From: an uncultured Oscillospiraceae bacterium
GTDB taxonomy: Bacteria > Bacillota > Clostridia > Oscillospirales > Oscillospiraceae
Direction of reading: 5' to 3'
NCBI GenBank assembly: GCA_934589525.1
Contig: CAKTOB010000005.1
Span: 1-64,000 of the forward strand
DNA: 64,000 nucleotides
The translations under genes and the position numbers were made by a program. Below, piece after piece: positions 1 to 64,000 of this stretch; position 1 is the first letter of the stretch; each line of letters starts with the position of its first letter. Under the pieces are notes generated by a model. The model had not been told where the DNA came from. It ran no database searches and saw nothing but the letters and a program-made list of their open reading frames with translations.

Positions 1-272
1 GAAATCACCAGTTCACAGCCCTCCTTGTCAAAGAGGCTGTCCAGACGTTCAACCAGAGTCTTGGTGATGTAGCAGATACAGCTGCCTGTCAGTTCCGAGG
101 CATTGCAGCCGGAAAGAGCGGCCAGTTTGTGATCTGCCAGACTTTGCTGCCCCAAGTCATTGCTGATCATGGCGGCTTTGCCGTGGTGGGCAGAAAAGAA
201 TCTGGTCAGGGCCATCATGGTGGTGGTTTTTCCGGAGCCTAAGAAGCCGCTGAATACCGCAAACTTTTTCAT
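1..272 (-). CDS. CobW/G3E-like P-loop GTPase, 5' part only (runs off window)
   Basis: The first 90 codons are visible; the 3' part lies beyond position 1. The protein opens MKKFAVFSGFLGSGKTTT, a Walker A motif preceded by the hydrophobic strand typical of G3E GTPases (CobW, HypB, UreG). A switch-like NDLG follows near residue 39 and a GSCICY segment near residue 66; CobW-type proteins carry a Cys-rich metal site in this region. The ATG overlaps the stop of the upstream C-GCAxxG-C-C gene by 4 nt (ATGA), so the two are probably translationally coupled. G3E GTPases usually help load metals or corrinoids into enzymes. Here the neighbours suggest a role in maturing the molybdenum hydroxylase or a linked metalloprotein, but that is inference. 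The exact subfamily cannot be set from 90 residues. Confidence 0.8.
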   Translation of the reverse strand, partial: MKKFAVFSGFLGSGKTTTMMALTRFFSAHHGKAAMISNDLGQQSLADHKLAALSGCNASELTGSCICYITKTLVERLDSLFDKEGCELVI

Positions 273-697
273 GTGAGAACCCCCGCTCTATCTAATATTT
301 CCATACATTTTTCATAGGTTGCGGCAATAATACCCGGACAATACTGCACTTTTTTTGCGGGGCTGATGCCCACAATGTCCCGGCAGTCTGTTGCCTGAAA
401 TTCCTCCTCTGCCCACTCAACAAACCACTGGGTAAACTCTGCCAGGGCCGCCTTGTGGGCCGGATGCTCATAGGCGGCATCCTCCGGCTTTCCTGTAAAG
501 TAGGAGATCATGCAGCAGCCCGCCGGCATACAGCCGCAAAGATAGCCGCTGCCGCCAATGCCGCCGTTGAGTCCCTGCATACTGCGGACAAAGCCGGGAT
601 TTTCCTCAGAAAAGGTTTCCATCAGCAAAATGGCCAAAATCTGTCCGCAGGCGTAGCCGCTGCGGCTCAACTCCAAAATCCGTTCTTCCAGGTCCAT
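269..697 (-). CDS. C-GCAxxG-C-C family protein (DVU_1555-like)
   Basis: A 142-aa protein starting MDLEERILELSRSGYACGQ. Cysteines sit at the N-terminal YACGQ, in a central GYLCGCMPAGCC segment after a glycine-rich stretch, and near the C terminus (TDCRDIVG, VQYCPGI). This spacing fits the C_GCAxxG_C_C family, putative redox or metal-binding proteins of unknown function. I chose the internal ATG at 697 because an AAAGGA sequence precedes it and an upstream start would run deep into the methyltransferase gene. It starts 4 bp after that gene's stop and overlaps the GTPase start by 4 nt. In Desulfovibrio a relative sits in the same neighbourhood of an aldehyde oxidoreductase cluster, from memory of family naming. 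Confidence 0.8.
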   Translation of the reverse strand: MDLEERILELSRSGYACGQILAILLMETFSEENPGFVRSMQGLNGGIGGSGYLCGCMPAGCCMISYFTGKPEDAAYEHPAHKAALAEFTQWFVEWAEEEFQATDCRDIVGISPAKKVQYCPGIIAATYEKCMEILDRAGVLT

Positions 698-701
698 TGG
701 C

Positions 702-1217
702 TCACATCCTTTCGCATACGAACAGCACATAGCTGATGTGCTTTCCCTTGGGCGCGCATACATGTTCCTGGGTCCATAGGGCTTCCAGGTAGTATTCCCT
801 CCAAATATCCGTCAAATCTTCCAGGTGCCGCACCGCAAAGCCTGCCTGGCGGCACCGGTTCAGCAGCTCGACCACGTCCTCGGTCACATCCGAAAATACC
901 AGCTTGCCGCCGGGGCCCAGGAGCCTTGCCGCCTCTTCAAGAGCTCCCGGCACATTGCCGCTGACATAGAAGCTGCACTGGCTGAGAATACCGTCAAAGG
1001 AAGCTGCTTCCCAGGGGGTATGGAGAAAATCGCCGGGTTCTACGTCCCCTCCCCGGGGGCACAGGTCCATACCCCGGGCTTCATATCCAAGCTCCCGCAG
1101 AAGCCTGACCCCTGCCCCGTCACCGGCGCCCATATCCAGCCAACGGCTGCCCCGGGGCAGAAAGGAGAGTTCGATCATATAGCGGCTGTGTTCCAGGCCG
1201 CCGGGATGGCCCTGCAT
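702..1217 (-). CDS. Class I SAM-dependent methyltransferase (DVU_1556-like)
   Basis: A 171-aa Rossmann methyltransferase. Motif I is LDMGAGDGAGV near residues 27-37, followed by the acidic residue of the second strand in ARGMDLCPRG, then FDGILSQCSFYV and LLGPGGKLVFSD as motifs post-II and III. It is short and has no extra substrate domain, so the substrate cannot be read. The ATG overlaps the stop of the 72-aa redox protein gene (TAATG), with GGAGGATAA as ribosome-binding site inside the upstream gene. The conserved position between the small Cys-rich redox protein and the C-GCAxxG-C-C protein suggests a role in the molybdenum-hydroxylase cluster, possibly modifying a cofactor or partner. That role is inference. 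Confidence 0.85.
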   Translation of the reverse strand: MQGHPGGLEHSRYMIELSFLPRGSRWLDMGAGDGAGVRLLRELGYEARGMDLCPRGGDVEPGDFLHTPWEAASFDGILSQCSFYVSGNVPGALEEAARLLGPGGKLVFSDVTEDVVELLNRCRQAGFAVRHLEDLTDIWREYYLEALWTQEHVCAPKGKHISYVLFVCERM

Positions 1218-1435
1218 TATTTATCCTCCAGGGCTTTCTCCACAGAAAGCACCTTGCCCAGGGCCAATTCCTCAGGGACGTAAATAAAGCCGCACTTGGG
1301 ACACACCGGAAGCTCCACGGGAAAGCCGTTGTCCAAATACATGAACTTTGCCTTTCCCTTTTCCAGCTTACATTGACATTTGAGGCACAGGAGTTTTCCC
1401 TCCGGGTCGATGGTATAGTAGTTTTTATCTGCCAT
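1217..1435 (-). CDS. Small Cys-rich redox/zinc-ribbon protein (DVU_1557-like)
   Basis: A 72-aa protein with two CxxC pairs: LCLKCQC near residue 17 and PVCPKCGFIYVPE near residue 45, spaced like a rubredoxin-like or zinc-ribbon knuckle. The start has a clear ribosome-binding site (TAAGGAGAACGCC before ATG) that overlaps the end of the upstream 750-aa gene region, 10 bp away. It is probably a metal-binding electron carrier or scaffold. The order large Fe-S protein, this protein, methyltransferase, C-GCAxxG-C-C protein matches the gene order I recall around DVU_1555-1558. Function is unknown; iron versus zinc cannot be decided from sequence. Confidence 0.8.
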   Translation of the reverse strand: MADKNYYTIDPEGKLLCLKCQCKLEKGKAKFMYLDNGFPVELPVCPKCGFIYVPEELALGKVLSVEKALEDK

Positions 1436-1445
1436 GGCGTTCTCC

Positions 1446-3698
1446 TTACTCCCGGTTTACAATGTTCATCCGGTGGCTGTAAGCCCTATGCACCCGGTAG
1501 CCCCCTTCAATGGGCTGGTAGCGGACCCAGAAGGTCACATTGCCCAGGCGAAGACTGGTCAGGCGCAGGCCGGTTTCTTCGTCCAAAATGGCCTGACCGG
1601 TTTCCTGCAAATGCTGAAAAACCTGAACCACATCGGATTTTAAAATCATCCGGTCATCCATCATGGTTTCCGCCTCCGGGGTGTATTCGATCACAAATTC
1701 CGGCTCCATTTCCGGCACCTCCTGGTTCCAAATCTGCTTCATCAGGCCGTATTTTAACTCCAAACGGTTTTTCCGCTTGGCACTGATGTCCGGGCAGTTG
1801 TCCGCCGGGGTGTTATAAACCAGCTCCAGCAGGTGCATGGACCGGCGGCCCTGGCGGGCGAAGCGGTCCCGACAGGCCATGCAGTAGCTTAAATAGGGCA
1901 AATCCGACCGCTCCAGGCACTGGACAGTCATTTCATTTGCCACCTCTCGGTTGGCGTATTGGGTCAGGCCACCATAGCCGCAGCAAGGAGCCCGATCTCC
2001 CTCATAGGGTGTTTGGGTCACCTGACAGCCCAGTTCTTCCGCAATGCGGCGAATGGAATCCTGGGTCTGCCGGTCTCCCCGGGCACCGCAGCCGTCATGG
2101 ACCGCCACAGGCCCGCAAAACTGCCCATGGGGCGGCAGACCGATTTCTTCCAGAACTTCCCAAATTCCCCGAACCTGTTGGCCCTGACCGGTAAGCTGCT
2201 TTTTACAGGTGGGGCAGCCCGCAATGACCACCGGATTTCCAAGGCTTTGAAGCTGCTCCCGGAGAAAAGCCACGGTGTCATCGTAAAGCTCATATCGGCC
2301 CGCCCAGTCGCAGATGGCACCGCAGCAGCCCAGCATCAGAGCAACGCCCCCTTGGAGGCGGCCGCACAAGTCCAGGTAGGCCGCCTGCACTGCCTGGGGG
2401 GCAATGGCGGAAGCCTGGCAGCCGGGGAAAAAGACATACTTACAGGTCGTAAAGCCCGGCTGAGGCAGAGCCAAAAAGGCCTCTGTGTTGGAAAAGAGCA
2501 TGTCCATCAGTGCAAACTCATGGGGGGCCAAGGGCATTTTCCCGGTGGTGACCATGTTTCTCCGGGCGATCAGACAAACCTCTGCCATGTCATACCCGTT
2601 GGGACACAGGACGCTGCACTGGCCACAGAGGGAACAGGCGTTAATGGGCTTGTTCATCATATGGTCCCCCATGATGATGGAAACATTGTTGTAGATTTCC
2701 CGGGTCAGGACCCGGGGGAATTTTTTATAATGGCGCAGATAAGCACAGCCCTTGATACATTCCTCACACCGGCACTGGATGCACCGGGCCGCTTCCGCGA
2801 TGGCTCCTTCCCGGTCTGTGCAGGCAATGCGCTTGCTGGGGGCGACTCCCTCCAGGGAGGTATAGAGCTTGGTTTCCACGCTGCCCTCCTGGCCCCGGGT
2901 ATTGGCGGGGTCCAGCTTTTGGGCCATGCGGTCTACGGAAAGGGCCGCTTTTTTAGCAGCGAAGGCCGCGCCAAGGGTCCCCTGCCAGGGGCCGGTAATA
3001 AGATTTCTCTCCCGGCAGACCATCAGCGCTTCTTCCGCATGATCTTCCGGAAAAAGGGCTCTGAAAACATCAAAGGAAGCGCAGACCAAATCGTATTTTC
3101 CCGCCTCCTGCCGGAAACCATCCTCCGGCTCGGCGTTCCAGAGGAAGCGGACATCCAATCCGGACACATCCGCCTCCGCCCCCTGGGGGACCTTGGGCAG
3201 GACCTGGGTCAGCAAGGCTCCGGCATCGCTCTGGGAGAGATAGAAGGTCACAGGGTACATTTTCTTGCTCAATTCCCCGGCCAAAAACAGGGTAAACAGG
3301 TCCGCTCCGAAAATGGCAACGGTCTTGGTCTTTTTCCGCAGCAGTCCCCTGCCCTTTCCCCGGCTGCCATAGGAAACGGCGGCGGCTTCCAGCTCCCCCA
3401 GGGCAATGCCCTCACCCAAGGAACAGAGTTTGCATGTTCCTTCACAGGGCGCTTCACACAGGGCCGATAGGATATGGGGCAAGGGAGTGATTTTTTCGTA
3501 AAGCCCCAGGGCCTTGTCAAAATTCCCTTGGGCGATGGCCTGGGTCATGGCCTTGGCATCCAGCTTCAGCGGGCAGGCGGCACTACAGTAAGCGGGCTGT
3601 TCGTGGACGCACAGATGCTCCCTGGCCTCCAGTTCCTCTTTGGTAAACATCCGCTTTTGCCGGTAAACATGGGTCGAAGCCCGTTCTTTCAGGATCAT
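1446..3698 (-). CDS. Fe-S oxidoreductase with GltD-like N-terminus and two CCG domains (DVU_1558-like)
   Basis: A 750-aa cytosolic protein. Residues about 30-90 resemble the Fe-S domain of GltD/dihydropyrimidine dehydrogenase (CSAACPLKLD, CEAPCEGTCKLCSLGEG). Residues about 120-260 look like a nucleotide-disulfide oxidoreductase domain, but the glycine motif reads VAIFGADLFTLFLAG, so FAD binding is doubtful. Then come CIQCRCEECIKGCAY and a 4Fe-4S motif CSLCGQCSVLCPNG, followed by two heterodisulfide-reductase-type CCG segments (LMLGCCGAICDW, APCCGYGG). The start has AGGAGG 8 nt upstream. It follows the aldehyde oxidoreductase in the same direction and is the likely electron partner, carrying electrons to an unidentified acceptor. 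The C-terminal 90 residues match nothing I recognise. Confidence 0.85.
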   Translation of the reverse strand: MILKERASTHVYRQKRMFTKEELEAREHLCVHEQPAYCSAACPLKLDAKAMTQAIAQGNFDKALGLYEKITPLPHILSALCEAPCEGTCKLCSLGEGIALGELEAAAVSYGSRGKGRGLLRKKTKTVAIFGADLFTLFLAGELSKKMYPVTFYLSQSDAGALLTQVLPKVPQGAEADVSGLDVRFLWNAEPEDGFRQEAGKYDLVCASFDVFRALFPEDHAEEALMVCRERNLITGPWQGTLGAAFAAKKAALSVDRMAQKLDPANTRGQEGSVETKLYTSLEGVAPSKRIACTDREGAIAEAARCIQCRCEECIKGCAYLRHYKKFPRVLTREIYNNVSIIMGDHMMNKPINACSLCGQCSVLCPNGYDMAEVCLIARRNMVTTGKMPLAPHEFALMDMLFSNTEAFLALPQPGFTTCKYVFFPGCQASAIAPQAVQAAYLDLCGRLQGGVALMLGCCGAICDWAGRYELYDDTVAFLREQLQSLGNPVVIAGCPTCKKQLTGQGQQVRGIWEVLEEIGLPPHGQFCGPVAVHDGCGARGDRQTQDSIRRIAEELGCQVTQTPYEGDRAPCCGYGGLTQYANREVANEMTVQCLERSDLPYLSYCMACRDRFARQGRRSMHLLELVYNTPADNCPDISAKRKNRLELKYGLMKQIWNQEVPEMEPEFVIEYTPEAETMMDDRMILKSDVVQVFQHLQETGQAILDEETGLRLTSLRLGNVTFWVRYQPIEGGYRVHRAYSHRMNIVNRE

Positions 3699-3726
3699 TG
3701 CGTCGCCTCCTCAGAAATGGCCAATA

Positions 3727-3748
3727 GAGAGGCGGTCCCCCGCCTCTC
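3727..3748 (-). other. Intergenic hairpin between Mop-like and Fe-S oxidoreductase genes
   Basis: GAGAGGCGG and CCGCCTCTC form a 9-bp stem with a 4-nt loop in the 92-bp gap. No T-run follows on the minus strand, so it is more likely an mRNA processing or stability element that tunes the two genes than a full terminator. Confidence 0.5.
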
Positions 3749-3790
3749 CATTGCAGCACAGAAAATCAAGTGTTAAAACGTATATTCTAC

Positions 3791-6547
3791 TTAGTTTTGA
3801 AGCTCTTTCAGAGCGGCCAGAACCACTTCCGGCAGAGCGGGAACACGGGTGATCCGGGCGCCGGTGGCATTGTAAATGGCGTTCAGGATGGCAGGATGCG
3901 GTGCATCCAGAGGTGCCTCGCCGCAGCCGGCGGCACCATAGGGGCCTTCGGGACGGTAGGTTTCCACATAATGCAGCTCGATGTCATCAGGAACATCCTT
4001 GGGATAAGGAATACCGCAGCCCTTCAGGCTTGTATGCTTGGTCAGGTCATCAAAGTCCTCGGTAAGCGCCAGGCCGATGCCCTGGGCCAAACCGCCGTAG
4101 AAGTTGCCGTCTACCAGCAGCCGGTTCATAATGGTGCCTACGTCTGCCACGCAGGTGAACTTCTCCACGGTGACCTTGCCGGTCTTCGTATCCACGCAGA
4201 CCTCCGGCAGGAACAGGGTGTACATGTATACGGAGAAGGGATCGCCCTGGGCGGTGGCCTGGTCCACAGGATGGTCGGCGCAGTAGGTGGCGACCCACTG
4301 GCCCTGCACCTTGGTGTCAATGCCGTCAGCGACCATTTCGTCATAGGTGCGGTAGGTGCCGTCGTCCTTGCGCATGGCGGTGAGCAGGTTCTCCGCTGCC
4401 AGACGGCAGGCGTTTCCGGACATGACCTGGCTGCGGGAGCCACCGGCGGGGCCGGAGTTGGGGGTGATCTTGGTGTCGTTCATGACAAGGCGGATCTGCT
4501 CCGGACGGATGCCCGCCTGACGCAGGGTCTCATGGGCGGAAACCAGCATGCCCATATCCGCGCCCTGGCCGTGATCCTCCCAGGAGGCGTACATGGTGAC
4601 GCTGCCGTCGGGGTTCAGCTCCGCATAAGCCTGCGAGGAGTCCACGCCGTCCAAACCGCAGCCGTAAACACCGGAGGATACGCCGATACCGTACTTGAAG
4701 CGGCCGTCGGAGGCGGCGTTCTTTTCGGCAACACGCTTCTTGGCGGCTTCATAAAGCGGACGGGCCTGCTTGTACATCTCTTCCAGGCAATAGACATCGG
4801 GTTTGTAGCCTGTGGGAATGGTAGAACCCTCGGATTCCTTGTAGCAGTTCAGCTCCCGGATGTCAAAGGGGTCCATGCCCATCTTGGCCGCCAGAACGTC
4901 AATGGCGATTTCAGAACCCATAAAGGACTGGGGAGAGCCGTAGGCACGGAAAGCGGAACCCCAGGCGTGGTTTGTAAAGACGGTGGTGCTCTTATTGCGG
5001 ATGGTGGGAATATGGTAGCCCGCACCCACAAACTGGCTCAGCCGGTGGGTCAGCAGGTCGCCAAACTCGGAGTAGGGACCGTGGTCTACGTAGTTGTCGC
5101 CCCACAGGCCCAGAAGCTTGCCCTTTTCATCGGCGGCCAGCTTGATGTGCATGAAAGCGGGGCTGCGCTTGCCGGTGTAGGTAATGTTCTGGAACTGATT
5201 GAATACCAGGGACACGGGATGGCCGGTGATCTTGGCGGCAACGCCCAGAATGGCCTCGTTGGTGGGAGAGAACTTATAGCCGAAGGTACCGCCGGTGTGG
5301 TTCTGGACCAGACGCAGCTTCTCCATAGGAACACCGATGCCGTCAGCGATCATGGGCATATGCAGGTGAATGCCGATGGACTTGGAATGTACGGTGAGCA
5401 TACCGTCCTCATCGATATAGGCATAGCCGCAGTCGGGCTCCAGGTGCAGATGGGGCTGGCGGGAGCAGTAGGACTCAATTTCCACCACGTTGGGGGCGGA
5501 ATCAAAGTCAAAGTCCGGGCCCTTGATGCAGTTGGTTTCATAATAGGCATTGGGAATGCCGGGATGGATCTCAATGGCGTCCTCCGCAATGGCATCCATG
5601 GCGTTCATGTAGGCGGGCAGCTCTTCAATGTCCACCTTCACCGCATCGGCGGCGGCTCTGGCGTGGGCCTCGGTGTCGGCGGCCACAATGGCAATGGCGT
5701 CACCGAACTGGAAGATCTTTTCGTCACACAGAACGGGACGCTCCCAACCGTCGGTTTTGTTGTTGAGCGGCAGCATGACCAGACCGTTGATGCGGTTCTT
5801 GCCACCGGCAGCCACAATATCCTTGGCGGTAATGATTTGGAATACACCGGGCATTTTTTCGGCTTCGGAGGTGTCAATGCCCTTAATATTGGCGTGGCTG
5901 ACCTTGGCCTGGACCAGGGCCAGACGGAGGGTATCGGCTGGCATCTTCAGAGCGTCGTCTGCGCCAAAGTCCCAGGTGCCGGTGACCTTCTGGGCGGCAG
6001 AGGGACGGATGTACTTGGTGCCGACAATGGAATCTTCCGTAGGTTTAAAGACCAGATCCTCCTTGGTGATTTCCCCACGAATGACCCGGGCGGCATCCAT
6101 GACCGCGTCAATGAGGGGCTTATAGCCGGTGCAGCGGCAGAGATTCCGGTTCTTCTGGAACCAATCTCTTACCTCCTCCCGGGTGGGAGCGGGGTTGTTG
6201 TCCAGCAGCACCTTGGCAGTCATAATAAAGCCGGGAGAGCAGAAGCCGCACTGGGCGCAGCCGTGGGCCATCCAGGCCACCTGCAGCGGGTGCATATCGG
6301 AAATGGTGCCGATGCCTTCAATGGTGGTGATCTGTGCGCCGTCCTTCAGACGGCTGAGTTTGGTGAGACAGGAACGGGTGACCTTGCCGTCCACAATGAC
6401 GTTACAGGCGCCGCAGTGACCTTCGCCGCAGCCAATCTTACAACCGGTCAACAGCAGACGCTCCCGCAGGAACGAAGCCAGCGTTTCGTTTTCCTCAACC
6501 AGGACGGAACGGGTAATGCCGTTGATTACAAATGTTCTTTTGATCAT
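3791..6547 (-). CDS. Molybdopterin-dependent aldehyde oxidoreductase (Mop/xanthine oxidase family)
   Basis: A 918-aa single-chain enzyme, close to the length of Desulfovibrio gigas Mop. The N-terminal plant-type 2Fe-2S domain has CKIGCGEGHCGAC near residues 36-48 and a Cys near 60. The second 2Fe-2S domain has CAQCGFCSPG near 98 and CRCTGY near 137. The large molybdopterin domains follow, with GGTFGYK, AFRAYGSPQ, and near residue 870 GAAGCGEAPLDAPHP, which holds the conserved active-site glutamate. No FAD domain is present, as in Mop. The family oxidises aldehydes to acids with water, using a molybdopterin cytosine dinucleotide cofactor. A MocA-like nucleotidyltransferase encoded nearby fits this. 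The true substrate is not readable; purine or other heterocycle hydroxylation is possible. Confidence 0.92.
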   Translation of the reverse strand: MIKRTFVINGITRSVLVEENETLASFLRERLLLTGCKIGCGEGHCGACNVIVDGKVTRSCLTKLSRLKDGAQITTIEGIGTISDMHPLQVAWMAHGCAQCGFCSPGFIMTAKVLLDNNPAPTREEVRDWFQKNRNLCRCTGYKPLIDAVMDAARVIRGEITKEDLVFKPTEDSIVGTKYIRPSAAQKVTGTWDFGADDALKMPADTLRLALVQAKVSHANIKGIDTSEAEKMPGVFQIITAKDIVAAGGKNRINGLVMLPLNNKTDGWERPVLCDEKIFQFGDAIAIVAADTEAHARAAADAVKVDIEELPAYMNAMDAIAEDAIEIHPGIPNAYYETNCIKGPDFDFDSAPNVVEIESYCSRQPHLHLEPDCGYAYIDEDGMLTVHSKSIGIHLHMPMIADGIGVPMEKLRLVQNHTGGTFGYKFSPTNEAILGVAAKITGHPVSLVFNQFQNITYTGKRSPAFMHIKLAADEKGKLLGLWGDNYVDHGPYSEFGDLLTHRLSQFVGAGYHIPTIRNKSTTVFTNHAWGSAFRAYGSPQSFMGSEIAIDVLAAKMGMDPFDIRELNCYKESEGSTIPTGYKPDVYCLEEMYKQARPLYEAAKKRVAEKNAASDGRFKYGIGVSSGVYGCGLDGVDSSQAYAELNPDGSVTMYASWEDHGQGADMGMLVSAHETLRQAGIRPEQIRLVMNDTKITPNSGPAGGSRSQVMSGNACRLAAENLLTAMRKDDGTYRTYDEMVADGIDTKVQGQWVATYCADHPVDQATAQGDPFSVYMYTLFLPEVCVDTKTGKVTVEKFTCVADVGTIMNRLLVDGNFYGGLAQGIGLALTEDFDDLTKHTSLKGCGIPYPKDVPDDIELHYVETYRPEGPYGAAGCGEAPLDAPHPAILNAIYNATGARITRVPALPEVVLAALKELQN

Positions 6548-6585
6548 AATGCTGAGACCTCCCCTTTTTTTGCTGCAAAGCCAAA

Positions 6586-6837
6586 CTATTTGTGTGTACC
6601 GCAGGGATCTTTGTCAGGTCCGTTTCCGGTCAGATCCTGCAACCGCTGCATACCGCGGGCGGTGTAAAAAACCAGCTGGGACAGGCTTCCGTCCAGGTTT
6701 TCCCCCCGCAAAACCAGGGTGTTGGCGGTTTCCAGATAGTCAATAGGCAGGGTCCTGCGGTAGGTCTTCCCGCTTACACTGTCTGTGACCTCTAAAGTGA
6801 CCTCCCGGGCGGAGATTTGAAAGACATCCTCGTTCAT
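6586..6837 (-). CDS. Small hypothetical protein at head of the molybdenum-hydroxylase operon
   Basis: An 83-aa protein with one cysteine, near the C terminus, and no membrane segment. It starts MNEDVFQISAREV and is rich in beta-forming residues up to about residue 65, ending in a polar tail. GGGGGTGAAAAACC before the ATG is a good ribosome-binding site, and the promoter at 6888-6917 places it as the first gene of the leftward operon, 38 bp before the aldehyde oxidoreductase. I do not recognise the family. Position suggests a chaperone, assembly or regulatory factor for the oxidoreductase; this is a guess. Confidence 0.65.
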   Translation of the reverse strand: MNEDVFQISAREVTLEVTDSVSGKTYRRTLPIDYLETANTLVLRGENLDGSLSQLVFYTARGMQRLQDLTGNGPDKDPCGTHK

Positions 6838-6887
6838 GGTTTTTCACCCCCATTTGAGAACGCGATATGTACAACTTTTACAATTTC

Positions 6888-6917
6888 ATTATAACTTATA
6901 AAGCGTAAGATGTACAA
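6888..6917 (-). promoter_or_regulatory. Promoter of the aldehyde oxidoreductase operon, with paired ATGTACAAC repeats
   Basis: On the minus strand TTGTAC (6912-6917) and TATAAT (6888-6893) are spaced 18 bp. The 9-bp sequence ATGTACAAC occurs at 6910-6918, covering the -35, and again at 6867-6875, just downstream of the likely start site. Their 43-bp separation is about four helical turns, a layout that would suit a looping repressor. The likely regulator is the ModE-like fusion encoded at 8146, but no binding consensus was matched. Confidence 0.65.
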
Positions 6918-7003
6918 CATGCAATATTTTATAAGTCGTAGAAAAAAGGAGGGAAATATTGTGCAAGGCTCCTAAAAAATATTGACAAATTTTGAATGGA
7001 TTT

Positions 7004-7978
7004 TTAGAAACTCTCTTCTATTTTTGTCCAGGGTTTGGGCAAGACCAGGCTCACGCAGCTGTCACATAGCGGGACTCCGGCCAAAGGGTGCCCCAGCTCC
7101 ACCCCATAATTTTCAAGGGCCTGACGGACACCGGGAAGGTTGGGATTTCCCCAGTCGTGAAGTAGCAGGAATCCTCCGGGGTTCAGCCGGGGCCAGAAAT
7201 ACCGGAGGCCCTCCAGGGTGACTGTGTAAAAATCCCCGTCCAGGGATACAAGGCAAAACCGCTCCTCGAGACCCCGGAGAGACCCGGGGAAAAAGCCGGG
7301 GTAGATTCTTGCCTGCTCTGGGTAAGGCAGGGCCTTCAGAACCGTTTCCGGGTCCGTATTCCCGTGGGCTTGCTGAAAGGCTGGGCCCGCCCCGGCCAAT
7401 TCGTCAAAGCCCTGAAAGCTGTCAAACAGATAGAGCTCTCGCTCCGGCAACAGGCGGTTGATGCACCCGGCAAAGAAGCCCCGGTAGACGCCCAGCTCCG
7501 CGGCGGCACCGGGAACCTGTGACACCTGGCAGCAGAGCAATTCCAGCGTAGACAGCCGCACATAGTCCCCTGCCAGCGCCTCCGGTGGGAGTTGAGGCGC
7601 ACGCAGTTTTCCGGGGACCGGGATCACCCGGTATTGCGGAAGGAGCTTTTCCAGCACTTCTTTTCCAAGAATATCCTCCGCCACGGTGCAGTTCCGGTTT
7701 CGGTCCTCCAGAACACAGCTGTCCTTCAGATACAAAATCCTGCTTTCCGGCAGACCAATTTCCCGGCAGGTCTGGGCCACAGCCTGGGCATGGCGGGTGG
7801 TCACGATCATCAGGCTGCACCGGGTAATGTCCAGTTCCCCGGGGCGGCAGACTGGTTTTCCCATAAACATGGTACTGCGGGGAACGGTTTCCACAAAACC
7901 GTCGATGTCGGAAACCGGCAGGACGCTGTCCAGCAGCTCCGCCGCACCGCAGCCGGTACCCCATAGATAGATGCCCAT
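7004..7978 (-). CDS. TylF/MycF-type methyltransferase-like protein
   Basis: A 324-aa protein. The first 100 residues form a Rossmann-like N-terminal part starting MGIYLWGTGCGAAELL. The C-terminal half has the TylF/macrocin O-methyltransferase pattern: AAELGVYRGFFAG near 155, LYLFDSFQGFDE near 180, FCLVSLDGDFYTVTLEGL near 245 and GGFLLLHDWG near 275; the aspartates are metal-binding in TylF. GGGGGCCACAACC precedes the ATG, and a promoter lies at 8007-8034. Similar two-part proteins often methylate sugars in surface polysaccharides. Its place between the oxidoreductase operon and the divergent cofactor genes may be coincidental. Confidence 0.8.
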   Translation of the reverse strand: MGIYLWGTGCGAAELLDSVLPVSDIDGFVETVPRSTMFMGKPVCRPGELDITRCSLMIVTTRHAQAVAQTCREIGLPESRILYLKDSCVLEDRNRNCTVAEDILGKEVLEKLLPQYRVIPVPGKLRAPQLPPEALAGDYVRLSTLELLCCQVSQVPGAAAELGVYRGFFAGCINRLLPERELYLFDSFQGFDELAGAGPAFQQAHGNTDPETVLKALPYPEQARIYPGFFPGSLRGLEERFCLVSLDGDFYTVTLEGLRYFWPRLNPGGFLLLHDWGNPNLPGVRQALENYGVELGHPLAGVPLCDSCVSLVLPKPWTKIEESF

Positions 7979-8006
7979 GGTTGTGGCCCCCTTTCGTCAT
8001 ACATCC

Positions 8007-8034
8007 ATTATATCGGATTTGCACAATTATTCAA
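8007..8034 (-). promoter_or_regulatory. Promoter of the TylF-like gene
   Basis: Minus strand TTGAAT (8029-8034) and TATAAT (8007-8012) with a 16-bp spacer, 29 bp before the start codon. It is back to back with the rightward promoter at 8054. Confidence 0.65.
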
Positions 8035-8053
8035 GAAAAAATTCAAAAGTGTA

Positions 8054-8082
8054 TTTACAAAAAGCACAAATTGTCGTATAGT
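8054..8082 (+). promoter_or_regulatory. Promoter of the nucleotidyltransferase-NTPase-ABC operon
   Basis: TTTACA (8054-8059) and TATAGT (8077-8082) with a 17-bp spacer. The leader to the TTG start at 8146 is about 55 nt. The divergent arrangement with the 8007 promoter would allow one regulator to control both. Confidence 0.65.
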
Positions 8083-8145
8083 AAATCTAAGCAAATTCAT
8101 TTTGATTGTAATTCGCTCTCCAAAACGGTACAGGAGGTGGGAAAT

Positions 8146-9072
8146 TTGCAAAACGCAGCCCTGATTTTGGCGGCGGGAATGTCCTCCCGAATGGGGGATT
8201 TTAAGCCCATGATGAGCATCGGCTCCATTTCCGTTGCCCAGCGGGTGGTGGCGACCTTCCATCGGGCAGGGGTAGACAAAATCGTCATGGTCACAGGCTT
8301 CAATGCCCCCATGCTGGAACGGCACCTGTCCGACAACGGCATTATCTTTTTAAGAAACGAGGATTACCGCCAGACCCAGATGTTCGATTCCGTAAAAATC
8401 GGCCTGAGCTATCTGCAAGACAAATGCGACCGGGTGCTGCTGACCCCTGTGGACGTACCCCTCTTTACCGCCCAGACCGTGGAAAAGCTCCTGTCCTCCG
8501 GCGGAGCCCTGGCCTGTCCCCGGTGCCAGGGGGCCACAGGCCACCCCATCCTCATTGGAAGCGCCCTGATCCCCACCATTTTGGCAGACTCCGGGGACCG
8601 GGGACTGCAAGGGGCTATGGAGCGGTGTGGAGAGGTGCTGTGTCTGGTAGACGTTGACGACCCGGGAACCCTCAAGGATGCGGATACCCCCGAGGATTTT
8701 TCCGCCCTGCTGGCCTATCACAATTCCCAACTGGTGCGTCCCGTTGTCAATGTCTCCCTGGACCGGGAGTTCACCTTCTTTGACCGCAGGCTGGCCATGC
8801 TTCTGATGCTGGTGGACGAGACCCACTCCGTAAGAGCTGCCGGACAGCGGATGCAGTTCAGCTATACCAGCTGCTGGAACATGATCAAGGCTCTGGAAAG
8901 CCAGCTGAACTATCCCCTGCTGCAGCGAGCCCAAGGCGGAGCCAAGGGAAGCCAAAGCTGGCTGACCCAGGAGGGAAAACGGTTTTTGGAACGGTACAGC
9001 GCCTATGAGCAGGCGGTAAAAACCTATGCCGACTCCATTTTTGAAGACTACTTTGAAGGGCTGTTTGAATGA
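8146..9072 (+). CDS. MocA-like nucleotidyltransferase fused to ModE-type winged helix (DVU_1551-like)
   Basis: A 308-aa protein starting at TTG, 6 nt after GGAGGTGGGAAA; longer upstream starts lack a ribosome-binding site. Residues 1-190 are an NTP-transferase domain: LILAAGMSSRMGDFKPM near residue 5, then TPVDVPLF near 100 and CQGATGHPILI near 130, as in MocA/MobA, which attach CMP or GMP to molybdopterin. Residues about 210-300 are a LysR/ModE-type helix-turn-helix: DETHSVRAAGQRMQFSYTS, then GGAKGSQSWLTQEGKRFL, close to the ModE pattern. One protein may therefore both finish the cofactor and sense or regulate molybdenum supply. It overlaps the next gene by 4 nt. Confidence 0.85.
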   Translation: MQNAALILAAGMSSRMGDFKPMMSIGSISVAQRVVATFHRAGVDKIVMVTGFNAPMLERHLSDNGIIFLRNEDYRQTQMFDSVKIGLSYLQDKCDRVLLTPVDVPLFTAQTVEKLLSSGGALACPRCQGATGHPILIGSALIPTILADSGDRGLQGAMERCGEVLCLVDVDDPGTLKDADTPEDFSALLAYHNSQLVRPVVNVSLDREFTFFDRRLAMLLMLVDETHSVRAAGQRMQFSYTSCWNMIKALESQLNYPLLQRAQGGAKGSQSWLTQEGKRFLERYSAYEQAVKTYADSIFEDYFEGLFE

Positions 9073-9620
9073 AACGCCGTTTGTTTTTGACCGGGCCCAT
9101 TGGCTGCGGGAAAAGCACCGCCATTGCCCAGGGGCTGGGTGACCGCCGGGGGGCATTGGGAGGATTCGTCACCCTCCGGGAGGGCCCCGCCCACCGGCCC
9201 CAGCGGTTTTTTCTGGAAACCGCGCAGGCCCGGGAGCGGACGGTATTTTTGGATTTGACAGGAGAAAAGCCCTGCGTAGACCTGTCGGCCTTTTCCGGTC
9301 TGGGGGTCCGGAGCCTTCAAACAGGCCCCCTTCTTTTAGATGAGATCGGCGGTATTGAGCTGCTGTGCCCTGAATTTTTAGAGGCGCTGGAGGATGCCCT
9401 GACCGGCGAGATCCCGGCCATTGGGGTCATCAAAGCTCCGGAGTCCAGTCTGACCCTGGCCCGGTGTTTGGGACTTACAGAGCAATACCTTGCCGCCGCT
9501 GACCGTCTGCGCCGCCTGTTGGAGCAGAATGACCGGACAGAGATTTACACCTGCGGAACGTTTGACCCCCAGGCCCGGGCGCTGACAGAGCTGTGGGCAC
9601 GGGAATATCTATGGCGTTGA
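9069..9620 (+). CDS. THEP1-like nucleoside-triphosphatase
   Basis: A 183-aa P-loop NTPase. Walker A is TGPIGCGKSTA at residues 8-18; Walker B is LLLDEIGGIELL near residue 85, with the catalytic glutamate next to the aspartate as in the THEP1/NTPase_1 family. The ATG overlaps the stop of the upstream nucleotidyltransferase gene (ATGA), so they are coupled. Similar NTPases occur beside molybdopterin enzymes and may act in nucleotide or cofactor handling. The substrate is unknown. The protein lacks any membrane or DNA-binding segment. Confidence 0.75.
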   Translation: MKRRLFLTGPIGCGKSTAIAQGLGDRRGALGGFVTLREGPAHRPQRFFLETAQARERTVFLDLTGEKPCVDLSAFSGLGVRSLQTGPLLLDEIGGIELLCPEFLEALEDALTGEIPAIGVIKAPESSLTLARCLGLTEQYLAAADRLRRLLEQNDRTEIYTCGTFDPQARALTELWAREYLWR

Positions 9621-9649
9621 TATAGAAACGTACAAGGAGGAATAGGCCC

Positions 9650-10666
9650 ATGACAAAAAAATACCGGCGCACGGTCTGGCTCCTGGGCCTGGGGCTGATC
9701 GCAGCCATGGCCGCCTCTGTGACTCTGGGGCGCTACCCCATTGCCCTGGGGGACCTGCTGAAAATTCTGGGCAGCCGTTTCGGCCTACCCATCGCCAAGA
9801 CCTGGACTGTTCAGACGGAGGTGGCCCTCATCAACATCCGGCTTCCCCGGGTGGTCCTCAGCGTGTTGGTGGGCGCCTGCCTTGCGGCGGCGGGGGCCTG
9901 CTATCAGGGGGTCTTTCAGAACCCCATGGCCTCCCCGGACATTCTGGGGGCCTCCGCAGGAGCGGGCTTTGGGGCAGCGTTGATGATTTTGCTTGGCATG
10001 TCCAATGTGTTCATCACCCTGGGGGCCTTTGGGTGCAGCCTGCTGACCGTAGCCCTGGTGTTTGCGGTAAGCCGCCACGCCAAAGGAGAGCGGATCTTGG
10101 GGCTGGTGCTGTCGGGCATTATGATCTCCTCCCTATTCCAGGCGGGCACCTCTTTTTTGAAGCTGGTGGCAGACCCCAATAACCAGCTGCCCCAGATCAC
10201 CTATTGGCTCATGGGCAGCCTCTCCGGGGCCAAGTGGGGAGAAATTCGTTTTGTCATTCTGCCCATGCTCGCTGGGCTTCTGCCCCTGCTGCTGCTGCGC
10301 TGGCGGCTGAATGTGGTGACCATGGGCGATGACGAAGCCTTGGCCATGGGCGTGGATGCGGGAAAGCTGCGGCTCATCATGGTGGTATGCTCCACCCTGG
10401 TCACCGCCTCGGCGGTATCCGTCAGCGGCACCATCGGCTGGGTGGGCCTGGTCATCCCCCATATGATGCGGCGGCTGGTGGGCTCGGACTATCGGTATCT
10501 CATGCCCGCCTCCATGCTGGGCGGCGGCATCTTCCTGCTATTGGTAGACAATATTTCCCGGGCCGCCACGGCATCGGGCATCCCCATCGGCATTCTGACC
10601 GCCTTTGTGGGCGCGCCCTTTTTCCTTTGGCTCATTACAGGAAGGGGGGAGCGCTATGCCGATTGA
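9650..10666 (+). CDS. FecCD/BtuC-type ABC transporter permease
   Basis: A 338-aa integral membrane protein with an N-terminal hydrophobic segment and multiple predicted helices, starting MTKKYRRTVWLLGLGL. Family motifs are present: NIRLPRVVLSVLVGACLAAAG near residue 65, NPMASPDILGASAGA near 90, and the coupling-helix region VSGTIGWVGLVIPHMMR near 255. AAGGAGGAATAGGCCC precedes the ATG. It imports a ligand delivered by the binding protein at 11441. The family carries iron siderophores, haem, cobalamin, and in the MolABC branch molybdate or tungstate. Location after molybdopterin genes favours molybdate/tungstate, by inference. Confidence 0.9.
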   Translation: MTKKYRRTVWLLGLGLIAAMAASVTLGRYPIALGDLLKILGSRFGLPIAKTWTVQTEVALINIRLPRVVLSVLVGACLAAAGACYQGVFQNPMASPDILGASAGAGFGAALMILLGMSNVFITLGAFGCSLLTVALVFAVSRHAKGERILGLVLSGIMISSLFQAGTSFLKLVADPNNQLPQITYWLMGSLSGAKWGEIRFVILPMLAGLLPLLLLRWRLNVVTMGDDEALAMGVDAGKLRLIMVVCSTLVTASAVSVSGTIGWVGLVIPHMMRRLVGSDYRYLMPASMLGGGIFLLLVDNISRAATASGIPIGILTAFVGAPFFLWLITGRGERYAD

Positions 10667-11438
10667 AGTAAAGGATCTGAGCTTCTCCTACGGGAAACGG
10701 CAGGTTCTGCAAAACATCAGCTTCCGGGTGGACGAAGGCGAGTTTCTGTCCATTCTCGGCCCCAACGGCGTGGGAAAAAGCACCCTGTTCCGCTGTATGC
10801 TGGGCCTGCTCTCCGGATATTCTGGAACCGTACTTGTAGACGGTGAGGACATCCGCCATATTTCCGTCCAGGAGCGGGCCAAACGCATTGCCTACATCCC
10901 CCAGAGCAGCGACCCCACCTTCCATTTTAGCGTGGGCGACGTGGTCTTAATGGGCACCACCAGCGGCCTTTCCGCTTTCCAGACCCCCGGCAAAAAAGCC
11001 CTGGAGCGCCGGGACTGGGCCATGGAGAAGGTGGGCATTTCCCATCTCACCGAGCGCTGCTACCACAGACTCTCAGGAGGCGAACAAAGGCTTGTAATGA
11101 TTGCCCGGGCGCTTGCCCAGGACGCCCCCATTTTGATGCTGGACGAGCCCACCGCCAATCTGGACTTTGGTAATCAGCTGCGGGTATTGCAGCAGATCCA
11201 GTCCCTGGCCAAAGAGGGCTATACCGTCATCCAGACCACCCACCATCCGGAGCAGAGCTTCCAGTTTTCCACCAGGATCCTGGCCATTCAGGCAGGTCAG
11301 ATCTTACAGGACGGCTCCCCCCGGCAGGTGCTGACCAGGGAAAATATGGAAAAACTCTACCATGTGGATGTGGAAGTGGTCAGTCTCATGGACGATGAGG
11401 CAAGAATTTGTATTCCAAAACTCAAAAAGGAGTGTTGA
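10656..11438 (+). CDS. ABC transporter ATP-binding protein (FecE/BtuD/MolC-like)
   Basis: A 260-aa ATPase. Walker A GPNGVGKST near residue 36, Q-loop AYIPQSSDP near 80, signature LSGGEQR near 140, Walker B ILMLDEPTANLD near 160 and switch His in TTHHPEQ near 195. I start it at 10656, the ATG after GGGGGGAGCGCT; this overlaps the permease stop by 11 bp. It powers import through the permease at 9650. The substrate is shared with the neighbours and remains inferred. Confidence 0.9.
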   Translation: MPIEVKDLSFSYGKRQVLQNISFRVDEGEFLSILGPNGVGKSTLFRCMLGLLSGYSGTVLVDGEDIRHISVQERAKRIAYIPQSSDPTFHFSVGDVVLMGTTSGLSAFQTPGKKALERRDWAMEKVGISHLTERCYHRLSGGEQRLVMIARALAQDAPILMLDEPTANLDFGNQLRVLQQIQSLAKEGYTVIQTTHHPEQSFQFSTRILAIQAGQILQDGSPRQVLTRENMEKLYHVDVEVVSLMDDEARICIPKLKKEC

Positions 11439-11440
11439 AA

Positions 11441-12574
11441 ATGAAAAAAACGACCGTATGGATTATGGTTCTGACCCTGCTGCTGGGACTGCTCTCCGGC
11501 TGCGGAACCACGGCACAGCCTGCCCCCACCGAAACTGCCCCGGCGGCTCCTACCACACAGGCCCCGCCCCAGGAAACCACCCAAGCCCCCACGGAATCCC
11601 AGACCCAGGAATTTACCGATGACGTGGGCCGCACCGTGACCCTGCCGGCGGAAATCACCGCCATTGCCATTTCCGGACCTTTGAGCCAGGTATACATTCT
11701 GCCTTTGGCGGGGGATATGCTGGTAGGTGTCAGCAATGTCTACGCCAAAGAGCAGGAAAAGTTTTTGCCGGACTATCTGACCCAGAAAACCGAAATCGGC
11801 CAGCTCTACGGCGGCAAGGCCACACTGAATCTGGAAGGGCTGCTGGCGGCTGATCCGGACGTGGTCATTGACATCGGCCAGCCCAAGAAGAGCATGAAGG
11901 AGGACCTGGATGGGCTGACTGCCCAGACCGGCATTCCCTTTGTCCATGTGGATGCCACCGTCGCCACCGCAGCCCAGGCCTACCGGACCCTCGGCAAGCT
12001 CTTGGGACGGGTTGACCGGGCAGAAGAAATTGCCCAGTGGTGCGAGAACACCTACAGCCGGATGGAAGCCATTATGGAAAAGGTGGATGCAGACAACGCC
12101 CGGAAGACCATTCTCTACTGTCTGGGTGACAAGGGCACCAACGTCATGGCCGAAGGCTCTTTCCATGGGGAAACCGTCGATATGATGGCCAAGAACATAG
12201 CCAGCCTGGATGAAGTCAGCTCCAGCGGCAACGGCAATGAGGTGGATATGGAGCAGCTGCTTCTCTGGAATCCGGAGGTGCTGGTCTTTGCCCCGGAAAG
12301 CTGCTATGACACCGTGGCCACAGACCCCCAGTGGAGCCAGATGCAGGCGGTTGCCAACAAGCAGTATTATAAGACCCCCTACGGCCCCTATGGTTGGCTA
12401 TCCTCTCCCCCCGCCGTCCAGCGTTACTTGGGCATGCTGTGGCTGGGTGCGGTGCTGTACCCGGAGTACATTGATTACGATCTGCAAACCGAAGTTACGG
12501 AATACTATAAGATGTTCTACGGCTGCGAGCTGACAGACGAAATGTATCAGGACCTGATGAAGGACGCACTGTGA
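11441..12574 (+). CDS. ABC transporter substrate-binding lipoprotein (BtuF/MolA-like)
   Basis: A 377-aa lipoprotein. The signal peptide ends in LLSGCG, with the lipid-modified Cys near residue 22, followed by a Thr/Pro-rich linker. The periplasmic-binding-protein type III fold follows: DDVGRTVTLPAEITAI near 55, AADPDVVIDIG near 145, and the C-terminal PYGPYGWLSSPPAVQRYLG near 320. The last motif is common in the class that includes siderophore and oxyanion binders. AAAGGAGTGTTGAAA precedes the ATG and it starts 2 bp after the ATPase gene. Molybdate or tungstate is the ligand suggested by the operon; no ligand-specific residues could be assigned. Confidence 0.88.
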   Translation: MKKTTVWIMVLTLLLGLLSGCGTTAQPAPTETAPAAPTTQAPPQETTQAPTESQTQEFTDDVGRTVTLPAEITAIAISGPLSQVYILPLAGDMLVGVSNVYAKEQEKFLPDYLTQKTEIGQLYGGKATLNLEGLLAADPDVVIDIGQPKKSMKEDLDGLTAQTGIPFVHVDATVATAAQAYRTLGKLLGRVDRAEEIAQWCENTYSRMEAIMEKVDADNARKTILYCLGDKGTNVMAEGSFHGETVDMMAKNIASLDEVSSSGNGNEVDMEQLLLWNPEVLVFAPESCYDTVATDPQWSQMQAVANKQYYKTPYGPYGWLSSPPAVQRYLGMLWLGAVLYPEYIDYDLQTEVTEYYKMFYGCELTDEMYQDLMKDAL

Positions 12575-12580
12575 TCACAA

Positions 12581-12607
12581 ACCCCCGGGATCAAAAATCC
12601 CGGGGGT
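12581..12607. terminator. Bidirectional terminator between convergent genes
   Basis: ACCCCCGGGAT and ATCCCGGGGGT form an 11-bp perfect stem with a 5-nt loop, followed on the plus strand by ATTTATAT. It lies between the rightward ABC operon and the leftward DUF6320 gene, so it may stop both. Confidence 0.8.
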
Positions 12608-12618
12608 ATTTATATCGT

Positions 12619-13314
12619 TCAGAAGAAGAATTTCCGCTCTACGGTTTCCCGGGCGGGGCGGCAGATGCCCAGGAAAATCAGGGCACCGCCCATTAAAATC
12701 AGGGCCACCATGGGATACCAGGACCAGCCGATGAATTTGGAAAAGTGGAAGGTCAGGAGCATTAAAAACTCCATCAGAGGCAAAAATGCCCCCAGGGCAA
12801 TGAGGGCCCCTCCAAAGATGTAGGCCGCCCCCCGGTGGAGATAGCGCAGCAACGCCACCACGGTGGTTACCAGCAGCCCCAAAAATCCCACCACCGGGAA
12901 GGCAAAGCTCAAAAACCAGCCGCCCTGTATAGAAAGGTCGATATAGAGCACATAGACCCCAACGGCCCCAAAGGTGCAGGGCACAAAAATCACCGGATTG
13001 GGATTCCGGAACCACAGCGGCAGGATGGCTGCAATATAGAATAGCAAAATCCCGCCTACCGCATAACCGGACCAGGTAATGGCATGGTTAAACTGGGCAT
13101 CGCAAATCAGCGTCACCAGAATGGGCACCAGCAGCATAATGGTCAGGGTGCCCAATAAGGCCTTTCCACCGGCCTTGGCCTGGGGATACCGGTCCATGGG
13201 ATATAAAAGCTTCCCCTCCTGCCGCACCAGCTCCGGATGATAGGGCACCGTGCCGCACAGGGGGCACTTTTTTTCGCTGTCAGCCAGCTTGACACCGCAA
13301 TTGATACAATACAT
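12619..13314 (-). CDS. DUF6320-like zinc-ribbon membrane protein
   Basis: A 231-aa protein. The first 25 residues are a zinc ribbon (YCINCGV, KKCPLCGTV). A polar linker follows, then about six hydrophobic segments from residue 48 to 215. GAGGTGAACAAAA precedes the ATG. The gene lies 11 bp after the hydrolase/acyltransferase fusion gene and is probably cotranscribed. DUF6320 proteins often sit beside alcohol-acetyltransferase-like and alpha/beta-hydrolase genes; here those two partners are one polypeptide. Function unknown. Confidence 0.75.
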   Translation of the reverse strand: MYCINCGVKLADSEKKCPLCGTVPYHPELVRQEGKLLYPMDRYPQAKAGGKALLGTLTIMLLVPILVTLICDAQFNHAITWSGYAVGGILLFYIAAILPLWFRNPNPVIFVPCTFGAVGVYVLYIDLSIQGGWFLSFAFPVVGFLGLLVTTVVALLRYLHRGAAYIFGGALIALGAFLPLMEFLMLLTFHFSKFIGWSWYPMVALILMGGALIFLGICRPARETVERKFFF

Positions 13315-13325
13315 TTTTGTTCACC

Positions 13326-15488
13326 TCACACTCGTGAATTGGTCTGGACTTCCGCACCCAGACCCAATTCCCGCAGCACCCGGAAGAAATGGGCCTCCAG
13401 CTGAGGCTCCCGGATCTTCCGGGTAAAATTCACATACAAATCCGTCCCAAAGGACAGTATCCCACAGTTCTGGGGGGCCGTTGCCTGGGCGCTGAGAATA
13501 AAGTCCATGCGCTCTACATAGGGAAGCATTTCCTTCGGAAGCTCCACCTTACCAAGATTGGACATGCAAAGACAGGCCTTTCTCTCCCCAATGGCATCAA
13601 ACACCGCCTTCATGACCATGTTCTTGACAAACAAGGGCATGACCCGCAGCAGCAGCATTTTTTCACTGCTGACGTTGGCGGCAATGCGGCTGCTCATGAC
13701 CTTGGGGGTCACATCCAGGCCCATCCGATGGTTGATGGCCTGGCAGATCTCCGCAAAGTTGTACCGCCCCAGTCTGGGGTCGATCTCCGGGGTGGTATAG
13801 AGGGCGAAGTTGCGCAGGGTGGTGCTGGGAAAAAGCTTTCGCAGGTTCACCGGGATCTGCACCCGGATGGGGATGCGCTTGCGGATATTGGGCACCTCCT
13901 CTTCCTGCATGTTTTGCAGCGCCATCATGAGAACGGCGCAGAGGAAGCCTGTCAGGGTCACGCCATAGCTGTGGGCCTTTTCCAGGGCCGCCTTGGCATC
14001 CACGCGGAAACAGGTGATGTTCAAAAATTCTTCTGTTTCCGGAGTACCCTGGGGCCGCCAGGCGTTGTCCTCCCGGCGGCTGGCGTTGACATTTCCGGCA
14101 TATTTGAGGAAGCTGTCCTCCAGCTCCGCCTCCCGGGGGGCCTCCAACCTTCCAAGGACCCCCTTTTCCGCCGGGATCACCGCCCCGTACTTCTGCTGCA
14201 AATATTCCGCCACCAGGGATTTGAGGAACACCAAGCCTCCGTTTCCATCGGTAACGGCATGGAAAAACTCCACCGCAATGCGGCTTTCGTAGACAATGAC
14301 CCGGAAGGCACAGCGGCGGGCCTCGTGTTTGCTCATTCTGGTCACCGGATAGCTGCTTTCCTGCCGAACCGTCGGAGCTGCCTCCAGCTGCTGAAGGTAG
14401 TACCAGAACAGCCCCTTCCGAAGGCAGACACACATGGAGGGGAAACGGCGGACCGTCACATCCAGGGCCGACTGCAATACCCCCACATCCACATTCTCTT
14501 TCAAAGACGCGGACAGGCGAAATACATTGCTCCAGCTCTGCCGCAGGGCTGCGGGGTAGATTTTGGCCGCGTTGTCCAGCCGCATCCAGCGAAGCTTCCG
14601 CTCCCGGGAAAGATACCGGGTCAGAAAGCCGTTGATCTTCTCCCAGTCCTCCCGGTCCTCGCTGAGTCCGTAGAGCACATAGGCATGCCAGCGGCCGGGA
14701 CGGATAAAGAGTTGGCAAGGGACCCCCGCCAGCTTTAAAGCCGCCGCCATATTCTCGGAATCGCTTCGGAGAATCTCGTCTCCCCCCGCAAGGATGAGCG
14801 TCGGGGGCAGCCCTCGAAGATTTCCAAACAGCGGCGACACCAAGGGATTCTCCGGCGCATCCGAATAGCACCGGGCATAGAAGGCCAGCTGTTCTTTGGA
14901 AAGGGACACATCCTTTGTTTCATTGTATCCGTAGCTCTCCCCGGAGCCGGTCAGGTCCGTCCAGGGGGAAATGGCCGTGATGCTGCCGGGAAGGGGTTTC
15001 CCCTGCTCCTTGAGATGCAGGCACAGGGCAAAGCACAGTCCGCCCCCGGCGCTTTCGCCGCAAAGACTGATTTTAGAAGGGGCATAGCCCTTGCTTAGAA
15101 GGTACTCATAGGCGGTGGCCGCATCCTCCAGAGCCGCCGGAAAGGGGTGCTCCGGCGCCAGACGGTAGGCTGCGCAAAAGACCTGGGCCCCGCATTCGTC
15201 TGCCAGCACCGATCCAAAACCCAGGGCGTAATCAAGGCCTCCGCAGGTATAGCCGCCGCCGTGAAGATAGAGCACCACCCCGTCCCGCCGCAGGTCCTTG
15301 GGCAGGACCCAGGCCCCCCGGAATGCCTCAAAGTCGTGACTTTTCACCCGCACCTGGGCATGGCGGGTGGCCCGCATCAGTTCTCCGATGGCGTTCTGCC
15401 CTTTCCTTGTTGTTTCCAGGGAGCAATTTTCCAGCATTGGCTTCATATGGGCCAGCTGTTCCCGAACTGTATTTGCTGATAACTGCAT
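13326..15488 (-). CDS. Alpha/beta hydrolase fused to condensation/alcohol-acetyltransferase-like domain
   Basis: A 720-aa two-domain protein. Residues 1-290 are a hormone-sensitive-lipase-type hydrolase: HGGGYTCGG (oxyanion hole) near 76, CGESAGGGL (nucleophile Ser) near 145, GGDEI with the acid near 237 and RPGRWHAY with the His near 267. Residues about 300-720 resemble condensation/CoA-acyltransferase folds: the HHxxxDG motif reads FHAVTDGNGG near residue 410, keeping the catalytic His. Start choice is uncertain: ATG at 15488 gives a usual hydrolase N-terminus; another in-frame ATG at 15557 adds 23 residues. Neither has a strong ribosome-binding site. An ester-forming or ester-breaking role on lipid-like substrates is plausible but unproved. 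Confidence 0.8.
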   Translation of the reverse strand: MQLSANTVREQLAHMKPMLENCSLETTRKGQNAIGELMRATRHAQVRVKSHDFEAFRGAWVLPKDLRRDGVVLYLHGGGYTCGGLDYALGFGSVLADECGAQVFCAAYRLAPEHPFPAALEDAATAYEYLLSKGYAPSKISLCGESAGGGLCFALCLHLKEQGKPLPGSITAISPWTDLTGSGESYGYNETKDVSLSKEQLAFYARCYSDAPENPLVSPLFGNLRGLPPTLILAGGDEILRSDSENMAAALKLAGVPCQLFIRPGRWHAYVLYGLSEDREDWEKINGFLTRYLSRERKLRWMRLDNAAKIYPAALRQSWSNVFRLSASLKENVDVGVLQSALDVTVRRFPSMCVCLRKGLFWYYLQQLEAAPTVRQESSYPVTRMSKHEARRCAFRVIVYESRIAVEFFHAVTDGNGGLVFLKSLVAEYLQQKYGAVIPAEKGVLGRLEAPREAELEDSFLKYAGNVNASRREDNAWRPQGTPETEEFLNITCFRVDAKAALEKAHSYGVTLTGFLCAVLMMALQNMQEEEVPNIRKRIPIRVQIPVNLRKLFPSTTLRNFALYTTPEIDPRLGRYNFAEICQAINHRMGLDVTPKVMSSRIAANVSSEKMLLLRVMPLFVKNMVMKAVFDAIGERKACLCMSNLGKVELPKEMLPYVERMDFILSAQATAPQNCGILSFGTDLYVNFTRKIREPQLEAHFFRVLRELGLGAEVQTNSRV

Positions 15489-15635
15489 GGTAAGCCCCCA
15501 TCCGTACTGCCGGGCATCAAGCCCGTTTATGAAAACGTATCTTTGATCCCAAGGCATGGCCGCCCAGGGACCGTCCTACCGATTATAGGGGATAAACGTG
15601 AATTTTTCAATATATTTTCCGTATTTTCACAAAAA

Positions 15636-15670
15636 ACACGTCCGCAGAGAATTACATCCCGCAGACGTGT
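15636..15670 (-). terminator. Terminator of the LCP-family gene
   Basis: On the minus strand ACACGTCTGCGG pairs with CTGCGGACGTGT (with G-U pairs) and TTTTTTG follows immediately. It starts 15 bp after the LCP stop codon. Confidence 0.8.
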
Positions 15671-15684
15671 TGTAATATGCCCAA

Positions 15685-16668
15685 TTATTGATAGAACACT
15701 TCGTCAATGGTCTTTTCCAGAGCGGCCTGGTCCGGGTAGAATTCCATAAATTCATTCCCTACCTTGGCTTCGCCCTCAATGGTCACAAAGTCTTCGATCT
15801 TCGCCTCCATCAGCCGATCCGCCAGCTTCTGGAGCTGACTCACGGTATAGTCGGTCTGGAAGGCATCCCCCAGGCTCAATGTCAGCTTGGTAAGCAGGTC
15901 CGGGTCTTCCTTGGCCGCAGCGATCAAACGCTCGATCAGAGCGGACATATACTGCTCCTGCCGCTTCATGCGACTGATGTTGGTCTGGTCTCCGGCACCG
16001 TGGCGTCCCCGGACGTAGTTCAGGGATTCCTGCCCCATGAGCGTTACCGTTTCACCCTTGATCAAGGTCTGACTGTCCTGAAAATCATCCAGTACGGTGA
16101 CGGTGACGCCGCCTACCGCATCATTGACCGTGGGAACAGCATCCATGGTAAAGCTCATATAATGGTCAATGGGCACGCCCAGGAATTTGGACACCACCTT
16201 TTTGGCATTGATGCAGCTGTCAGAGCCGCCGCTGCCATAGGTATGGGCCAGAGCCAGCTGACCGGTAAAGGTGCCCGCCTCGTCTCCGAAGACGCCGAGA
16301 CGGATAATCTCGGTCATGGTATCCCGGTTCAGAAGCAGGGGCGTGCAGACATTCGTATCCTTATCCAGCACCAGCACCAGATTAAAGTCGGACTGCATAT
16401 CGTTGATATAGGCCCGGCTGTCATCGGGGTACTCATTTTTATCCAATCCCAGAACCAGAATGGTTTCCAGGTTCTCTTTTCGTTTACGGACTTCCTCTGT
16501 GGACGGGACAGTGGGTGCTTCCGTTACGGCTGCGGACGTGACCTCCGTAGGGGCCTGCTTTTGTTGGCAGCCGCAGAAAAGAAAAACAGCACTCAAGGCG
16601 AGCAAGCCCGCCCTGAGTGCCAGGTAGGAACGATTACTTGTTCTCAACCAGGAACGCAATGGGACCAA
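15685..16668 (-). CDS. LytR-CpsA-Psr (LCP) family lipoprotein
   Basis: A 327-aa protein. LCP features: ETILVLGLDKNE near residue 68, LLNRDTM near 112, GGSDSCINAKKVVSKFLG near 148, PTVNDAVGGVTV near 180, and YVRGRHGAGDQTNISRMKRQ near 220, with the arginines that bind polyprenyl phosphate in the family. LCP enzymes attach wall polymers to peptidoglycan. The N-terminus is a signal peptide ending FLFCGCQQ, so it is probably a lipoprotein. There is no ATG start: the frame opens at TTG (16668) or TTG (16647), 35 bp inside the upstream gene. A terminator-shaped hairpin sits within the signal-peptide codons (see findings). Confidence 0.85.
   Translation of the reverse strand: MVPLRSWLRTSNRSYLALRAGLLALSAVFLFCGCQQKQAPTEVTSAAVTEAPTVPSTEEVRKRKENLETILVLGLDKNEYPDDSRAYINDMQSDFNLVLVLDKDTNVCTPLLLNRDTMTEIIRLGVFGDEAGTFTGQLALAHTYGSGGSDSCINAKKVVSKFLGVPIDHYMSFTMDAVPTVNDAVGGVTVTVLDDFQDSQTLIKGETVTLMGQESLNYVRGRHGAGDQTNISRMKRQEQYMSALIERLIAAAKEDPDLLTKLTLSLGDAFQTDYTVSQLQKLADRLMEAKIEDFVTIEGEAKVGNEFMEFYPDQAALEKTIDEVFYQ
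16577..16620 (-). terminator. Terminator-like hairpin overlapping the LCP signal-peptide codons
   Basis: Minus-strand RNA from 16620 to 16589 folds as a 15-bp stem (two G-U pairs) closed by a CUUG-type loop, followed by TGTTTTTCTTTT. It begins 14 nt after the stop of the secreted-protein gene. On the plus strand the two positions become A-C mismatches, so it is built for leftward RNA. Confidence 0.7.
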
Positions 16669-17221
16669 CGCCGTCCAGCTTTACGTCAACGGTGCCGTCC
16701 TTGTTGACCGTCACGTTTTCCAGAGCCAGGGGAACCCACTTGCCGTCAACAAAACGCATGACAACAACGGTGGTGCCTTCCTTGACATCCAGCTTGAAGC
16801 TCACGGTAATAGTGGTGCCCTCGGTTTCCAGCAGCTTGGCCACATCTTCGGAAACAGAAACGTTGACCAGGTCACGAACCACCAGGTTCGCCACGGGGAC
16901 ATCGATCTTGGCTTCCTCCAACACGGTCTTCAGCTCGGGAACAGCCTTCTCCAGGGACTCCGCCTTGGCGATGACATCGTAAGCCTTGTCCAGCTCAGCC
17001 TTGACCTCGGGGGTCATGTCCTTTGCCGCAACAGACTCAACCTTGATGTCGGAAGCCTTGACCTCGACCTTGGTGCCGTCAGCGGCCACGACCTCAGCGG
17101 ACTTGGTCACGACGGGGGCATCCTTCTGCGTGACACTGGCAGTAAAGCTATCAGCGAACACAGCCACAGACAGCATGGCAACCAGCAGCACGCAGGATAC
17201 TACGCGTACAAGATTCTTCAT
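16634..17221 (-). CDS. Secreted hypothetical protein
   Basis: A 195-aa exported protein. The signal peptide is about 23 residues (MKNLVRVVSCVLLVAML, cleavage after VFA). The mature part is rich in Val, Lys, Asp and Glu, without cysteine, with a likely helical stretch at 65-105 and a beta-rich C-terminal half ending in VGPIAFLVENK. Such C-termini occur in Firmicutes proteins with repeated surface modules. GAAAGGTGAGG lies upstream of ATG. A long structured leader and two candidate promoters precede it, suggesting strong or regulated expression. No family recognised. Confidence 0.75.
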   Translation of the reverse strand: MKNLVRVVSCVLLVAMLSVAVFADSFTASVTQKDAPVVTKSAEVVAADGTKVEVKASDIKVESVAAKDMTPEVKAELDKAYDVIAKAESLEKAVPELKTVLEEAKIDVPVANLVVRDLVNVSVSEDVAKLLETEGTTITVSFKLDVKEGTTVVVMRFVDGKWVPLALENVTVNKDGTVDVKLDGVGPIAFLVENK

Positions 17222-17245
17222 GTTGTTTACCTCACCTTTCTAAAG

Positions 17246-17404
17246 ATTATAGAAATACCGGTTTTCGGTAAATCTACCTATATGTACTGTCAAGCGAATA
17301 CTCTCGACTTCCATTTTCGCCAAACAGTGGAGCAATCGGTTTCTTCTGTCAGAAGTATCCAATCGCTCTCCTAGCACTATACCATATTCCCCATGGAAAG
17401 TCAA
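17246..17404 (-). promoter_or_regulatory. Two candidate promoters and structured 5' leader of the secreted protein gene
   Basis: Distal promoter: TTGACT (17399-17404) and TATAGT (17376-17381), spacer 17 bp. Its transcript would begin with a hairpin at 17330-17368: 10 bp outer stem with two G-U pairs and an inner CUUCU/AGAAG stem. A nearer TATAAT at 17246-17251 has a weak -35. No known riboswitch class was recognised. Confidence 0.55.
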
Positions 17405-17441
17405 CACTCCAGCCATAGCCGTTGTATAATTTTCCCGCTGC

Positions 17442-17636
17442 TTACACGTCGATGACGGAATTGGGAATGATCACGGCGGCGATCAGATAGGCCACGATGC
17501 CGGTGCCGCCCATGAGACCCAGAACAGCCCAGACAAGACGGATAATGGTGGGGTCGATGCCAAAGAATTCGCCCAAGCCGCCGCAGACACCGCAGATCAT
17601 TTTGTTGGTATGGGATTTATACAGTTTCTTGTTCAT
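17442..17636 (-). CDS. PspC domain protein
   Basis: A 64-aa membrane protein, the length of a bare PspC domain: [25 protein letters not shown] at residues 12-36 in pattern, then a glycine-rich helix [18 protein letters not shown]. PspC proteins take part in envelope stress responses in some bacteria; in Firmicutes stand-alone short forms are common and poorly studied. It lies 15 bp after the kinase gene and is probably cotranscribed with it. Confidence 0.85.
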
Positions 17637-17651
17637 ATTGCTTCCTCCTGT

Positions 17652-18335
17652 TTATTCTTCTTCATTCTTTAGGATGGCTTCTTGCAGCAACCCCTGAATT
17701 TCCCGGTGGATGTCTTCAATGGAGCGCATGGCTCCGTCCCGGCAGCACTCCACGGTTTTCCAGCCCAGATGGTCGGCGCAGAATCGGGCGGCGGCCTGAC
17801 TTCTACTGAGATACCCCCGGTCTCGCTCGTGGATGTCTTTTTTGCTTTCATCCCCGCTGTAGCGCCGGGTCATCAGCTGCTGGCTGACCTGAGGGTCCAC
17901 GCTGAGGTAGATCACGAGATCAGGAGACGGAATGCCCAGCTTTTCATATTCAAAGTCAAACAGCCATTTTAAAAAGGGCTCCCACTGCTGCCTGGGAAGC
18001 TTGCTGCACTGGTGGATGGCATTGGAGGTGGTGTAGCGGTCCGCAATAATGATGCCCCGTTCGTAATCCCGGCACCAATCCCGCTTAAAGGAGGCGAACC
18101 GGTCCACGGCGAAAAAGGAGCTGGCAGCGTAGGCGTTTACATCCTGGGGGTCAGAGCCGAACTGGCCGGACAGATACATTTTCACCAGTGCCGAAGAGTC
18201 CGAGCCGTAGTCCGGAAAGGATACCTCCCGAACGGCGACGCCCTCCTGTGCCAATGTCTTTGCCAAAAGCTTTGCCTGGGTGGCCTTTCCGCTGCCGTCC
18301 AGGCCCTCAATGGCCAGTAGTGTCTTCTTCGCCAT
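17652..18335 (-). CDS. Thymidylate kinase-like (d)NMP kinase
   Basis: A 227-aa P-loop kinase. Walker A is IEGLDGSGKATQ near residues 8-19; the DR(Y/H) motif reads IIIADRYTTSNAIHQ near 95, and a lid-like RRYSGDESKKDIHERD occurs near 160. This is the thymidylate kinase pattern (dTMP to dTDP), though slightly divergent from housekeeping Tmk. The ATG at 18335 puts the P-loop at the usual place; an earlier in-frame start adds five residues. No other tmk is visible in this window, so whether it is the main enzyme cannot be judged. Confidence 0.82.
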   Translation of the reverse strand: MAKKTLLAIEGLDGSGKATQAKLLAKTLAQEGVAVREVSFPDYGSDSSALVKMYLSGQFGSDPQDVNAYAASSFFAVDRFASFKRDWCRDYERGIIIADRYTTSNAIHQCSKLPRQQWEPFLKWLFDFEYEKLGIPSPDLVIYLSVDPQVSQQLMTRRYSGDESKKDIHERDRGYLSRSQAAARFCADHLGWKTVECCRDGAMRSIEDIHREIQGLLQEAILKNEEE

Positions 18336-18426
18336 GGCCTTCTCCTCCAATTCTCTTTGGTCCTTTGCCGTATTTTACACGCAACGCTATCATACGCCAA
18401 ATTTGTAAAAAAATCAAGGACTTCCT

Positions 18427-20916
18427 TTATTCCACGGAGGTCACGGTATAATCCTCCGCCTCTACCGCCTGCTTTAGATCTGCGTCCGGCACCTCTTTGT
18501 CAAGAATCACCAGGGCGGTGCCTGCCTGGTAGTCGGCGGTGGCGGAAACCACCCCGTCAATGGATTCCAGGGCTTTTTGCACCGCGTTCTCGCAGTGGTG
18601 GCACATCATGCCCTCAATATGCAGCCGTTTCTCCATGCGTTTTTGCTGCTTTTCCCGGCGCTTATGGTCATGGGCCGTATCGTAGAGCTTGCACAGATTC
18701 AGCCGCAGGGCGTTGCTCACCACGCAGAAGCTGGAAAGGCTCATGGCGGCGGCACCGAACATGGGATTTAGGGTCAGGCCCAGGCCCACAAAGCAGCCTG
18801 CCGCCAGAGGAATGCCGATGGTATTGTAGAAAAAGGCCCAAAATAGGTTCTCGTGGATATTGCGCAGGGTGGCCCGGCTCAGGCGAATGGCTGCGGGCAC
18901 ATCCAGGAGGCTGCTTTTCATCAGCACCACGTCCGCCGCATCGATGGCCACGTCCGTACCGGCACCGATGGCAATGCCCGTATCCGCCCGGGTCAGGGCC
19001 GGGGCATCGTTGATGCCGTCACCCACCATGGCTACCTTGCCTTGGGCTCTCAGGGAACGGATCACCGCCTCCTTGCCCTCCGGCAGGACCCCGGCAATGA
19101 CCTCATCCACACCGGCCTGGGTACCGATGGCCTGGGCGGTGCGTTGGTTGTCACCGGTAAGCATGACCACCCGGATGCCCATATTCCGCAGCTGGGTGAT
19201 GGCCTGGGCGCTGTCTTCTTTAATGGTATCCGCCACACAGATCATACCGGCAAACCGGCCGTCCAAGGCAAAGAGCAAGGGGGTCTTTCCCTGCTGGGCA
19301 AGCTCTGCCGCCCGGGCCTCCGTTTCCCCCAGAATTGCCGCCTGGGTTTTTACAAAGGCAAGGCTGCCGCCCACCAATTGCTTTCCGTCTAAAAGTGCTT
19401 TCAGGCCGTTTCCGGGCAGGGCCGAAAAATCCGTAACAGCTTTAGGCTCAAGCCTCCGGCTGCTGCCCGCCTCCAGAATGGCCTTTGCCAAGGGATGCTC
19501 GCTTTTGCTTTCCAGGGACAGGGCCAGCTCCAGCAGGCCTTTTTCAGAGAATTCTCCCTGGGGAATCAGGTCCGTGACCTTGGGGGTTCCCGTGGTGATG
19601 GTTCCGGTTTTGTCCAGCACCACGATTTGGGTCTTTCCGGTCTCTTCCAGGGATACGGCATTCTTAAAGAGGATGCCGTTCTTGGCCCCTACCCCGTTGC
19701 CCACCATAATGGCCACCGGCGTGGCAAGGCCCAAGGCGCAGGGGCAGCTGATGACCAGCACGGAAATGCCCCGGGCCAGGGCAAAGGCAAAGTCTCGGCC
19801 CAAAAGCAGCCACACCAGGGTGGTCACAATGGCAATACTGATCACCCCGGGGACAAATACCCCAGAAACCCGGTCCGCAATTTTTGCAATGGGGGCCTTG
19901 GTGGCCGCTGCATCGGAGACCATTTTGATGATCTGGGACAGGGTGGTGTCCTCCCCTACCCGGCTGGCTTCACAGCGCAGAAAACCGGACTGGTTGATGG
20001 TGGCGGCGGAGACGGTGCTTCCCGGGGCCTTGTCCACAGGGATGCTCTCCCCCGTCAGGGCCGCTTCATCCACCGCACCGGTGCCTTCCAGCACCACCCC
20101 GTCTACGGGAATGCTCTGCCCCGGCCGGACCACAAACACATCGCCCTTGCGAACCTCCCCAATGGGTACCGTCACTTCCATTCCCTGGCGGAGGAGGGTA
20201 GCGGTCTGGGGGGCCAGCTTCATCAAAGCTTTCAGAGCATCGGTGGTCTTGCCCTTGGACCGGGCTTCCAGCATTTTGCCCACGGTGATGAGGGTCAGGA
20301 TCATGGCGGCGGATTCAAAATAGAATTCGTTCATATAGGTCATGACTCCGGCCACATCCCCCTGCATTTGGGCATCGGTCATGGCAAACAGGGCATAGAC
20401 GCTCCACAGGAACGATGCCGAGGAGCCCAGGGCCACCAGGGAATCCATATTGGGGGACCGATTCCACAAAGCCTTGAAGCCGGAAATAAAGAATTTCTGG
20501 TTGATGACCATGACAATGGCTGCCAGCAGCAGCTGGGCCAGGCCCATGGCCACATGGTTCCCCTCCAGGAAGCCCGGCAGGGGCCAGCCCCACATCATAT
20601 GGCCCATGGATAGATACATCAGCAGCGCCAGAAAGCCCACGGAGGCCATCAGCCGCCTTTTGAGTTTGGGGGTCTCCCGGTCTTCCAGCGCATTTTCCTG
20701 GGGCTGGGGCGTTTTGGCGCCCTTTACGGCGGCGCCGTAGCCCGCCTGTTCCACCGCCCGGATAATGGCGCTTTCCTCCGCCGTACCCTCCACGCCCATG
20801 GAGTTTGTCAGCAGGCTCACGGCGCAGCTGCTGACCCCGGGCACCTGGTTCACCGCCTTTTCCACCCGGGCAACACATGCGGCACAGCTCATGCCCGTTA
20901 CGTCAAATTGTTTCAT
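18427..20916 (-). CDS. copA: Copper-exporting P1B-type ATPase with N- and C-terminal HMA domains
   Basis: An 829-aa membrane ATPase. N-terminal metal-binding domain GMSCAACVARV at residues 8-18. Transmembrane metal site VISCPCALGLATP near 390, phosphorylation site VLDKTGTITTGTP near 435, ATP-binding HP in SKSEHPLAKA near 475, hinge GDGINDAPAL near 630. After the last helices a Lys/Arg-rich linker leads to a second HMA domain with GMMCHHCENAV near 770, like a fused CopZ chaperone. CPC fits copper(I) export. It lies 33 bp after csoR with AGGAGG before the ATG, in one copper-induced operon. Confidence 0.93.
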   Translation of the reverse strand: MKQFDVTGMSCAACVARVEKAVNQVPGVSSCAVSLLTNSMGVEGTAEESAIIRAVEQAGYGAAVKGAKTPQPQENALEDRETPKLKRRLMASVGFLALLMYLSMGHMMWGWPLPGFLEGNHVAMGLAQLLLAAIVMVINQKFFISGFKALWNRSPNMDSLVALGSSASFLWSVYALFAMTDAQMQGDVAGVMTYMNEFYFESAAMILTLITVGKMLEARSKGKTTDALKALMKLAPQTATLLRQGMEVTVPIGEVRKGDVFVVRPGQSIPVDGVVLEGTGAVDEAALTGESIPVDKAPGSTVSAATINQSGFLRCEASRVGEDTTLSQIIKMVSDAAATKAPIAKIADRVSGVFVPGVISIAIVTTLVWLLLGRDFAFALARGISVLVISCPCALGLATPVAIMVGNGVGAKNGILFKNAVSLEETGKTQIVVLDKTGTITTGTPKVTDLIPQGEFSEKGLLELALSLESKSEHPLAKAILEAGSSRRLEPKAVTDFSALPGNGLKALLDGKQLVGGSLAFVKTQAAILGETEARAAELAQQGKTPLLFALDGRFAGMICVADTIKEDSAQAITQLRNMGIRVVMLTGDNQRTAQAIGTQAGVDEVIAGVLPEGKEAVIRSLRAQGKVAMVGDGINDAPALTRADTGIAIGAGTDVAIDAADVVLMKSSLLDVPAAIRLSRATLRNIHENLFWAFFYNTIGIPLAAGCFVGLGLTLNPMFGAAAMSLSSFCVVSNALRLNLCKLYDTAHDHKRREKQQKRMEKRLHIEGMMCHHCENAVQKALESIDGVVSATADYQAGTALVILDKEVPDADLKQAVEAEDYTVTSVE

Positions 20917-20949
20917 ATGCTTCCTCCTGTCTGTTTTGCATGGGAATGA

Positions 20950-21261
20950 TTATTTCATCAGCTTTTGCAGAATGGTCACCAATTCCTCAATGACCTCGTC
21001 CTTCCCGGCCCGAATATCCCGGGCAACACACCCCTCAATATGATGGGCCAAAATTTCCTTATTAAACGCATTCATGGCGGCGTTGACGGCGGCGGACTGG
21101 GTCAGGATGTCATAGCAGTAGGCATCCCGCTCGATCATGGCCTGTAGGCCCCGAACCTGACCCTCTATGCGTTTGAGCCGGTTTTGGAGCTTTCGCTTTT
21201 CCTCCTGGCTCCGCAGGGTGGTTTTATCCGTGCCGCCGCAGCAGCAATTGGCTCCTTCCAT
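20950..21261 (-). CDS. csoR: CsoR-family copper-sensing repressor
   Basis: A 103-aa all-helical regulator of the DUF156 family. The DNA/RNA-binding helix has LQNRLKRIEGQVRGLQAMIE at residues 24-43 in pattern. Metal ligands of the CsoR type are present: Cys in DAYCYDILTQ near 49, and His-Cys in HHIEGC near 74-78. An extra N-terminal CCCGG may add metal binding. The two ATACCCC-type operators at its own promoter support copper-responsive autoregulation with copA. Confidence 0.92.
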   Translation of the reverse strand: MEGANCCCGGTDKTTLRSQEEKRKLQNRLKRIEGQVRGLQAMIERDAYCYDILTQSAAVNAAMNAFNKEILAHHIEGCVARDIRAGKDEVIEELVTILQKLMK

Positions 21262-21284
21262 TTTGAAAACTCCTTTCCGATTTG

Positions 21285-21334
21285 ATACCCCTTGGGGGTA
21301 TTTTGATTATATACCCCTACAGGGTATTTGTCAA
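21285..21334 (-). promoter_or_regulatory. csoR-copA promoter with two CsoR operators
   Basis: Consensus promoter on the minus strand: TTGACA (21329-21334), 17-bp spacer, TATAAT (21306-21311). Operator 1, ATACCCCTACAGGGTAT (21311-21327), fills the spacer; operator 2, ATACCCCTTGGGGGTAT (21285-21301), lies just downstream. Both match the GC-tract palindrome known for CsoR. Binding would block polymerase until copper releases CsoR. Confidence 0.92.
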
Positions 21335-21353
21335 GTCTTTCTAAAGCTGCCCT

Positions 21354-21400
21354 GAACGTCAAAACCGGCGGTCCACTGGGAACCGCCGGTTTTGACGTTC
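21354..21400 (-). terminator. Terminator after the giant activase gene
   Basis: A 19-bp perfect inverted repeat (21354-21372 and 21382-21400) with a CAAAACCGGCGGT core and matching ACCGCCGGTTTTG. It starts right after the stop of the activase gene and separates it from the csoR promoter. Confidence 0.8.
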
Positions 21401-21402
21401 AT

Positions 21403-24400
21403 TTATTGATCTTTGTTCTCCGACTGCTTTTTCATGTTCTCTCTGGCAACCGAGAGCATCAGCTTGATGCGGTTGAGCTGATTGACCTCGCTGGCGCCGG
21501 GGTCATAGTCCACGGCGGCAATATTGGCCTGGGGGTAGTTCTTTTTCAGTACCTTGATGACGCCCTTGCCCACCACATGGTTGGGAAGACAGGCAAAGGG
21601 CTGGATGCAGATCACATTGGGCACACCGGAGGTGATGAGTTCGATCATTTCTCCCGCCAGGAACCAGCCCTCGCCGTACTGGTTGCCCAGGGACAGATAG
21701 GGTTTGGTCATTTCCGCAATGCGCTCAATGGGCACCGGGGCACTGAACCGGCGGCTCTTCCGCAGGGCATCCACGGCAGGCCGACGCAGGGACTTGAGTA
21801 TCTGGATGCCCGCCTTGGCGGTAAACTCCGAGCCGAATCCGGCACCCAGGTATTCATGGCGGTATTTGCCCCCCAGCAGGCAGTAGTTAAAGAAATCCAG
21901 CATATCCGGCACCACCACCTCGGCACCCTCCGCCTCCAAAAGCTCCACCAGATGATTGTTGGCCAGAGGCATATACTTGACCAGAATCTCCCCCACCACG
22001 CCCACTCTGGGCTTGCGAAGGGTTTCGTCAATAGGCAGGTTGTCAAAGGCGTTGACGATGCCCCGGCAGACCCAGCCGAAGGAATAGGTGCTGTCCTTAT
22101 TCACCAGGGAGTCGATGCAAATCTCCTTCCAGGTCTGGTGCAGGGCCTCTGCAGAGCCGGGGACCTTTTCGTAGGGCCGGACCCGGTAGAGGCAGCGCAT
22201 AAACAGGTCCCCATACACCAGAGCATACACCGCGTCCACCGCCAAAGAGGGGGTAATGCGGAAGCCGCTGTTCTTCTCCATGCCGTTGGCATTGACGGAA
22301 ATCACCGGGATATTGGGATAGCCCGCCTTTTGCAGGGCCCGGCGGATAAAGGCCACATAGTTGCTGGCCCGGCAGCAGCCGCCGGTCTGGCTCATCATAA
22401 TGGCCAGGTGATCCGTATCATATTGGCCGGAAAGCACCGCCTCCATAATCTGGCCAACCACGGTGATGGAGGGGAAGCAGGCATCGTTATTGACGTATTT
22501 CAGCCCCGTATCAATGGCCGTCCGGTCATCGTTGGGCAGCACCACCACATTGTAGCCGTGCTTCCGGAACACCGGCTGCAACAGCTCAAAGTGGATGGGG
22601 CTCATCTGGGGGGCCAGAATCGTATAGCCCTCCTGCTGCATTTTTTCCGTGTACTCCACCCGCTGGAAATTCACGGGATGGGGGTCTGCGGTGATACGCT
22701 CGGCCTTTCGCATGTTCATGGCGGCAATCAAACTGCGAATGCGGATGCGAACGGCCCCCAAGTTGTTGACCTCATCGATTTTCAAAAGAGTGTAGAGCTT
22801 GTTGCTGCCCTCCAGGATTTCGTTCACCTGGTCCGTGGTCACCGCATCCAGGCCGCAGCCGAAGGAATTGAGCTGCAACAGCTCCAAATCATCCCGATTC
22901 CGGACAAACCGGGCGGCGGAATAAAGCCTGGAATGGTAGACCCACTGGTCCACAATGCGCAGGTGCTGGTCCTCCTCCGGGTCCGGCAGGCTGTCCTCTG
23001 TCAGTACTGTGAGGCCATAGGAGGCGATGAGTTCCGGGATGCCGTGGTTGATCTCCGGGTCGATGTGATAGGGCCGCCCGGCCAGGACAATGCCGCTGCC
23101 GCCCTTTTCTTCCATCTCCTTGAGAACTTTCCGGCCCTCCGCTACAATGTCGGCCTTGGCCTTTCGCTGCTCCGCCCAGGCCAGGCGCACCGCCTCTTTC
23201 ACCTCCCCGGCGGGGATGTTCCATTCCTCCTTGCAGACCTTTACCAGCCGCTCGGCGGCGACCTTTTCATTGGTAAAGGCCACAAAGGGCCGGATGTAAC
23301 GGATTTTCCCTTCGGTAACGGCTTCCACATTGTTTTTAAGGTTCTCCGCATAGGAGGCCACCATGGGGCAGCTGTAGTGATTCTGGGCATCCTTGTGCTC
23401 CTGGTATTCATAGAAGACACAGGGGTGGAAAATGGTGGTGATACCCTGGTCAATGAGCCACTGAACATGGCCGTGGGCCAGCTTGGCGGGATAGCACTCG
23501 GATTCCGAGGGGATGGAGTCCATGCCCAGCTCGTAAATTTTTCGGTCCGAGAAGGGGGACAGCACCGCCCGAATGCCAAGCTTGCGGAAGAAGGTGGCCC
23601 AGAAGGGGTAGTTTTCATACATATTAAGCACTCTGGGAAGGCCCAGGGTACCCCGGGTCGCCTCTTCCTCAGTAAGAGGGGTATAGTCAAACATCCGCTG
23701 CCGCTTGTAGGCGACCATGTTGGGGGCCTTCTCCCCGGTGCCGGATTTCCCGGCACCCTTTTCGCAGCGGTTGCCGGTAATGTGCCGCCGTCCTCCGGGG
23801 AACACATTGACGGTAAGCATGCAGTTGTTGCCGCAGCCGCCGCAGCGTCTGGTTTTGGTGGTATAGGTCAAATCCACGATTTCTTCCAGAGGAAGCATGG
23901 TGCTTCCCTCTCCACGGTCGTGGCTTCTGGCGATCAGAGCCGCGCCAAAGGCACCCATGAGCCCCGCAATATCCGGGCAGACCACCTGAGTTCCCGCGAT
24001 CTGCTCAAAAGCCCGCAGCACCGCCTGATTGTGGAAGGTGCCGCCCTGAACCACGATGTGGCTGCCAAGCTCCTTGGCGGAGCTGAGCTTGATGACCTTA
24101 AAGAGGGCATTTTTAATGACGGAATAGGCAAGGCCCGCAGAAATGTCCGAAACCTTCGCCCCCTCCTTCTGGGCCTGCTTCACGTTGGAGTTCATGAACA
24201 CCGTGCAGCGGGTGCCCAGGTCCACCGGGTGCTCCGCAAAAAGGGCCTCTTGGGCAAACTGCTGGGCGGTAAAGCCCAGGGAATTTGCAAAATTCTCAAT
24301 AAAGGAGCCGCAGCCGGAGGAACAGGCCTCGTTGAGCATAATAGTATCCACGGCCCCATTTTTCAGGCGGATGCACTTCATATCCTGGCCGCCGATGTCC

Positions 24401-25650
24401 AGAACGCAGTCTACTTCCGGGTCAAAGAAGGAGGCCGCAGTGCAGTGGGCAATGGTCTCCACCTCGCCCTCGTCCAGGTTAAAGGCGGATTGCAGCAGGG
24501 TCTCGCCGTAGCCTGTGGAGCAGGTCCGGGCAATGCGGGCAGAGCCCGGCAGTTTGGTTTTCAAATCCCAGATGGCTTTCTTGGCCGTTTCAATGGGATT
24601 TCCCTGGTTGCCTGCGTAGAAGGAGTACAGCAGCTGCCCTTCCTGACCGATGAGGACCATTTTGGTGGTGGTAGAACCGGCATCAATGCCCAGGTAGCAG
24701 TCGCCGCAGTAGGTTTCCAGGGGGGCTTTTTGAACCACCGCCTTGCCGTGGCGCCGGCAAAAAGCCTCGTAGTCCTCTTTGCTTTCAAAAAGGGCAGGAA
24801 GCCGGGGCATTTCGAAAGAGACCTTCACGCCCTTCTGAAGCTTCTCAATCAAATCCTCCAAGGTCACGGTCTCCCCGTTCCCCTCTTCCAGCGCCGCACC
24901 CATGGCGGCAAAGAGATGGGAATTTTCCGGGTCCACCACCTTTTCAGGTGTGAGCTTCAGCGTGCGGATAAAGGCCTTTTTCAGCTCCGGCAGGAAATGC
25001 AGAGGCCCGCCCAAAAAGGCCACACAGCCCCGGATGGGTTTTCCGCAGGCCAGACCGGAAATGGTCTGGTTCACCACCGCCTGGAAAATAGAGGCGGCCA
25101 GGTCGGCCTTGGTGGCCCCTTCATTGATTAAAGGCTGAATGTCTGTTTTTGCGAAAACACCGCAGCGGGCGGCAATGGGGTAAACTTGCTGATAGTGCTC
25201 CGCCTCCCGGTTCAGCTCCCCCGCGTCGAGCTGCAGCAGGGCCGCCATCTGGTCAATAAAGGAGCCGGTGCCTCCGGCGCAGACGCCGTTCATCCGCTCT
25301 TCCAGGCCACCGGTAAAATAAATGATTTTTGCATCCTCGCCCCCCAGCTCAATGGCCACATCGGTCTGGGGGTAATACTTTTTAAGGGCACCCGCCACGG
25401 CCACCACTTCCTGCACAAAGCCGATGCCCATGGCCTTGGCCAGGGTAATGGCACCGGAGCCGGTGATCCTGGCCTCCACCGTACAAGGCCCCAGCTTCTG
25501 CCGGGCATCCTTCAAAAGCTCCGCCAAAGCCCCCTGGGTATTGGCCTGGTGGCGGGTATAATTGCCGTAAATCAACCGATCTTCCTGGTCCAGCACCGCA
25601 AGCTTCACCGTTGTGGAGCCAATATCGATTCCTGCGCGATAGGTATTCAT
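21403..25650 (-). CDS. Fused acyl-CoA dehydratase activase (double BadF/BcrA ATPase + DUF2229 + dehydratase-like)
   Basis: A 1415-aa protein. Two ASKHA ATPase domains lie in tandem: first GIDIGSTTVKLAV at residue 7, IELGGEDAKII near 98 and CAGGTGSFIDQ near 115; second GIDAGSTTTKMVL near 320, DIGGQDMKCI near 410 and CSSGCGSFIENF near 435. The cysteines are the 4Fe-4S ligands of 2-hydroxyglutaryl-CoA dehydratase activators. A DUF2229 region (SESECYPAKLAHGH near 720) and a C-terminal 2-hydroxyacyl-CoA dehydratase-like region (SQTGGCCRASNY near 1090) follow. GGAGAG lies 11 nt before ATG 25650. The family is widespread in anaerobes, with unproved substrate. No separate dehydratase subunits are nearby. 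Confidence 0.9.
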   Translation of the reverse strand: MNTYRAGIDIGSTTVKLAVLDQEDRLIYGNYTRHQANTQGALAELLKDARQKLGPCTVEARITGSGAITLAKAMGIGFVQEVVAVAGALKKYYPQTDVAIELGGEDAKIIYFTGGLEERMNGVCAGGTGSFIDQMAALLQLDAGELNREAEHYQQVYPIAARCGVFAKTDIQPLINEGATKADLAASIFQAVVNQTISGLACGKPIRGCVAFLGGPLHFLPELKKAFIRTLKLTPEKVVDPENSHLFAAMGAALEEGNGETVTLEDLIEKLQKGVKVSFEMPRLPALFESKEDYEAFCRRHGKAVVQKAPLETYCGDCYLGIDAGSTTTKMVLIGQEGQLLYSFYAGNQGNPIETAKKAIWDLKTKLPGSARIARTCSTGYGETLLQSAFNLDEGEVETIAHCTAASFFDPEVDCVLDIGGQDMKCIRLKNGAVDTIMLNEACSSGCGSFIENFANSLGFTAQQFAQEALFAEHPVDLGTRCTVFMNSNVKQAQKEGAKVSDISAGLAYSVIKNALFKVIKLSSAKELGSHIVVQGGTFHNQAVLRAFEQIAGTQVVCPDIAGLMGAFGAALIARSHDRGEGSTMLPLEEIVDLTYTTKTRRCGGCGNNCMLTVNVFPGGRRHITGNRCEKGAGKSGTGEKAPNMVAYKRQRMFDYTPLTEEEATRGTLGLPRVLNMYENYPFWATFFRKLGIRAVLSPFSDRKIYELGMDSIPSESECYPAKLAHGHVQWLIDQGITTIFHPCVFYEYQEHKDAQNHYSCPMVASYAENLKNNVEAVTEGKIRYIRPFVAFTNEKVAAERLVKVCKEEWNIPAGEVKEAVRLAWAEQRKAKADIVAEGRKVLKEMEEKGGSGIVLAGRPYHIDPEINHGIPELIASYGLTVLTEDSLPDPEEDQHLRIVDQWVYHSRLYSAARFVRNRDDLELLQLNSFGCGLDAVTTDQVNEILEGSNKLYTLLKIDEVNNLGAVRIRIRSLIAAMNMRKAERITADPHPVNFQRVEYTEKMQQEGYTILAPQMSPIHFELLQPVFRKHGYNVVVLPNDDRTAIDTGLKYVNNDACFPSITVVGQIMEAVLSGQYDTDHLAIMMSQTGGCCRASNYVAFIRRALQKAGYPNIPVISVNANGMEKNSGFRITPSLAVDAVYALVYGDLFMRCLYRVRPYEKVPGSAEALHQTWKEICIDSLVNKDSTYSFGWVCRGIVNAFDNLPIDETLRKPRVGVVGEILVKYMPLANNHLVELLEAEGAEVVVPDMLDFFNYCLLGGKYRHEYLGAGFGSEFTAKAGIQILKSLRRPAVDALRKSRRFSAPVPIERIAEMTKPYLSLGNQYGEGWFLAGEMIELITSGVPNVICIQPFACLPNHVVGKGVIKVLKKNYPQANIAAVDYDPGASEVNQLNRIKLMLSVARENMKKQSENKDQ

Positions 25651-25756
25651 AGTAACTTTCTCTCCGTTTTTTGCCAATATCTGTATGTAGATATTTTATT
25701 TTTCATTTGTGAACCCAATCTAAACTGTTCTTTTCGGATTTCTGAACGAGAAAAAG

Positions 25757-25782
25757 ACCGCTGCCATAAAAACGGCAGCGGT
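25757..25782 (-). terminator. Terminator of the c-di-GMP regulator gene
   Basis: ACCGCTGCC and GGCAGCGGT form a 9-bp stem with an 8-nt A-rich loop; CTTTTTCTCG follows on the minus strand. It lies 15 bp after the stop codon of the gene at 25797. Confidence 0.85.
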
Positions 25783-25796
25783 TCAGATAAAAATTG

Positions 25797-27467
25797 TTAC
25801 AATTGCGCAGGGCCCAGGCGGCCTTCCTGTTTGCAGTTTTCTATATAGGCAACGAACTCCTGCTCCGGCAGGGGTTTGGAAAAATAATAGCCCTGGATAT
25901 AGTCGCAGTCGTTTTCCCGAAGAAAGCGAACCTGTTCCTCGGTTTCCGCGCCTTCGGCAATGACCTTGATGCCCAGCTCATGGACCATCTTGATAATACC
26001 CTTGATGATGGTGCGGACCTTGGCGCTGGTTTCGATCTGGCGGGTAAAGCTCATATCCAGCTTCAGAATGTCAAAGCTGTAGCGTTTGAGCATGCCGAAG
26101 GAAGAAAAGCCGCTGCCAAAGTCATCCAGAAGGATCAGGGAACCCAGGCTTCGGAACTGCTCCAGGATGCCCTCCCGGTCATTTTCCAGGGCGGTGTAGG
26201 AGGTCTCGGTGATTTCCAAGCGGATGTCGCCCTTTTGGACCTTGCCGCTTCCCAGCAGGTCAAGTAGGCCCCGAATGACGTTTTCATCGTAAAAGTCCGT
26301 CCAGGACAGGTTGACGGACACCGGCAGCACCGGCTCTCCGGAGGCGTAGCGCTTCCGGTCAAACTCCGCCACCTGACCCGCAACAAACCAATCCAGCTTG
26401 GAGATATGGCCGCCGTTTTCCAAAGCGGGAATAAAGGCCGCAGGCGAAACCATGCCTCTTTTGGGATGGATCCAGCGAACCAGGGCCTCCGCGGAAATCA
26501 AATTCCCACTGACCGCCTCTACTACAGGCTGATAGTAGACCTGAAATTCCCCGTTTGCAATGGCCGCCTCATACTCGCCCATAAGCTCCATCTGGTCCAC
26601 ATACATCCGCCGCATGGAGTCATCAAATACGGCATAGGGCTGCAAATGGTCCGGCAGCACGCTTTCCTCCGCCAGCTTGGCCCGGTCGATCATGCTGACC
26701 ACGGAAACCTCGTCATCCTCCAGATAATACACGCCGCAGCAGCCGTAAAGCTTCATGCTTCTGTCTTCCAGCTGGATATTCATGGTCAGGTCCCGGAGCA
26801 TAGAATCCATACGGATGTGGTCCTTGGGAAGCAAACAGACAAAATGGTCCGCCTCCAGCCGGGCCGCGATGGTGGGATTCCAGACAGCTTCCATGCGGTC
26901 GTAGAAATTCCGCAGGACATTGTCCCCGCCTCGGATGCCGAAGAGCTCATTGGTGGCCTTGAAGTTCTTAATATCAAAGAACATCAGGGCATAGTCCGAC
27001 TTTTTAGGGGTATTGTGCAGAATGTTCTTTGCCATGCGGATAAACCCGGAACGGTTATAGCCGCCGGTGAGACCGTCTTTATATTCATGCTCATACAGCG
27101 ACAGGATGTTATGGACTCTGTTGAGTACGACTTCCGGGCTGAAGGGCTTTGTAAAAAAGTCCACCGCACCCAGCTTGTAGGCGTGGAGAATGGCGGCATC
27201 GGAAGACTCTCCGGAAATGATGATCACGGGCAGGTGCCGCAGCAGCTTCATTTCCTTCATCTTCTCCAGAACGCCAAAGCCGTCGATTCCCGGCATTTGG
27301 ATGTCCAGCAGCACCAGATGGTACAGGCGTTCCTGGGATTCGATCATCTCAATGGCCTGCGCTCCGTTTTCAGCCTCGTAAATCTGATATTGGTCCCGCA
27401 AAATATAGGAAAGCAGCTCCCGGTTGATGGAAACGTCGTCTACAATTAAAATATTGGGTTTCTGCAT
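25797..27467 (-). CDS. Response regulator with degenerate GGDEF and intact EAL domain
   Basis: A 556-aa cytosolic protein. Residues 1-120 are a receiver: ILIVDDVSINREL, phosphorylation Asp in LLDIQMPGIDGF near 55, and FTKPF near 105. Residues about 130-280 are a GGDEF fold in which the signature reads RLEADHF, so cyclase activity is unlikely. Residues about 290-545 are an EAL phosphodiesterase with AEALVRW, VNLSWTDF, EITETS, LLDDFGSGFSS, KLDMSF and EGAETEEQ all kept. It probably degrades c-di-GMP under phosphorylation control. AAAGGATAGATAGAT precedes the ATG. The HPt gene 79 bp upstream suggests a phosphorelay; the histidine kinase is not in this window. Confidence 0.9.
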   Translation of the reverse strand: MQKPNILIVDDVSINRELLSYILRDQYQIYEAENGAQAIEMIESQERLYHLVLLDIQMPGIDGFGVLEKMKEMKLLRHLPVIIISGESSDAAILHAYKLGAVDFFTKPFSPEVVLNRVHNILSLYEHEYKDGLTGGYNRSGFIRMAKNILHNTPKKSDYALMFFDIKNFKATNELFGIRGGDNVLRNFYDRMEAVWNPTIAARLEADHFVCLLPKDHIRMDSMLRDLTMNIQLEDRSMKLYGCCGVYYLEDDEVSVVSMIDRAKLAEESVLPDHLQPYAVFDDSMRRMYVDQMELMGEYEAAIANGEFQVYYQPVVEAVSGNLISAEALVRWIHPKRGMVSPAAFIPALENGGHISKLDWFVAGQVAEFDRKRYASGEPVLPVSVNLSWTDFYDENVIRGLLDLLGSGKVQKGDIRLEITETSYTALENDREGILEQFRSLGSLILLDDFGSGFSSFGMLKRYSFDILKLDMSFTRQIETSAKVRTIIKGIIKMVHELGIKVIAEGAETEEQVRFLRENDCDYIQGYYFSKPLPEQEFVAYIENCKQEGRLGPAQL

Positions 27468-27546
27468 ATCTATCTATCCTTTTCCATAAATCCGGTACTC
27501 TTGCACCGGTGCCTCCGAAAGCCGGAGGCATTGCCCCAGGGGCAGG

Positions 27547-27903
27547 TTATTTTTCCGCGCTGTAGGCTTTTATGGAATCCACCACCAAAGCGTAAGCTTC
27601 CTCTACCTTCTGAACCAGGTCCGGAGCCCCGGGGGCCGTCTGGGACCGCAGCTGCTCGGTGAGCTGGGAGGCCGCCGCCTGAAGCTCTGTAAAGGCCAGA
27701 TTCGCCGCAACGCCTTTAAGCGTATGGGCCGCCCGGAAGGAGTCCGGAATATTTCCGGCTGCCACAGCCTCCCGCAGAGAAGCCATGGTGGTGTCCTCTA
27801 AGAAACGATTGAGAAAATGCTCGATCATGGGGTCCGTACTCAGTCTGCTTTTGGCCTCTTCGTAGTTCCCATGCATCCGCTGGTAGCACTCGTTTAGCGT
27901 CAC
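27547..27903 (-). CDS. Histidine phosphotransfer (HPt) domain protein
   Basis: A 118-aa four-helix protein. The phospho-acceptor motif FRAAHTLKGVAANLAF lies near residue 55, the usual spot for HPt domains. I start at GTG 27903, which follows GGAGGAAGGACC; upstream frame contains no plausible start with a ribosome-binding site. It is the first gene behind the promoter at 28010 with a leader of about 100 nt. It probably passes phosphate to the receiver of the EAL protein encoded next. Confidence 0.88.
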   Translation of the reverse strand: MTLNECYQRMHGNYEEAKSRLSTDPMIEHFLNRFLEDTTMASLREAVAAGNIPDSFRAAHTLKGVAANLAFTELQAAASQLTEQLRSQTAPGAPDLVQKVEEAYALVVDSIKAYSAEK

Positions 27904-28009
27904 GGTCCTTCCTCCATTGTTCATCCCGAAAGGGCTCGGGAATAAAATCATCCCGCTTGAATCTGTACACAAAATAGTTTTCGGATCCGCACCCGAAATC
28001 ATATCGTAT

Positions 28010-28038
28010 ATTATACATTTTATTTCGGCATATTTCAA
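28010..28038 (-). promoter_or_regulatory. Promoter of the HPt / EAL regulator operon
   Basis: Minus strand TTGAAA (28033-28038) and TATAAT (28010-28015) with a 17-bp spacer. The roughly 100-nt leader has no recognisable c-di-GMP riboswitch core. Confidence 0.75.
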
Positions 28039-28093
28039 GTAATTTCCCAGAATAAAAATAAATACCACCGGGCATTTTCCGGAAAATGTCAAT

Positions 28094-28127
28094 GACCGGG
28101 AACGGCGCTGTTCAGTCGTTCCCGGTC
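28094..28127 (-). terminator. Hairpin after the DUF711 gene
   Basis: GACCGGGAACG and CGTTCCCGGTC form an 11-bp stem 36 bp after the stop of the gene at 28163. The tail ATTGACATTTT is only partly T-rich, so termination strength is uncertain. Confidence 0.65.
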
Positions 28128-28162
28128 TGTTGGCCAGGACGCAATATACGGCCCCGCCGTTT

Positions 28163-29521
28163 TTAGTTTTTCAGGCTTTGCAGCGGTGCCGGGATCCGGC
28201 CACCCCGGGCGATAAAGTTCTCGCTCTTTTCCTGATGGACCGGCATCACCGGGGCGCTGCCCAGCAGGCCGCCCATCTCCACCCGGTCGCCTACCCCCTT
28301 GCCCAGGGCAGGAATGATGCGCACGGCGGTGGTTTTGGTGTTGACCATGCCAATGGCGGCCTCGTCGGCAATGATGGCGGAAATGGTCGCGGCGCTGGTA
28401 TCCCCAGGCACGGCGATCATATCCAGACCCACCGAGCACACACAGGTCATGGCTTCCAGCTTGTCCAGCACCAGAGTTCCCTGCTCCGCGGCGGCGATCA
28501 TGCCCTCGTCCTCGGAAACGGGAATAAAAGCACCGGACAGGCCGCCCACGTGGTTGGAGGCCATAACGCCGCCCTTTTTCACCGCGTCATTGAGCAGCGC
28601 AAGAGCCGCCGTGGTGCCGTGGGTGCCACAGGTCTCCAGACCCATTTCCTCCAGGATCCGGGCCACGCTGTCGCCAATGGCAGGGGTAGGAGCCAGGCTC
28701 AGGTCCACAATGCCAAAGGGAACACCCAGGCGGCGGGAAGCCTCCACACCCACCAGCTGACCCATCCGGGTGATACGGAAGGCGGTCTTCTTAATGGTCT
28801 CCGCCACCACGTCAAAGGGCTCTCCCTTGACGCTCTGGAGGGCGTGATACACAACACCGGGGCCGGAAACGCCCACATTGATGACGCACTCCGGTTCGCC
28901 CACACCGTGGAAGGCACCGGCCATAAAGGGATTGTCCTCTACGGCGTTGGCAAAGACCACCAGCTTGGCGCAGCCCAGGCAGTCATTGTCCCGGGTCAGC
29001 TCCGCGGTTTTCTTGACCACACGACCCATTTCCGCCACGGCATCCATATTGATGCCGGCCTTGGTGGAGCCCACATTGACGCTGGCACAGACCATATCGG
29101 TGCTGGCCATGGCCTCGGGGATGGAGCGGATCAGCTTCCAGTCGCTTTTCGTCGCGCCCTTCTGCACCAGGGCGGAGAAACCGCCGATAAAGTTAACACC
29201 GCAGGCCTTGGCGGCGGCATCCAGGGTCTTGGCGATCTCCACATAGCTCTCCGCCTCACAGGCGGCAGCCACCAGGGAAATGGGGGTGACGGAGATGCGC
29301 TTGTTCACAATGGGAATGCCGAACTCCGCCTCAATATCCTGGCCGACCTGCACCAGATTTTTGGCGCAGCGGGTGATTTTATCGTAGATTTTCTGACAGC
29401 AAACATGAATATCCCGGTCCGCGCAGTCCAGAAGGCTAATGCCCATGGTGATGGTCCGGATGTCCAGATGCTGATGATCGATCATGTCCAGAGTGGACAA
29501 AATATCCTTTTGGTCCAGCAT
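28163..29521 (-). CDS. PFL family protein (DUF711/UPF0210)
   Basis: A 452-aa cytosolic protein, the normal length of the family. Features include [15 protein letters not shown] near residue 18, [14 protein letters not shown] near 75, [21 protein letters not shown] text near 145, and a C-terminal [20 protein letters not shown]. Structures of this family resemble pyruvate formate-lyase barrels, but no activity is established. The ATG at 29521 is 10 bp after the ACT-domain gene. The ACT/DUF711 pair is conserved across Firmicutes and archaea, so a metabolite-controlled function is likely. Confidence 0.9.
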
Positions 29522-29531
29522 GGCAGCCCCC

Positions 29532-29801
29532 TTAAATTCTGTGCATGGCCTGGAAAATTTCTTCCCGCTGCACACGGATGGACAGGTCCATTTTGGCTCC
29601 CAAGGCCTCCATTTCCTTGGCAAGCTCCCCCAGGGAGAGGGTGCAGCCGGAAACCTCCGTGACCATCATCATGGTAAAGCAGCCCTGCATGACCGTCTGG
29701 CTGATGTCCAGGACGTTGACGTTAAACTCTGCCAGCTTGGCGCAGACGGCGGCAATAATGCCCACCCGGTCCTGACCGACCACCGTAACAATTGCTTTCA
29801 T
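29532..29801 (-). CDS. ACT domain protein (UPF0237)
   Basis: An 89-aa stand-alone ACT domain starting [20 protein letters not shown], with the ligand-contact GQDRVGI loop at residues 9-15 and a second half ending [20 protein letters not shown] domains bind amino acids or similar small ligands and usually pair up. It directly precedes the DUF711 gene and probably forms a complex with, or senses ligand for, that protein. It lies 11 bp after the Dabb gene. Confidence 0.9.
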
Positions 29802-29812
29802 ATTCTTTCTCC

Positions 29813-30094
29813 TTATACTTCGTAGTCCGCGGCCACACGTTCTGCCACCCAGGGGAAGAAATGGCTTTTGGCCTCCACATGGGCGGGGTGGTCCGCATAA
29901 AGGGTCAGCGCTTCCTTGCTTTCAAGCTCCGAATACAGCACAAAATCCGGACCCACAAAGCACTTGGTCACTTCCATTTTGGTAAGCCCGGGAATGATAC
30001 CCACCAGGGGCAGCAGGGCCTTTTGGGCAGCAGAAATCACCGCATCCTTATCGGCCTCTTCCTTCAGGGTAAAGAAAATAATGTGTTTGACCAT
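29813..30094 (-). CDS. Dabb (stress-responsive A/B barrel) family protein
   Basis: A 93-aa ferredoxin-fold protein starting MVKHIIFFTLKEEADK, with LPLVGIIPGLTKMEV near 30, LYSELESKEALTLYADHPAHV near 52 in pattern, and a His in the usual DHPAH spot near 69. AGGAGTTTCCC precedes the ATG at 30094. The frame stays open upstream into an inverted-repeat element but has no ribosome-binding site there. Dabb proteins are small dimers, some enzymes, most of unknown role. Confidence 0.85.
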   Translation of the reverse strand: MVKHIIFFTLKEEADKDAVISAAQKALLPLVGIIPGLTKMEVTKCFVGPDFVLYSELESKEALTLYADHPAHVEAKSHFFPWVAERVAADYEV

Positions 30095-30110
30095 GGGAAA
30101 CTCCTTTCTA

Positions 30111-30273
30111 GGGAAGCTCTGATTAAATCGGCAAGAGCTGACAGCGAAAGATTTTGGCTCCAGGCAAGGTTTGGAAAATGAGGGAATACTGTATGTATTT
30201 CCCATTTTTCAAACCGCAGTCTGGGGGGCAAAAGATTCGCTGTTCAGCCGCAGACGATTTATTCAGAGTTTCC
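30111..30273. repeat. 163-bp imperfect palindrome (MITE-like or mobile-hairpin element)
   Basis: From GGGAAGCTCTGATTAAATCG at 30111 the sequence reads into its own reverse complement around a centre near 30192, ending GATTTATTCAGAGTTTCC at 30273. The arms are near-identical over about 80 bp with a few mismatches and small indels. There is no gene inside. It sits between the rpsA end and the Dabb ribosome-binding site. Confidence 0.85.
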
Positions 30274-30283
30274 ATATACCAAG

Positions 30284-30314
30284 AATACCGGGGCAGACAG
30301 GCTACCCCGGTATT
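30284..30314 (-). terminator. Hairpin after ispH-rpsA
   Basis: AATACCGGGG and CCCCGGTATT form a 10-bp stem with an 11-nt loop, 15 bp after the stop of ispH-rpsA. The tail is weak in T, so it may rather protect the mRNA end. Confidence 0.6.
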
Positions 30315-30328
30315 GGTTGTGGAAAAAA

Positions 30329-32266
30329 TTACTCGGCGTCCTCGCCATCCTCCAGCAGGGCACGGATGGACAGGGAGATGCGCTTGTTCTCGGCATCCAC
30401 GTCGGTGATCTTGACCTTCACGTCCTGACCCTCGGACAGAACATCCTCGGGCTTGCCGATGCGGCGGTCAGCGATCTGGGAAATGTGGATCAGGCCGTCA
30501 ACACCGGGCAGGATCTCGGCAAAAGCGCCGAAGGTCATGAGCTTGACCACCTTGGCATCCACAACATCACCAACAGCGTAGTTGGTCATGAACTGGTTCC
30601 AGGGGTTCATCTCGGCGGTCTTGTAGCCCAGGGAGATCTTGTGCTTCTCGGTGTCGAAGGAAATGACGTAAACATCGATCTCGTCGCCGACCTTCACAAC
30701 GTCAGCGGGAGTCTTGATGCGGTTCCAGCTCAGCTCGGAAACGTGAACCATGCCGTCCACGCCGCCGATGTCTACGAAAGCGCCGTAGGAAGTCAGGGAC
30801 TTCACAACGCCATGGTACTTCTTGCCGACCTCGATCTCGCTCCAGATCTTCTCCTGAGCGGCCTTCCGGGACTCGGCGTTCACGGCACGGATGGAGCCGA
30901 TGGCACGACGGCGGGCACGGTTGACCTCGGTGATCTTCAGCTGCACGGGCTTGCCAACCATGGCAGCCATGTCGCCGCCCTTGGCAACGCCGGACTGGGA
31001 AGCGGGAATGAACACACGGATGCCCTTCACATTGGCAACCAGGCCGCCCTTGTTCTCTTCGGTGATAACGGCATCGATGGTGGTCTTGTTCTCCACGTAC
31101 TCCGCCATTTCGTCCCAAACCTTCAGGCCGTCCAGCTTCTTCTTGGACAGCTGCACGGTGCCCTCCTGGTCGTTGACACGCACCACGAACACCTCGATCT
31201 GGTCGCCGACCTTCAGGATGTCCTCGGGCTTTACGGAAGGATCGTTGCTGACTTCGTCATAAGGAATGTAACCGGCATGCTTGGTGCCCAGGTCTACCTG
31301 GACTTCGGTATTGCCGATTCCGGTAACGGTGCCGATAACCTTGTCTCCTGTATTTAAAGTCTTGATGGACTGCTCGAGAAGTTCAGCGAAGTTCTCCTCC
31401 TGTACAGCCTCAACATTGGTAATTTCGCTCATAGTCTTGTTGACCTCCTTTATAATCCACGCCGGTGTGGAGGCACCAGCCGTGATTCCAACATCAGTGA
31501 TACCGGCGAAAAACGCGGGCTCCAGTTCGCTGGCATCGTCAACAAGAGCTACACGGTCGCAGTATTCCCGGCAAATCATAGCCAGACGCAGGGTATTGGA
31601 GCTTTTGGCATCTCCAACCACTACCATGGCCTGGCACCGGCGGCTCAATTCCGCCGCTTCGGTTTGCCTATCTTCAGTCGCCTTACATATTGTATCAAAA
31701 ATTTTCAAGTTAGTAAACTGTTTTTTTGCAAAATTTCTGCACGATTTCCACAAATTTTCAGTGGATGTGGTCTGGCAAACCATGCAAATTGGCAAGTCCG
31801 CATCAATTTGTTCTTCCTGAACCCATTTTTTTAGAGATTCTGCACTATCAAAGACCTGACATTTGCCGCACCAGCCCGCAATTCCCTCCACCTCCGGGTG
31901 GGTGGGCGTGCCGATAATAATGGGAAGTCGGCCCTCCTGCTCCGCCTGACACACTAGGCCGTGGATGCGTTTTACAAAGGGACAGGTGGCATCCACGATC
32001 TGGGCCCCCTGCTGCTCCAGGCGGTTATAAACCTCCCGGCCCACACCGTGGGAGCGGATGATGACCGTATCTCCGGGACCTGCCTGGCTGGGGTCATCAA
32101 TAACGCCCACCCCGGCCTCATGGAAGGCCTGGACCACATGGCGGTTGTGGATGATGGGCCCCAGGGTCACGGTGCGTTTCCCGGCGGCGGCAGAGGACTG
32201 CACCAGTTCCACCGCCCGATTGACCCCGAAGCAGAAACCGGCGCTTTTGGCAACCTGTACACTCAT
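30329..32266 (-). CDS. ispH-rpsA: IspH (HMBPP reductase) fused to ribosomal protein S1
   Basis: A 645-aa fusion. Residues 1-280 are IspH, the last enzyme of the non-mevalonate isoprenoid path: AKSAGFCFGVNRAVEL with the first 4Fe-4S Cys near 12, DATCPFVKRIH near 93, and DTICKATEDRQTEA near 190. Residues 280-645 hold four S1 RNA-binding domains, the last two strongest (YGAFVDIGGVDGMVHVSELSW near 480 in pattern, FGAFAEILPGVDGLIHISQI near 565). This fusion is known in Clostridia. The ATG overlaps the cmk stop by 4 nt. At the junction a perfect AAAGGAGGT lies before an in-frame ATG at 31432, which could give free S1 (367 aa). Confidence 0.93.
   Translation of the reverse strand: MSVQVAKSAGFCFGVNRAVELVQSSAAAGKRTVTLGPIIHNRHVVQAFHEAGVGVIDDPSQAGPGDTVIIRSHGVGREVYNRLEQQGAQIVDATCPFVKRIHGLVCQAEQEGRLPIIIGTPTHPEVEGIAGWCGKCQVFDSAESLKKWVQEEQIDADLPICMVCQTTSTENLWKSCRNFAKKQFTNLKIFDTICKATEDRQTEAAELSRRCQAMVVVGDAKSSNTLRLAMICREYCDRVALVDDASELEPAFFAGITDVGITAGASTPAWIIKEVNKTMSEITNVEAVQEENFAELLEQSIKTLNTGDKVIGTVTGIGNTEVQVDLGTKHAGYIPYDEVSNDPSVKPEDILKVGDQIEVFVVRVNDQEGTVQLSKKKLDGLKVWDEMAEYVENKTTIDAVITEENKGGLVANVKGIRVFIPASQSGVAKGGDMAAMVGKPVQLKITEVNRARRRAIGSIRAVNAESRKAAQEKIWSEIEVGKKYHGVVKSLTSYGAFVDIGGVDGMVHVSELSWNRIKTPADVVKVGDEIDVYVISFDTEKHKISLGYKTAEMNPWNQFMTNYAVGDVVDAKVVKLMTFGAFAEILPGVDGLIHISQIADRRIGKPEDVLSEGQDVKVKITDVDAENKRISLSIRALLEDGEDAE
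31432..31450 (-). promoter_or_regulatory. Internal ribosome-binding site at the ispH/rpsA junction
   Basis: On the minus strand AAGGAGG (31450-31444) is followed 11 nt later by in-frame ATG at 31432, where S1-like sequence begins (MSEITNVEAV). The site is stronger than the one at the ispH start. Confidence 0.7.
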
Positions 32267-32943
32267 TTGTTAAGCTTCTCCTCAATGATCTTCCGAATGG
32301 CCGCCACCGATTCTTCCAAGTTCAGCTCGGAAGTATCCACCTTGACGGAATCCCGGCACATTTTAAGAGGCGCGATCTCCCGGTGGGTATCCTGGTAATC
32401 CCGCTGCTGAATTTCCTTGAGGATCTGGGCATACTGGGCTTTCTGGCCCTTTTCCTGCAATTCCTTGCACCGGCGCTCTGCCCGGACCTCGGGGGAGGCA
32501 GTGAGGAAGATTTTCACGGTGGCCTTGGGCAGCACCACGGTGCCGATGTCCCGGCCGTCCATCACCACGTCATAGTTCTTGGCCATATCCCGCTGCATAT
32601 CCAGCAGCACCTCCCGGACCACCGCATGGGCGGAGATCAGGCTGGCCTTCTGGGAAATGTCCTGGGTGCGGATGTCCTGGGTCACGTCCATGCCGTTCAT
32701 GATCATGTGCTGCAAGCCCTCCTCGTCATACTCGATGCCGATGGTCAGCTCGTCGATGTAGCGGTTCACCCCGTCCACATCCTTGGGGCTCACGCCCCAC
32801 AGATCCATAAAGTAGGCCACGGTGCGGTAAATGGCACCGGTGTCCACATAGCGGTATCCCAGCTCCGCCGCCAGGCGGCGGGCGATGGTGCTCTTTCCCG
32901 CACCGGCAGGGCCGTCAATGGCCACAGAAATCTTTTTCTCCAT
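32263..32943 (-). CDS. cmk: (d)CMP kinase
   Basis: A 226-aa kinase of normal Cmk length. Walker A is IDGPAGAGKSTIARRLA near residue 8; RYVDTGAIYRTVAYF near 31 is the CMP-binding signature; VVMDGRDIGTVVLP near 142 and DPEVRAERR-like LTASPEVRAERRCKEL near 158 complete the family set. It phosphorylates CMP and dCMP. I chose ATG 32943, four codons inside the longest frame, which places the P-loop properly. It overlaps ispH-rpsA by 4 nt, a known clostridial order. Confidence 0.93.
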   Translation of the reverse strand: MEKKISVAIDGPAGAGKSTIARRLAAELGYRYVDTGAIYRTVAYFMDLWGVSPKDVDGVNRYIDELTIGIEYDEEGLQHMIMNGMDVTQDIRTQDISQKASLISAHAVVREVLLDMQRDMAKNYDVVMDGRDIGTVVLPKATVKIFLTASPEVRAERRCKELQEKGQKAQYAQILKEIQQRDYQDTHREIAPLKMCRDSVKVDTSELNLEESVAAIRKIIEEKLNK

Positions 32944-32975
32944 TGGTTTCCTCATTTCCCGGCATTTTCAGCCGC

Positions 32976-34010
32976 TTATTTTTCATTCCGAAGCTGCGCC
33001 AGTGCCGCCGCCTCCCGGCGGTTGACCTCACTGACGGTGAGCCCCAGCTTCTTGCCGGTCTCCTCCGGACTCAGGGGAAGCCCCTGTTCCAGGCCGAAAC
33101 GCAGGGTCAGAAGCTTGGCATCCTCCTCCGGCAGAACGCTCAGCAGCTCCATAATGCGGCTGCGCATCTGGAAGTAAGCGGTGTCCTCCACCGCCTGGTT
33201 TTCTTCCTCCGGGGTCTCCTCCAGGGGCTGGGCCGTGGCCCGTTCCAGCATTCTGGCATCCTCCAGAACACGGCGGACCGTATCCGCATCCTCCGGGGTC
33301 ATGTGCAGCTCCCAGGCGATCTCCTCCAAAGTGGGGTTTCTGCCCAGTTCGGAGAGCAGCCGCTCATCCACCGCCCGGTAGTCTTCCAGGGCCTGGCGCA
33401 TTTTCTGGCCGACGCCCCGTTCCCGGGCCTGTAAACTCACCGCCCGGGCCATGGCCCCCCGGATCTCCCGGTCCCGGTTCTCGGCATAATGGGCCGGGTC
33501 CCGGGAAATGGCTTGCCACAGTGCCAGGCCCCCTTCCTGAATCAGGTCCAGCAGCAGCACCCCGTAGCCCGTAAACTCCGGGGCGATCTGGGTGGCCCGG
33601 AGCATCCCCAGGTGCATCAGCTGTTCCGCGGCTTCCCCGTCTCCCCGGGCGGCCTTTTCCAGGAGCACATCCTCCGCTACATTGGGGGTCAGGCTTTTGA
33701 TTTCTTCCAAATACAGCCGCAGCGGGTCATTGGGGCCCAGCTCCGAAACGTCCAGGCCCTTTTCTGCCAATTCCGCCTCCTGCTTCAGCCGCAGGGCGGC
33801 CTGACCTGAAAACTGTCTGTGAGGAAGCCCCGTCAGGTCCAGCACAAGGCCCTGCTCTTCCAAGGCGGCAAAGGCATCCTCCACCGCCTCCTCGGTTTCC
33901 TCCTCCAGAAGCGTCAGAAAATGGGCGGCGTTTACCCGGTCTCCCGGTCGCTTGCCCCGAAGAGACAGCTCCCAGGGACGTTCCTCAAAGGATACATCCA
34001 AATCGATCAT
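32976..34010 (-). CDS. Degenerate sigma-70-like protein
   Basis: A 344-aa protein starting [14 protein letters not shown]. Residues about 25-65 ([20 protein letters not shown]) resemble sigma region 1.1. [16 protein letters not shown] near 93 is region 1.2, and [16 protein letters not shown] near 150 keeps the core-binding part of region 2.2. The promoter-melting and -10 segment is lost: instead of the FSTYATWWIRQ pattern there is [12 protein letters not shown]. Region 4 remains ([36 protein letters not shown]). It could bind RNA polymerase without normal promoter opening. ATG 34010 overlaps the stop of the sigma gene by 4 nt. Confidence 0.8.
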
Positions 34011-34879
34011 TCCAAAAAGTCCTCCAATCCCATGCTGGTGCCCATGGCCTGCAATTTTTCCATGGCCTGCTTTTCCACCTGGCGCACCCGTTCCTTGGAA
34101 ATGCCCAACTGCTGGCCGATCTCCTCCAGAGAATGGCACACCCCATCCTCCATGCCGAAATGCAGCCGCAGAATGGTCTGCTGCCGGGGTGTCAGGTCTG
34201 ACAGGAGCTTGTCCATCAGGTCGGTCATTTCCTTGCGCACCAGCTCCTCCTGGGGCTGGGGGGCTTCCATATCCTCCAAGAGGTTTCCCAGGGTTCCCTT
34301 ATCCCCGTCGCCGGTGGGAACATCCAAAGAGCAGATGTCCGGGGAGAGCTGCAAGAGTTCTTCTACCTTTTCTTTCGGCAGATCCACCCGGGCGGCGATC
34401 TCCTCCGCCGTAGGCTCCGTACCGTTCTGCTGGCGCAGATAGGAGCTGGCGGCCTGGATTTTCCGCATCCGCTCTGCCGTATGCACCGGCACCCGGATGG
34501 TTCCCGCATGGTTTAAAAGGCACCTGGTAACGCCCTGACGGATCCACTTGGTGGCATATGTAGAAAACCGATAATCCCGGGTATAGTCAAATTTTTTGGC
34601 AGCCACCAGAAGGCCGATGCTGCCCTCCTGGATCAGGTCCAGAAGGGGGACCCCGCGGCCTGTATACTCCTTGGCAATGGACACCACCAGCCTCAGATTG
34701 GAATTGACCATTTTCCGAATGGCCTCCTCGTCTCCCTGGGCGCAGCGGCGGGCCAGCTCCTTTTCTTCCTCCGGGGTCAGCCGGGGATAGCTGCGGATTT
34801 CCTGAAGGTACTGGCGAATATCGTCTTCATCCCCCGGCACAGGAAGGGCCTGGGGCTGCTTTTCTTCCAGTTCTGTCAT
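34007..34879 (-). CDS. Sigma-70 family RNA polymerase sigma factor
   Basis: A 290-aa factor without region 1.1. Region 1.2 is [20 protein letters not shown] at residue 19; regions 2.1-2.4 run from [16 protein letters not shown] near 60 to [17 protein letters not shown] near 103; region 3 has [11 protein letters not shown]; region 4 has [18 protein letters not shown] near 230 and [17 protein letters not shown] near 262. The position directly after dnaG, overlapping it by 4 nt, is that of rpoD in many bacteria. Region 2.4 ([17 protein letters not shown]) is divergent from usual RpoD, so whether this is the main sigma or a paralogue is open. Confidence 0.85.
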
Positions 34880-36621
34880 ACTTTGATTCCTTTACTTTCC
34901 TGAAGTCGCCGCCGCAGGGCCAGAAGATCGTCATCCGACTGGGCGGTTTTGAACTGATGGGTCTGCCGGATCACGGAAATGCTGTCCCGCAGGGCCTGGT
35001 CCGACACCGGGCCCTGATGTCTCTGGAGAATGCCCGCCACATGGGCCATTTCCTCCGCCGTAAAATCCGTAAGCCCCGCCAGATTGGGAGTCATCCCCTG
35101 CTTTGCCTGTTCCTGAAGCTGGGAAAACACCTTTCCAAGCAGTGGTGCCGAAAAGGTTTCCGGCAGCAGCTCCCGGGCCTGGTCCATCATGGACGGGTCC
35201 CGCAGACACAGGGCAATGACCGTTTCCTCCGCCATGGCGGATTTGACGTTGTCATAATGAAAGGCCTTGGTTTTGGGCTGGGCGGAAACCGCCGGGGCCA
35301 GGTCCACCCGTTCCTGCTTCCGCTTTTCCCGGGCGACCCGGCGTTTAAAGGCCTTGTTCAGTTCCAGCTTCATGGCCTCTACGGAAATACCGGCAGCCTC
35401 CGCCACCCGGGTGCCGTAGACTTCCCGCTGAACAGCGCTTCCCAGGCTGCTTAAAAACTCCGCCGCTTCCCCGATAAACTGCACCCGGTCCTCGTCCTGG
35501 GTCAGATCATACTTTCTTTGGATGGACCGAAGCTGGTATTCCACCCGGTTGGAGGATTCCTCCATCAGGAGCTTAAACCGGTCCGCCCCGAACTTTTTCA
35601 AAAATTCATCCGGGTCCTTGGCATCCCGCATTTGCAGGACCTTTACCTGGAGCCCCGCCTTTTCAAGCATTGGAATGGCCCGGCGGGTGGCGTTCTGACC
35701 GGCGTTGTCTCCGTCGTAAATCAGGGTCACCTGGTCTGTATACCGGGAGAGAAGCACTGCGTGCTCCTCCGTCAAAGAGGTGCCGAGGGACGCCACGGCG
35801 CAGTCAAACCCATATTGGTGCAGGGCAATGGCATCCATATATCCCTCCACCAGGATCAGCCCCTCCATCTTTGTTTTCTTGGCGATATTCAGGGCAAAGA
35901 GGTTTTTCCGCTTGTTGAAAATCAGGGTTTCGGGGGAGTTTAAGTATTTGGGGGTAGAGTCGTCCATGACCCGACCGCCAAAGCCGATGACGTTGCCCCG
36001 GACATCGATGATGGGAAACATGAGCCGATTCCGGAACCGGTCATAGATATTGCCGTTTTTCTGGGAAACGGAGGCCAGCCCCGCTTCCTTTAATTCCTCA
36101 TCCGTATACCCCTTGGCCCGCATGGCGTCGCACAGGCTTCCCCAGCTGTTGGGGGCGAAGCCGATGCCGAATCTTGTGAGGGTGCCCTTGGTCATGCCAC
36201 GTTTCTGGGCGTAGGCCAGGCCTTCCGCTCCGGCAGGGGCATAGAGCTGGGAGACAAAGAACCGGGCCGCCTCTTTGGAAAGGGCCCAGAGCCGCTCCTG
36301 CTTGTGGTAGCGGCTTTCATACTGGGCATCCTCCGGCACCTCCATCCCCGCCCGTCTGGCCAGAGCCCGGACGGCATCGGGGTAGCTGAGCCCCTCGATC
36401 TCCATTTCAAAATTGATCACGCTGCCGCCCTTGTGGCAGCCGAAGCAATAGAAAATACCCTTGTCCGGTGCTACGGAAAAGGAGGCCGTTTTCTCTCCAT
36501 GGAAGGGACACAGGCCAAAGAGATTAGAGCCGGAGCGTTTCAAATTGACATACTGGCCCACCACTTCCTCAATGGGATTTCTGGCCGCCAGTTCATCCAA
36601 AAATGCCGGTGGAAAAGGCAT
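34876..36621 (-). CDS. dnaG: DNA primase
   Basis: A 581-aa primase of normal length. The zinc-binding domain has [13 protein letters not shown] near 38 and [10 protein letters not shown] near 57. The catalytic TOPRIM core has [15 protein letters not shown] near 255 and the acidic pair in [12 protein letters not shown] near 305. The C-terminal helicase-binding domain is present but divergent. AAAGGAGGGGACACCG precedes the ATG. It heads the dnaG-sigma-sigma-like-cmk-ispH/rpsA run; a TATAAT at 36701 has no good -35, so the promoter is not settled. Confidence 0.94.
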
Positions 36622-36711
36622 CGGTGTCCCCTCCTTTCGTTGTTCTCTTTTTCAGGGTCCCGGCCGTCCGTCGGCCTTCTCCCCGATCCTATTTCTCTTC
36701 ATTATAACACA

Positions 36712-37725
36712 TTATCCCCGGACATTCCAGCCGCTGGGGACAAAAAGTTCTGTGAATTTTCCCACGGCGTAATTGTCGGTCATTCCGGCGATATAGTCGC
36801 AGACCGTGCGGCCCAGGCCCTCGAAACTCAGCTGGGGCTGGAAATCCTCCGGCAGACACTCCGGGTGCTCCACATAATAGCCGTAGAGCATTTTAAGCAG
36901 ATCCTTTGCCTTGGTCTCCTCCCCCTTGGCCACGGGATTGCGGTAGACCCGTTCAAACATAAAGCTGCGCAAATCCGCCAGAGCCTGCTGCACCCTGGGA
37001 GTCATGCAGATGGCCCCGGCCTCCCGGGAGACCCGGATGGTATCGCAAACCAGGGTATTGATCCGGTCCCGCTGGTTGTCCCCCAAAATGGTCACAATGT
37101 CCCGGGGGATGTCCTCGGTCGTTAAAATTCCCGCCCGGATGGCATCGTCAATATCATGGTTCACATAGGCGATCTGGTCGGACCGCCGGACGATCTGTCC
37201 TTCCAGGGTTTTGGGGACCTGGGGACCTGTATGCCCCAGAATGCCCAGGCGGACCTCGTGGCACAAATTCAGGCCCATGCCGTCCTTTTCCAGCACATCC
37301 ACCACCCGCAGGCTCTGCTCATTGTGGTGGAAGGGTCTGCCCCAGCATTCGCTCAGCGCCGCCTCTCCGGCGTGGCCGAAGGGGGTGTGGCCCAGGTCGT
37401 GGCCCATGGCGATGGACTCCGCCAAATCTTCGTTGAGCCCCAGAGCCCGGGTGATGGTCTTGGCAATGCGGGTGACCTCCAGGGTATGGGTCATGCGGGT
37501 GCGGTAGTGATCTCCCTCGGGGTTTAAAAAGACCTGGGTCTTGTGCATCAGCCGCCGGAAGGACTTGCTGTGGACAATGCGGTCCGTATCCCGCTGATAG
37601 CAGGTCCGCACATCCTCTTCCCGCTCCGGCTCCACCCTGGGTCTTCCCGCGGAGCAATCGGAAAAGGCCGCCAATGGATTCAGCCTTTTGTGCTCCAACC
37701 GTTCCAGTTCTTCCCGTACCGTCAT
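36712..37725 (-). CDS. dGTP triphosphohydrolase (HD domain)
   Basis: A 337-aa HD-domain enzyme. Metal ligands: RMTHTLEVTRIAKTI with His near 74, and MGHDLGHTPFGHAGE near 105, the classic HD signature. DQIAYVNHDIDDAIRAG near 195 supplies the last Asp. This matches deoxyguanosinetriphosphate triphosphohydrolases, which cleave dNTPs to nucleoside and PPPi and shape dNTP pools. ATG 37725 follows AAAGGAGTGATTACC at a good distance. It lies 20 bp after the IMPACT-family gene. Confidence 0.92.
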   Translation of the reverse strand: MTVREELERLEHKRLNPLAAFSDCSAGRPRVEPEREEDVRTCYQRDTDRIVHSKSFRRLMHKTQVFLNPEGDHYRTRMTHTLEVTRIAKTITRALGLNEDLAESIAMGHDLGHTPFGHAGEAALSECWGRPFHHNEQSLRVVDVLEKDGMGLNLCHEVRLGILGHTGPQVPKTLEGQIVRRSDQIAYVNHDIDDAIRAGILTTEDIPRDIVTILGDNQRDRINTLVCDTIRVSREAGAICMTPRVQQALADLRSFMFERVYRNPVAKGEETKAKDLLKMLYGYYVEHPECLPEDFQPQLSFEGLGRTVCDYIAGMTDNYAVGKFTELFVPSGWNVRG

Positions 37726-37745
37726 GGTAATCACTCCTTTTCAGT

Positions 37746-38372
37746 TTACTCTATGGGAAAGGCTCTGTATTCCGTGCCCAGCTCCATGGCCTCCACCCCG
37801 CCGCAGGTCAGATCCTGCAAATGGACCAAAAAATCCTGGGTTTTGGCCTGGGGAAACAGCAGCTCTAAATCAATTTCCGCGCCAAACTCCGTTTTGCGGA
37901 TAATGCCTTCATAATCTTCCACCGCCAGCTTGACCCGCTCGTAGAAGGGATAAGGGCAGGGCAAATACAGCACCGTCCACACCCGCTTCATGGACTTGCC
38001 CGCCGCATCCACGGCGATTTTGGCGCCCTTGGTATAGGCCCGGACCAGGCCGCCGGCTCCCAGAAGGATGCCGCCAAAGTACCGAGTCACCACGCAGACC
38101 ACGTTATATAAGCCTTCCCGCTGGAGCACTTGCAGCATGGGCATTCCGGCGGTGCCTCCCGGCTCTCCGTCATCGGAAAACCGGACAGCCCCGTCCCGAA
38201 GGATGTAGGCCCAGCAATTGTGGGTGGCGTCGTAATGTTTCTTTTTCATCTCCTGGATTTTTTCCAGGGCCTCCTCCTCGGTTTCCACCGGCCAAAGCCT
38301 GCCAATGAACCGGGATTTCTTTTCCGTAAATTCGTCTTCTCCAAAGCCGGTGGGGACCATATATTCTTCCAC
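37746..38372 (-). CDS. YigZ/IMPACT family protein (UPF0029)
   Basis: A 208-aa two-domain protein of usual length. The N-terminal half has KKSRFIGRLWPV near 18, HNCWAYIL near 50, FSDDGEPGGTAGMPML near 66 and VTRYFGGILLGAGGLVRAY near 92, the YigZ signature; the C-terminal half is the DUF1949 ferredoxin-like domain. Members may act in translation control or nucleic-acid binding; role not established. It starts 3 bp after hflX ends and is cotranscribed. Confidence 0.9.
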   Translation of the reverse strand: MEEYMVPTGFGEDEFTEKKSRFIGRLWPVETEEEALEKIQEMKKKHYDATHNCWAYILRDGAVRFSDDGEPGGTAGMPMLQVLQREGLYNVVCVVTRYFGGILLGAGGLVRAYTKGAKIAVDAAGKSMKRVWTVLYLPCPYPFYERVKLAVEDYEGIIRKTEFGAEIDLELLFPQAKTQDFLVHLQDLTCGGVEAMELGTEYRAFPIE

Positions 38373-38375
38373 GGC

Positions 38376-39641
38376 TCAAATCTCCTTTGTGACGTACTGT
38401 TGAAGCCGCCCATAAAAAATCTCATCCAGCACCGCCTCTACCTCGATGCCCTGGGCGGTATACTCGACACCATGGACCTTGGCCCCGCTGTGAAGGGCCT
38501 CCACCTGGCCGCCCATGGAATAGGGCAGGCACAGAACCACATGGTGAAGGGTCTTTCCCAGATTCTTTTCAATAAGGGCCAAAAGAGCGTCCATTCCCTG
38601 GCCCTTGGCGGCGGAGACGGCAATGACGTTTTCCCCCGTGGGCAGCTCCTCCCGGCTCACCAGGTCTGCCTTGTTGTAGCAATAGATCACCGGCGTGCCG
38701 GGCTTTGCCAGGGTGGCAGTGAGCTTTTCCACCACCTCCATATGTGCCTGCCGGTTGGGGTCAGAGGCATCGATCACATGCAGCAGCAGGTCTGCGTATT
38801 GAAGCTCTTCCAAGGTGGCCCGGAAGGCATCTACCAAGTGGTGGGGAAGCTTTGCGATAAAGCCCACGGTGTCGGACAAAATCACATCCAGATTGTCTGA
38901 AACTTTCAGCTGCCGGGAGGTGGTATCCAGAGTGTCAAAGAGCCGGTTGTTAGCAGGAATGCCCGCGCCGGTCAACTGATTGAGCAGAGTGGATTTTCCG
39001 GCGTTGGTATAGCCCACAATGGCAACTACCGGCACGGCGTTTTTCATGCGCCGCTCCCGCTGGACGCCCCGGACCTGGCGGACCTGGCTCAATTCCCCTT
39101 CCAGCCGGTTGATCCGCTCCCGGATGTGCCGGCGGTCGCTTTCCAGCTTGGTCTCGCCGGGGCCCCGGGTGCCGATGCCGCCGCCCTGCCGGGAAAGGCT
39201 TCTGCCCATACCGGACAGCCTCGGCAGCAGATACTTATACTGGGCCAGCTCCACCTGAAGGCGGCCCTCCTTGGTCTTGGCCCGCTGGGCGAAAATATCC
39301 ATAATAAGGGCACTTCTATCCAGTACCGGCAAGCCGATGATTTCTTCCAGGGCCCGGATATTTCCCGGGGAAAGCTCGTTGTCAAAAATCACCATGGTGG
39401 CTTCCGTGGCCTCCGCCAGCATCCGGACCTCCTGGGCCTTGCCCTCGCCGATAAAGCTGTGGGGGTCTGGATTGGGCCGGTTTTGGAGCATTTTCCCAGT
39501 GCAGAAGCCTCCGGCGGTTTCCAAAAGTGCCTCCAGCTCCTCCAGGGACTCCTCTGTGGCGGTTTGCTCCTTTGTAAAACAGGCCGCGTTCAGCCCCACC
39601 AGTACCGCCCGCTCCTGTTTGGTTTCCTGCAATTGTTCCAT
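38376..39641 (-). CDS. hflX: GTPase HflX
   Basis: A 421-aa ribosome-binding GTPase. The N-terminal HflX domain has PDPHSFIGEGKAQEV near 60 and the glycine-rich GGGIGTRGPGETKLESDRR near 155. G1 is VGYTNAGKSTLLNQL near 208, G3 SDTVGF near 258, G4 YNKADL near 322. HflX splits stalled ribosomes, mainly under stress. It lies about 110 bp after rpmE and follows that gene's terminator, so it should have its own promoter, which I could not place with confidence. Confidence 0.93.
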   Translation of the reverse strand: MEQLQETKQERAVLVGLNAACFTKEQTATEESLEELEALLETAGGFCTGKMLQNRPNPDPHSFIGEGKAQEVRMLAEATEATMVIFDNELSPGNIRALEEIIGLPVLDRSALIMDIFAQRAKTKEGRLQVELAQYKYLLPRLSGMGRSLSRQGGGIGTRGPGETKLESDRRHIRERINRLEGELSQVRQVRGVQRERRMKNAVPVVAIVGYTNAGKSTLLNQLTGAGIPANNRLFDTLDTTSRQLKVSDNLDVILSDTVGFIAKLPHHLVDAFRATLEELQYADLLLHVIDASDPNRQAHMEVVEKLTATLAKPGTPVIYCYNKADLVSREELPTGENVIAVSAAKGQGMDALLALIEKNLGKTLHHVVLCLPYSMGGQVEALHSGAKVHGVEYTAQGIEVEAVLDEIFYGRLQQYVTKEI

Positions 39642-39716
39642 ATCGTTCCTCCGCTGACTCTTTTATAAAATTATACCACAGCCGCCGGGTCCGGGGCAAC
39701 CAAAAAATACAAAAAA

Positions 39717-39740
39717 CCCGCACTACCAACGTAGTGCGGG
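39717..39740 (-). terminator. Terminator of rpmE
   Basis: CCCGCACTAC and GTAGTGCGGG form a 10-bp perfect stem with a 4-nt loop; TTTTTTGTATTTTTTGG follows on the minus strand. It is 13 bp after the rpmE stop. Confidence 0.93.
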
Positions 39741-39752
39741 TAATTGGGTTTC

Positions 39753-39953
39753 TTACTTCAGGCCGAAACGCTTGTTGAAGCGATCAACACGTCCACCGGT
39801 GTCAACCAGCTTCTGCTTGCCGGTATAGAAAGGGTGGCACTTGGAGCAGATTTCAACACGAATGTCCTTCTTGGTAGAACCGGTCGTGATGACGTTACCA
39901 CAGGCACAGCGAATGGTGGTCTGTTCGTAGTTAGGATGGATACCTTCCTTCAT
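39753..39953 (-). CDS. rpmE: 50S ribosomal protein L31 (zinc-binding type)
   Basis: A 66-aa ribosomal protein starting [20 protein letters not shown]. It keeps the cysteines of the zinc-containing (C+) form: IRCACGN near 15 and [17 protein letters not shown] near 36. It ends in [24 protein letters not shown] precedes ATG 39953. It stands alone between its own promoter and terminator. Confidence 0.95.
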
Positions 39954-39978
39954 TTCTTTCACCTCTTTCATATCAGTT

Positions 39979-40048
39979 AAAGGGCATAAATGCCCTAGCA
40001 ATCCTCAAATCGCCTGAGTATAATATCACAGGCATGAGAAAAATGCAA
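39979..40048 (-). promoter_or_regulatory. rpmE promoter and short leader hairpin
   Basis: Minus strand TTGCAT (40043-40048), 17-bp spacer, TATTAT (40020-40025). The leader folds at AGGGCATTTATGCCCT (39981-39996), just before the ribosome-binding site. It could be an L31 autoregulatory leader; this is a suggestion from position only. Confidence 0.65.
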
Positions 40049-40085
40049 GTGTTTTTTTGAATTTATCGAAAAATATTTTTATCCC

Positions 40086-41309
40086 TTAAAAGGCCCAGTT
40101 GCCGTTGCGGAAAATGGGCTTCACGGAGCCGTCGGCGCAGATGGCATCGATGTTCATGGTGTCGCAGCCGATCATAAAGTCCTCGTGGATCATGGAGTCG
40201 TTGATACCCAGCTCCCGGCACTCCTCCAGAGATTTCTTCTGGAAGTCCTCAATGGTATCCGGGAAGCCCATGCCCAGGGCCAGGTGGCAGGCGGCGTTTT
40301 CGTCAAACAGGGTGTTATAGAACAGCAGGCCGCTTTCGGCAATGGGGCTGGCCTGGGGAACCAGGGCGCACTCGCCCAGATAGGCAGCGCCCTCGTCCAT
40401 GGAAATCATGGACTTCAGCAGTTCCTCGCCGTTTTCGGCGTGAACTTCCACGGCCTTGCCCTCCGCAAAACGGATGGAGAAGTTTTCGATCAGCTGGCCC
40501 CGGTAGCTCAAGGGCTTGGTGGCGTAGACGATGCCATCGGCCTGCCCCCGCTTGGGAGAAACGAAGCACTCCTCCGTGGGGATGTTGGGGTTAAAGAAGA
40601 TGCCGTCCCGGCTGGTCTCTCCGCCGCCGCAGAACCGGCCCTGGGGGATCATGCCAACGGTCAGGTCCGTGCCGTTATCGGCGGTATAGTGCAGGCTGCG
40701 GATATTCAGGCCGTTCAGATACTCGCAGCGGCTCTGCAGGTCCCGGTCGTGGTCCTCCCAGGCCTTAATGGGGTCTTCCGTCACCCGGGAGGCAGACAAA
40801 ATGGCCTGCCACAGCTTTTCTACGGCGGTGCTGGTGCGCTCACCGGGGAAGACCTTTTTGGCCCAGGCATTTCCGGGCACCGCGGCAATGCACCACTGCT
40901 GGCGGTTTTCCAGCTGGTCCTGATAGGGCTTGACGATGGGATAGGACATCCGGCGGGCCTTGACCACCTTTTCCATGTTGATGCCCTTGAGGCCGTCAGG
41001 GTCCTCGGAGATCAGATGGATCCGGCAGGGCAGCACATCCACCTCGTGCTGATACTTGGCCTTCTGCCACTCCTCCACGGTGCCCATGGTGGTCACGGAG
41101 CGATAGCGGGTGTGGATCTTGGTCAGGGGCTGGTAATTCCACTCCACGGTGACCTTTTTGGCCTTGGCCTTATAGGCCTCCTCCACCACCATCTGTACAA
41201 ATTCCGGCTGGTCCAGGTCCGCATAGACCAGAACTTCCTGGCCCTTGCGTACATTGACGCCGGTGCGAACGATCAAGCGGGCATACTCCCGCAGAACGGT
41301 TTTTTTCAT
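40086..41309 (-). CDS. M29 family aminopeptidase (AmpS/AmpT/PepS-like)
   Basis: A 407-aa metallopeptidase. Family marks include VNVRKGQEVLVYADLDQPEF near 18, RTSTAVEKLWQAIL near 160, DLTVGMIPQGRFCGGGE near 225 with the metal-binding Glu region, FFNPNIPTEECFVSP near 250, and HLALGMGFPDT near 345 with IHEDFMIGCDTMNIDA near 370 holding His and Asp ligands. It removes N-terminal residues from peptides in the cytosol. I use ATG 41309 (AAGGAG 10 nt upstream); an ATG three codons earlier is too close to that site. Confidence 0.92.
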   Translation of the reverse strand: MKKTVLREYARLIVRTGVNVRKGQEVLVYADLDQPEFVQMVVEEAYKAKAKKVTVEWNYQPLTKIHTRYRSVTTMGTVEEWQKAKYQHEVDVLPCRIHLISEDPDGLKGINMEKVVKARRMSYPIVKPYQDQLENRQQWCIAAVPGNAWAKKVFPGERTSTAVEKLWQAILSASRVTEDPIKAWEDHDRDLQSRCEYLNGLNIRSLHYTADNGTDLTVGMIPQGRFCGGGETSRDGIFFNPNIPTEECFVSPKRGQADGIVYATKPLSYRGQLIENFSIRFAEGKAVEVHAENGEELLKSMISMDEGAAYLGECALVPQASPIAESGLLFYNTLFDENAACHLALGMGFPDTIEDFQKKSLEECRELGINDSMIHEDFMIGCDTMNIDAICADGSVKPIFRNGNWAF

Positions 41310-41344
41310 AGGGGTCATTCTCCTTTTTTCGGAAAGATTGAGCT

Positions 41345-41373
41345 ATTATAGCAGATTTTTGTAAAAAGGTCAA
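41345..41373 (-). promoter_or_regulatory. Promoter of the M29 aminopeptidase gene
   Basis: Minus strand TTGACC (41368-41373), 17-bp spacer, TATAAT (41345-41350). It is back to back with the rightward promoter starting 7 bp away. Confidence 0.85.
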
Positions 41374-41379
41374 CGGATA

Positions 41380-41408
41380 TTGCATTTTCTGTCATTTCCC
41401 TTTATAAT
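41380..41408 (+). promoter_or_regulatory. Promoter of the homocysteine methyltransferase-birA operon
   Basis: TTGCAT (41380-41385), 17-bp spacer, TATAAT (41403-41408); leader of about 25 nt to the ATG at 41439. Confidence 0.85.
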
Positions 41409-41438
41409 ATACGCATCTTTGTGAATCGAGGTCCTCCT

Positions 41439-42323
41439 ATGCTGACAAAAGAAGAATTAAACGCGCTGGTCTCTCAAGGCCCGGTGCTGCTGGACGGTGC
41501 CACCGGCTCCTATCTCCGGGCCAAGGGCATGCCCCGGAATTGCGCCACAGAGGAATGGGTGCTGCGCAATCCGGAGGTGCTGGTGGAGCTGCAACGGGGA
41601 TACCGGGATGCCGGGAGTAAAATCATCTATGCCCCCACCTTTCAGGCCCAGCCCCTGGCCCTTGAGAGCATCGGCCTGGAAAAGCACACCGAAGCCATCA
41701 ACGCCCAGCTTCTGGCTCTGAGCCGTTCCGCCGCCCCGGGCTGTCTGATTGCCGGAGATATGGCCACCCTGGCCGCCTTCTGCGACAGCTGGGACCCGGA
41801 CAATTTTGACCTGCTGGTAGAAAACTATCGCCGCCAGATCCGGGGCCTGATCGACGGCGGCGCGGACCTGCTGGTGGGGGAAACCCTGCTCTATCCCCAG
41901 GAGGCAGAGGCCATTCTCACCGCCGCGGAGCTGGAAGGGGCCGGTGCCACCATGATCACCTACTCCATGCAATCCGGAGGCTTCCTCTACAGCGGCCATG
42001 ACGCGGGCCCGCTGATGGAGCAGCTGGAGCAGTGGGGTGCCTGCGCCGTGGGCTTTAACTGCGTGTCCGCCGATGACATGACGGCCCATCTTGTCAGCAA
42101 GCTGCGGCGGTATACCAAGCTTCCCCTGATCTCCAAGCCCAATGCCGGAAATCCCATTATTAATGAAGAGGGGCTGGCGGAATACAAGCTGGAGCCGGAA
42201 CCCTTTGCAAACATTCAGCTGGAGGCCTATCACAACGGCGCTGCCCTCTTAGGCGGCTGCTGCGGCACCACCCCCGGACATATCGGGACCCTGAAACGTC
42301 TTCTGGAGGACAACCATGAATAA
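41439..42323 (+). CDS. Homocysteine S-methyltransferase family protein
   Basis: A 294-aa TIM-barrel protein matching the homocysteine-binding domain of MetH. It opens with LLDGATGSYLRAKGM near residue 17; zinc ligands are expected at Cys in AVGFNCVSADDM near 205 and the CC of LGGCCGTTPGHI near 273, all present. It may transfer methyl groups to homocysteine or another thiol, using methylcobalamin or methylated donors. No cobalamin domain is attached. It starts after GAGGTCCTCCT and overlaps the next gene by 8 bp. Confidence 0.88.
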   Translation: MLTKEELNALVSQGPVLLDGATGSYLRAKGMPRNCATEEWVLRNPEVLVELQRGYRDAGSKIIYAPTFQAQPLALESIGLEKHTEAINAQLLALSRSAAPGCLIAGDMATLAAFCDSWDPDNFDLLVENYRRQIRGLIDGGADLLVGETLLYPQEAEAILTAAELEGAGATMITYSMQSGGFLYSGHDAGPLMEQLEQWGACAVGFNCVSADDMTAHLVSKLRRYTKLPLISKPNAGNPIINEEGLAEYKLEPEPFANIQLEAYHNGAALLGGCCGTTPGHIGTLKRLLEDNHE

Positions 42324-43734
42324 AAATGTGCATTTCTATGTTCAGCCCAAAAGCGCCATTGTGGTGCTGATGACCCTGTGCCTGACCCTTTCCGCCCTGG
42401 GGAGGATCTACCTCTACTGCTTTACGCCGGTTCCCGTTTACACCAGCGTGTGGTTACAGCTGGTGCTGCCTGTGGCGGCCACGGTGCTCTATATGCTGAC
42501 GGTACTGCTGGACGGCCGGGAGCGGTTTTACAAGACCGCCATTCCCGTGTGGTTCTTTGCGCTGTTTTCCGCCGTCTGGGTCCGGCATAACCTGAATGGG
42601 CGGATGCTGATCGCCCTAAGCTGGATGGCCCTGTTTTTCTTCGGCTTCATCTATACCGACCTGACCTCCGGCATCCGGCTCCACCGGGCCTGGCTGCTGT
42701 TCCCTTTGATGCTAGCCCCTATGGCCACGGTGGTCTTTTACAACCGGCAGGCCATTTTTCTCCGGGACTGGAACGCCGTTGTGCTGCTGCTTCCCAACAC
42801 GCTGCTGTTTTTAGGGTGTACGACCCTGATTTTCGCCATTCGGGTCCATCCCGCCGGGGAGTACCACCCCACCTGGGGCGACCGGGTAGACGGCCGGAGG
42901 ATCCGTTCCCTACCCCCGGTCAACTACATCATCCCCTACATCATGGTCAACCGCAACGGCTCCTCCAATCTTTTTGAGCAGGCCTTTGAAATCACCAATG
43001 TGGACCGCTATATCCGGCAAAAGCGCCGGGAGGGTCTGACGAATTTCGGCCTGACCCATGTATTCCTGACGGCCTACTGCCGGGCCATTGCCAAGTATCC
43101 CGGCATCAACCGGTTCATTGCCGGTCAGAAAATCTACTCCCGGGGCGAGGACATCCAATTCTCCATGACCATCAAAAAGGAAATGAGCACCGATGGAGCG
43201 GAAACGGAGATCAAGCTGCATCTCAGCCCCCGGGATACGGTTTACGATGTCTACAGGAAAATGAATGATGAAATCGCCAAGGCCAAAAGCGCCTCTTTGG
43301 ATGCCGGAGTAGACAACGCCGCCTACGCCCTGACCCTGGTTCCCGGCGTATTCCTGAAATTCACGGTGTGGCTGCTGAAAACCCTGGATTATTTTGGGCT
43401 GCTGCCACAGGCTCTTCTGGAGCTCAGTCCCTTCCACGGAAGCGTCTACTTTACCTCCATGGGCTCTCTGGGCATTCCCCCGGTTTATCACCATCTGTAT
43501 GATTTCGGCAATCTTCCCGTATTCGGTGCCTTCGGCTGCAAACGCAAGGAATTGGAGGTCCAGGAGGACGGTTCTGTGGTCCAGAAAAAGTACGTAGACT
43601 TCCGCTTTACCATGGACGAGCGCATTGTTGACGGCTTCTATTATGCCGCCTTCCTCAAATACCTCCGCCGCCTGATCCAGCACCCGGAAGTTCTGGACGA
43701 GGCACCCGCAGAGGTCGTAAAGGACGTGGAATAA
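42316..43734 (+). CDS. Membrane protein with 2-oxoacid dehydrogenase E2-like acyltransferase domain
   Basis: A 472-aa protein. Residues 1-180 carry about six transmembrane helices; the C-terminal 270 residues resemble the E2/chloramphenicol-acetyltransferase fold (NYIIPYIMVNRNG near 204, LTHVFLTAYCRAIAKYPGINR near 245 in pattern, GSVYFTSMGSLG near 375). The catalytic segment, DHRxxDG in E2 enzymes, reads TMDERIVDGFYYAAF near 435: the histidine is a glutamate. It lacks a lipoyl domain. It overlaps the upstream methyltransferase-like gene and birA, so the three are coupled. A catalytically altered or binding-only acyl-carrier role is possible. Confidence 0.8.
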   Translation: MNKNVHFYVQPKSAIVVLMTLCLTLSALGRIYLYCFTPVPVYTSVWLQLVLPVAATVLYMLTVLLDGRERFYKTAIPVWFFALFSAVWVRHNLNGRMLIALSWMALFFFGFIYTDLTSGIRLHRAWLLFPLMLAPMATVVFYNRQAIFLRDWNAVVLLLPNTLLFLGCTTLIFAIRVHPAGEYHPTWGDRVDGRRIRSLPPVNYIIPYIMVNRNGSSNLFEQAFEITNVDRYIRQKRREGLTNFGLTHVFLTAYCRAIAKYPGINRFIAGQKIYSRGEDIQFSMTIKKEMSTDGAETEIKLHLSPRDTVYDVYRKMNDEIAKAKSASLDAGVDNAAYALTLVPGVFLKFTVWLLKTLDYFGLLPQALLELSPFHGSVYFTSMGSLGIPPVYHHLYDFGNLPVFGAFGCKRKELEVQEDGSVVQKKYVDFRFTMDERIVDGFYYAAFLKYLRRLIQHPEVLDEAPAEVVKDVE

Positions 43735-44525
43735 TGAAAGACGCGATTTTAAGTGTCCTTTCCCCGGATTACCCCTGGAAGGATTCCTTTTATTGGTTTG
43801 ATTCCGTCGATTCCACCAATACCTATCTAAAAACCGCCGCCCGGCAGGGCGCGGCCCACGGCACCGTGGCCGTGGCGGACTGCCAGACCGGCGGCAAGGG
43901 GCGGCTGGGCCGCAGCTTCCAGTCCCCCAGGGGTGTCGGCGTGTACTTAAGCATGCTGCTGCGCCCCCAGTGCCCCCCGGAGGAGCTGATGCACCTGACC
44001 TGCGCCGTAGGGGCTGCCATGTGCGATGCCCTGGAACAGGCCTGCGGCCTCCGGCCCGGCATCAAATGGACCAACGATTTGGTTTTCGGCCACAAAAAGG
44101 CCGCCGGCATCCTTACAGAGCTGGGCACAAGCCCGGAAGGGCTTTATGCGGTGGTGGGCATCGGTGTCAACTGCTGCCAAGGACCCCAGGACTTCCCCCA
44201 GGAGCTGCGGGACCGGGCCACCTCTCTTGCCATGGAAACCGGGACTCCCATTGACCGGGCCTCCGTGGCCGCCGCCATGATGGAGGCCCTGTACCGCATG
44301 GATAGAGAGCTCCTGACCCAAAAGGACGCCATGCTCCGGCGGTACAGGCAGGACTGCGTGACCCTGGGCAAGGAAATCTCCCTGGTTCGGGGAGAACAGA
44401 TTTCCCACGGTCTGGTCCTGGACATCGGTGACAACGGAGATTTGATCGTTCGGTTCTCCGACGGCCATGTAGAGGCCGTCAGCTCCGGAGAGGTCAGTGT
44501 CCGGGGAATGTATGGGTATGTCTGA
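43734..44525 (+). CDS. birA: Biotin--[acetyl-CoA-carboxylase] ligase
   Basis: A 263-aa monofunctional biotin ligase without the N-terminal DNA-binding domain. The active-site loop reads GGKGRLGRSFQSP near residue 54; WFDSVDSTNTYLK near 22 binds ATP/biotin; KWTNDLVFGHKKAAGILTE near 111 in pattern is the conserved core. The C-terminal SH3-like cap ends ISHGLVLDIGDNGDLIVR. It attaches biotin to carboxylase carriers. It overlaps the stop of the membrane E2-like gene by one base (TAATG). Confidence 0.92.
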   Translation: MKDAILSVLSPDYPWKDSFYWFDSVDSTNTYLKTAARQGAAHGTVAVADCQTGGKGRLGRSFQSPRGVGVYLSMLLRPQCPPEELMHLTCAVGAAMCDALEQACGLRPGIKWTNDLVFGHKKAAGILTELGTSPEGLYAVVGIGVNCCQGPQDFPQELRDRATSLAMETGTPIDRASVAAAMMEALYRMDRELLTQKDAMLRRYRQDCVTLGKEISLVRGEQISHGLVLDIGDNGDLIVRFSDGHVEAVSSGEVSVRGMYGYV

Positions 44526-44594
44526 TCTACCACCATTGGCCGTAAGACCACCCGTTCTACATATGAATCTGTAGCGACCAAACCCAGAAACGCC

Positions 44595-44720
44595 TGTCAT
44601 TCCGACCGGAGCGTCAGCGGAGTGGAGGAATCTACTCAAGTAGCAATAATAACCTACGCAAGGTAAAGCTTGCAACTTGGGACGATCCCTCCACTCCATT
44701 TCATTTCGGTCGGGATGACA
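44595..44720. repeat. 126-bp inverted-repeat element (REP/MITE-like)
   Basis: The left arm begins TGTCATTCCGACCGGAG and contains CGGAGTGGAGGAATC; the right arm ends in the reverse complement, ATCCCTCCACTCC then CGGTCGGGATGACA. Arms of about 38 bp match with several changes, around a 50-bp unique centre. The motif resembles repeats I have seen scattered in Clostridia genomes, but copy number cannot be tested here. Confidence 0.75.
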
Positions 44721-44770
44721 TGTTGGAGGGTGGTTCCATTCATCCAAACAGGTTATATTCGAAACGTGGC

Positions 44771-44789
44771 GGGCGGCAGGTTGCCGCCC
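44771..44789. repeat. Short GC-rich palindrome
   Basis: GGGCGGCA and TGCCGCCC flank a 3-nt loop inside a CGTGGCGGGCGGCAGG context followed by CCCTACG. No T-run follows, so it looks like a second intergenic repeat type and not a terminator. Confidence 0.55.
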
Positions 44790-44914
44790 CTACGGCAATG
44801 TACTGCGTTTTTCGCATTTTTAGGATATGGAACGATGATAGAAGCATTCAATATACGGTAATAGAGAACAAATGCGCTGTATAGGACATACTTTGCACAG
44901 CAAATCAAAAAAGT

Positions 44915-44948
44915 AAGGACATGGCACCAAATAACGTGCCATGTCCTT
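44915..44948. terminator. Bidirectional terminator between birA and pepT
   Basis: AAGGACATGGCAC and GTGCCATGTCCTT form a 13-bp stem with an 8-nt loop. GATTTTTGCGCTTTT follows on the plus strand and ACTTTTTTGATT on the minus strand, so it can stop both convergent units. Confidence 0.9.
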
Positions 44949-44972
44949 GATTTTTGCGCTTTTATTTTGAAA

Positions 44973-46178
44973 TCACGCCATCCGCAGGATGTTTACCAGC
45001 ATTTCCACGCATTGCTCCATATCCTCTGTGGGGATATACTCAAAGCGGCCGTGGTAATTTTCGCCGCCGGTGCAGAGGTTGGGACAGGGCAGGCCCTCGT
45101 AGGAGAGTCTTGCGCCGTCCGTGCCGCCGCGGACGGGGACTTCCCGGGGCGTCATTCCCGCCAGGGTCATGGCCCGCTTGGCCCGGTCCACGATCTCCAT
45201 GCAGGGCTCGATTTTCTCCCGCATGTTGAAATAGCTGTCCCGGAGGATCAGTTCCACGGTGCCCTCACCGTATTTTTGATTCAGGAAGGCGGCGACCGTG
45301 GCCATAACTTCCTTCTTTTCCTGGAATTTTGTCATGTCATGGTCCCGGATGATATAGCGCAGGACGCTCTTTTCCACTTCCCCTTCCATATCCGTCAGGT
45401 GGATAAAGCCCTCGTAGCCCTGGGTGTACTCCGGCTTCTGGGCCGTGGGCAGCAGACTCTGGAACTCCATGGCGATATACTGGGAGTTTACCATCTTGTC
45501 CTTGGCAGAACCGGGGTGGATGTTCAGGCCGTGGAAGGTGACGGTGGCCCCGGCGGCATTGAAGTTTTCGTATTCGATCTCCCCGACCGTACCGCCGTCG
45601 GCGGTGTAGGCATAATCCGCGGCGAAACCCGCAACATCAAAACGGTCCGCACCGCTGCCGATCTCCTCGTCCGGGGTGAAACCGATTTTTAAGGTGGCGT
45701 GTTTGCCGCCCTCCGTGAGAAGCCGCTGGGCGGCGGTCAGGATCTCCGCCACGCCGGCCTTGTCATCGGCACCCAAAAGGGTGGTGCCATCGGTGACGAT
45801 CAGGTGCTTGCCCCGGTTCTTTTGGAGGGACTCGTAGTCTTTTTCCCGAAGGTAAATACCCTTCTCCTGATTTAACAGCACGTCTCCCCCGTTGTATTCA
45901 ACGACTCTTGCCCGGATGTTTTTACCGGAGGCATCCGGGGCCGTATCCATATGGGCAATGAGGCCAATAGTGGGAAGGCTGGGGTCTCCGGGCACCGTGC
46001 CGTAAACGTAACCGTTTTCGTCCATGTGGGCGTCTTTAATGCCCATGGCCTTCATTTCCTCTGCCAGTGCGGCCCCCAGAACCTTCTGGCCGGGAGTGGA
46101 GGGGCAGGTTTCTGAAAATTCATCGGAAGTGGTTTCATAGCTTACATAGCGCAGAAAGCGTTCAACAACTGTTTCCAT
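44973..46178 (-). CDS. pepT: Peptidase T (tripeptidase)
   Basis: A 401-aa M20B zinc aminopeptidase, the normal PepT length. Marks: IGLIAHMDTAPDASGKNI near 76 with the first zinc His and Asp, TTLLGADDKAGVAEIL near 137 with the bridging Asp, GFTPDEEIGSGADRFDV near 171 with catalytic Glu pair, and VRGGTDGARLSYEGLPCPNL near 350. It releases N-terminal residues from tripeptides. ATG 46178 follows AAGGAGAACACG. It starts 95 bp after ackA and its terminator, so a separate promoter is likely. Confidence 0.94.
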   Translation of the reverse strand: METVVERFLRYVSYETTSDEFSETCPSTPGQKVLGAALAEEMKAMGIKDAHMDENGYVYGTVPGDPSLPTIGLIAHMDTAPDASGKNIRARVVEYNGGDVLLNQEKGIYLREKDYESLQKNRGKHLIVTDGTTLLGADDKAGVAEILTAAQRLLTEGGKHATLKIGFTPDEEIGSGADRFDVAGFAADYAYTADGGTVGEIEYENFNAAGATVTFHGLNIHPGSAKDKMVNSQYIAMEFQSLLPTAQKPEYTQGYEGFIHLTDMEGEVEKSVLRYIIRDHDMTKFQEKKEVMATVAAFLNQKYGEGTVELILRDSYFNMREKIEPCMEIVDRAKRAMTLAGMTPREVPVRGGTDGARLSYEGLPCPNLCTGGENYHGRFEYIPTEDMEQCVEMLVNILRMA

Positions 46179-46238
46179 CGTGTTCTCCTTTCCTTGGCAG
46201 GGCAAAAGCGATCCTTTTTACCTGCCCGGATTCAAAAA

Positions 46239-46261
46239 GGCCGCCGCGGAAAGCGGCGGCC
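46239..46261 (-). terminator. Terminator of ackA
   Basis: GGCCGCCGC and GCGGCGGCC form a 9-bp stem with a 5-nt loop, followed on the minus strand by CTTTTTGAATCC, 13 bp after the ackA stop. Confidence 0.9.
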
Positions 46262-46273
46262 CTTGGCGTATGT

Positions 46274-47467
46274 TTAGTTCTTGGCAGCATTGACCAGCTC
46301 GGCGGTATCCTGAGCGATCATCAGCTCTTCGTTGGTGGGAACCACCCAAACCTGAACCTTGGAGTCGGGGGCGGAAATGACCATTTCCTTGCCGCGGGAC
46401 TTGTTCAGCTCGGGGTCCAGCTTCACGCCCATGAAGCCCAGGTACTCACAGACCATGCCACGGACCAGGCCGTCGTTCTCGCCTACACCGGCGGTGAAGG
46501 TCAGAACATCAATGCCGTTCAGAGCGGCGGCGTAAGCACCAACGTACTTGGCCACTTCATAAGCGAACTTCTCAAGAGCCAGCTTGCAATCCTCGTTGCC
46601 CTTGTCAGCACCGTCACCCAGGTCACGGAAGTCGGAGGACACGCCGGACAGGGCCAGCATGCCGGACTTCTTGTTCAGCATGGTCAGGCAGTCGTCCACG
46701 CTCATGTTGTACTTGTTGCAGATGAACTGCACCACGCAGGGGTCAATATCGCCAGAGCGGGTGCCCATAGGCACACCGGCCAGGGGGGACAGGCCCATGG
46801 AGGTATCCATGCACTTGCCGTCCTTAATGGCGGACAGGGAAGAACCATTGCCCAGATGGCAGTTGACCATCTTGAATTCCTTCTTGCCTACCAGCTCGGC
46901 GGTACGGCGGGCCACATACTTGTGGGAGGTGCCGTGGAAGCCGTAGCGGCGGATGTCGTCATTCTCGTAGTACTCCTTGGGAATGGCATAGCGGTAAGCC
47001 TTGGGAGGCATGGTCATATGGAAAGCGGTATCGAACACGGCGACCTGGGGGGTCTTGGGCATGACCGCCTGGCAGGCACGGATGCCCATCAGGTTGGCGG
47101 GGTTATGCAGGGGGCCCAGGGGGATGCACTTCTCGATGGCCTTGATGACCTCGTCATTAATGATGCAGGAGTCAGAGAACTCCATGCCGCCATGGAGCAC
47201 CCGATGGCCAACGGCATCGATTTCGTCAACAGACTTGATGACACCGTCAACGGGGTCCACCAGGATCTCCAGAACAGCCTGGATGGCCTCGGAGTGGGTG
47301 GGCATGGGGATGTCCTTTACGACTTTCTTGTCACCAACCTTGTGGGTCAGGCGGCCGTCAATGTAAATACGCTCGCACAGGCCCTTGGCGGAAACATCAC
47401 CGGTCTCGGGGTTCATCAGCTGGTACTTCAGGGAAGAACTACCGGCGTTGATGATCAAAACGTTCAT
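46274..47467 (-). CDS. ackA: Acetate kinase
   Basis: A 397-aa ASKHA kinase of usual length. Signatures: VLIINAGSSSLKYQL at residue 3, HRVLHGGMEFSDS near 88 with catalytic residues, VFDTAFHMTMPPKAYRYAIP near 145, GTSHKYVARR near 177, and NCHLGNGSSLSAIKDG near 200; FTAGVGENDGLVR near 325 binds nucleotide. It makes ATP from acetyl phosphate during fermentation. No phosphotransacetylase lies next to it. TAGGAGGATATTCCA precedes the ATG. Confidence 0.96.
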   Translation of the reverse strand: MNVLIINAGSSSLKYQLMNPETGDVSAKGLCERIYIDGRLTHKVGDKKVVKDIPMPTHSEAIQAVLEILVDPVDGVIKSVDEIDAVGHRVLHGGMEFSDSCIINDEVIKAIEKCIPLGPLHNPANLMGIRACQAVMPKTPQVAVFDTAFHMTMPPKAYRYAIPKEYYENDDIRRYGFHGTSHKYVARRTAELVGKKEFKMVNCHLGNGSSLSAIKDGKCMDTSMGLSPLAGVPMGTRSGDIDPCVVQFICNKYNMSVDDCLTMLNKKSGMLALSGVSSDFRDLGDGADKGNEDCKLALEKFAYEVAKYVGAYAAALNGIDVLTFTAGVGENDGLVRGMVCEYLGFMGVKLDPELNKSRGKEMVISAPDSKVQVWVVPTNEELMIAQDTAELVNAAKN

Positions 47468-47526
47468 TGGAATATCCTCCTAAAAATATTGTTTTCTTTT
47501 TCATTGTGTGATACAATATCGCCATT

Positions 47527-47555
47527 ATTATAGTTCATCTTTCCCGTTTTCTCAA
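47527..47555 (-). promoter_or_regulatory. ackA promoter
   Basis: Minus strand TTGAGA (47550-47555), 17-bp spacer, TATAAT (47527-47532), with a leader of about 50 nt to the ATG at 47467. Confidence 0.85.
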
Positions 47556-47593
47556 CCCCTATCTGAAAAATTTTTATCCCTGGAGGAAAATCT

Positions 47594-48736
47594 TTGGAAA
47601 AAGTCGGGATTATCTGCGAATACAACCCTTTTCACCAGGGTCACCGGAAGCAATTTGAACTTATCCGGCAGGAATTTGGCGAAGAGACGGCCATCGTGTG
47701 CCTCATGAGCGGGAATTACGTTCAGCGGGGGGCCCCTGCCCTCTTTGACCGGCAAATAAGAGCCCAGGCCGCTTTGAATTGCGGCGCCGACCTGGTGCTG
47801 GAGCTGCCCGTTACCGGGAGCCTGTCCTCGGCGGAGGGCTTTGCCCGGGCGGGGGTATCGATTCTCTCAGGCCTGTGTGACCGGCTTTGCTTTGGCAGCG
47901 AAACGGCGGACCCAGAGGCCCTGCTTCAATGTGCCCAGGCCCTGCTGGAGCCGGGGTTTCCGGAGCAGCTTCGATCAGCTCTCACCGGGGGCATCAGCTT
48001 CCCCGCCGCCCGGGTAAAGGCGCTGGAAACCATAGGCCTTCCCGGTGCGCCTTTGGAGCAGCCCAACGATATTCTGGGAGTTGAATACTGCAAGGCCATT
48101 CTGGAGCTGGGAAGCGCCCTGAAGCCCTATCCCATTTTCCGGCAGGGAAGCTATCACGACTGCCGCCCGGACCTGGACAACCCTTCCGCCACCTCTCTGC
48201 GGAGTCTGGCGGAGGCCGGTGAAGACTATTCGCCCTACATTCCGGCCCCGGCGGTGGATCGTTTTCGCTCCGCCCCGGTGCATACGCTGCACGCTGGGGA
48301 GCGGGCCATTCTTTACCGGCTGCGGACCATGGAGGATTGGGAGTTTGAAGCTCTGCCCTATGGCTCCGAGGGGCTGTGGCGGCGGTTTATGAAGGCCTGC
48401 CGTCAGGAAGGAAGCCTGGAGGACATTCTCACCCGGGTCAAAACCAAGCGCTATACCCGCTCCCGGCTGAACCGCATAGCCCTGTGCGCCTTTCTGGGCA
48501 TCACAGCAGCGGACCTGGCTTCCCCTGCCCCCTACGCAAGGATTCTGGGCTTTAATGATGTGGGAAGGGCCCTTCTCCGGGGGAATGACTTCTGCAAGAA
48601 TTTAGGCTGGAAGGACGATTCCCCTTATTCAAGGCTGGAAGGGCGCTGCAATGCCCTTTACGGCCTATTCTGCCGGGAGGAAATCCCCCGAGCCGACCAA
48701 GCCGATGCCCAGCGGCTAATCTATATTCACAGGTGA
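47594..48736 (+). CDS. tmcAL: tRNA(Met) cytidine acetate ligase
   Basis: A 380-aa adenylate-forming enzyme of the TmcAL family, starting at TTG after GGAGGAAAATCT. Marks: VGIICEYNPFHQGHRKQ at residue 3, the nucleotide-binding HxGH, SGNYVQRGAPALFDR near 38, ADLVLELPV near 65, and EQPNDILGVEYCKAI near 155; a C-terminal YSRLEGRCNALYG completes the family pattern. It activates acetate with ATP to make N4-acetylcytidine at the elongator tRNA-Met wobble base. It is the first of three rightward genes; MBOAT starts 4 bp after. Confidence 0.92.
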   Translation: MEKVGIICEYNPFHQGHRKQFELIRQEFGEETAIVCLMSGNYVQRGAPALFDRQIRAQAALNCGADLVLELPVTGSLSSAEGFARAGVSILSGLCDRLCFGSETADPEALLQCAQALLEPGFPEQLRSALTGGISFPAARVKALETIGLPGAPLEQPNDILGVEYCKAILELGSALKPYPIFRQGSYHDCRPDLDNPSATSLRSLAEAGEDYSPYIPAPAVDRFRSAPVHTLHAGERAILYRLRTMEDWEFEALPYGSEGLWRRFMKACRQEGSLEDILTRVKTKRYTRSRLNRIALCAFLGITAADLASPAPYARILGFNDVGRALLRGNDFCKNLGWKDDSPYSRLEGRCNALYGLFCREEIPRADQADAQRLIYIHR

Positions 48737-48740
48737 TCTG

Positions 48741-50165
48741 ATGGTTTTTTCGTCCTATATTTTTTTGTTTGCTTTTCTGCCCCTGGTATTGGGAGGATAT
48801 TATCTATTATCCCATGTGAAAAACCCCATTTGGCAGCGGTTATTTTTAATTGGGGCCTCCCTTTATTTTTACGGCTACTTTAACCCCAGCTATCTGACGA
48901 TCATTGTGGTCTCGATACTCTCCAACTACATTCTGGCCTACGGCATGAGCCGGAGCAATGGGGCCGCCGGGACGGTGTTTTTCTGGCTGGGCGTGGTATT
49001 TAATGTGGGCCTTCTGGGCTACTTTAAATATCGGGATTTTTTTGTGGAGAACATCAATGTGCTTTTCCACACGTCCCTACTTCTAAAGCGCATCGCCCTG
49101 CCTTTGGGCATCAGCTTTTTTACCTTTCAGCAGCTTTCCTTCCTGGTCTCCATTCGCAAGGGCGAGGAGGTTTTGGAACGGTTTGATGACTACTGCATTT
49201 TTGTGCTGTTCTTCCCCCAGCTGGTGGCAGGGCCCATTGTGCTCTACAGTGAGATGATCCCCCAGTTCAAAGACCCCCGGCGGCGGTATTTTCAGTGGGA
49301 CAACTGTGCCAAGGGTGCCTACATCTTTACCATTGGACTTTTTAAAAAGGCAGTGATCGCCGATACTCTGGCCCTGTTTGCGGACACCGGCTTTGGCTCT
49401 TCCAGCCTGGGCTTCTGCGCCGCCTGGGCCACGGCTCTTTCCTATACCTTCCAGGTTTATTTTGATTTCAGCGGCTATTCCGACATGGCCGTAGGTCTTG
49501 GAAAACTCTTCAATATCGACATTCCCTTTAATTTCCGCTCTCCTTACCAGTCGGAAAGCATCGGTGTTTTCTGGCGGCGGTGGCACATCACCCTGGGCCG
49601 GGCTCTGCAAAGCTACATCTATTTTCCATTGGGCGGCAGCCGGGAGGGGACCTGGAAAACCTACCGGAATCTGCTCATCACCTTCCTGGTCAGCGGCCTC
49701 TGGCATGGGGCGGCCTGGACCTTTGTGCTGTGGGGACTGCTCCACGGCCTGTTTAACGCCTTGGAGCGGGGATTTTCCAAGCCCCTGTCGAAGGTTCCCC
49801 ACACTCTTCGGGTGCTGGGGACGTTTCTCATCGTCAATGCCCTGTGGGTGCTGTTCCGGGCAGAGAGCTTCCGGAATGCCGCCACGGTCTACCGGGGCAT
49901 GGTGGATTTTTCCAACATAGGTCTGCTGCAAGTGGGCACGCTGGCCATTGACGGCTTCGTAGGCGTTCCCCTGGCCCTCAACACCGCCTATGTACTGCTG
50001 GTTCTTGCCGCACTGGCACTGGTGTGCTTCCGGGTAAAAAACAGCTGCCGGATGCTGGAGGACTTCACCTGCCGGAGAAGCCTTTTGTGGCTGACCGCGG
50101 TGCTGTTCTGCATCGCCCTGGTCCATTTGTCCCGGGAAAGTGTTTTCATCTACTTTAACTTCTAA
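48741..50165 (+). CDS. MBOAT family O-acyltransferase (AlgI/DltB-like)
   Basis: A 474-aa membrane protein with about ten helices. FFPQLVAGPIVLYSEMIPQF near 155 in pattern and the catalytic SGLWHGAAWTFVLWGLLHG near 315 place it in the MBOAT superfamily; the invariant His is in SGLWHG. FDFSGYSDMAVGLGKLFN near 237 is typical of the AlgI type. These proteins move acetyl or acyl groups across the membrane onto an exported polymer. GGTGATCTG precedes the ATG. The SGNH-like protein encoded 10 bp downstream is the probable partner. Confidence 0.93.
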   Translation: MVFSSYIFLFAFLPLVLGGYYLLSHVKNPIWQRLFLIGASLYFYGYFNPSYLTIIVVSILSNYILAYGMSRSNGAAGTVFFWLGVVFNVGLLGYFKYRDFFVENINVLFHTSLLLKRIALPLGISFFTFQQLSFLVSIRKGEEVLERFDDYCIFVLFFPQLVAGPIVLYSEMIPQFKDPRRRYFQWDNCAKGAYIFTIGLFKKAVIADTLALFADTGFGSSSLGFCAAWATALSYTFQVYFDFSGYSDMAVGLGKLFNIDIPFNFRSPYQSESIGVFWRRWHITLGRALQSYIYFPLGGSREGTWKTYRNLLITFLVSGLWHGAAWTFVLWGLLHGLFNALERGFSKPLSKVPHTLRVLGTFLIVNALWVLFRAESFRNAATVYRGMVDFSNIGLLQVGTLAIDGFVGVPLALNTAYVLLVLAALALVCFRVKNSCRMLEDFTCRRSLLWLTAVLFCIALVHLSRESVFIYFNF

Positions 50166-50175
50166 GGAGCAAGCA

Positions 50176-51237
50176 ATGGCAAAAAAATGGCTGATTCGGC
50201 TGCTGGCCCTGACTCTGACGCTGGTGGCCCTTATGTGCGCTGCCGTCTGGTGGGTAGACCCCTATATGCAGTATCGGGTGCGGGACAACCGGTATCTTCT
50301 GAATTCCCGGCTGGTGACCCCGGGGCTTATTAAGAATTACGACTATGACACGGTGCTTATCGGCTCTTCCATGATCCAGAATACCGACATGGCCCTGTTC
50401 CGGGAGACCCTGGGGGGCAAGCCTCTGAAAATCACTACGGGAGCCATCAGCTTAAAGGAAATTCAAAAGCTGACGGATAAGATCAATCAGGTGGGCAGGG
50501 CCCAAAACTACTACATCTGCCTGGACCAATACCTGTTCGCCCCGGAAAAATGGGACGACATGGACCGTTTTCCGGACTACCTGATGGATGATGATCTTCT
50601 GAATGATTACCGCTATCTTCTGGGCTACGAAACCTGGACCAGGTTTTTGCCCATTGACCTGGTACTCTCCGCCACCCGGGCCCTGGGCATTTCCCTGCCG
50701 GAACGGTTCACACGGGCCATGTCCATTGACGGCATGGAGGACTGGCGGGACAACTGGACCTTTGGTTCGGAAGCGGTGCTGTCCCTTTACGCCCCGCCTC
50801 CTAAGGACAAGGACTACGACTTAGACCGGCTTCTTGGCCGGATGGAGGGCCGGTTTGACGAATACCTGACCCATCTGGATTTTGAAACGGGCGCATACAC
50901 CTTTTTCTTTCCCCCCTACTCGGCCCTGTTCTGGAATTACGCCGGGGAAGCAGGATATGGGGATCTCTACCTGGCTTTTAAGACCTACGCCGAGGAGCGT
51001 CTTTGGGGAATGCCCAATGTAAAAATCTTTGATTTTCAGAATGCGGATTTCATCACCGATTTGGAGCAATACAAGGACTACACCCACTATGCCCCCAGCG
51101 TCAACGACTGGATGCTGCGCTGCTTTGCCTCCGGGGACTATCAGGTCACCGAAGCCACGCCTACCGGCACCCTGGTCGAAAAGACTCGGGAACAGGTCCA
51201 GGCGCTTTTGGAAGCCTATCCGCAAATTCCACACTAA
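50176..51237 (+). CDS. Membrane-anchored SGNH/AlgX-like acyltransferase partner
   Basis: A 353-aa protein with one N-terminal signal anchor (residues about 5-28), then an extracellular part. The nucleophile loop reads TVLIGSSMIQNTDM near 63, and DYTHYAPSVNDWML near 300 supplies the Asp-x-x-His pair, as in AlgJ/AlgX and DltD-type enzymes. AAGGAGCAAGCA precedes ATG 50176. With the MBOAT upstream it forms a two-gene O-acylation unit; the polymer modified is not encoded nearby. The stop overlaps the convergent small membrane gene by 4 bp. Confidence 0.8.
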   Translation: MAKKWLIRLLALTLTLVALMCAAVWWVDPYMQYRVRDNRYLLNSRLVTPGLIKNYDYDTVLIGSSMIQNTDMALFRETLGGKPLKITTGAISLKEIQKLTDKINQVGRAQNYYICLDQYLFAPEKWDDMDRFPDYLMDDDLLNDYRYLLGYETWTRFLPIDLVLSATRALGISLPERFTRAMSIDGMEDWRDNWTFGSEAVLSLYAPPPKDKDYDLDRLLGRMEGRFDEYLTHLDFETGAYTFFFPPYSALFWNYAGEAGYGDLYLAFKTYAEERLWGMPNVKIFDFQNADFITDLEQYKDYTHYAPSVNDWMLRCFASGDYQVTEATPTGTLVEKTREQVQALLEAYPQIPH

Positions 51238-51485
51238 ATAAAGTCGTTCTTTTCTTCGTTTTTCCTCATTTTTCTGCGAAGGACCCATCGCAGGATCGCC
51301 GAAAGAACAATGACCCCCAGGGAGGCCGCCCCATATAGCAGCGCCTCCGTATACCAAGGGGCGGAATAGGCCTGATTCAAATGGGGAAACCGCTTGTAGG
51401 AGTAGTAGTCCATGGCGGTTTTGATGACGATCAAATAGAAACTGCCGTAAATCAGGTATTTTAGGAAATCGTACAGCTTTTTCAT
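51234..51485 (-). CDS. Small two-helix membrane protein
   Basis: An 83-aa protein with hydrophobic segments at about 8-24 and 45-68, a charged C-terminus RRKMRKNEEKNDFI, and no recognised family. GGGAGGGCCGAAAA precedes ATG 51485 and a good promoter lies at 51522-51550. It is convergent with the SGNH-like gene and overlaps its last 4 bp. Confidence 0.7.
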   Translation of the reverse strand: MKKLYDFLKYLIYGSFYLIVIKTAMDYYSYKRFPHLNQAYSAPWYTEALLYGAASLGVIVLSAILRWVLRRKMRKNEEKNDFI

Positions 51486-51521
51486 TTTTCGGCCCTCCCG
51501 GGTTTCAGAATTGGTATGGTT

Positions 51522-51550
51522 ATTATAACATTGAAGGGATTCCTTTACAA
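51522..51550 (-). promoter_or_regulatory. Promoter of the small membrane protein gene
   Basis: Minus strand TTGTAA (51545-51550), 17-bp spacer, TATAAT (51522-51527). Confidence 0.8.
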
Positions 51551-51600
51551 GAAAAAGGGATGTTTTCAGAACACCCTGTTTGAAACAAGAAACCAATCAC

Positions 51601-51644
51601 CGAAACCGTAGGGAACGGCCTGTGTGCCGTTTCCTACGGTTTCG
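51601..51644. repeat. 44-bp intergenic palindrome
   Basis: CGAAACCGTAGGGAACGGC and GCCGTTTCCTACGGTTTCG pair over 19 positions (one G-U in RNA) around CTGTGT. No T-run follows. It may be a repeated intergenic hairpin; genome-wide copies cannot be tested here. Confidence 0.6.
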
Positions 51645-51727
51645 CTGAAATGGGTCTGCGTTGGGCCGAAGCGGGGTGGAAAGAGGGACGTTTCCCTGCG
51701 GTTTTCATTGAAGGTTTATAAATTACG

Positions 51728-51782
51728 GGCGGAGAAGAAGGGATTTGGTACACGATGGTGTTGGATTGTTCAAATCCCTCCT
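51728..51782. repeat. Two fragments of the tRNA-Ser 3' end in inverted orientation
   Basis: Positions 51728-51747 match 51831-51850 (the tRNA-Ser 3' region) at 19 of 20 bases, same orientation. Positions 51768-51782 match the reverse complement of 51839-51853 at 15 of 15. Together they form an imperfect hairpin 50 bp beyond the tRNA terminator. Confidence 0.7.
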
Positions 51783-51794
51783 AGCCGCTATAAA

Positions 51795-51825
51795 AATGAA
51801 CCCCACCCATAGGGTGAGGTTCATT
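51795..51825 (-). terminator. Terminator of tRNA-Ser
   Basis: AATGAACC-C-ACCC and its complement AGGGTG-A-GGTTCATT form a stem of about 14 bp, followed on the minus strand by TTTTATAG, 5 bp after the tRNA CCA. Confidence 0.85.
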
Positions 51826-51829
51826 CTTA

Positions 51830-51921
51830 TGGCGGAGAAGGAGGGATTTGAACCCTCGATACCCTTTTGGGGTATACACGATTTCCAATCGTGCGCGCTC
51901 GGCCAGCTACGCGACTTCTCC
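51830..51921 (-). tRNA. tRNA-Ser(GGA)
   Basis: A 92-nt class II tRNA including an encoded CCA. Acceptor GGAGAAG pairs with CTTCTCC, discriminator G. The anticodon stem-loop CACGA-TTGGAAA-TCGTG has anticodon GGA. The long variable arm TATACCC-CAAAA-GGGTAT and the T-arm GAGGG-TTCAAAT-CCCTC are intact. It decodes UCC and UCU. Confidence 0.97.
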
Positions 51922-51963
51922 ATGCGCAATGCTCGCTTCATGCCGCCCGTGGACAGCTTCAAT

Positions 51964-51992
51964 ATGATACTACAGGAGGTGACATTTGTCAA
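51964..51992 (-). promoter_or_regulatory. Promoter of tRNA-Ser
   Basis: Minus strand TTGACA (51987-51992), 17-bp spacer, TATCAT (51964-51969), about 43 bp before the tRNA 5' end. Confidence 0.85.
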
Positions 51993-52010
51993 GCTTTTTC
52001 TTTGATAATT

Positions 52011-52517
52011 TCAAAAAATATCCAAAACCAATGTTACCGCGTTCCGGCTGACGGTGCCGTCAATGTAGCGGGCGTAGTCCAGGCATTGCCGGAAGCCCTG
52101 GGAAAGGTGGGTTTTCATGGAGGCGGTGTTCTTTTTTGCCACATGGGCGTACAACCGAACGGGGGCTCTTCCTTGGAGGTAATTGGCCGCCTCCCGGAGA
52201 AGCTCCGAAGCGTAGCCCTTTTGCCGCTGCCCCGGGGCCGTTTCCAGGGCCTCCAGCAAAACGCCGTCCTCATAGTCCTCCAATCGGAGGGCGCTGACGT
52301 AGCGGCCCTCCGTTGTCAGGATCAAGTAGACCGGGTTCTCCCCGTGGAAGAAGACCTGACTTAAATAGTCCCGAAAGTCCTCTTCCGCCAGGGCCTGCTG
52401 CCGCTCCGGAGTTTCCTCCGGATAGCGCAGGGCTCCATTTTCCCGGTTTCCTTCCATATAGACCTCCATGAGCTTCGGAAAAGACAGTTCCTTCATGGAT
52501 CGGGCAACGATCAGCAC
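52011..52517 (-). CDS. GNAT family N-acetyltransferase
   Basis: A 168-aa GNAT protein. The acetyl-CoA loop reads ETAPGQRQKGYASELLREA near 90 in pattern, with beta strand VSALRLEDYEDGVLLEAL before it and NTASMKTHLSQGF near 130 after. The GTG start shares one base with the tsaD stop (TAGTG), so it is coupled as the last gene of the cysS operon. Substrate unknown; small metabolites or amino groups on proteins are possible. Confidence 0.85.
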   Translation of the reverse strand: MLIVARSMKELSFPKLMEVYMEGNRENGALRYPEETPERQQALAEEDFRDYLSQVFFHGENPVYLILTTEGRYVSALRLEDYEDGVLLEALETAPGQRQKGYASELLREAANYLQGRAPVRLYAHVAKKNTASMKTHLSQGFRQCLDYARYIDGTVSRNAVTLVLDIF

Positions 52518-53533
52518 TACAGGGCCTCCCCCAGAATGGACTTGGTGGCGTAGGCGTTGAGAGACATGTCCGCCACATTCCCCGCCAGATATTCATAGTA
52601 GGCCTGGGCACCGATCATGGCGCCGTTGTCGCCGCAGAGCTTCAGCGGGGGCATATAGACCTGGGCCCCCAGCTTTTCAGCCGCTGCCAGCACATCCCGG
52701 CGAATGCGTGAATTGGCCGCCACACCGCCTGCGATGGCGATTTTTTTGCAGCCGGTCTGCCGGATGGCCAGCTCTACCCGGGGAACCAGGGTATCGGACA
52801 CCGCTGCGGAGAAGCTGGCGCAGAGGTCCGGAATATTGATCTCCTCCCCCACCTGCTCGGCATGGTGGATGAGGTTCAGCGCAGCGGTTTTAAGACCGGA
52901 GAAGCTCATATTGTAGGGGTTCTCCCCGGGTTTGCTCCGGGGCAGGGCATAGGTTTCCTCGTTGCCCCCCTGGGCCATGCGGTCCAGGGCCGCACCGCCG
53001 GGATAGGGCATCCCCAGCACCCGGGCCACCTTGTCAAAGCACTCCCCTGCCGCGTCATCCAGAGAGGTCCCCAAAATCTCCATTTTGGTATAATCCGTTA
53101 CATGGACCAGCATGGTATGGCCGCCGGATACCACCAGGCACAAAAACGACGGCTTCAACTCCGGGTAGGCAATATAGTTGGCCGCAATATGGCCCCGGAT
53201 GTGGTGTACCGGAATCAGGGGCTTTCCCATGGCAAAGGCCGCCGCCTTGGCAAAATTCACCCCCACCAACACTGCGCCGATGAGCCCCGGGGCATAGGTC
53301 ACCGCCACCGCGTCGATTTCCTCCCGGGTCAGGCCGGTGTTGCGTAGTGCCTGGTCTGCCAGGCCGTAAATGGCCTCAATATGCTTTCTGGAGGCGATCT
53401 CCGGCACCACGCCACCATAGAGCCGATGCAGGTCCACCTGGGAGGCGATACAGTCCGTCAGCACCTCCCGGCCGTCCCGGACAATGGCCACGGCGGTTTC
53501 GTCACAGGAGGATTCCACCGATAAAATATTCAT
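52517..53533 (-). CDS. tsaD: tRNA N6-threonylcarbamoyladenosine synthase subunit TsaD
   Basis: A 338-aa ASKHA protein of normal length. Starts MNILSVESSCDETAVAIV; the iron/zinc ligands sit in VHHIRGHIAANYIA near 108. SGGHTMLV near 133, SLDDAAGECFDKVARVLG near 152 and GGVAANSRIRRDV near 265 complete the family. It transfers the threonylcarbamoyl group to A37 of ANN-decoding tRNAs with TsaB and TsaE, which are not in this window. ATG 53533 follows AAAGGAGTGGAGCTT and overlaps rimI by 4 nt. Confidence 0.95.
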   Translation of the reverse strand: MNILSVESSCDETAVAIVRDGREVLTDCIASQVDLHRLYGGVVPEIASRKHIEAIYGLADQALRNTGLTREEIDAVAVTYAPGLIGAVLVGVNFAKAAAFAMGKPLIPVHHIRGHIAANYIAYPELKPSFLCLVVSGGHTMLVHVTDYTKMEILGTSLDDAAGECFDKVARVLGMPYPGGAALDRMAQGGNEETYALPRSKPGENPYNMSFSGLKTAALNLIHHAEQVGEEINIPDLCASFSAAVSDTLVPRVELAIRQTGCKKIAIAGGVAANSRIRRDVLAAAEKLGAQVYMPPLKLCGDNGAMIGAQAYYEYLAGNVADMSLNAYATKSILGEAL

Positions 53534-53973
53534 AAGCTCCACTCCTTTCGAAGGATCAGGGCATCTTCCTTGGGGTTGCGGTAATAATTCTTCCGCCGCC
53601 CGATTTCGGAAAAGCCCAAGGACCCGTAAAGGTTTCTGGCCGGGGTGTTGGAATCCCGGACCTCCAGGGTCAGGCAATGGCTTTCCCGGGCTTTTAAGTA
53701 CTCCATCAAAGCCTCGATCAGCATTTTCCCGACACCCTGGCGGCGGTAGTCCTCATCCACCGCCACGTTCATCATATCCGACTCCCCCAGCACGGTTTGG
53801 GAGCCAACATAGCCCGCCAACCGGTCTCCGTCCATGGCAACCAGCCATAGGGACAGCGGGTTTTGAAGCTCCGAGGCTACGCTGTTTTCACTCCAGGGGT
53901 CATGAAAGCAGCGCTTTTCCAAGGCGGCGACCTGGGGCACCTGGGCGGCGGTCATTTGAAGAATCCTGATCAT
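53530..53973 (-). CDS. rimI: Ribosomal protein S18 alanine N-acetyltransferase
   Basis: A 147-aa GNAT enzyme. MMNVAVDEDYRRQGVGKMLI near 68 is the acetyl-CoA loop, and LTLEVRDSNTPARNLYGSLGF near 100 is the RimI signature, followed by GRRKNYYRNPKEDALIL. RimI acetylates the N-terminal Ala of S18 and is often beside tsaD, as here. It overlaps polA and tsaD by 4 nt each. Confidence 0.93.
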   Translation of the reverse strand: MIRILQMTAAQVPQVAALEKRCFHDPWSENSVASELQNPLSLWLVAMDGDRLAGYVGSQTVLGESDMMNVAVDEDYRRQGVGKMLIEALMEYLKARESHCLTLEVRDSNTPARNLYGSLGFSEIGRRKNYYRNPKEDALILRKEWSL

Positions 53974-56498
53974 TTGGCATCAAACCAGCTCTTTCCGAAC
54001 TTGGCCTCCGCGGTCAGGGGTACCTTCAGCTGGGCTACCGCCTCCATTTCCCGGCTGACCAGGGCGGCAACCTGGGCCGCCTGGTCCTCTGGACACTCAA
54101 CGATCAGTTCGTCGTGGACCTGCAATAAGAGCTTTGCCTCCGGGAAATTCTGGTTCAGGGCATTCTCCACCCGGATCATGGCAAGCTTGATGAGGTCCGC
54201 GGCAGTACCCTGAATGGGCGTATTAAGGGCGATGCGCTCCGCACTCTGGCGCACGTTGAAATTGGTGCTTTTCAGCTCCGGGATATACCGGCGGCGGCCG
54301 TAGAGGGTCTGGGTGTAGCCCTTTTCCCGGGCATCCGCCACCACCTGCTTCATATAGTCCCGGACCCCATGGTAATGGGCCAGATAACTGTCAATATAAT
54401 CCCGGGCCTCATACCGGCTGACACCGATGTCCTCGGCCAGGGAGAATTCCGAAATGCCGTAGACGATGCCGAAGTTTACGGCCTTGGCATGCCGCCGCTG
54501 CAAGGACGTCACCTGGTCCGCCGGAACCCCGAAGACCTGGCTGGCGGTGACGGTGTGGATGTCCTGGCCCTCGCAGAAGGCCTGCTGCATGGTTTTGTCG
54601 TCTGCAATGTGTGCAAGAACCCGCAGCTCGATTTGGCTGTAGTCCGCATCCACCAGCACACAGCCGGACCGGGGCACGAACATTTTGCGGATCTCCGCCC
54701 CCAAATCGGTACGGACGGGAATGTTCTGCAAGTTAGGCTCCGTAGAGGACAGCCGCCCGGTGGCGGTGACCAGGTTCTGGAAGGTGGTGTGAATGCGGCC
54801 GTCGGCGGCAATGACCTTCATGAGGCCGTCGGCATAGGTGCCCTTGAGCTTGGTCAGCATCCGGTAGTCCATAATGGCGGGAATAATGGGGTGCTTGTCC
54901 TTGAGTTTTTCCAAAACGTCCGCATTGGTGGAGTAGCCGGTTTTGGTCTTCTTGGAGGCCGGAAGGCCCAGCTTTTCAAAAAGCAAGGCCCCCAGCTGCT
55001 TGGGCGACTGAATGTTAAAGGGGCCGTCCGCAAAGCCATAGATCAGGCTCTCGCAGTCGGCAATTCTGGTTTCCAGCATTTTGCCAAACTGACTAAGCTG
55101 GTGCCGGTCAATGGCAATGCCCCGGCATTCCATACGGTACAGTACCGTACACAGCGGCAGTTCGATTTGGCGGTACAACTCCTCTTCCCCCTGCTTTTCC
55201 AGTTCTTCCTCCAGGGGCTTCCGCAGCTGCCAGATGCTTTCGGCACAGGCGGCAGCGTCACCGTCTTCCACGGTCTTACCAAGGAACGTGGTGGCAAGCT
55301 TGGAAACGGGATAATCTGACTGAGAGGGATTGAGGTCGTAGGCCGCCAGGGCCGTATCAAATTCCACCCTATCCCACTGCATTCCTGCCTCCTCCAAAAG
55401 GTGCATGGAGGCCCGGGCATCGTGCAAAATCACCTGTTCAAATTTGGGGAGGGTCTGCATTTGCAGCTCCATAGGGGTCAGACCGCAGACACCGGCTTCC
55501 CAGGCAAGGCCCAGGCTGCCGTCCGGGGCAAAATACAGGCCACACAGAGGAAGCTTTTCCGGGATTTTTTCTACCCGGGGCAGAGATGCCACCTCCCGTT
55601 TTTCCGTAACCGCCGCCTCCGCGGCAGCGCCCCGGAGACCGTAGCGGTCAATGAGCCGCACAAATTCCAGCTTTTGGAACAGCGCGTACAGCTCCGGCCG
55701 ATTGTAGTCCCGGAGAATGGCATCCCGGGGGTCAAATTCAATGGGGGCCTCCGGGATGATGGTGGCCAGTTCATAAGAAAGGTAGGCGTTCTCCCGGCCC
55801 GCTTCCAGCTTTTCCCGGAGCTTGGGGCGAATGGAGCTGTCTTCCAGATGGGCATAGACCCCATCCAGGGTGCCGAATTTCAGCAGCAGGTCTGTGGCGG
55901 TTTTAGGGCCCACCCCGGCAACACCGGGGATATTATCGGAGCTGTCCCCCATCAGGGCCTTCAGGTCCACCATGCGCTTGGGCTCAAAGCCGTATTCCCC
56001 ACGGAAAACCGCCTCGTCATACAGCGTGGCGGAGGTCTGGCCGGGCTTGGAGATTACCAGCTTGACCTTCACATGGGGGTCGATGAGCTGTAGGGAATCC
56101 CGGTCGCCGGTGACGATGACGCAGTCCCAGTTCTCCTCCCCGCAGCGCTTGCCTACGGTGCCGATCACATCGTCGGCCTCCCAGCCCTGAGCGGCGTAAA
56201 TAGGAATGTTCATGGCCGTCAGCACCTGCTTCATCAGCGGCATCTGCTGGGCCAGCTCCTCCGGCATACCGTGGCGGTTGGCTTTATAGCCCTCGTAGCG
56301 GTTATGACGGAAGGTGGGGCCATGGAGGTCGAAGGCCACGCAGACTGCGTCCGGCTTTTCCTCTTTCTCCATGCGTTCCAGGATATTTAAGAATCCATAG
56401 ATGGCATGGGTGTAGATGCCCTCCCGGGTGGTCAGGGGTTTTACCCCAAAGTAGGCCCGGTTGATCACACTGTTGCCATCGAGAATCATCAGCTTCAT
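53970..56498 (-). CDS. polA: DNA polymerase I
   Basis: An 842-aa enzyme. The 5'-3' nuclease domain (1-290) has LMILDGNSVINRAYFGV and VTGDRDSLQLIDPHVKVKLV, and DLKALMGDSSDNIPGVAGVG. The middle domain lacks the catalytic acidic residues of the 3'-5' exonuclease (the DTE site reads YFAPDGSLG), as in many Firmicutes. The polymerase domain has RMFVPRSGC-like KMFVPRSGCVLVDADYSQIE near 620, RRHAKAVNFGIVYG near 680 and LLQVHDELIVE near 792. It fills gaps and removes RNA primers. It overlaps cysS by 4 nt and rimI by 4 nt, so it is read behind the cysteine T-box. Confidence 0.95.
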   Translation of the reverse strand: MKLMILDGNSVINRAYFGVKPLTTREGIYTHAIYGFLNILERMEKEEKPDAVCVAFDLHGPTFRHNRYEGYKANRHGMPEELAQQMPLMKQVLTAMNIPIYAAQGWEADDVIGTVGKRCGEENWDCVIVTGDRDSLQLIDPHVKVKLVISKPGQTSATLYDEAVFRGEYGFEPKRMVDLKALMGDSSDNIPGVAGVGPKTATDLLLKFGTLDGVYAHLEDSSIRPKLREKLEAGRENAYLSYELATIIPEAPIEFDPRDAILRDYNRPELYALFQKLEFVRLIDRYGLRGAAAEAAVTEKREVASLPRVEKIPEKLPLCGLYFAPDGSLGLAWEAGVCGLTPMELQMQTLPKFEQVILHDARASMHLLEEAGMQWDRVEFDTALAAYDLNPSQSDYPVSKLATTFLGKTVEDGDAAACAESIWQLRKPLEEELEKQGEEELYRQIELPLCTVLYRMECRGIAIDRHQLSQFGKMLETRIADCESLIYGFADGPFNIQSPKQLGALLFEKLGLPASKKTKTGYSTNADVLEKLKDKHPIIPAIMDYRMLTKLKGTYADGLMKVIAADGRIHTTFQNLVTATGRLSSTEPNLQNIPVRTDLGAEIRKMFVPRSGCVLVDADYSQIELRVLAHIADDKTMQQAFCEGQDIHTVTASQVFGVPADQVTSLQRRHAKAVNFGIVYGISEFSLAEDIGVSRYEARDYIDSYLAHYHGVRDYMKQVVADAREKGYTQTLYGRRRYIPELKSTNFNVRQSAERIALNTPIQGTAADLIKLAMIRVENALNQNFPEAKLLLQVHDELIVECPEDQAAQVAALVSREMEAVAQLKVPLTAEAKFGKSWFDAK

Positions 56499-57910
56499 AC
56501 TTTTCTCCACTTGGTCCCCTGGGGGGTATCAATGATCTCCACGCCCATGGCTTTCAACTGGTCACGGATGCGGTCGGCCTCGGCAAAGTTCTTGGCCTTC
56601 TTGGCCTCCGTCCGGGCCTGGACCAGGCCGTCAATTTCCGGGTCAGCGCTCGCCCGTTCCTCCTGGGCCTGCTTTTCCCGCAGCGTCTTGGCCGCCTCCA
56701 GCAGGTTCAGGGACAGCACCTTGTCAAAATCCCCCAGGGTATAGAGCTTGGTTGCATCGTTGGTCTTGGCCTTCAGAACATCATAAAGGGCGGTAATGGC
56801 CAGAGAGGTGTTCAGGTCGCCGTTGAGGGCACCGGTGAACTTCTCTTTCAGCTGCTCAAAGGCCCCCTGGTCCACATCCCCTTCGGGATTCAGAGTTGCG
56901 ATCTTGGCGATCAGCTTTTCATAGGCACCGGCGGCATTGTCCAGGTTCTCCCAGGAGAAGACCAGATTCCGGCGGTAATGGCTTTGCAGGCAGAAATACC
57001 GGTAGGCCATGGGGTCATAGCCCTTGTCCTGTAACAAAGAAACCGTCAGGAATTCGCCCTTGGATTTGCTCATTTTGCCGTTGTCTGTATTGAGGTGGTG
57101 GACATGGAACCAGTAATTGCACCAGGGGTGGCCCAGATAGCTTTCGGACTGGGCGATCTCATTGGTGTGGTGGGGGAAGGCATTGTCGATGCCGCCGGCG
57201 TGAATGTCCAGGTACTCCCCCAGATGCTTCATGGAAATGCAGGAGCACTCGATATGCCAGCCGGGATAGCCCACGCCCCAGGGAGAATCCCACTTGAGGG
57301 CCTGGTCCTCAAATTTGGACTTGGTAAACCACAGCACAAAGTCATTTTTATTACGCTTGTTGGTATCCTCTTCCACGCCCTCCCGGACGCCCACGGCCAG
57401 GTCTTCCTCGTCGTGGTCATTAAAAACATAGTACTTTTCCAACTTGGAGGTATCAAAGTACACGTTGCCCCCTGCGAGATAAGCGTAGCCCTTGTCCAGA
57501 AGAGTGGTGATCATCTGAATATACTCCGGAATGCAGTTGGTAGCGGGCTCCACCGCGTCAGGCCGCTTGATGTTCAGCTTGTCGCAGTCGGAGAAGAAGG
57601 CGTCGGTATAGTATTTTGCCACTTCCATCACGGTCTTATGCTCCCGGGCGGCACCCTTGAGCATTTTGTCTTCACCGGTGTCCGCATCGGAGGACAGGTG
57701 ACCCACATCCGTGATGTTCATGACCCGTTTTACGGGGTAGCCCAGGTACCGAAGGCTTTTCTCCAGCACATCCTCCATGATGTAGGTCCGCAGGTTGCCG
57801 ATGTGGGCATAGTGGTAGACCGTGGGGCCGCAGGTGTACATTTTCACCAGCTGGGGATCCCGGGGGGTAAAGAGCTCTTTTTTATGGGAAAGAGAATTGT
57901 AAAGATACAT
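56495..57910 (-). CDS. cysS: Cysteinyl-tRNA synthetase
   Basis: A 471-aa class I synthetase. TCGPTVYHYAHIGNLRTYIM near 26 contains the zinc Cys and the HIGH motif (HIGN). GWHIECSCISM near 208 has further zinc ligands and KMSKSKGEF near 268 is the KMSKS loop. It charges tRNA-Cys. ATG 57910 follows AAGGAGGAAAACCACC. The 300-nt leader carries a T-box, so expression should rise when uncharged tRNA-Cys accumulates. First gene of the cysS-polA-rimI-tsaD-GNAT operon. Confidence 0.96.
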   Translation of the reverse strand: MYLYNSLSHKKELFTPRDPQLVKMYTCGPTVYHYAHIGNLRTYIMEDVLEKSLRYLGYPVKRVMNITDVGHLSSDADTGEDKMLKGAAREHKTVMEVAKYYTDAFFSDCDKLNIKRPDAVEPATNCIPEYIQMITTLLDKGYAYLAGGNVYFDTSKLEKYYVFNDHDEEDLAVGVREGVEEDTNKRNKNDFVLWFTKSKFEDQALKWDSPWGVGYPGWHIECSCISMKHLGEYLDIHAGGIDNAFPHHTNEIAQSESYLGHPWCNYWFHVHHLNTDNGKMSKSKGEFLTVSLLQDKGYDPMAYRYFCLQSHYRRNLVFSWENLDNAAGAYEKLIAKIATLNPEGDVDQGAFEQLKEKFTGALNGDLNTSLAITALYDVLKAKTNDATKLYTLGDFDKVLSLNLLEAAKTLREKQAQEERASADPEIDGLVQARTEAKKAKNFAEADRIRDQLKAMGVEIIDTPQGTKWRKV

Positions 57911-57950
57911 GGTGGTTTTCCTCCTTAAAACTGATCGGCACCGGGGCAAT

Positions 57951-58208
57951 AAAAAAACCTCTTATCCTCAGGGCCACACCGCTTCTTTCCGCCCCAAACC
58001 TTCGATCAAAGGCCGGGGGAAAGGAAGTGAGGAGATCCTAAGTACAAGAGGCGGTCATGCCGCGGTTCCACTCTCATTTGTCGCTTTTTATGAACCTGCC
58101 GCTCCCGGGCGCACCTTCCACCGTTTTTCCTGTCCCGGCTCACAGCCATCGTCCGGGGCTCTCTGAAAGGAAGTGCGGTGTACTCTTCCCGTTCCTTGCG
58201 GATTTTCT
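57951..58208 (-). ncRNA. T-box riboswitch (tRNA-Cys) upstream of cysS
   Basis: Minus-strand leader. The conserved T-box sequence AGAGTGGAACCGCGG lies at 58074-58060. Upstream, stem I includes AGAGAG and GTGAGCCGGGACAGG elements; a UGC codon at 58113-58111 in a GGUGCGCC loop fits the specifier for cysteine. The terminator arm pairs CCTCTT (after the T-box) with AAGAGG followed by TTTTTTT at 57957-57951. Uncharged tRNA-Cys should favour the antiterminator and allow the operon to be read. Confidence 0.9.
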
Positions 58209-58214
58209 TGAGAT

Positions 58215-58244
58215 ATTTTACCATCAAAGCAGGGTCTATGTCAA
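58215..58244 (-). promoter_or_regulatory. cysS operon promoter
   Basis: Minus strand TTGACA (58239-58244), 18-bp spacer, TAAAAT (58215-58220), placing the RNA start near 58208, just ahead of T-box stem I. Confidence 0.8.
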
Positions 58245-58394
58245 GCTTTTCCGGAAAATTACACGGTTTTGAAAGAGGAGCACCCTTTGGGGCGCTTTGT
58301 AGGAACAGCCGGGTTCTTGCCGGATTTTTTGGAAATCTATGGAAAGATTGCCCAAAAAATACAGGCTTTCCAATATTAAATAAATCTTATCCTA

Positions 58395-58424
58395 TTGACA
58401 ATGACGGCAGTAACAAGGTATAAT
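58395..58424 (+). promoter_or_regulatory. Promoter of the SH3-repeat lipoprotein gene
   Basis: TTGACA (58395-58400), 18-bp spacer, TATAAT (58419-58424), followed by GGGAGGTAATAGA before the ATG at 58459. The 58245-58394 stretch before it shows nothing I recognise. Confidence 0.85.
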
Positions 58425-58458
58425 ACAGGTGAGAAAAACAAGAAAGGGAGGTAATAGA

Positions 58459-59844
58459 ATGATTTACCCCTTCGCTAAGACCAATTCTCCACAAATGAAG
58501 CGCATTATCAGTGGCACTGCCGCTGTATTTCTGTGTGCGACCATGTTTACCGGCTGCTTTAAAAAGGGCGGCGATGATGCCACCCAGCCCTCCTCCGGCC
58601 CCAACCTGGTAGACACCACCCCCGCGGAAAGCGTCGCTTCCGAGCCCTCCATCGAGGCCACGGAAACCACGCCCCCCACCACAGAGGCCTCCAAGGTCAA
58701 TGTGGCCGTGGTAAAGGAGCAGGTAAACGCCCTGTCCTCCCCCACCGTTGACAGCAATGTGCTGACCACCCTAAATGCCGGTGACGAGGTATCGGTGAAC
58801 CGTGTGGAAACCATTGGCACCATTCAGTGGGCCTACATTCCTCTGAAGGGCTGGGTCAATACGGAAAGCCTGGACATGACCAATGTGACCATTTCCGGCG
58901 CTTCCAGCACCCCCGCCGGCAGCAATGACTCCGGCGCACCTACCACTACCACCGCGCCCGCCAGCACCACCGGCACCACCGGCTCCGGAAAAGTCGGCAC
59001 CATCACCGCCAGTGAACTGATGATCCGTCAGTCTCCCAGCACTGCCGCCACCTCCGTTGGCAAGTACACCAAGGGTACCCAGGTCACCATTCTGGAAAGC
59101 AGCAACGGCTGGGGCCGTACCGACAAGGGCTGGATCAACATGGGTTATGTCCGTATGAATGACGGCGGAAACACCACGACCACCAATACGAACACTACTA
59201 CCAACACCAATACCACCACCAATACAAATACCAACACCGGCACCACGACCACCACCGGTGGGAAGAAGGGTGTTGTTACCGCCACCCAGCTGAACATCCG
59301 GGAAAGCGCTGCCACCACCGCCAACAGAGCGGGCTCCTACAGCTACGGCGACCGGATCACCATTCTGGAAACCAACAACGGTTGGGGCCGCACCGATAAG
59401 GGCTGGGTCTCCATGGACTATGTTTACGTAGACGGCACCACCGGCAAGAACACCGCCAAAGGTCTGGTCACCGGCAACGGCCTAAACGTCCGCAGCGGCC
59501 CGGGCACCAACTACAACTCCGTAGCCACCTACAACTCCATGACCCGGGTCAACATTCTGGAGCAGGTCAAGGTCGGCGGCACCACCTGGGGCTGCACCAA
59601 GGACGGCTGGATCAGCCTGAGCTATGTTTACATTGACGGCACCACCGGCGACGGCGCTGCCACCGGCACCATTTCCGGCAGCAATGTCAACATCCGCAGC
59701 GGCCCGGGCACCAACTATGACCGTGTCGGCTCCTACAACAGCGGCGACACCGTTCAGGTTTACGCCCAGTTCACTGTCGGCAACATGAAGTGGGGCTGCA
59801 CCAGCAAGGGCTGGGTCTCCATGGATTATGTGGAAGTGGGCTAA
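58459..59844 (+). CDS. Lipoprotein with five bacterial SH3 domains
   Basis: A 461-aa exported protein. The signal peptide ends at MFTGCF, giving a lipidated Cys near residue 34. After a Thr/Pro/Ser linker come five SH3b modules starting near residues 75, 175, 270, 335 and 400. Modules 2-5 share the pattern LNIRSGPGTNY or similar, a WGRTDKGWVSMDYV ending and a final GWVSMDYVEVG. Linkers are Thr/Asn-rich, with a TNTNTTTNTNTTT tract near residues 235-255. Bacterial SH3 domains bind peptidoglycan peptides, so it is probably a wall-binding surface protein; no catalytic domain is attached. Confidence 0.88.
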   Translation: MIYPFAKTNSPQMKRIISGTAAVFLCATMFTGCFKKGGDDATQPSSGPNLVDTTPAESVASEPSIEATETTPPTTEASKVNVAVVKEQVNALSSPTVDSNVLTTLNAGDEVSVNRVETIGTIQWAYIPLKGWVNTESLDMTNVTISGASSTPAGSNDSGAPTTTTAPASTTGTTGSGKVGTITASELMIRQSPSTAATSVGKYTKGTQVTILESSNGWGRTDKGWINMGYVRMNDGGNTTTTNTNTTTNTNTTTNTNTNTGTTTTTGGKKGVVTATQLNIRESAATTANRAGSYSYGDRITILETNNGWGRTDKGWVSMDYVYVDGTTGKNTAKGLVTGNGLNVRSGPGTNYNSVATYNSMTRVNILEQVKVGGTTWGCTKDGWISLSYVYIDGTTGDGAATGTISGSNVNIRSGPGTNYDRVGSYNSGDTVQVYAQFTVGNMKWGCTSKGWVSMDYVEVG

Positions 59845-59869
59845 CCCTTCCTGATCGCAACATATTTTT

Positions 59870-59900
59870 GGCAGCCCCGGAAGAAACCTCCGGGGCTGCC
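59870..59900 (+). terminator. Terminator of the SH3 lipoprotein gene
   Basis: GGCAGCCCCGGA and TCCGGGGCTGCC form a 12-bp stem with a 7-nt loop, followed by ATTGTTTAT, 26 bp after the stop codon. Confidence 0.85.
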
Positions 59901-59923
59901 ATTGTTTATAGTGAGGTGTATTT

Positions 59924-60349
59924 ATGAAACGTTTCCTTTGCTTTCTTCTCCTCCCTGCCCTGCTTTTAGGTCTCATGGGCTGCGGGAACCAGGTCACCAT
60001 CGACTATGGAACATCCACGATCTATACAAAAGCGGATATGGATGAGGCCATCCGACTGATCCGTCAGGAATTTGATACCTGGACGGGCTGCGAGCTGCAC
60101 AGCATCCACTATGTTTCAGACGAAAGCTGCAATGAAGAGAATCTTGCCTGGATGAACGAATTGGCAGAGGCTCGCGGCATAGATCAAACCTTTACCCAGT
60201 GCATCTTTTTTGAAAGCAGTTTTCATTCCCCTAAAAAAGAGAAGGATGCCGGGGCTTGGAATCCTGATGAGGAATACACCGGCTGGCAATGGTGTCTGGC
60301 CCGAACCGAGGGCGGCCCCTGGAAACTGATGACCTGGGGCTATGCCTGA
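59924..60349 (+). CDS. Small lipoprotein of unknown function
   Basis: A 141-aa exported protein. The signal peptide LLLPALLLGLMGCGNQ has a clear lipobox with Cys at residue 20. The mature part starts TIDYGTSTIYTKADMDEAIR and ends WQWCLARTEGGPWKLMTWGYA; three cysteines could form disulfides. GTGAGGTGTATTT precedes the ATG. It has its own terminator at 60368. No family recognised. Confidence 0.75.
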   Translation: MKRFLCFLLLPALLLGLMGCGNQVTIDYGTSTIYTKADMDEAIRLIRQEFDTWTGCELHSIHYVSDESCNEENLAWMNELAEARGIDQTFTQCIFFESSFHSPKKEKDAGAWNPDEEYTGWQWCLARTEGGPWKLMTWGYA

Positions 60350-60367
60350 TAAGAAACGCACACTGCA

Positions 60368-60410
60368 CAAAACCCATTCCTGTCCAATCAGCTGGCAGGA
60401 ATGGGTTTTG
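60368..60410 (+). terminator. Terminator of the small lipoprotein gene
   Basis: CAAAACCCATTCCTG and CAGGAATGGGTTTTG form a 15-bp stem with a 13-nt loop, followed by TTTGTATTAG. Confidence 0.85.
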
Positions 60411-60579
60411 TTTGTATTAGGGTCTATCTGAAAACCGTCAACACGCCCAAACAGCGGGTCTTTTCCGCCTGCTGTGCGTCATTTTTCCTTGCAATACACA
60501 AAGTATTCCTGCGAAAAAATGGCTTCATCAGGCGAAAAATCCCTCGCTGTTGGTCATATTTCCGGTTTCCAGATAGACC

Positions 60580-61782
60580 CTAATAGAAGCACAGTGCCGT
60601 AAAGGTTCCGGCGGCAAGGTATAGCCAGAGGCGGAAGGTTTTCTTTCCGCTGCCCAAGGTGTAGAGCATCAGCATGCAGCCGGTGGCAAGGATCAGCACC
60701 GCCCAGGCAGACAGCAGCCGCAGAGGCGTGAATCCGAAGCGGGCGATATAGAGCCACAGCTTCGCCCCGGCGGTAACGGCCAGAAAGATGCTCTGCACCA
60801 TCATCACCGCCTGTAATCCTTTCCCCAGACGGCTTTGCCTTGTCAGCAGGGACAGCAGCCAAATCAGGAAGAAATTAATGGCCATTACGGTACATAGCTG
60901 GAAAAAACCGCTTCTGGCATAATCCGAGGCCGTAAGCGTTCCGGGAATGTGGCCCGAAAACACCGCAAAGAGATTCCCTGCCTGCACGCCGAAAAACAGG
61001 AAATACACGCCGCAGAATAGCCCCAGAACCAGGTTGGCACCGCTTCCCGGAAGCACTCGCAGCTTTTCCAGCTGCGCTGCCGACAGCGCAGGTACTCTTT
61101 CCCGCCGGGCCGCCCCCCGTACTAGACCATAGAGATAGGCTCCAACCGGCAGGCCCAGAGCAAACCAAAGGCATTCATCCCAGAAACTCTCTGATAAATC
61201 CAACCGGAAAATATTTTGGAAGCCCTGAACCAGGCTTTCAAATCCACTGTCCGCCTGACCAAGCAAATCCGTTACAAAGACCAATAGCGGCAGAGCCAAC
61301 ACCAGGCACAGGGCAGCCAGCCAGAAATCCCGCCGTTTTTTCTGATTCTCTTCCCCTTTGAAAGGCTTGAACAAAGCCCCCAGGGCGCAGAGCGTATCCG
61401 TTACACGGCCGAAAAAATTTCCGAAGGGCAGCAGCAGAAAACCGTCCAGGCAGTCCCAGGCAAAGCCCAAGGCATCTTCCCCGCCCCGATCCGCACCCAG
61501 ATAGGAAAGGGCCCAGAGGACAGCGGAACCATGGAGCGCCAAAATGCCCCAATCCTGGGTGGCATTGCACCGCTTTAGACTGATTGCCAGGGCCATCAAC
61601 ACCGTCACCGCTGCCCAAAACCGGTGCATTTGCCCTTTGGGCTGTTTTTCCCGGCCAATGGCAGCGCCCCAGCCAAGAAATGCCCCCACAAAGAGCAGCA
61701 TGGGCCATGGCTCCAACAGTGTTTTCCAATAAAACCAGCCTATAAAATAGGCAATAAAGGGTAGAATAAATCGTTTTTTCAT
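60580..61782 (-). CDS. DUF4153/DUF4173-like membrane protein
   Basis: A 400-aa protein with about ten hydrophobic segments. The central HIPGTLTASDYARSGFFQLC near residue 270 is the best family mark, as in DUF4153/DUF4173 proteins. ATG 61782 follows AGGAGGATCAGTG and shares one base with the HTH gene stop (TGATG). The trio DUF2975, short XRE-type regulator, DUF4153-like protein occurs in Firmicutes and may sense an envelope or cell-state signal; its role is unknown. Confidence 0.8.
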   Translation of the reverse strand: MKKRFILPFIAYFIGWFYWKTLLEPWPMLLFVGAFLGWGAAIGREKQPKGQMHRFWAAVTVLMALAISLKRCNATQDWGILALHGSAVLWALSYLGADRGGEDALGFAWDCLDGFLLLPFGNFFGRVTDTLCALGALFKPFKGEENQKKRRDFWLAALCLVLALPLLVFVTDLLGQADSGFESLVQGFQNIFRLDLSESFWDECLWFALGLPVGAYLYGLVRGAARRERVPALSAAQLEKLRVLPGSGANLVLGLFCGVYFLFFGVQAGNLFAVFSGHIPGTLTASDYARSGFFQLCTVMAINFFLIWLLSLLTRQSRLGKGLQAVMMVQSIFLAVTAGAKLWLYIARFGFTPLRLLSAWAVLILATGCMLMLYTLGSGKKTFRLWLYLAAGTFTALCFY

Positions 61783-61991
61783 CACTGATCCTCCTGATAT
61801 TCCAGAATGTCCCCGGGCTGGCAGTCCAGCACCCGGCAGAGTTCATTGAGCGTGGAGAACCGCACCGCCTTGGCTTTTTGGTTTTTGAGAATGGACAGAT
61901 TGGCCGGGGTGATGCCGATCCGCTCTGCCAATTCTCCGGCGGAGATTTTCCGCTTGGCCATCATCACATCCAAATTTACAACAATTGACAT
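61782..61991 (-). CDS. Short XRE/YozG-type HTH regulator
   Basis: A 69-aa stand-alone DNA-binding protein, beginning MSIVVNLDVMMAKRKIS. The HTH is SAGELAERIGITPANLSILKN at 17-37 in pattern, and the end FSTLNELCRVLDCQPGDIL is the fourth helix typical of YozG-like regulators. It lies 9 bp after the DUF2975 gene. The palindrome AATAAGTACTTATT over the operon's -35 is a candidate operator. Confidence 0.9.
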   Translation of the reverse strand: MSIVVNLDVMMAKRKISAGELAERIGITPANLSILKNQKAKAVRFSTLNELCRVLDCQPGDILEYQEDQ

Positions 61992-62000
61992 CGCTCGCCC

Positions 62001-62453
62001 TCACACCGTCAAATCCAGTTCACTGCGCATGGCAATGGCAGAGGAAAACACATTTTTAACGATCCGCACGATCAGTCCCATAAAGGCGGTCATCAGTGCC
62101 ATGATCCCTAAAGAGTAGATTCTGGAGCAAAGGCTCAGGCTGATCACACTGACCACAAAGCAGCAAATGCTGATATTTTTCAAAAGCCCCACATTATCGT
62201 CCTCAAATACCTTCCCCTGCCGCAGGTTCCGCAGAAGTTTATCCATGCACCACAGCAGCACAAACCCGGGTACATTGCACACATACAGGCAAATAATCAG
62301 AAGCACCGTGTCATGATACTGCATATCCACAATGAACAGCATCAGCCAACGGGAAATAGGCCACACCGCCCAGTCCAGTATTAGAATCAGCAGTCCAAAC
62401 ACCCATACCAGCACCCGGCTAAAGAGAATACCGGAATCTTTTTTTGCTTCCAT
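62001..62453 (-). CDS. DUF2975 family membrane protein
   Basis: A 150-aa protein with four hydrophobic segments (about 15-35, 48-70, 92-108, 115-138). LLRNLRQGKVFEDDNVGLLKN near 78 in pattern is the cytoplasmic loop typical of DUF2975. Such proteins are nearly always paired with a short HTH regulator, as here. ATG 62453 follows AGGAGGTTTTGTT. It is first in the operon. Confidence 0.88.
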   Translation of the reverse strand: MEAKKDSGILFSRVLVWVFGLLILILDWAVWPISRWLMLFIVDMQYHDTVLLIICLYVCNVPGFVLLWCMDKLLRNLRQGKVFEDDNVGLLKNISICCFVVSVISLSLCSRIYSLGIMALMTAFMGLIVRIVKNVFSSAIAMRSELDLTV

Positions 62454-62482
62454 AACAAAACCTCCTGTGTTCTGATGCAATC

Positions 62483-62523
62483 AAGATAGCACAGAAGAAT
62501 CTGTTTGTCAATAAGTACTTATT
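62483..62523 (-). promoter_or_regulatory. Promoter and candidate operator of the DUF2975 operon
   Basis: Minus strand TTGACA (62506-62511), 17-bp spacer, TATCTT (62483-62488). A 14-bp perfect palindrome AATAAGTACTTATT (62510-62523) abuts the -35, and further upstream two TTTTTCGA-type inverted copies (62524-62557) flank it. These fit a self-regulating HTH protein. Confidence 0.75.
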
Positions 62524-62570
62524 GTTTTTCGATAAATACTTTCTTTTATTCGAAAAACGCCTATTATAAG

Positions 62571-62602
62571 AAACGCCGCCAGGCATTCGTCTGGCAGCGT
62601 TT
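62571..62602 (-). terminator. Terminator-like hairpin after the gene at 62628
   Basis: AAACGCCGCCAG and CTGGCAGCGTTT pair over 12 positions (one G-U) around an 8-nt loop; TCTTATAAT follows on the minus strand, so the T-tract is weak. Confidence 0.65.
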
Positions 62603-62627
62603 GCGGTCGGTATGAAATGAAGAAAAC

Positions 62628-63698
62628 TCAATAGCTGGAAAGCTCCGTGATTTTCAGGCTCTGGCCCTCCCGGGTCACAAGGAGTTTCATATTGTTGGTG
62701 GTCTGCACCACTCCTTTTCGTCCGGAGGTGTTGACCAGATAGGTAATATCGCAGAAATATAGGTCCTCTTCCAACCTGAGCAGATGGTGATACTGGATCT
62801 CCTGTAATTGATCCCATGTGCTTTGGCCGAAGCTCAAGCCGTCCAGAGCCGAGGCCAACCGGGTATAAAGAGGGCTTCCGGAGGCAATGGACCGGCGCAG
62901 GCTGGCAAGATTTCCCCGGGCGCTGGCCTTGGTGGAGCCGGAGAAGGCAATATAGCGTTTTACAAAGGTCTCCAGGGTCTGGCGCAGGGCCTGGTTTTCT
63001 TCCTCGCCGCAGTTGTCCTCCAGGAAGACGGTTTCGTAGTCCTGCCCCGTCACATCCCGGCCGTTCCCGTCCAATACCCGGGGGCTGAGGGTCCCCAGAT
63101 ACCCTTCCAGCGTATAGGTCACTTTGGTGGGAAAGGCCGCCCCTTCCCCCAGTTCCGCAAACAGGGCATAGGGAATGCCCTGCTGGGTCCGGTAGCTTTC
63201 CGGCAATTCCTTTCCTTCCAGCACCACCTTTGCCCGGCTGTCCACCGTCAAAGTGACGGGTTCCCCCCAGAGGAAGGACAGATCAAAATTCCGGTCTTGC
63301 ACAGTCCATTCGGGCAGCCCATACAGTCCTTGGGGCTGGGCGGTCAGAGTGAAGCTTCCGATCTTTTGCTTGCCGGTACGGATTTCATAGTGCAGTTCCC
63401 GTTCCCCGGAGGCCCCCGGGTCTTTTACCGCCCGGAAGGGTTCCCGGCAGGCATCCAGGATTTGTTGTTCCGCCCGGTCCCGGCTTTGCAGATTGGCATC
63501 TACCCGGTCCAGAAGCTCTTGCGCGCCTTCCAGAACCGTTTCGGGTGTCAGGTCTGCCATAACTGCCTCCACCGCATATTGGCTGCGGGACGCCTCATAG
63601 GCTCCTAAGTAATTCCAGAGCAATCCCAGGCCCAGGCCTCCCAGCAGCAGCACCGCAAGAGCGTATAAAAGCATGACCTTCAGGAATTTATTCTTCAT
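62628..63698 (-). CDS. Membrane-anchored hypothetical protein
   Basis: A 356-aa protein with one N-terminal anchor (MLLYALAVLLLGGLGLGLLW) and an extracellular part. Residues about 35-200 are mixed alpha/beta; residues about 240-355 could be an NTF2-like or similar domain ending MKLLVTREGQSLKITELSSY. No enzymatic motif seen. GGAGGGGGCCC precedes the ATG, inside the end of the upstream glycosidase-like gene, which it overlaps by 11 bp. Coupling suggests a shared envelope role. Confidence 0.75.
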   Translation of the reverse strand: MKNKFLKVMLLYALAVLLLGGLGLGLLWNYLGAYEASRSQYAVEAVMADLTPETVLEGAQELLDRVDANLQSRDRAEQQILDACREPFRAVKDPGASGERELHYEIRTGKQKIGSFTLTAQPQGLYGLPEWTVQDRNFDLSFLWGEPVTLTVDSRAKVVLEGKELPESYRTQQGIPYALFAELGEGAAFPTKVTYTLEGYLGTLSPRVLDGNGRDVTGQDYETVFLEDNCGEEENQALRQTLETFVKRYIAFSGSTKASARGNLASLRRSIASGSPLYTRLASALDGLSFGQSTWDQLQEIQYHHLLRLEEDLYFCDITYLVNTSGRKGVVQTTNNMKLLVTREGQSLKITELSSY

Positions 63699-64000
63699 GG
63701 GCCCCCTCCTTTAACACCAGGAACGTTGTGGGCACCGGCCGGATGCCAATGACGGAGGCGCAGTTGTTGATGTAATCCCCCTGGAACCACATGAGAGAGG
63801 AAGAACCGCCGTCTAAGTTGCAGGCGTTCACCGCCCCGAATTTCAGCATGATCTCCGCCAGGTCCTGCAAGGTGGCCCCCAGGCTCACCACCTGGCGGCC
63901 GTCAATGACCAGCAGGAGCATGGCCCCGTCGGAGCGCTGACCGATGGCGGTTCGGGGATTCAGGCCGCTGGCCGTGTTCTCCGGCAGCACCGATTCCCCG
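63688..64000 (-). CDS. Phosphodiester glycosidase (NAGPA-like) domain protein, 3' part only
   Basis: The visible 103 C-terminal residues include LNPRTAIGQRSDGAMLLLVI, DGRQ, and AVNACNLDGGSSSLMWFQG near the end, the core of the phosphodiester glycosidase (NAGPA/DUF2233) domain. The 5' part lies beyond position 64000. Bacterial members act on surface glycans or phosphodiester-linked sugars. The gene overlaps the membrane-anchored protein gene at 62628 by 11 bp. Confidence 0.85.
   Translation of the reverse strand, partial: GESVLPENTASGLNPRTAIGQRSDGAMLLLVIDGRQVVSLGATLQDLAEIMLKFGAVNACNLDGGSSSLMWFQGDYINNCASVIGIRPVPTTFLVLKEGAHEE

Follow-up and report, generated by a model that had tools for sequence, protein, structure and literature searches.

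Gene content of the island

We analysed a window of 64,000 nucleotides (the whole stretch of DNA, from an uncultured Oscillospiraceae bacterium), at the start of which genes are grouped around a molybdenum aldehyde oxidoreductase, Mop. Pfam and NCBIfam profile searches place every gene named in a first-pass annotation, which was made from the letters only, within positions 1-12574, see Table 1; its parts list is thus present in full. The two divergent blocks that it described are also there: the minus-strand block runs from the CobW-like to the TylF-like gene, and the plus-strand block from the MocA-ModE fusion to the importer. The 83-aa open reading frame and the TylF-like gene are extra members, absent from the earlier list.

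Table 1. Genes of the island, with positions in the window, strand and profile matches (scores are compared with model cut-offs).
Gene product	Position	Strand	Profile match or remark
CobW/G3E-type GTPase, N-terminal 90 aa	3-272	-	PF02492, 42.5 bits; cut by window edge
C-GCAxxG-C-C protein, DVU_1555 family	269-697	-	NF045669, 134.4 > 103
Class I SAM methyltransferase, DVU_1556-like	702-1217	-	NF045667, 99.7 < 155; PF13489/PF08241
72-aa Cys protein, DVU_1557 family (DUF7479)	1217-1435	-	NF045645, 92.1 > 60; PF24292
Multi-Fe-S/CCG dicluster protein	1446-3698	-	NF045663, 788 > 530
Mop-type molybdenum aldehyde oxidoreductase	3791-6547	-	NF045668, 1540.8 > 1100
83-aa protein adjoining Mop	6586-6837	-	Matches no family of Pfam or NCBIfam (E 0.001)
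TylF/Methyltransf_24-domain protein	7004-7978	-	PF05711
MocA-like cytidylyltransferase/ModE-like fusion	about 8146-9072	+	TIGR03310, 110.2, and TIGR00637, 56.9, both below cut-offs
THEP1-like NTPase	9069-9620	+	PF03266
BtuC/FecD-type permease	9650-10666	+	NCBIfam, below named-subtype cut-offs
BtuD/FecE-type ATPase	10656-11438	+	NCBIfam, below named-subtype cut-offs
Substrate-binding protein, probable lipoprotein	11441-12574	+	Weak PGF/IsdE/BtuF-type matches

The operon probably extends beyond base 1 of the window, with the radical-SAM gene TrsS and the DVU_1553 ligase next, as in relatives; these two genes, which say most about function, are thus not part of the sequence examined. The 83-aa protein ends in D-x-C-x-x-H and belongs to a family of 282 protein-database clusters, with no Pfam domain among the 120 of these that were listed. 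Relatives of the TylF-like gene were found in 37 of 81 loci, and this gene is loosely attached to the island.

The likeness to the Desulfovibrio region DVU_1551-1559 that had been suggested is confirmed by NCBIfam matches. Nine models of this database (NF045645, NF045646 and NF045663-NF045669) cover that set, relatives have their genes arranged as the DVU numbers run, and Mop, the dicluster protein, DVU_1557 and DVU_1555 score above the cut-offs here. Since the set is already named, the proposal that this is the best candidate for a new system does not stand; the island is the gut Clostridia edition of a catalogued set. It differs from that set in that MocA carries a ModE-like domain and not the HD form, the methyltransferase and MocA fall below the cut-offs and the flavin motif of the dicluster protein is lost, and it adds the 83-aa gene, the TylF-like gene and the BtuCDF-type importer. 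The view that the accessory roles are undescribed holds for the literature searched, where DVU1551, 1553, 1554, 1555, 1556 and 1557 are unmentioned; DVU_1559 is listed as an aldehyde oxidoreductase (PMC10920352). Data for D. vulgaris on chlorate and from RB-TnSeq were set aside, as the aldehyde oxidoreductase in the available part of that study is the putative tungsten enzyme DVU1179 and not Mop (PMC10102598).

The helper genes nearly always accompany Mop

In 53 loci with full flanks, chosen by the dicluster protein and mostly from related gut Clostridia, the order Mop, dicluster protein, DVU_1557, methyltransferase, C-GCAxxG-C-C protein, TrsS, AMP ligase is nearly fixed. Mop, DVU_1557, the C-GCAxxG-C-C protein and the ligase are each present in all 53, the methyltransferase in 50 and TrsS in 45, while the 83-aa gene is found in 52. 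The placement of the methyltransferase and the C-GCAxxG-C-C protein beside Mop, as first noted, is therefore a recurring one. All 12 genomes tested carry TrsS above the cut-off, including 4 whose locus is without it.

We also studied a sample of 398 genomes from the phylum of Blautia wexlerae (G001). For the dicluster protein, TrsS and weaker Mop relatives the best 2-4 candidates per genome were scored, the ligase search covered the genomes with DVU_1557, and the methyltransferase and C-GCAxxG-C-C protein were counted in the anchored loci. DVU_1557 occurs in 26 of the 398 genomes, and all 26 have Mop (25 above the cut-off; the copy in G088 is truncated at a contig end). Mop itself is found in 28 genomes, 26 with a copy above the cut-off and two, G085 and G088, with a truncated one; DVU_1557 is thus present in 26 of 28. 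Among 33 genomes having only weaker Mop relatives (E 1e-150), none has DVU_1557. Fisher's test gives p = 9e-39 for Mop with DVU_1557, a value inflated by shared ancestry, as phylogeny is uncorrected. The neighbourhood comparison proposed earlier thus ties the 72-aa gene to the oxidoreductase, and the outcome named as refuting, small genes that are usually found apart from the oxidoreductase, was not seen for this gene.

The other helpers show a similar distribution. The Mop-type dicluster protein (at least 690 bits) is found in 25 genomes, all within these 26, and TrsS exceeds its cut-off in 24 genomes, 23 of them within the 26. The curated NF045663 cut-off is exceeded in 32 genomes; the other 7 have longer relatives with no Mop nearby. 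Four genomes (G054, G219, G305 and G389) have at least two Mop copies above the cut-off. In each of them the dicluster protein and DVU_1557 are also present at least twice; a second TrsS above the cut-off is found only in G054. G305 and G389 have two Mop copies, one TrsS and one ligase above the cut-off. In the fragmented assembly of G219, which has four Mop copies, TrsS is absent at E 1e-80, and one of the Mop copies (L131) stands alone. In G085 the 8.9 kb behind the Mop end contain no labelled helper, and the genome has no DVU_1557, dicluster or TrsS match. Accordingly, the helper set accompanies Mop nearly always, not strictly. That there is one system around Mop, as had been supposed, is borne out by this co-occurrence together with the recurring loci.

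Mop resembles the crystallised Desulfovibrio enzymes

Enzymes of this family oxidise an aldehyde at a molybdopterin-cytosine-dinucleotide (MCD) site. The Mop chain has two [2Fe-2S] domains and a Mo domain, and the FAD domain is absent; its Pfam matches are PF00111, PF01799, PF01315, PF02738 and PF20256 only, besides a sub-threshold PF13085. It aligns over its full length with 1DGJ and 1SIJ/1VLB. The active-site Glu near the C terminus, which we take to be Glu869 of D. gigas Mop, is kept (GCGEAPLDAPH here, GVGEMPLTAPH in 1DGJ). The same domains, with an MCD-type Mo domain and no FAD, are common to the aldehyde oxidoreductases of D. gigas and D. desulfuricans (1VLB, 1DGJ), a likeness of the enzymes themselves. 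The D. gigas enzyme was the first structure solved in the xanthine-oxidase family (PMC10223205). Isolated from its native host it contains an ordinary MCD at 1.28 A, and it does not need a sulfido ligand (PMC10223205, PMC3877041). It follows that any tailoring is absent, labile or off the cofactor in D. gigas.

Selenium-dependent molybdenum hydroxylases are also members of the xanthine-oxidase family with dedicated accessory genes (Haft & Self 2008, PMC2276186). Mop is unlike them, scoring 421.7 against their model TIGR03311 (cut-off 830.45), and in the sample of 398 genomes DVU_1557 is confined to those with Mop proper, as described above. When TGA codons were read through in 81 loci, none of 12 families showed a convincing internal selenocysteine. 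The TGAs are mostly at the gene end, with odd cases in, for example, L042, L009 and L020; the single TGA in the TrsS of G295 is C-terminal and could simply be the stop codon of that gene.

Probable electron-transfer proteins

The dicluster protein, earlier grouped with the electron carriers, is not a plain carrier to judge from its predicted structure. The model consists of a Nfn/GltD-like half, a HdrC-like 4Fe-4S pair, a HdrB-like half and an extra C-terminal domain; modelled in this way, the protein is a GltD/Nfn-HdrC-HdrB chimera. Its two halves match the folds of HdrB and NfnABC. Unlike these, it is one chain, the Nfn half is about 200 residues shorter and seems to lack the NAD(P)H domain, and the flavin motif is degenerate: 70 of 78 dicluster proteins no longer have GxGxxG. 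The missing stretch of about 200 residues is kept by the longer relatives. The HdrB-like half carries two CCG sites, both fully conserved. In three genomes (loci L097, L098, L100) the dicluster protein is fused to DVU_1557. The latter, with its CxxC...CxxC pattern, is a putative zinc-ribbon/rubredoxin-like redox protein, for which structure comparison gave no clear PDB relative.

The C-GCAxxG-C-C protein matches PF09719 (66.7, cut-off 27), as do 33 of 33 members of its set A3, and its four Cys are invariant in 42 sequences; it is a probable iron-centre protein. Its modelled fold resembles split-Soret cytochrome c (1H21), with a weak sequence match (E 0.018). Cys55 and Cys121 align with Cys of 1H21, the second in a non-significant stretch. 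This relative came from a second structure comparison, as Foldseek alone gave a best match of only E 1.6.

Enzymes and probable metal supply

NF045667 is still the best NCBIfam match of the methyltransferase although it is below the cut-off, and Methyltransf_23 scores 49.7 (cut-off 27). D28, G32, G34, D51 and C81 are kept in 98-100% of 103 relatives from the loci. The CobW-like GTPase keeps GxxGxGKT and has CICY at the expected G3E Cys motif, where G3E proteins usually carry CxCC. TrsS adjoins a CobW relative in 8 of 10 loci (L031, L032, L051, L060, L076, L121, L122, L124); two genes lie between them in L108, and in L023 the contig ends after CobW.

By profile label, TrsS is present in 59 of 80 loci and the DVU_1553 ligase in 70 of 80. 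Judged by sequence, TrsS is a radical-SAM relative of tetraether synthase (Tes), scoring 362.6 against the Tes model NF045702 (cut-off 450). In a set of 56 TrsS, 90% or more have C23/C26/C48/H51, C90/C94/C97/H100, C115/C119/C122 and M410, and C332, C426 and C441 are likewise conserved. The N-terminal ribbon carries the Pfam name HMPTM, which presumably points to MJ0619-type enzymes. A role as pterin methylase, suggested by that name, was rejected, the pterin role of those enzymes being uncorroborated in the available part of PMC9433317. The Cys and His positions up to C122, and M410, align to Tes/MJ0619 (7TOL), so that rubredoxin-type, N-auxiliary and radical-SAM ligand positions as well as the labile Met (M410, equivalent to Met439) are common to both (PMC9433317). 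Unlike Tes, TrsS has Mo genes as partners, not lipid genes. A 2026 review lists TrsS, citing Haft & Tolstoy 2025 (PMC13188914). The DVU_1553 AMP ligase is PaaK-like, from an acid-activating family. Two loci distant from Mop combine TrsS and a DVU_1553-type ligase with a second TrsS-like gene: L119, and L123 of G368, a genome in which Mop has no match.

The MocA-ModE fusion has a TTG start after GGAGGTGGG. The same fusion is found in 45 of 59 MocA ORFs of the loci, a few genes being counted twice in overlapping loci, whereas a MocA-HD form is found in L102, L103 and L111-L114. Against the DVU_1551 NTP transferase model (NF045665) the fusion scores 183.6 (cut-off 315), matching model positions 2-196 of 359. 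Cofactor genes are frequent in the 81 loci (MocA 41, XdhC 30, ModA 17); THEP1-like NTPase relatives occur in 7, the BtuC-type permease in 14 and ModA/B in 19, with both transporters together in none. Judged by its families, the importer may supply molybdate. A search for an operator of the ModE-like domain brought out no clear shared dyad in the divergent intergenic regions; the most recurrent, ATGGG-N10-CCCAT in 14 of 24 entries (two empty, with overlapping ORFs), fits MocA coding sequence around MGxFKPM.

A DsrC/TusE-like protein and a cysteine desulfurase adjoin a second, shorter Mop in L109, L128 and L129, but not in L130. In L129 they occur without other helpers, and a sulfur relay was not counted for the main operon.

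What the helper set may do

The coupling of the helper set to Mop is observed, while the chemistry and the product can be proposed only from the families. We give about an even chance to a Mop enzyme with an electron relay and, linked to Mop, a pathway of maturation or tailoring that serves it. Here an aldehyde would be oxidised at the MCD site, and the [2Fe-2S] clusters would pass electrons to the dicluster protein and DVU_1557, as gene order and fusions suggest. MocA-ModE may build the cytosine dinucleotide and sense the molybdate that is imported. The methyltransferase, C-GCAxxG-C-C protein, TrsS and ligase would form the pathway: radical chemistry of the Tes kind, in which the intermediate is bound to a cluster sulfur, would let TrsS attack an unreactive C-H; adenylation would fall to the ligase and methylation to the methyltransferase, and the C-GCAxxG-C-C protein could carry electrons at its iron centre. 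Genome co-occurrence, fixed loci, the dicluster-DVU_1557 fusions and the Tes ligand positions in TrsS argue for such a pathway. Against it are the ordinary MCD of D. gigas Mop, the Mop copies without helpers (G085, L131), the TrsS-ligase module away from Mop, G219 without TrsS, the methyltransferase score, and the 7 genomes above the NF045663 cut-off without Mop nearby.

The helpers might instead process the substrate or product of Mop. The ligase would then activate Mop's acid as acyl adenylate or acyl-CoA, and a particular aldehyde would be made or remodelled by the methyltransferase and TrsS. The acid-activating family of the ligase, the relation of TrsS to a lipid enzyme and the module away from Mop are in favour of this. 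However, the same loci contain cofactor genes, and in G305 and G389 two Mop copies go with a single TrsS and a single ligase above the cut-off; we consider such a substrate pathway rather unlikely. As the dicluster protein has lost the flavin motif and about 200 residues, another electron acceptor may be needed. It could be a new diffusible carrier, a thiol- or quinone-like compound made by the methyltransferase, TrsS and ligase and reduced with Mop electrons by the HdrB-like half, which keeps both CCG sites and the fold of a part of a disulfide-reducing enzyme; TrsS-type chemistry is able to form C-S bonds (PMC9433317). No such carrier is known or predicted, however, CCG halves are also found in LutA/EtfD-type electron-transfer proteins, the fused DVU_1557 offers a protein acceptor, and the transfer of electrons from D. 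gigas Mop involves flavodoxin in vitro (PMC10223205). We hold a new carrier to be unlikely. It is highly improbable that the small genes have nothing to do with Mop and are kept together by descent only. Related gut Clostridia do supply most of the anchored loci, and the Mop of G085 lacks helpers, but a link that spans a phylum-wide sample and is specific to Mop as opposed to weaker Mop-like enzymes speaks strongly against it.

D. gigas Mop is an exception in that it works without a sulfido ligand. Even so, its close relatives are accompanied in nearly all cases by a radical-SAM enzyme, a methyltransferase and an adenylating enzyme, together with two unusual redox proteins. Should Mop need this set in order to work, either something is missing from the accepted picture of the cofactor or the electrons of Mop go to a carrier not yet known. 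As a tentative and somewhat doubtful proposal, D. gigas-type Mop may require an organic compound, so far undescribed, that TrsS, DVU_1556 and DVU_1553 produce. This might be a labile group, attached to the Mo-dithiolene or to the protein and lost from crystals, or a new diffusible carrier reduced by the HdrB-like half. Mop-helper systems occur in many gut Clostridia, including Blautia, so the aldehyde oxidised by Mop may matter in the gut.

Gene content and family assignment

Profile searches recovered every gene that the first-pass annotation had named in the window. Its comparison with the DVU_1551-1559 region also holds, as NCBIfam models carrying Desulfovibrio vulgaris locus tags match the window genes in order. 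The closest relatives of the window are found in gut Oscillospiraceae-type Clostridia. For the dicluster protein, modelled as a GltD/Nfn-HdrC-HdrB chimera, the top protein-database match has 98% identity, the second 74%, and the identity to the best species genomes is near 73%.

Features of the window and of the compared loci (L numbers; coordinates within the locus)
Feature	Location	NCBIfam	Remark
Mop (aldehyde oxidoreductase)	window 3791-6547 (-)	NF045668	
Dicluster protein	window	NF045663	
DVU_1557	window	NF045645	
DVU_1556 methyltransferase	window	NF045667	under cut-off
DVU_1555 (C-GCAxxG-C-C)	window	NF045669	
DVU_1551 (MocA-like)	window	NF045665	under cut-off
TrsS (radical SAM)	relatives	NF045646	
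DVU_1553 ligase	relatives	NF045666	
XdhC-related factor	relatives	NF045664	
83-aa protein	window 6586-6837		no Pfam or NCBIfam family; additional neighbourhood member
TylF-domain protein	window 7004-7978		additional neighbourhood member
743-aa ORF	window 13326-15557		
TrsS module	L123:1717-5673; L119:8404-12355		TrsS, second TrsS-like radical-SAM protein, DVU_1553-type ligase
159-aa protein	L119:7720-8199		Tat signal, dicluster C-terminal domain only
Shorter Mop paralogue group	L109:4488-8689; L128:8414-12609; L129:5583-9891		883-888 aa; with DsrC/TusE-like protein and cysteine desulfurase
NTPase fusion	L109:8800-9990; L128:12713-13903		THEP1-like, with class I methyltransferase domain; adjoins Mop paralogue
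92-95-aa protein	L059:14603-14881; L077:4974-5261		between cysteine desulfurase and TrsS

The family of the 83-aa protein has D-x-C-x-x-H at its end and mostly adjoins Mop; relatives also occur in L111 and L114. In the 743-aa ORF the N-terminal part resembles a hormone-sensitive-lipase-like esterase, under cut-off. Its C-terminal part has no NCBIfam match and contains HAVTDG, a stretch that resembles HHxxxDG, the condensation-type acyltransferase motif.

Gene order in anchored loci

Using the dicluster protein as anchor, we mapped 80 loci with profiles built from the window genes and their relatives, and counted neighbouring pairs in 81 loci including the window, ignoring unlabelled ORFs below 100 aa. 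In this comparison, which the first-pass annotation had proposed, the small genes and Mop recur together in near-fixed order: Mop adjoins the dicluster protein in 74 of the 81 loci, the latter adjoins DVU_1557 (a 72-aa Cys protein) in 76, DVU_1557 the methyltransferase in 71, and this the C-GCAxxG-C-C protein in 69. The pair of C-GCAxxG-C-C protein and TrsS is seen in 48/81 and that of TrsS and ligase in 53/81.

Among the 53 gut loci whose flanks extend 3 kb or more upstream and 4.5 kb or more downstream, Mop, DVU_1557, the C-GCAxxG-C-C protein and the ligase are each present in all 53, the 83-aa protein in 52, the methyltransferase in 50 and TrsS in 45, the last count being unchanged at a 300-bit threshold. 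TrsS lies elsewhere in four genomes without it at the locus (12 of 12 tested genomes have TrsS).

Co-occurrence in the phylum

The anchored loci were selected by the dicluster protein, and we therefore added an unbiased count over an even sample of 398 genomes from the phylum to which Blautia wexlerae (G001) belongs. DVU_1557 is present in 26 genomes, and Mop in all 26 of these: 25 score above cut-off, and the G088 copy is truncated at the end of its contig. For this 72-aa gene, occurrence mostly without the oxidoreductase, the case against a single system, was not seen. At E 1e-150, a Mop search of all 398 genomes finds matches in 61: 26 above cut-off, two truncated (G088 and G085) and 33 with weaker relatives only, none of which has DVU_1557. 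Mop is thus found in 28 genomes, 26 of them with DVU_1557 (Fisher value 9e-39, which ignores shared ancestry). In G095, Mop without DVU_1557 lies at a contig end (L136). As far as seen, G085 is a real exception, having Mop without helpers: no labelled helper is present in the 8.9 kb behind the Mop end (L137), although the assembly is small. Further, none of the helpers are present beside the weaker Mop relatives in L133 and L134, or at L131, one of four Mop copies in G219.

The dicluster cut-off is reached in 32 of the 398 genomes. Twenty-five, at 690 bits or more, fall among the 26 DVU_1557 genomes, G088 being absent. The other seven, and one just under cut-off, hold 839-888-aa relatives that retain about 200 residues between both matched parts, with no Mop or helper label in the 14-17 kb examined. 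These extra residues lie in the Nfn-like half, and several of these genes (L138-L145) are near ABC transporter genes.

TrsS is above cut-off in 24 of the 398 genomes, namely G368 and 23 of the DVU_1557 genomes. The remaining three of the 26 are G084 and G327, just under cut-off, and G219, with no match at E 1e-80. Scores of 313-367 bits, under cut-off, are seen in six further genomes. The ligase, searched in the 26 DVU_1557 genomes, is above cut-off in 22.

Possible functions

What we observed is gene content and order, co-occurrence, fusions, ligand conservation and modelled folds. From these we infer an electron route and a molybdenum supply, and the methyltransferase, C-GCAxxG-C-C protein, TrsS and ligase may have a maturation or tailoring role. 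Against such a role stand the D. gigas Mop crystals, which carry ordinary molybdopterin-cytosine dinucleotide (MCD) according to PMC10223205 and PMC3877041, the presence of Mop without helpers in G085, and the modules of TrsS, TrsS-like protein and ligase without an adjoining Mop (L119, L123). According to PMC3877041, dithiolene oxidation switches D. gigas Mop; holding the dithiolene reduced may be a task of the redox helpers.

Of the 81 loci, 14 have a BtuC-type permease and 19 have ModA/ModB. The two never share a locus (0/81), which suggests that the importer may carry molybdate. DUF364, a putative metal-chelation family, adjoins the BtuC-type genes in L007.

The literature searched contained no mention of DVU1551, 1553, 1554, 1555, 1556 or 1557. 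DVU1559 is tabulated as an aldehyde oxidoreductase (PMC10920352, PMC11784015), and a review table lists TrsS with Haft & Tolstoy 2025 (mSystems 10:e0141724) as its source (PMC13188914). That paper may already describe the neighbourhood, and we do not claim it as unpublished.

MocA partner domains and paralogues

In other Clostridia (L102, L103, L111-L114), where the DVU_1551 model extends beyond the MocA part, an HD domain is found; its place is taken by a ModE-like domain in the gut group, in 45 of the 59 MocA ORFs of the compared loci (a few genes counted twice). The MocA-HD fusion also occurs in L027 and L028, there with a fused histidine phosphatase, and a separate histidine phosphatase adjoins it in L102, L103 and L112. 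These loci link phosphohydrolases to MCD synthesis, a link for which we know of no reason.

A DUF5714 protein comes after the L123 module, whose genome has no Mop match. The shorter Mop group in L109 and L128 is followed by a histidine phosphatase, methyltransferase, C-GCAxxG-C-C protein and ligase. Relatives of the 92-95-aa protein are present in five loci, the L059 copy having no Pfam family.
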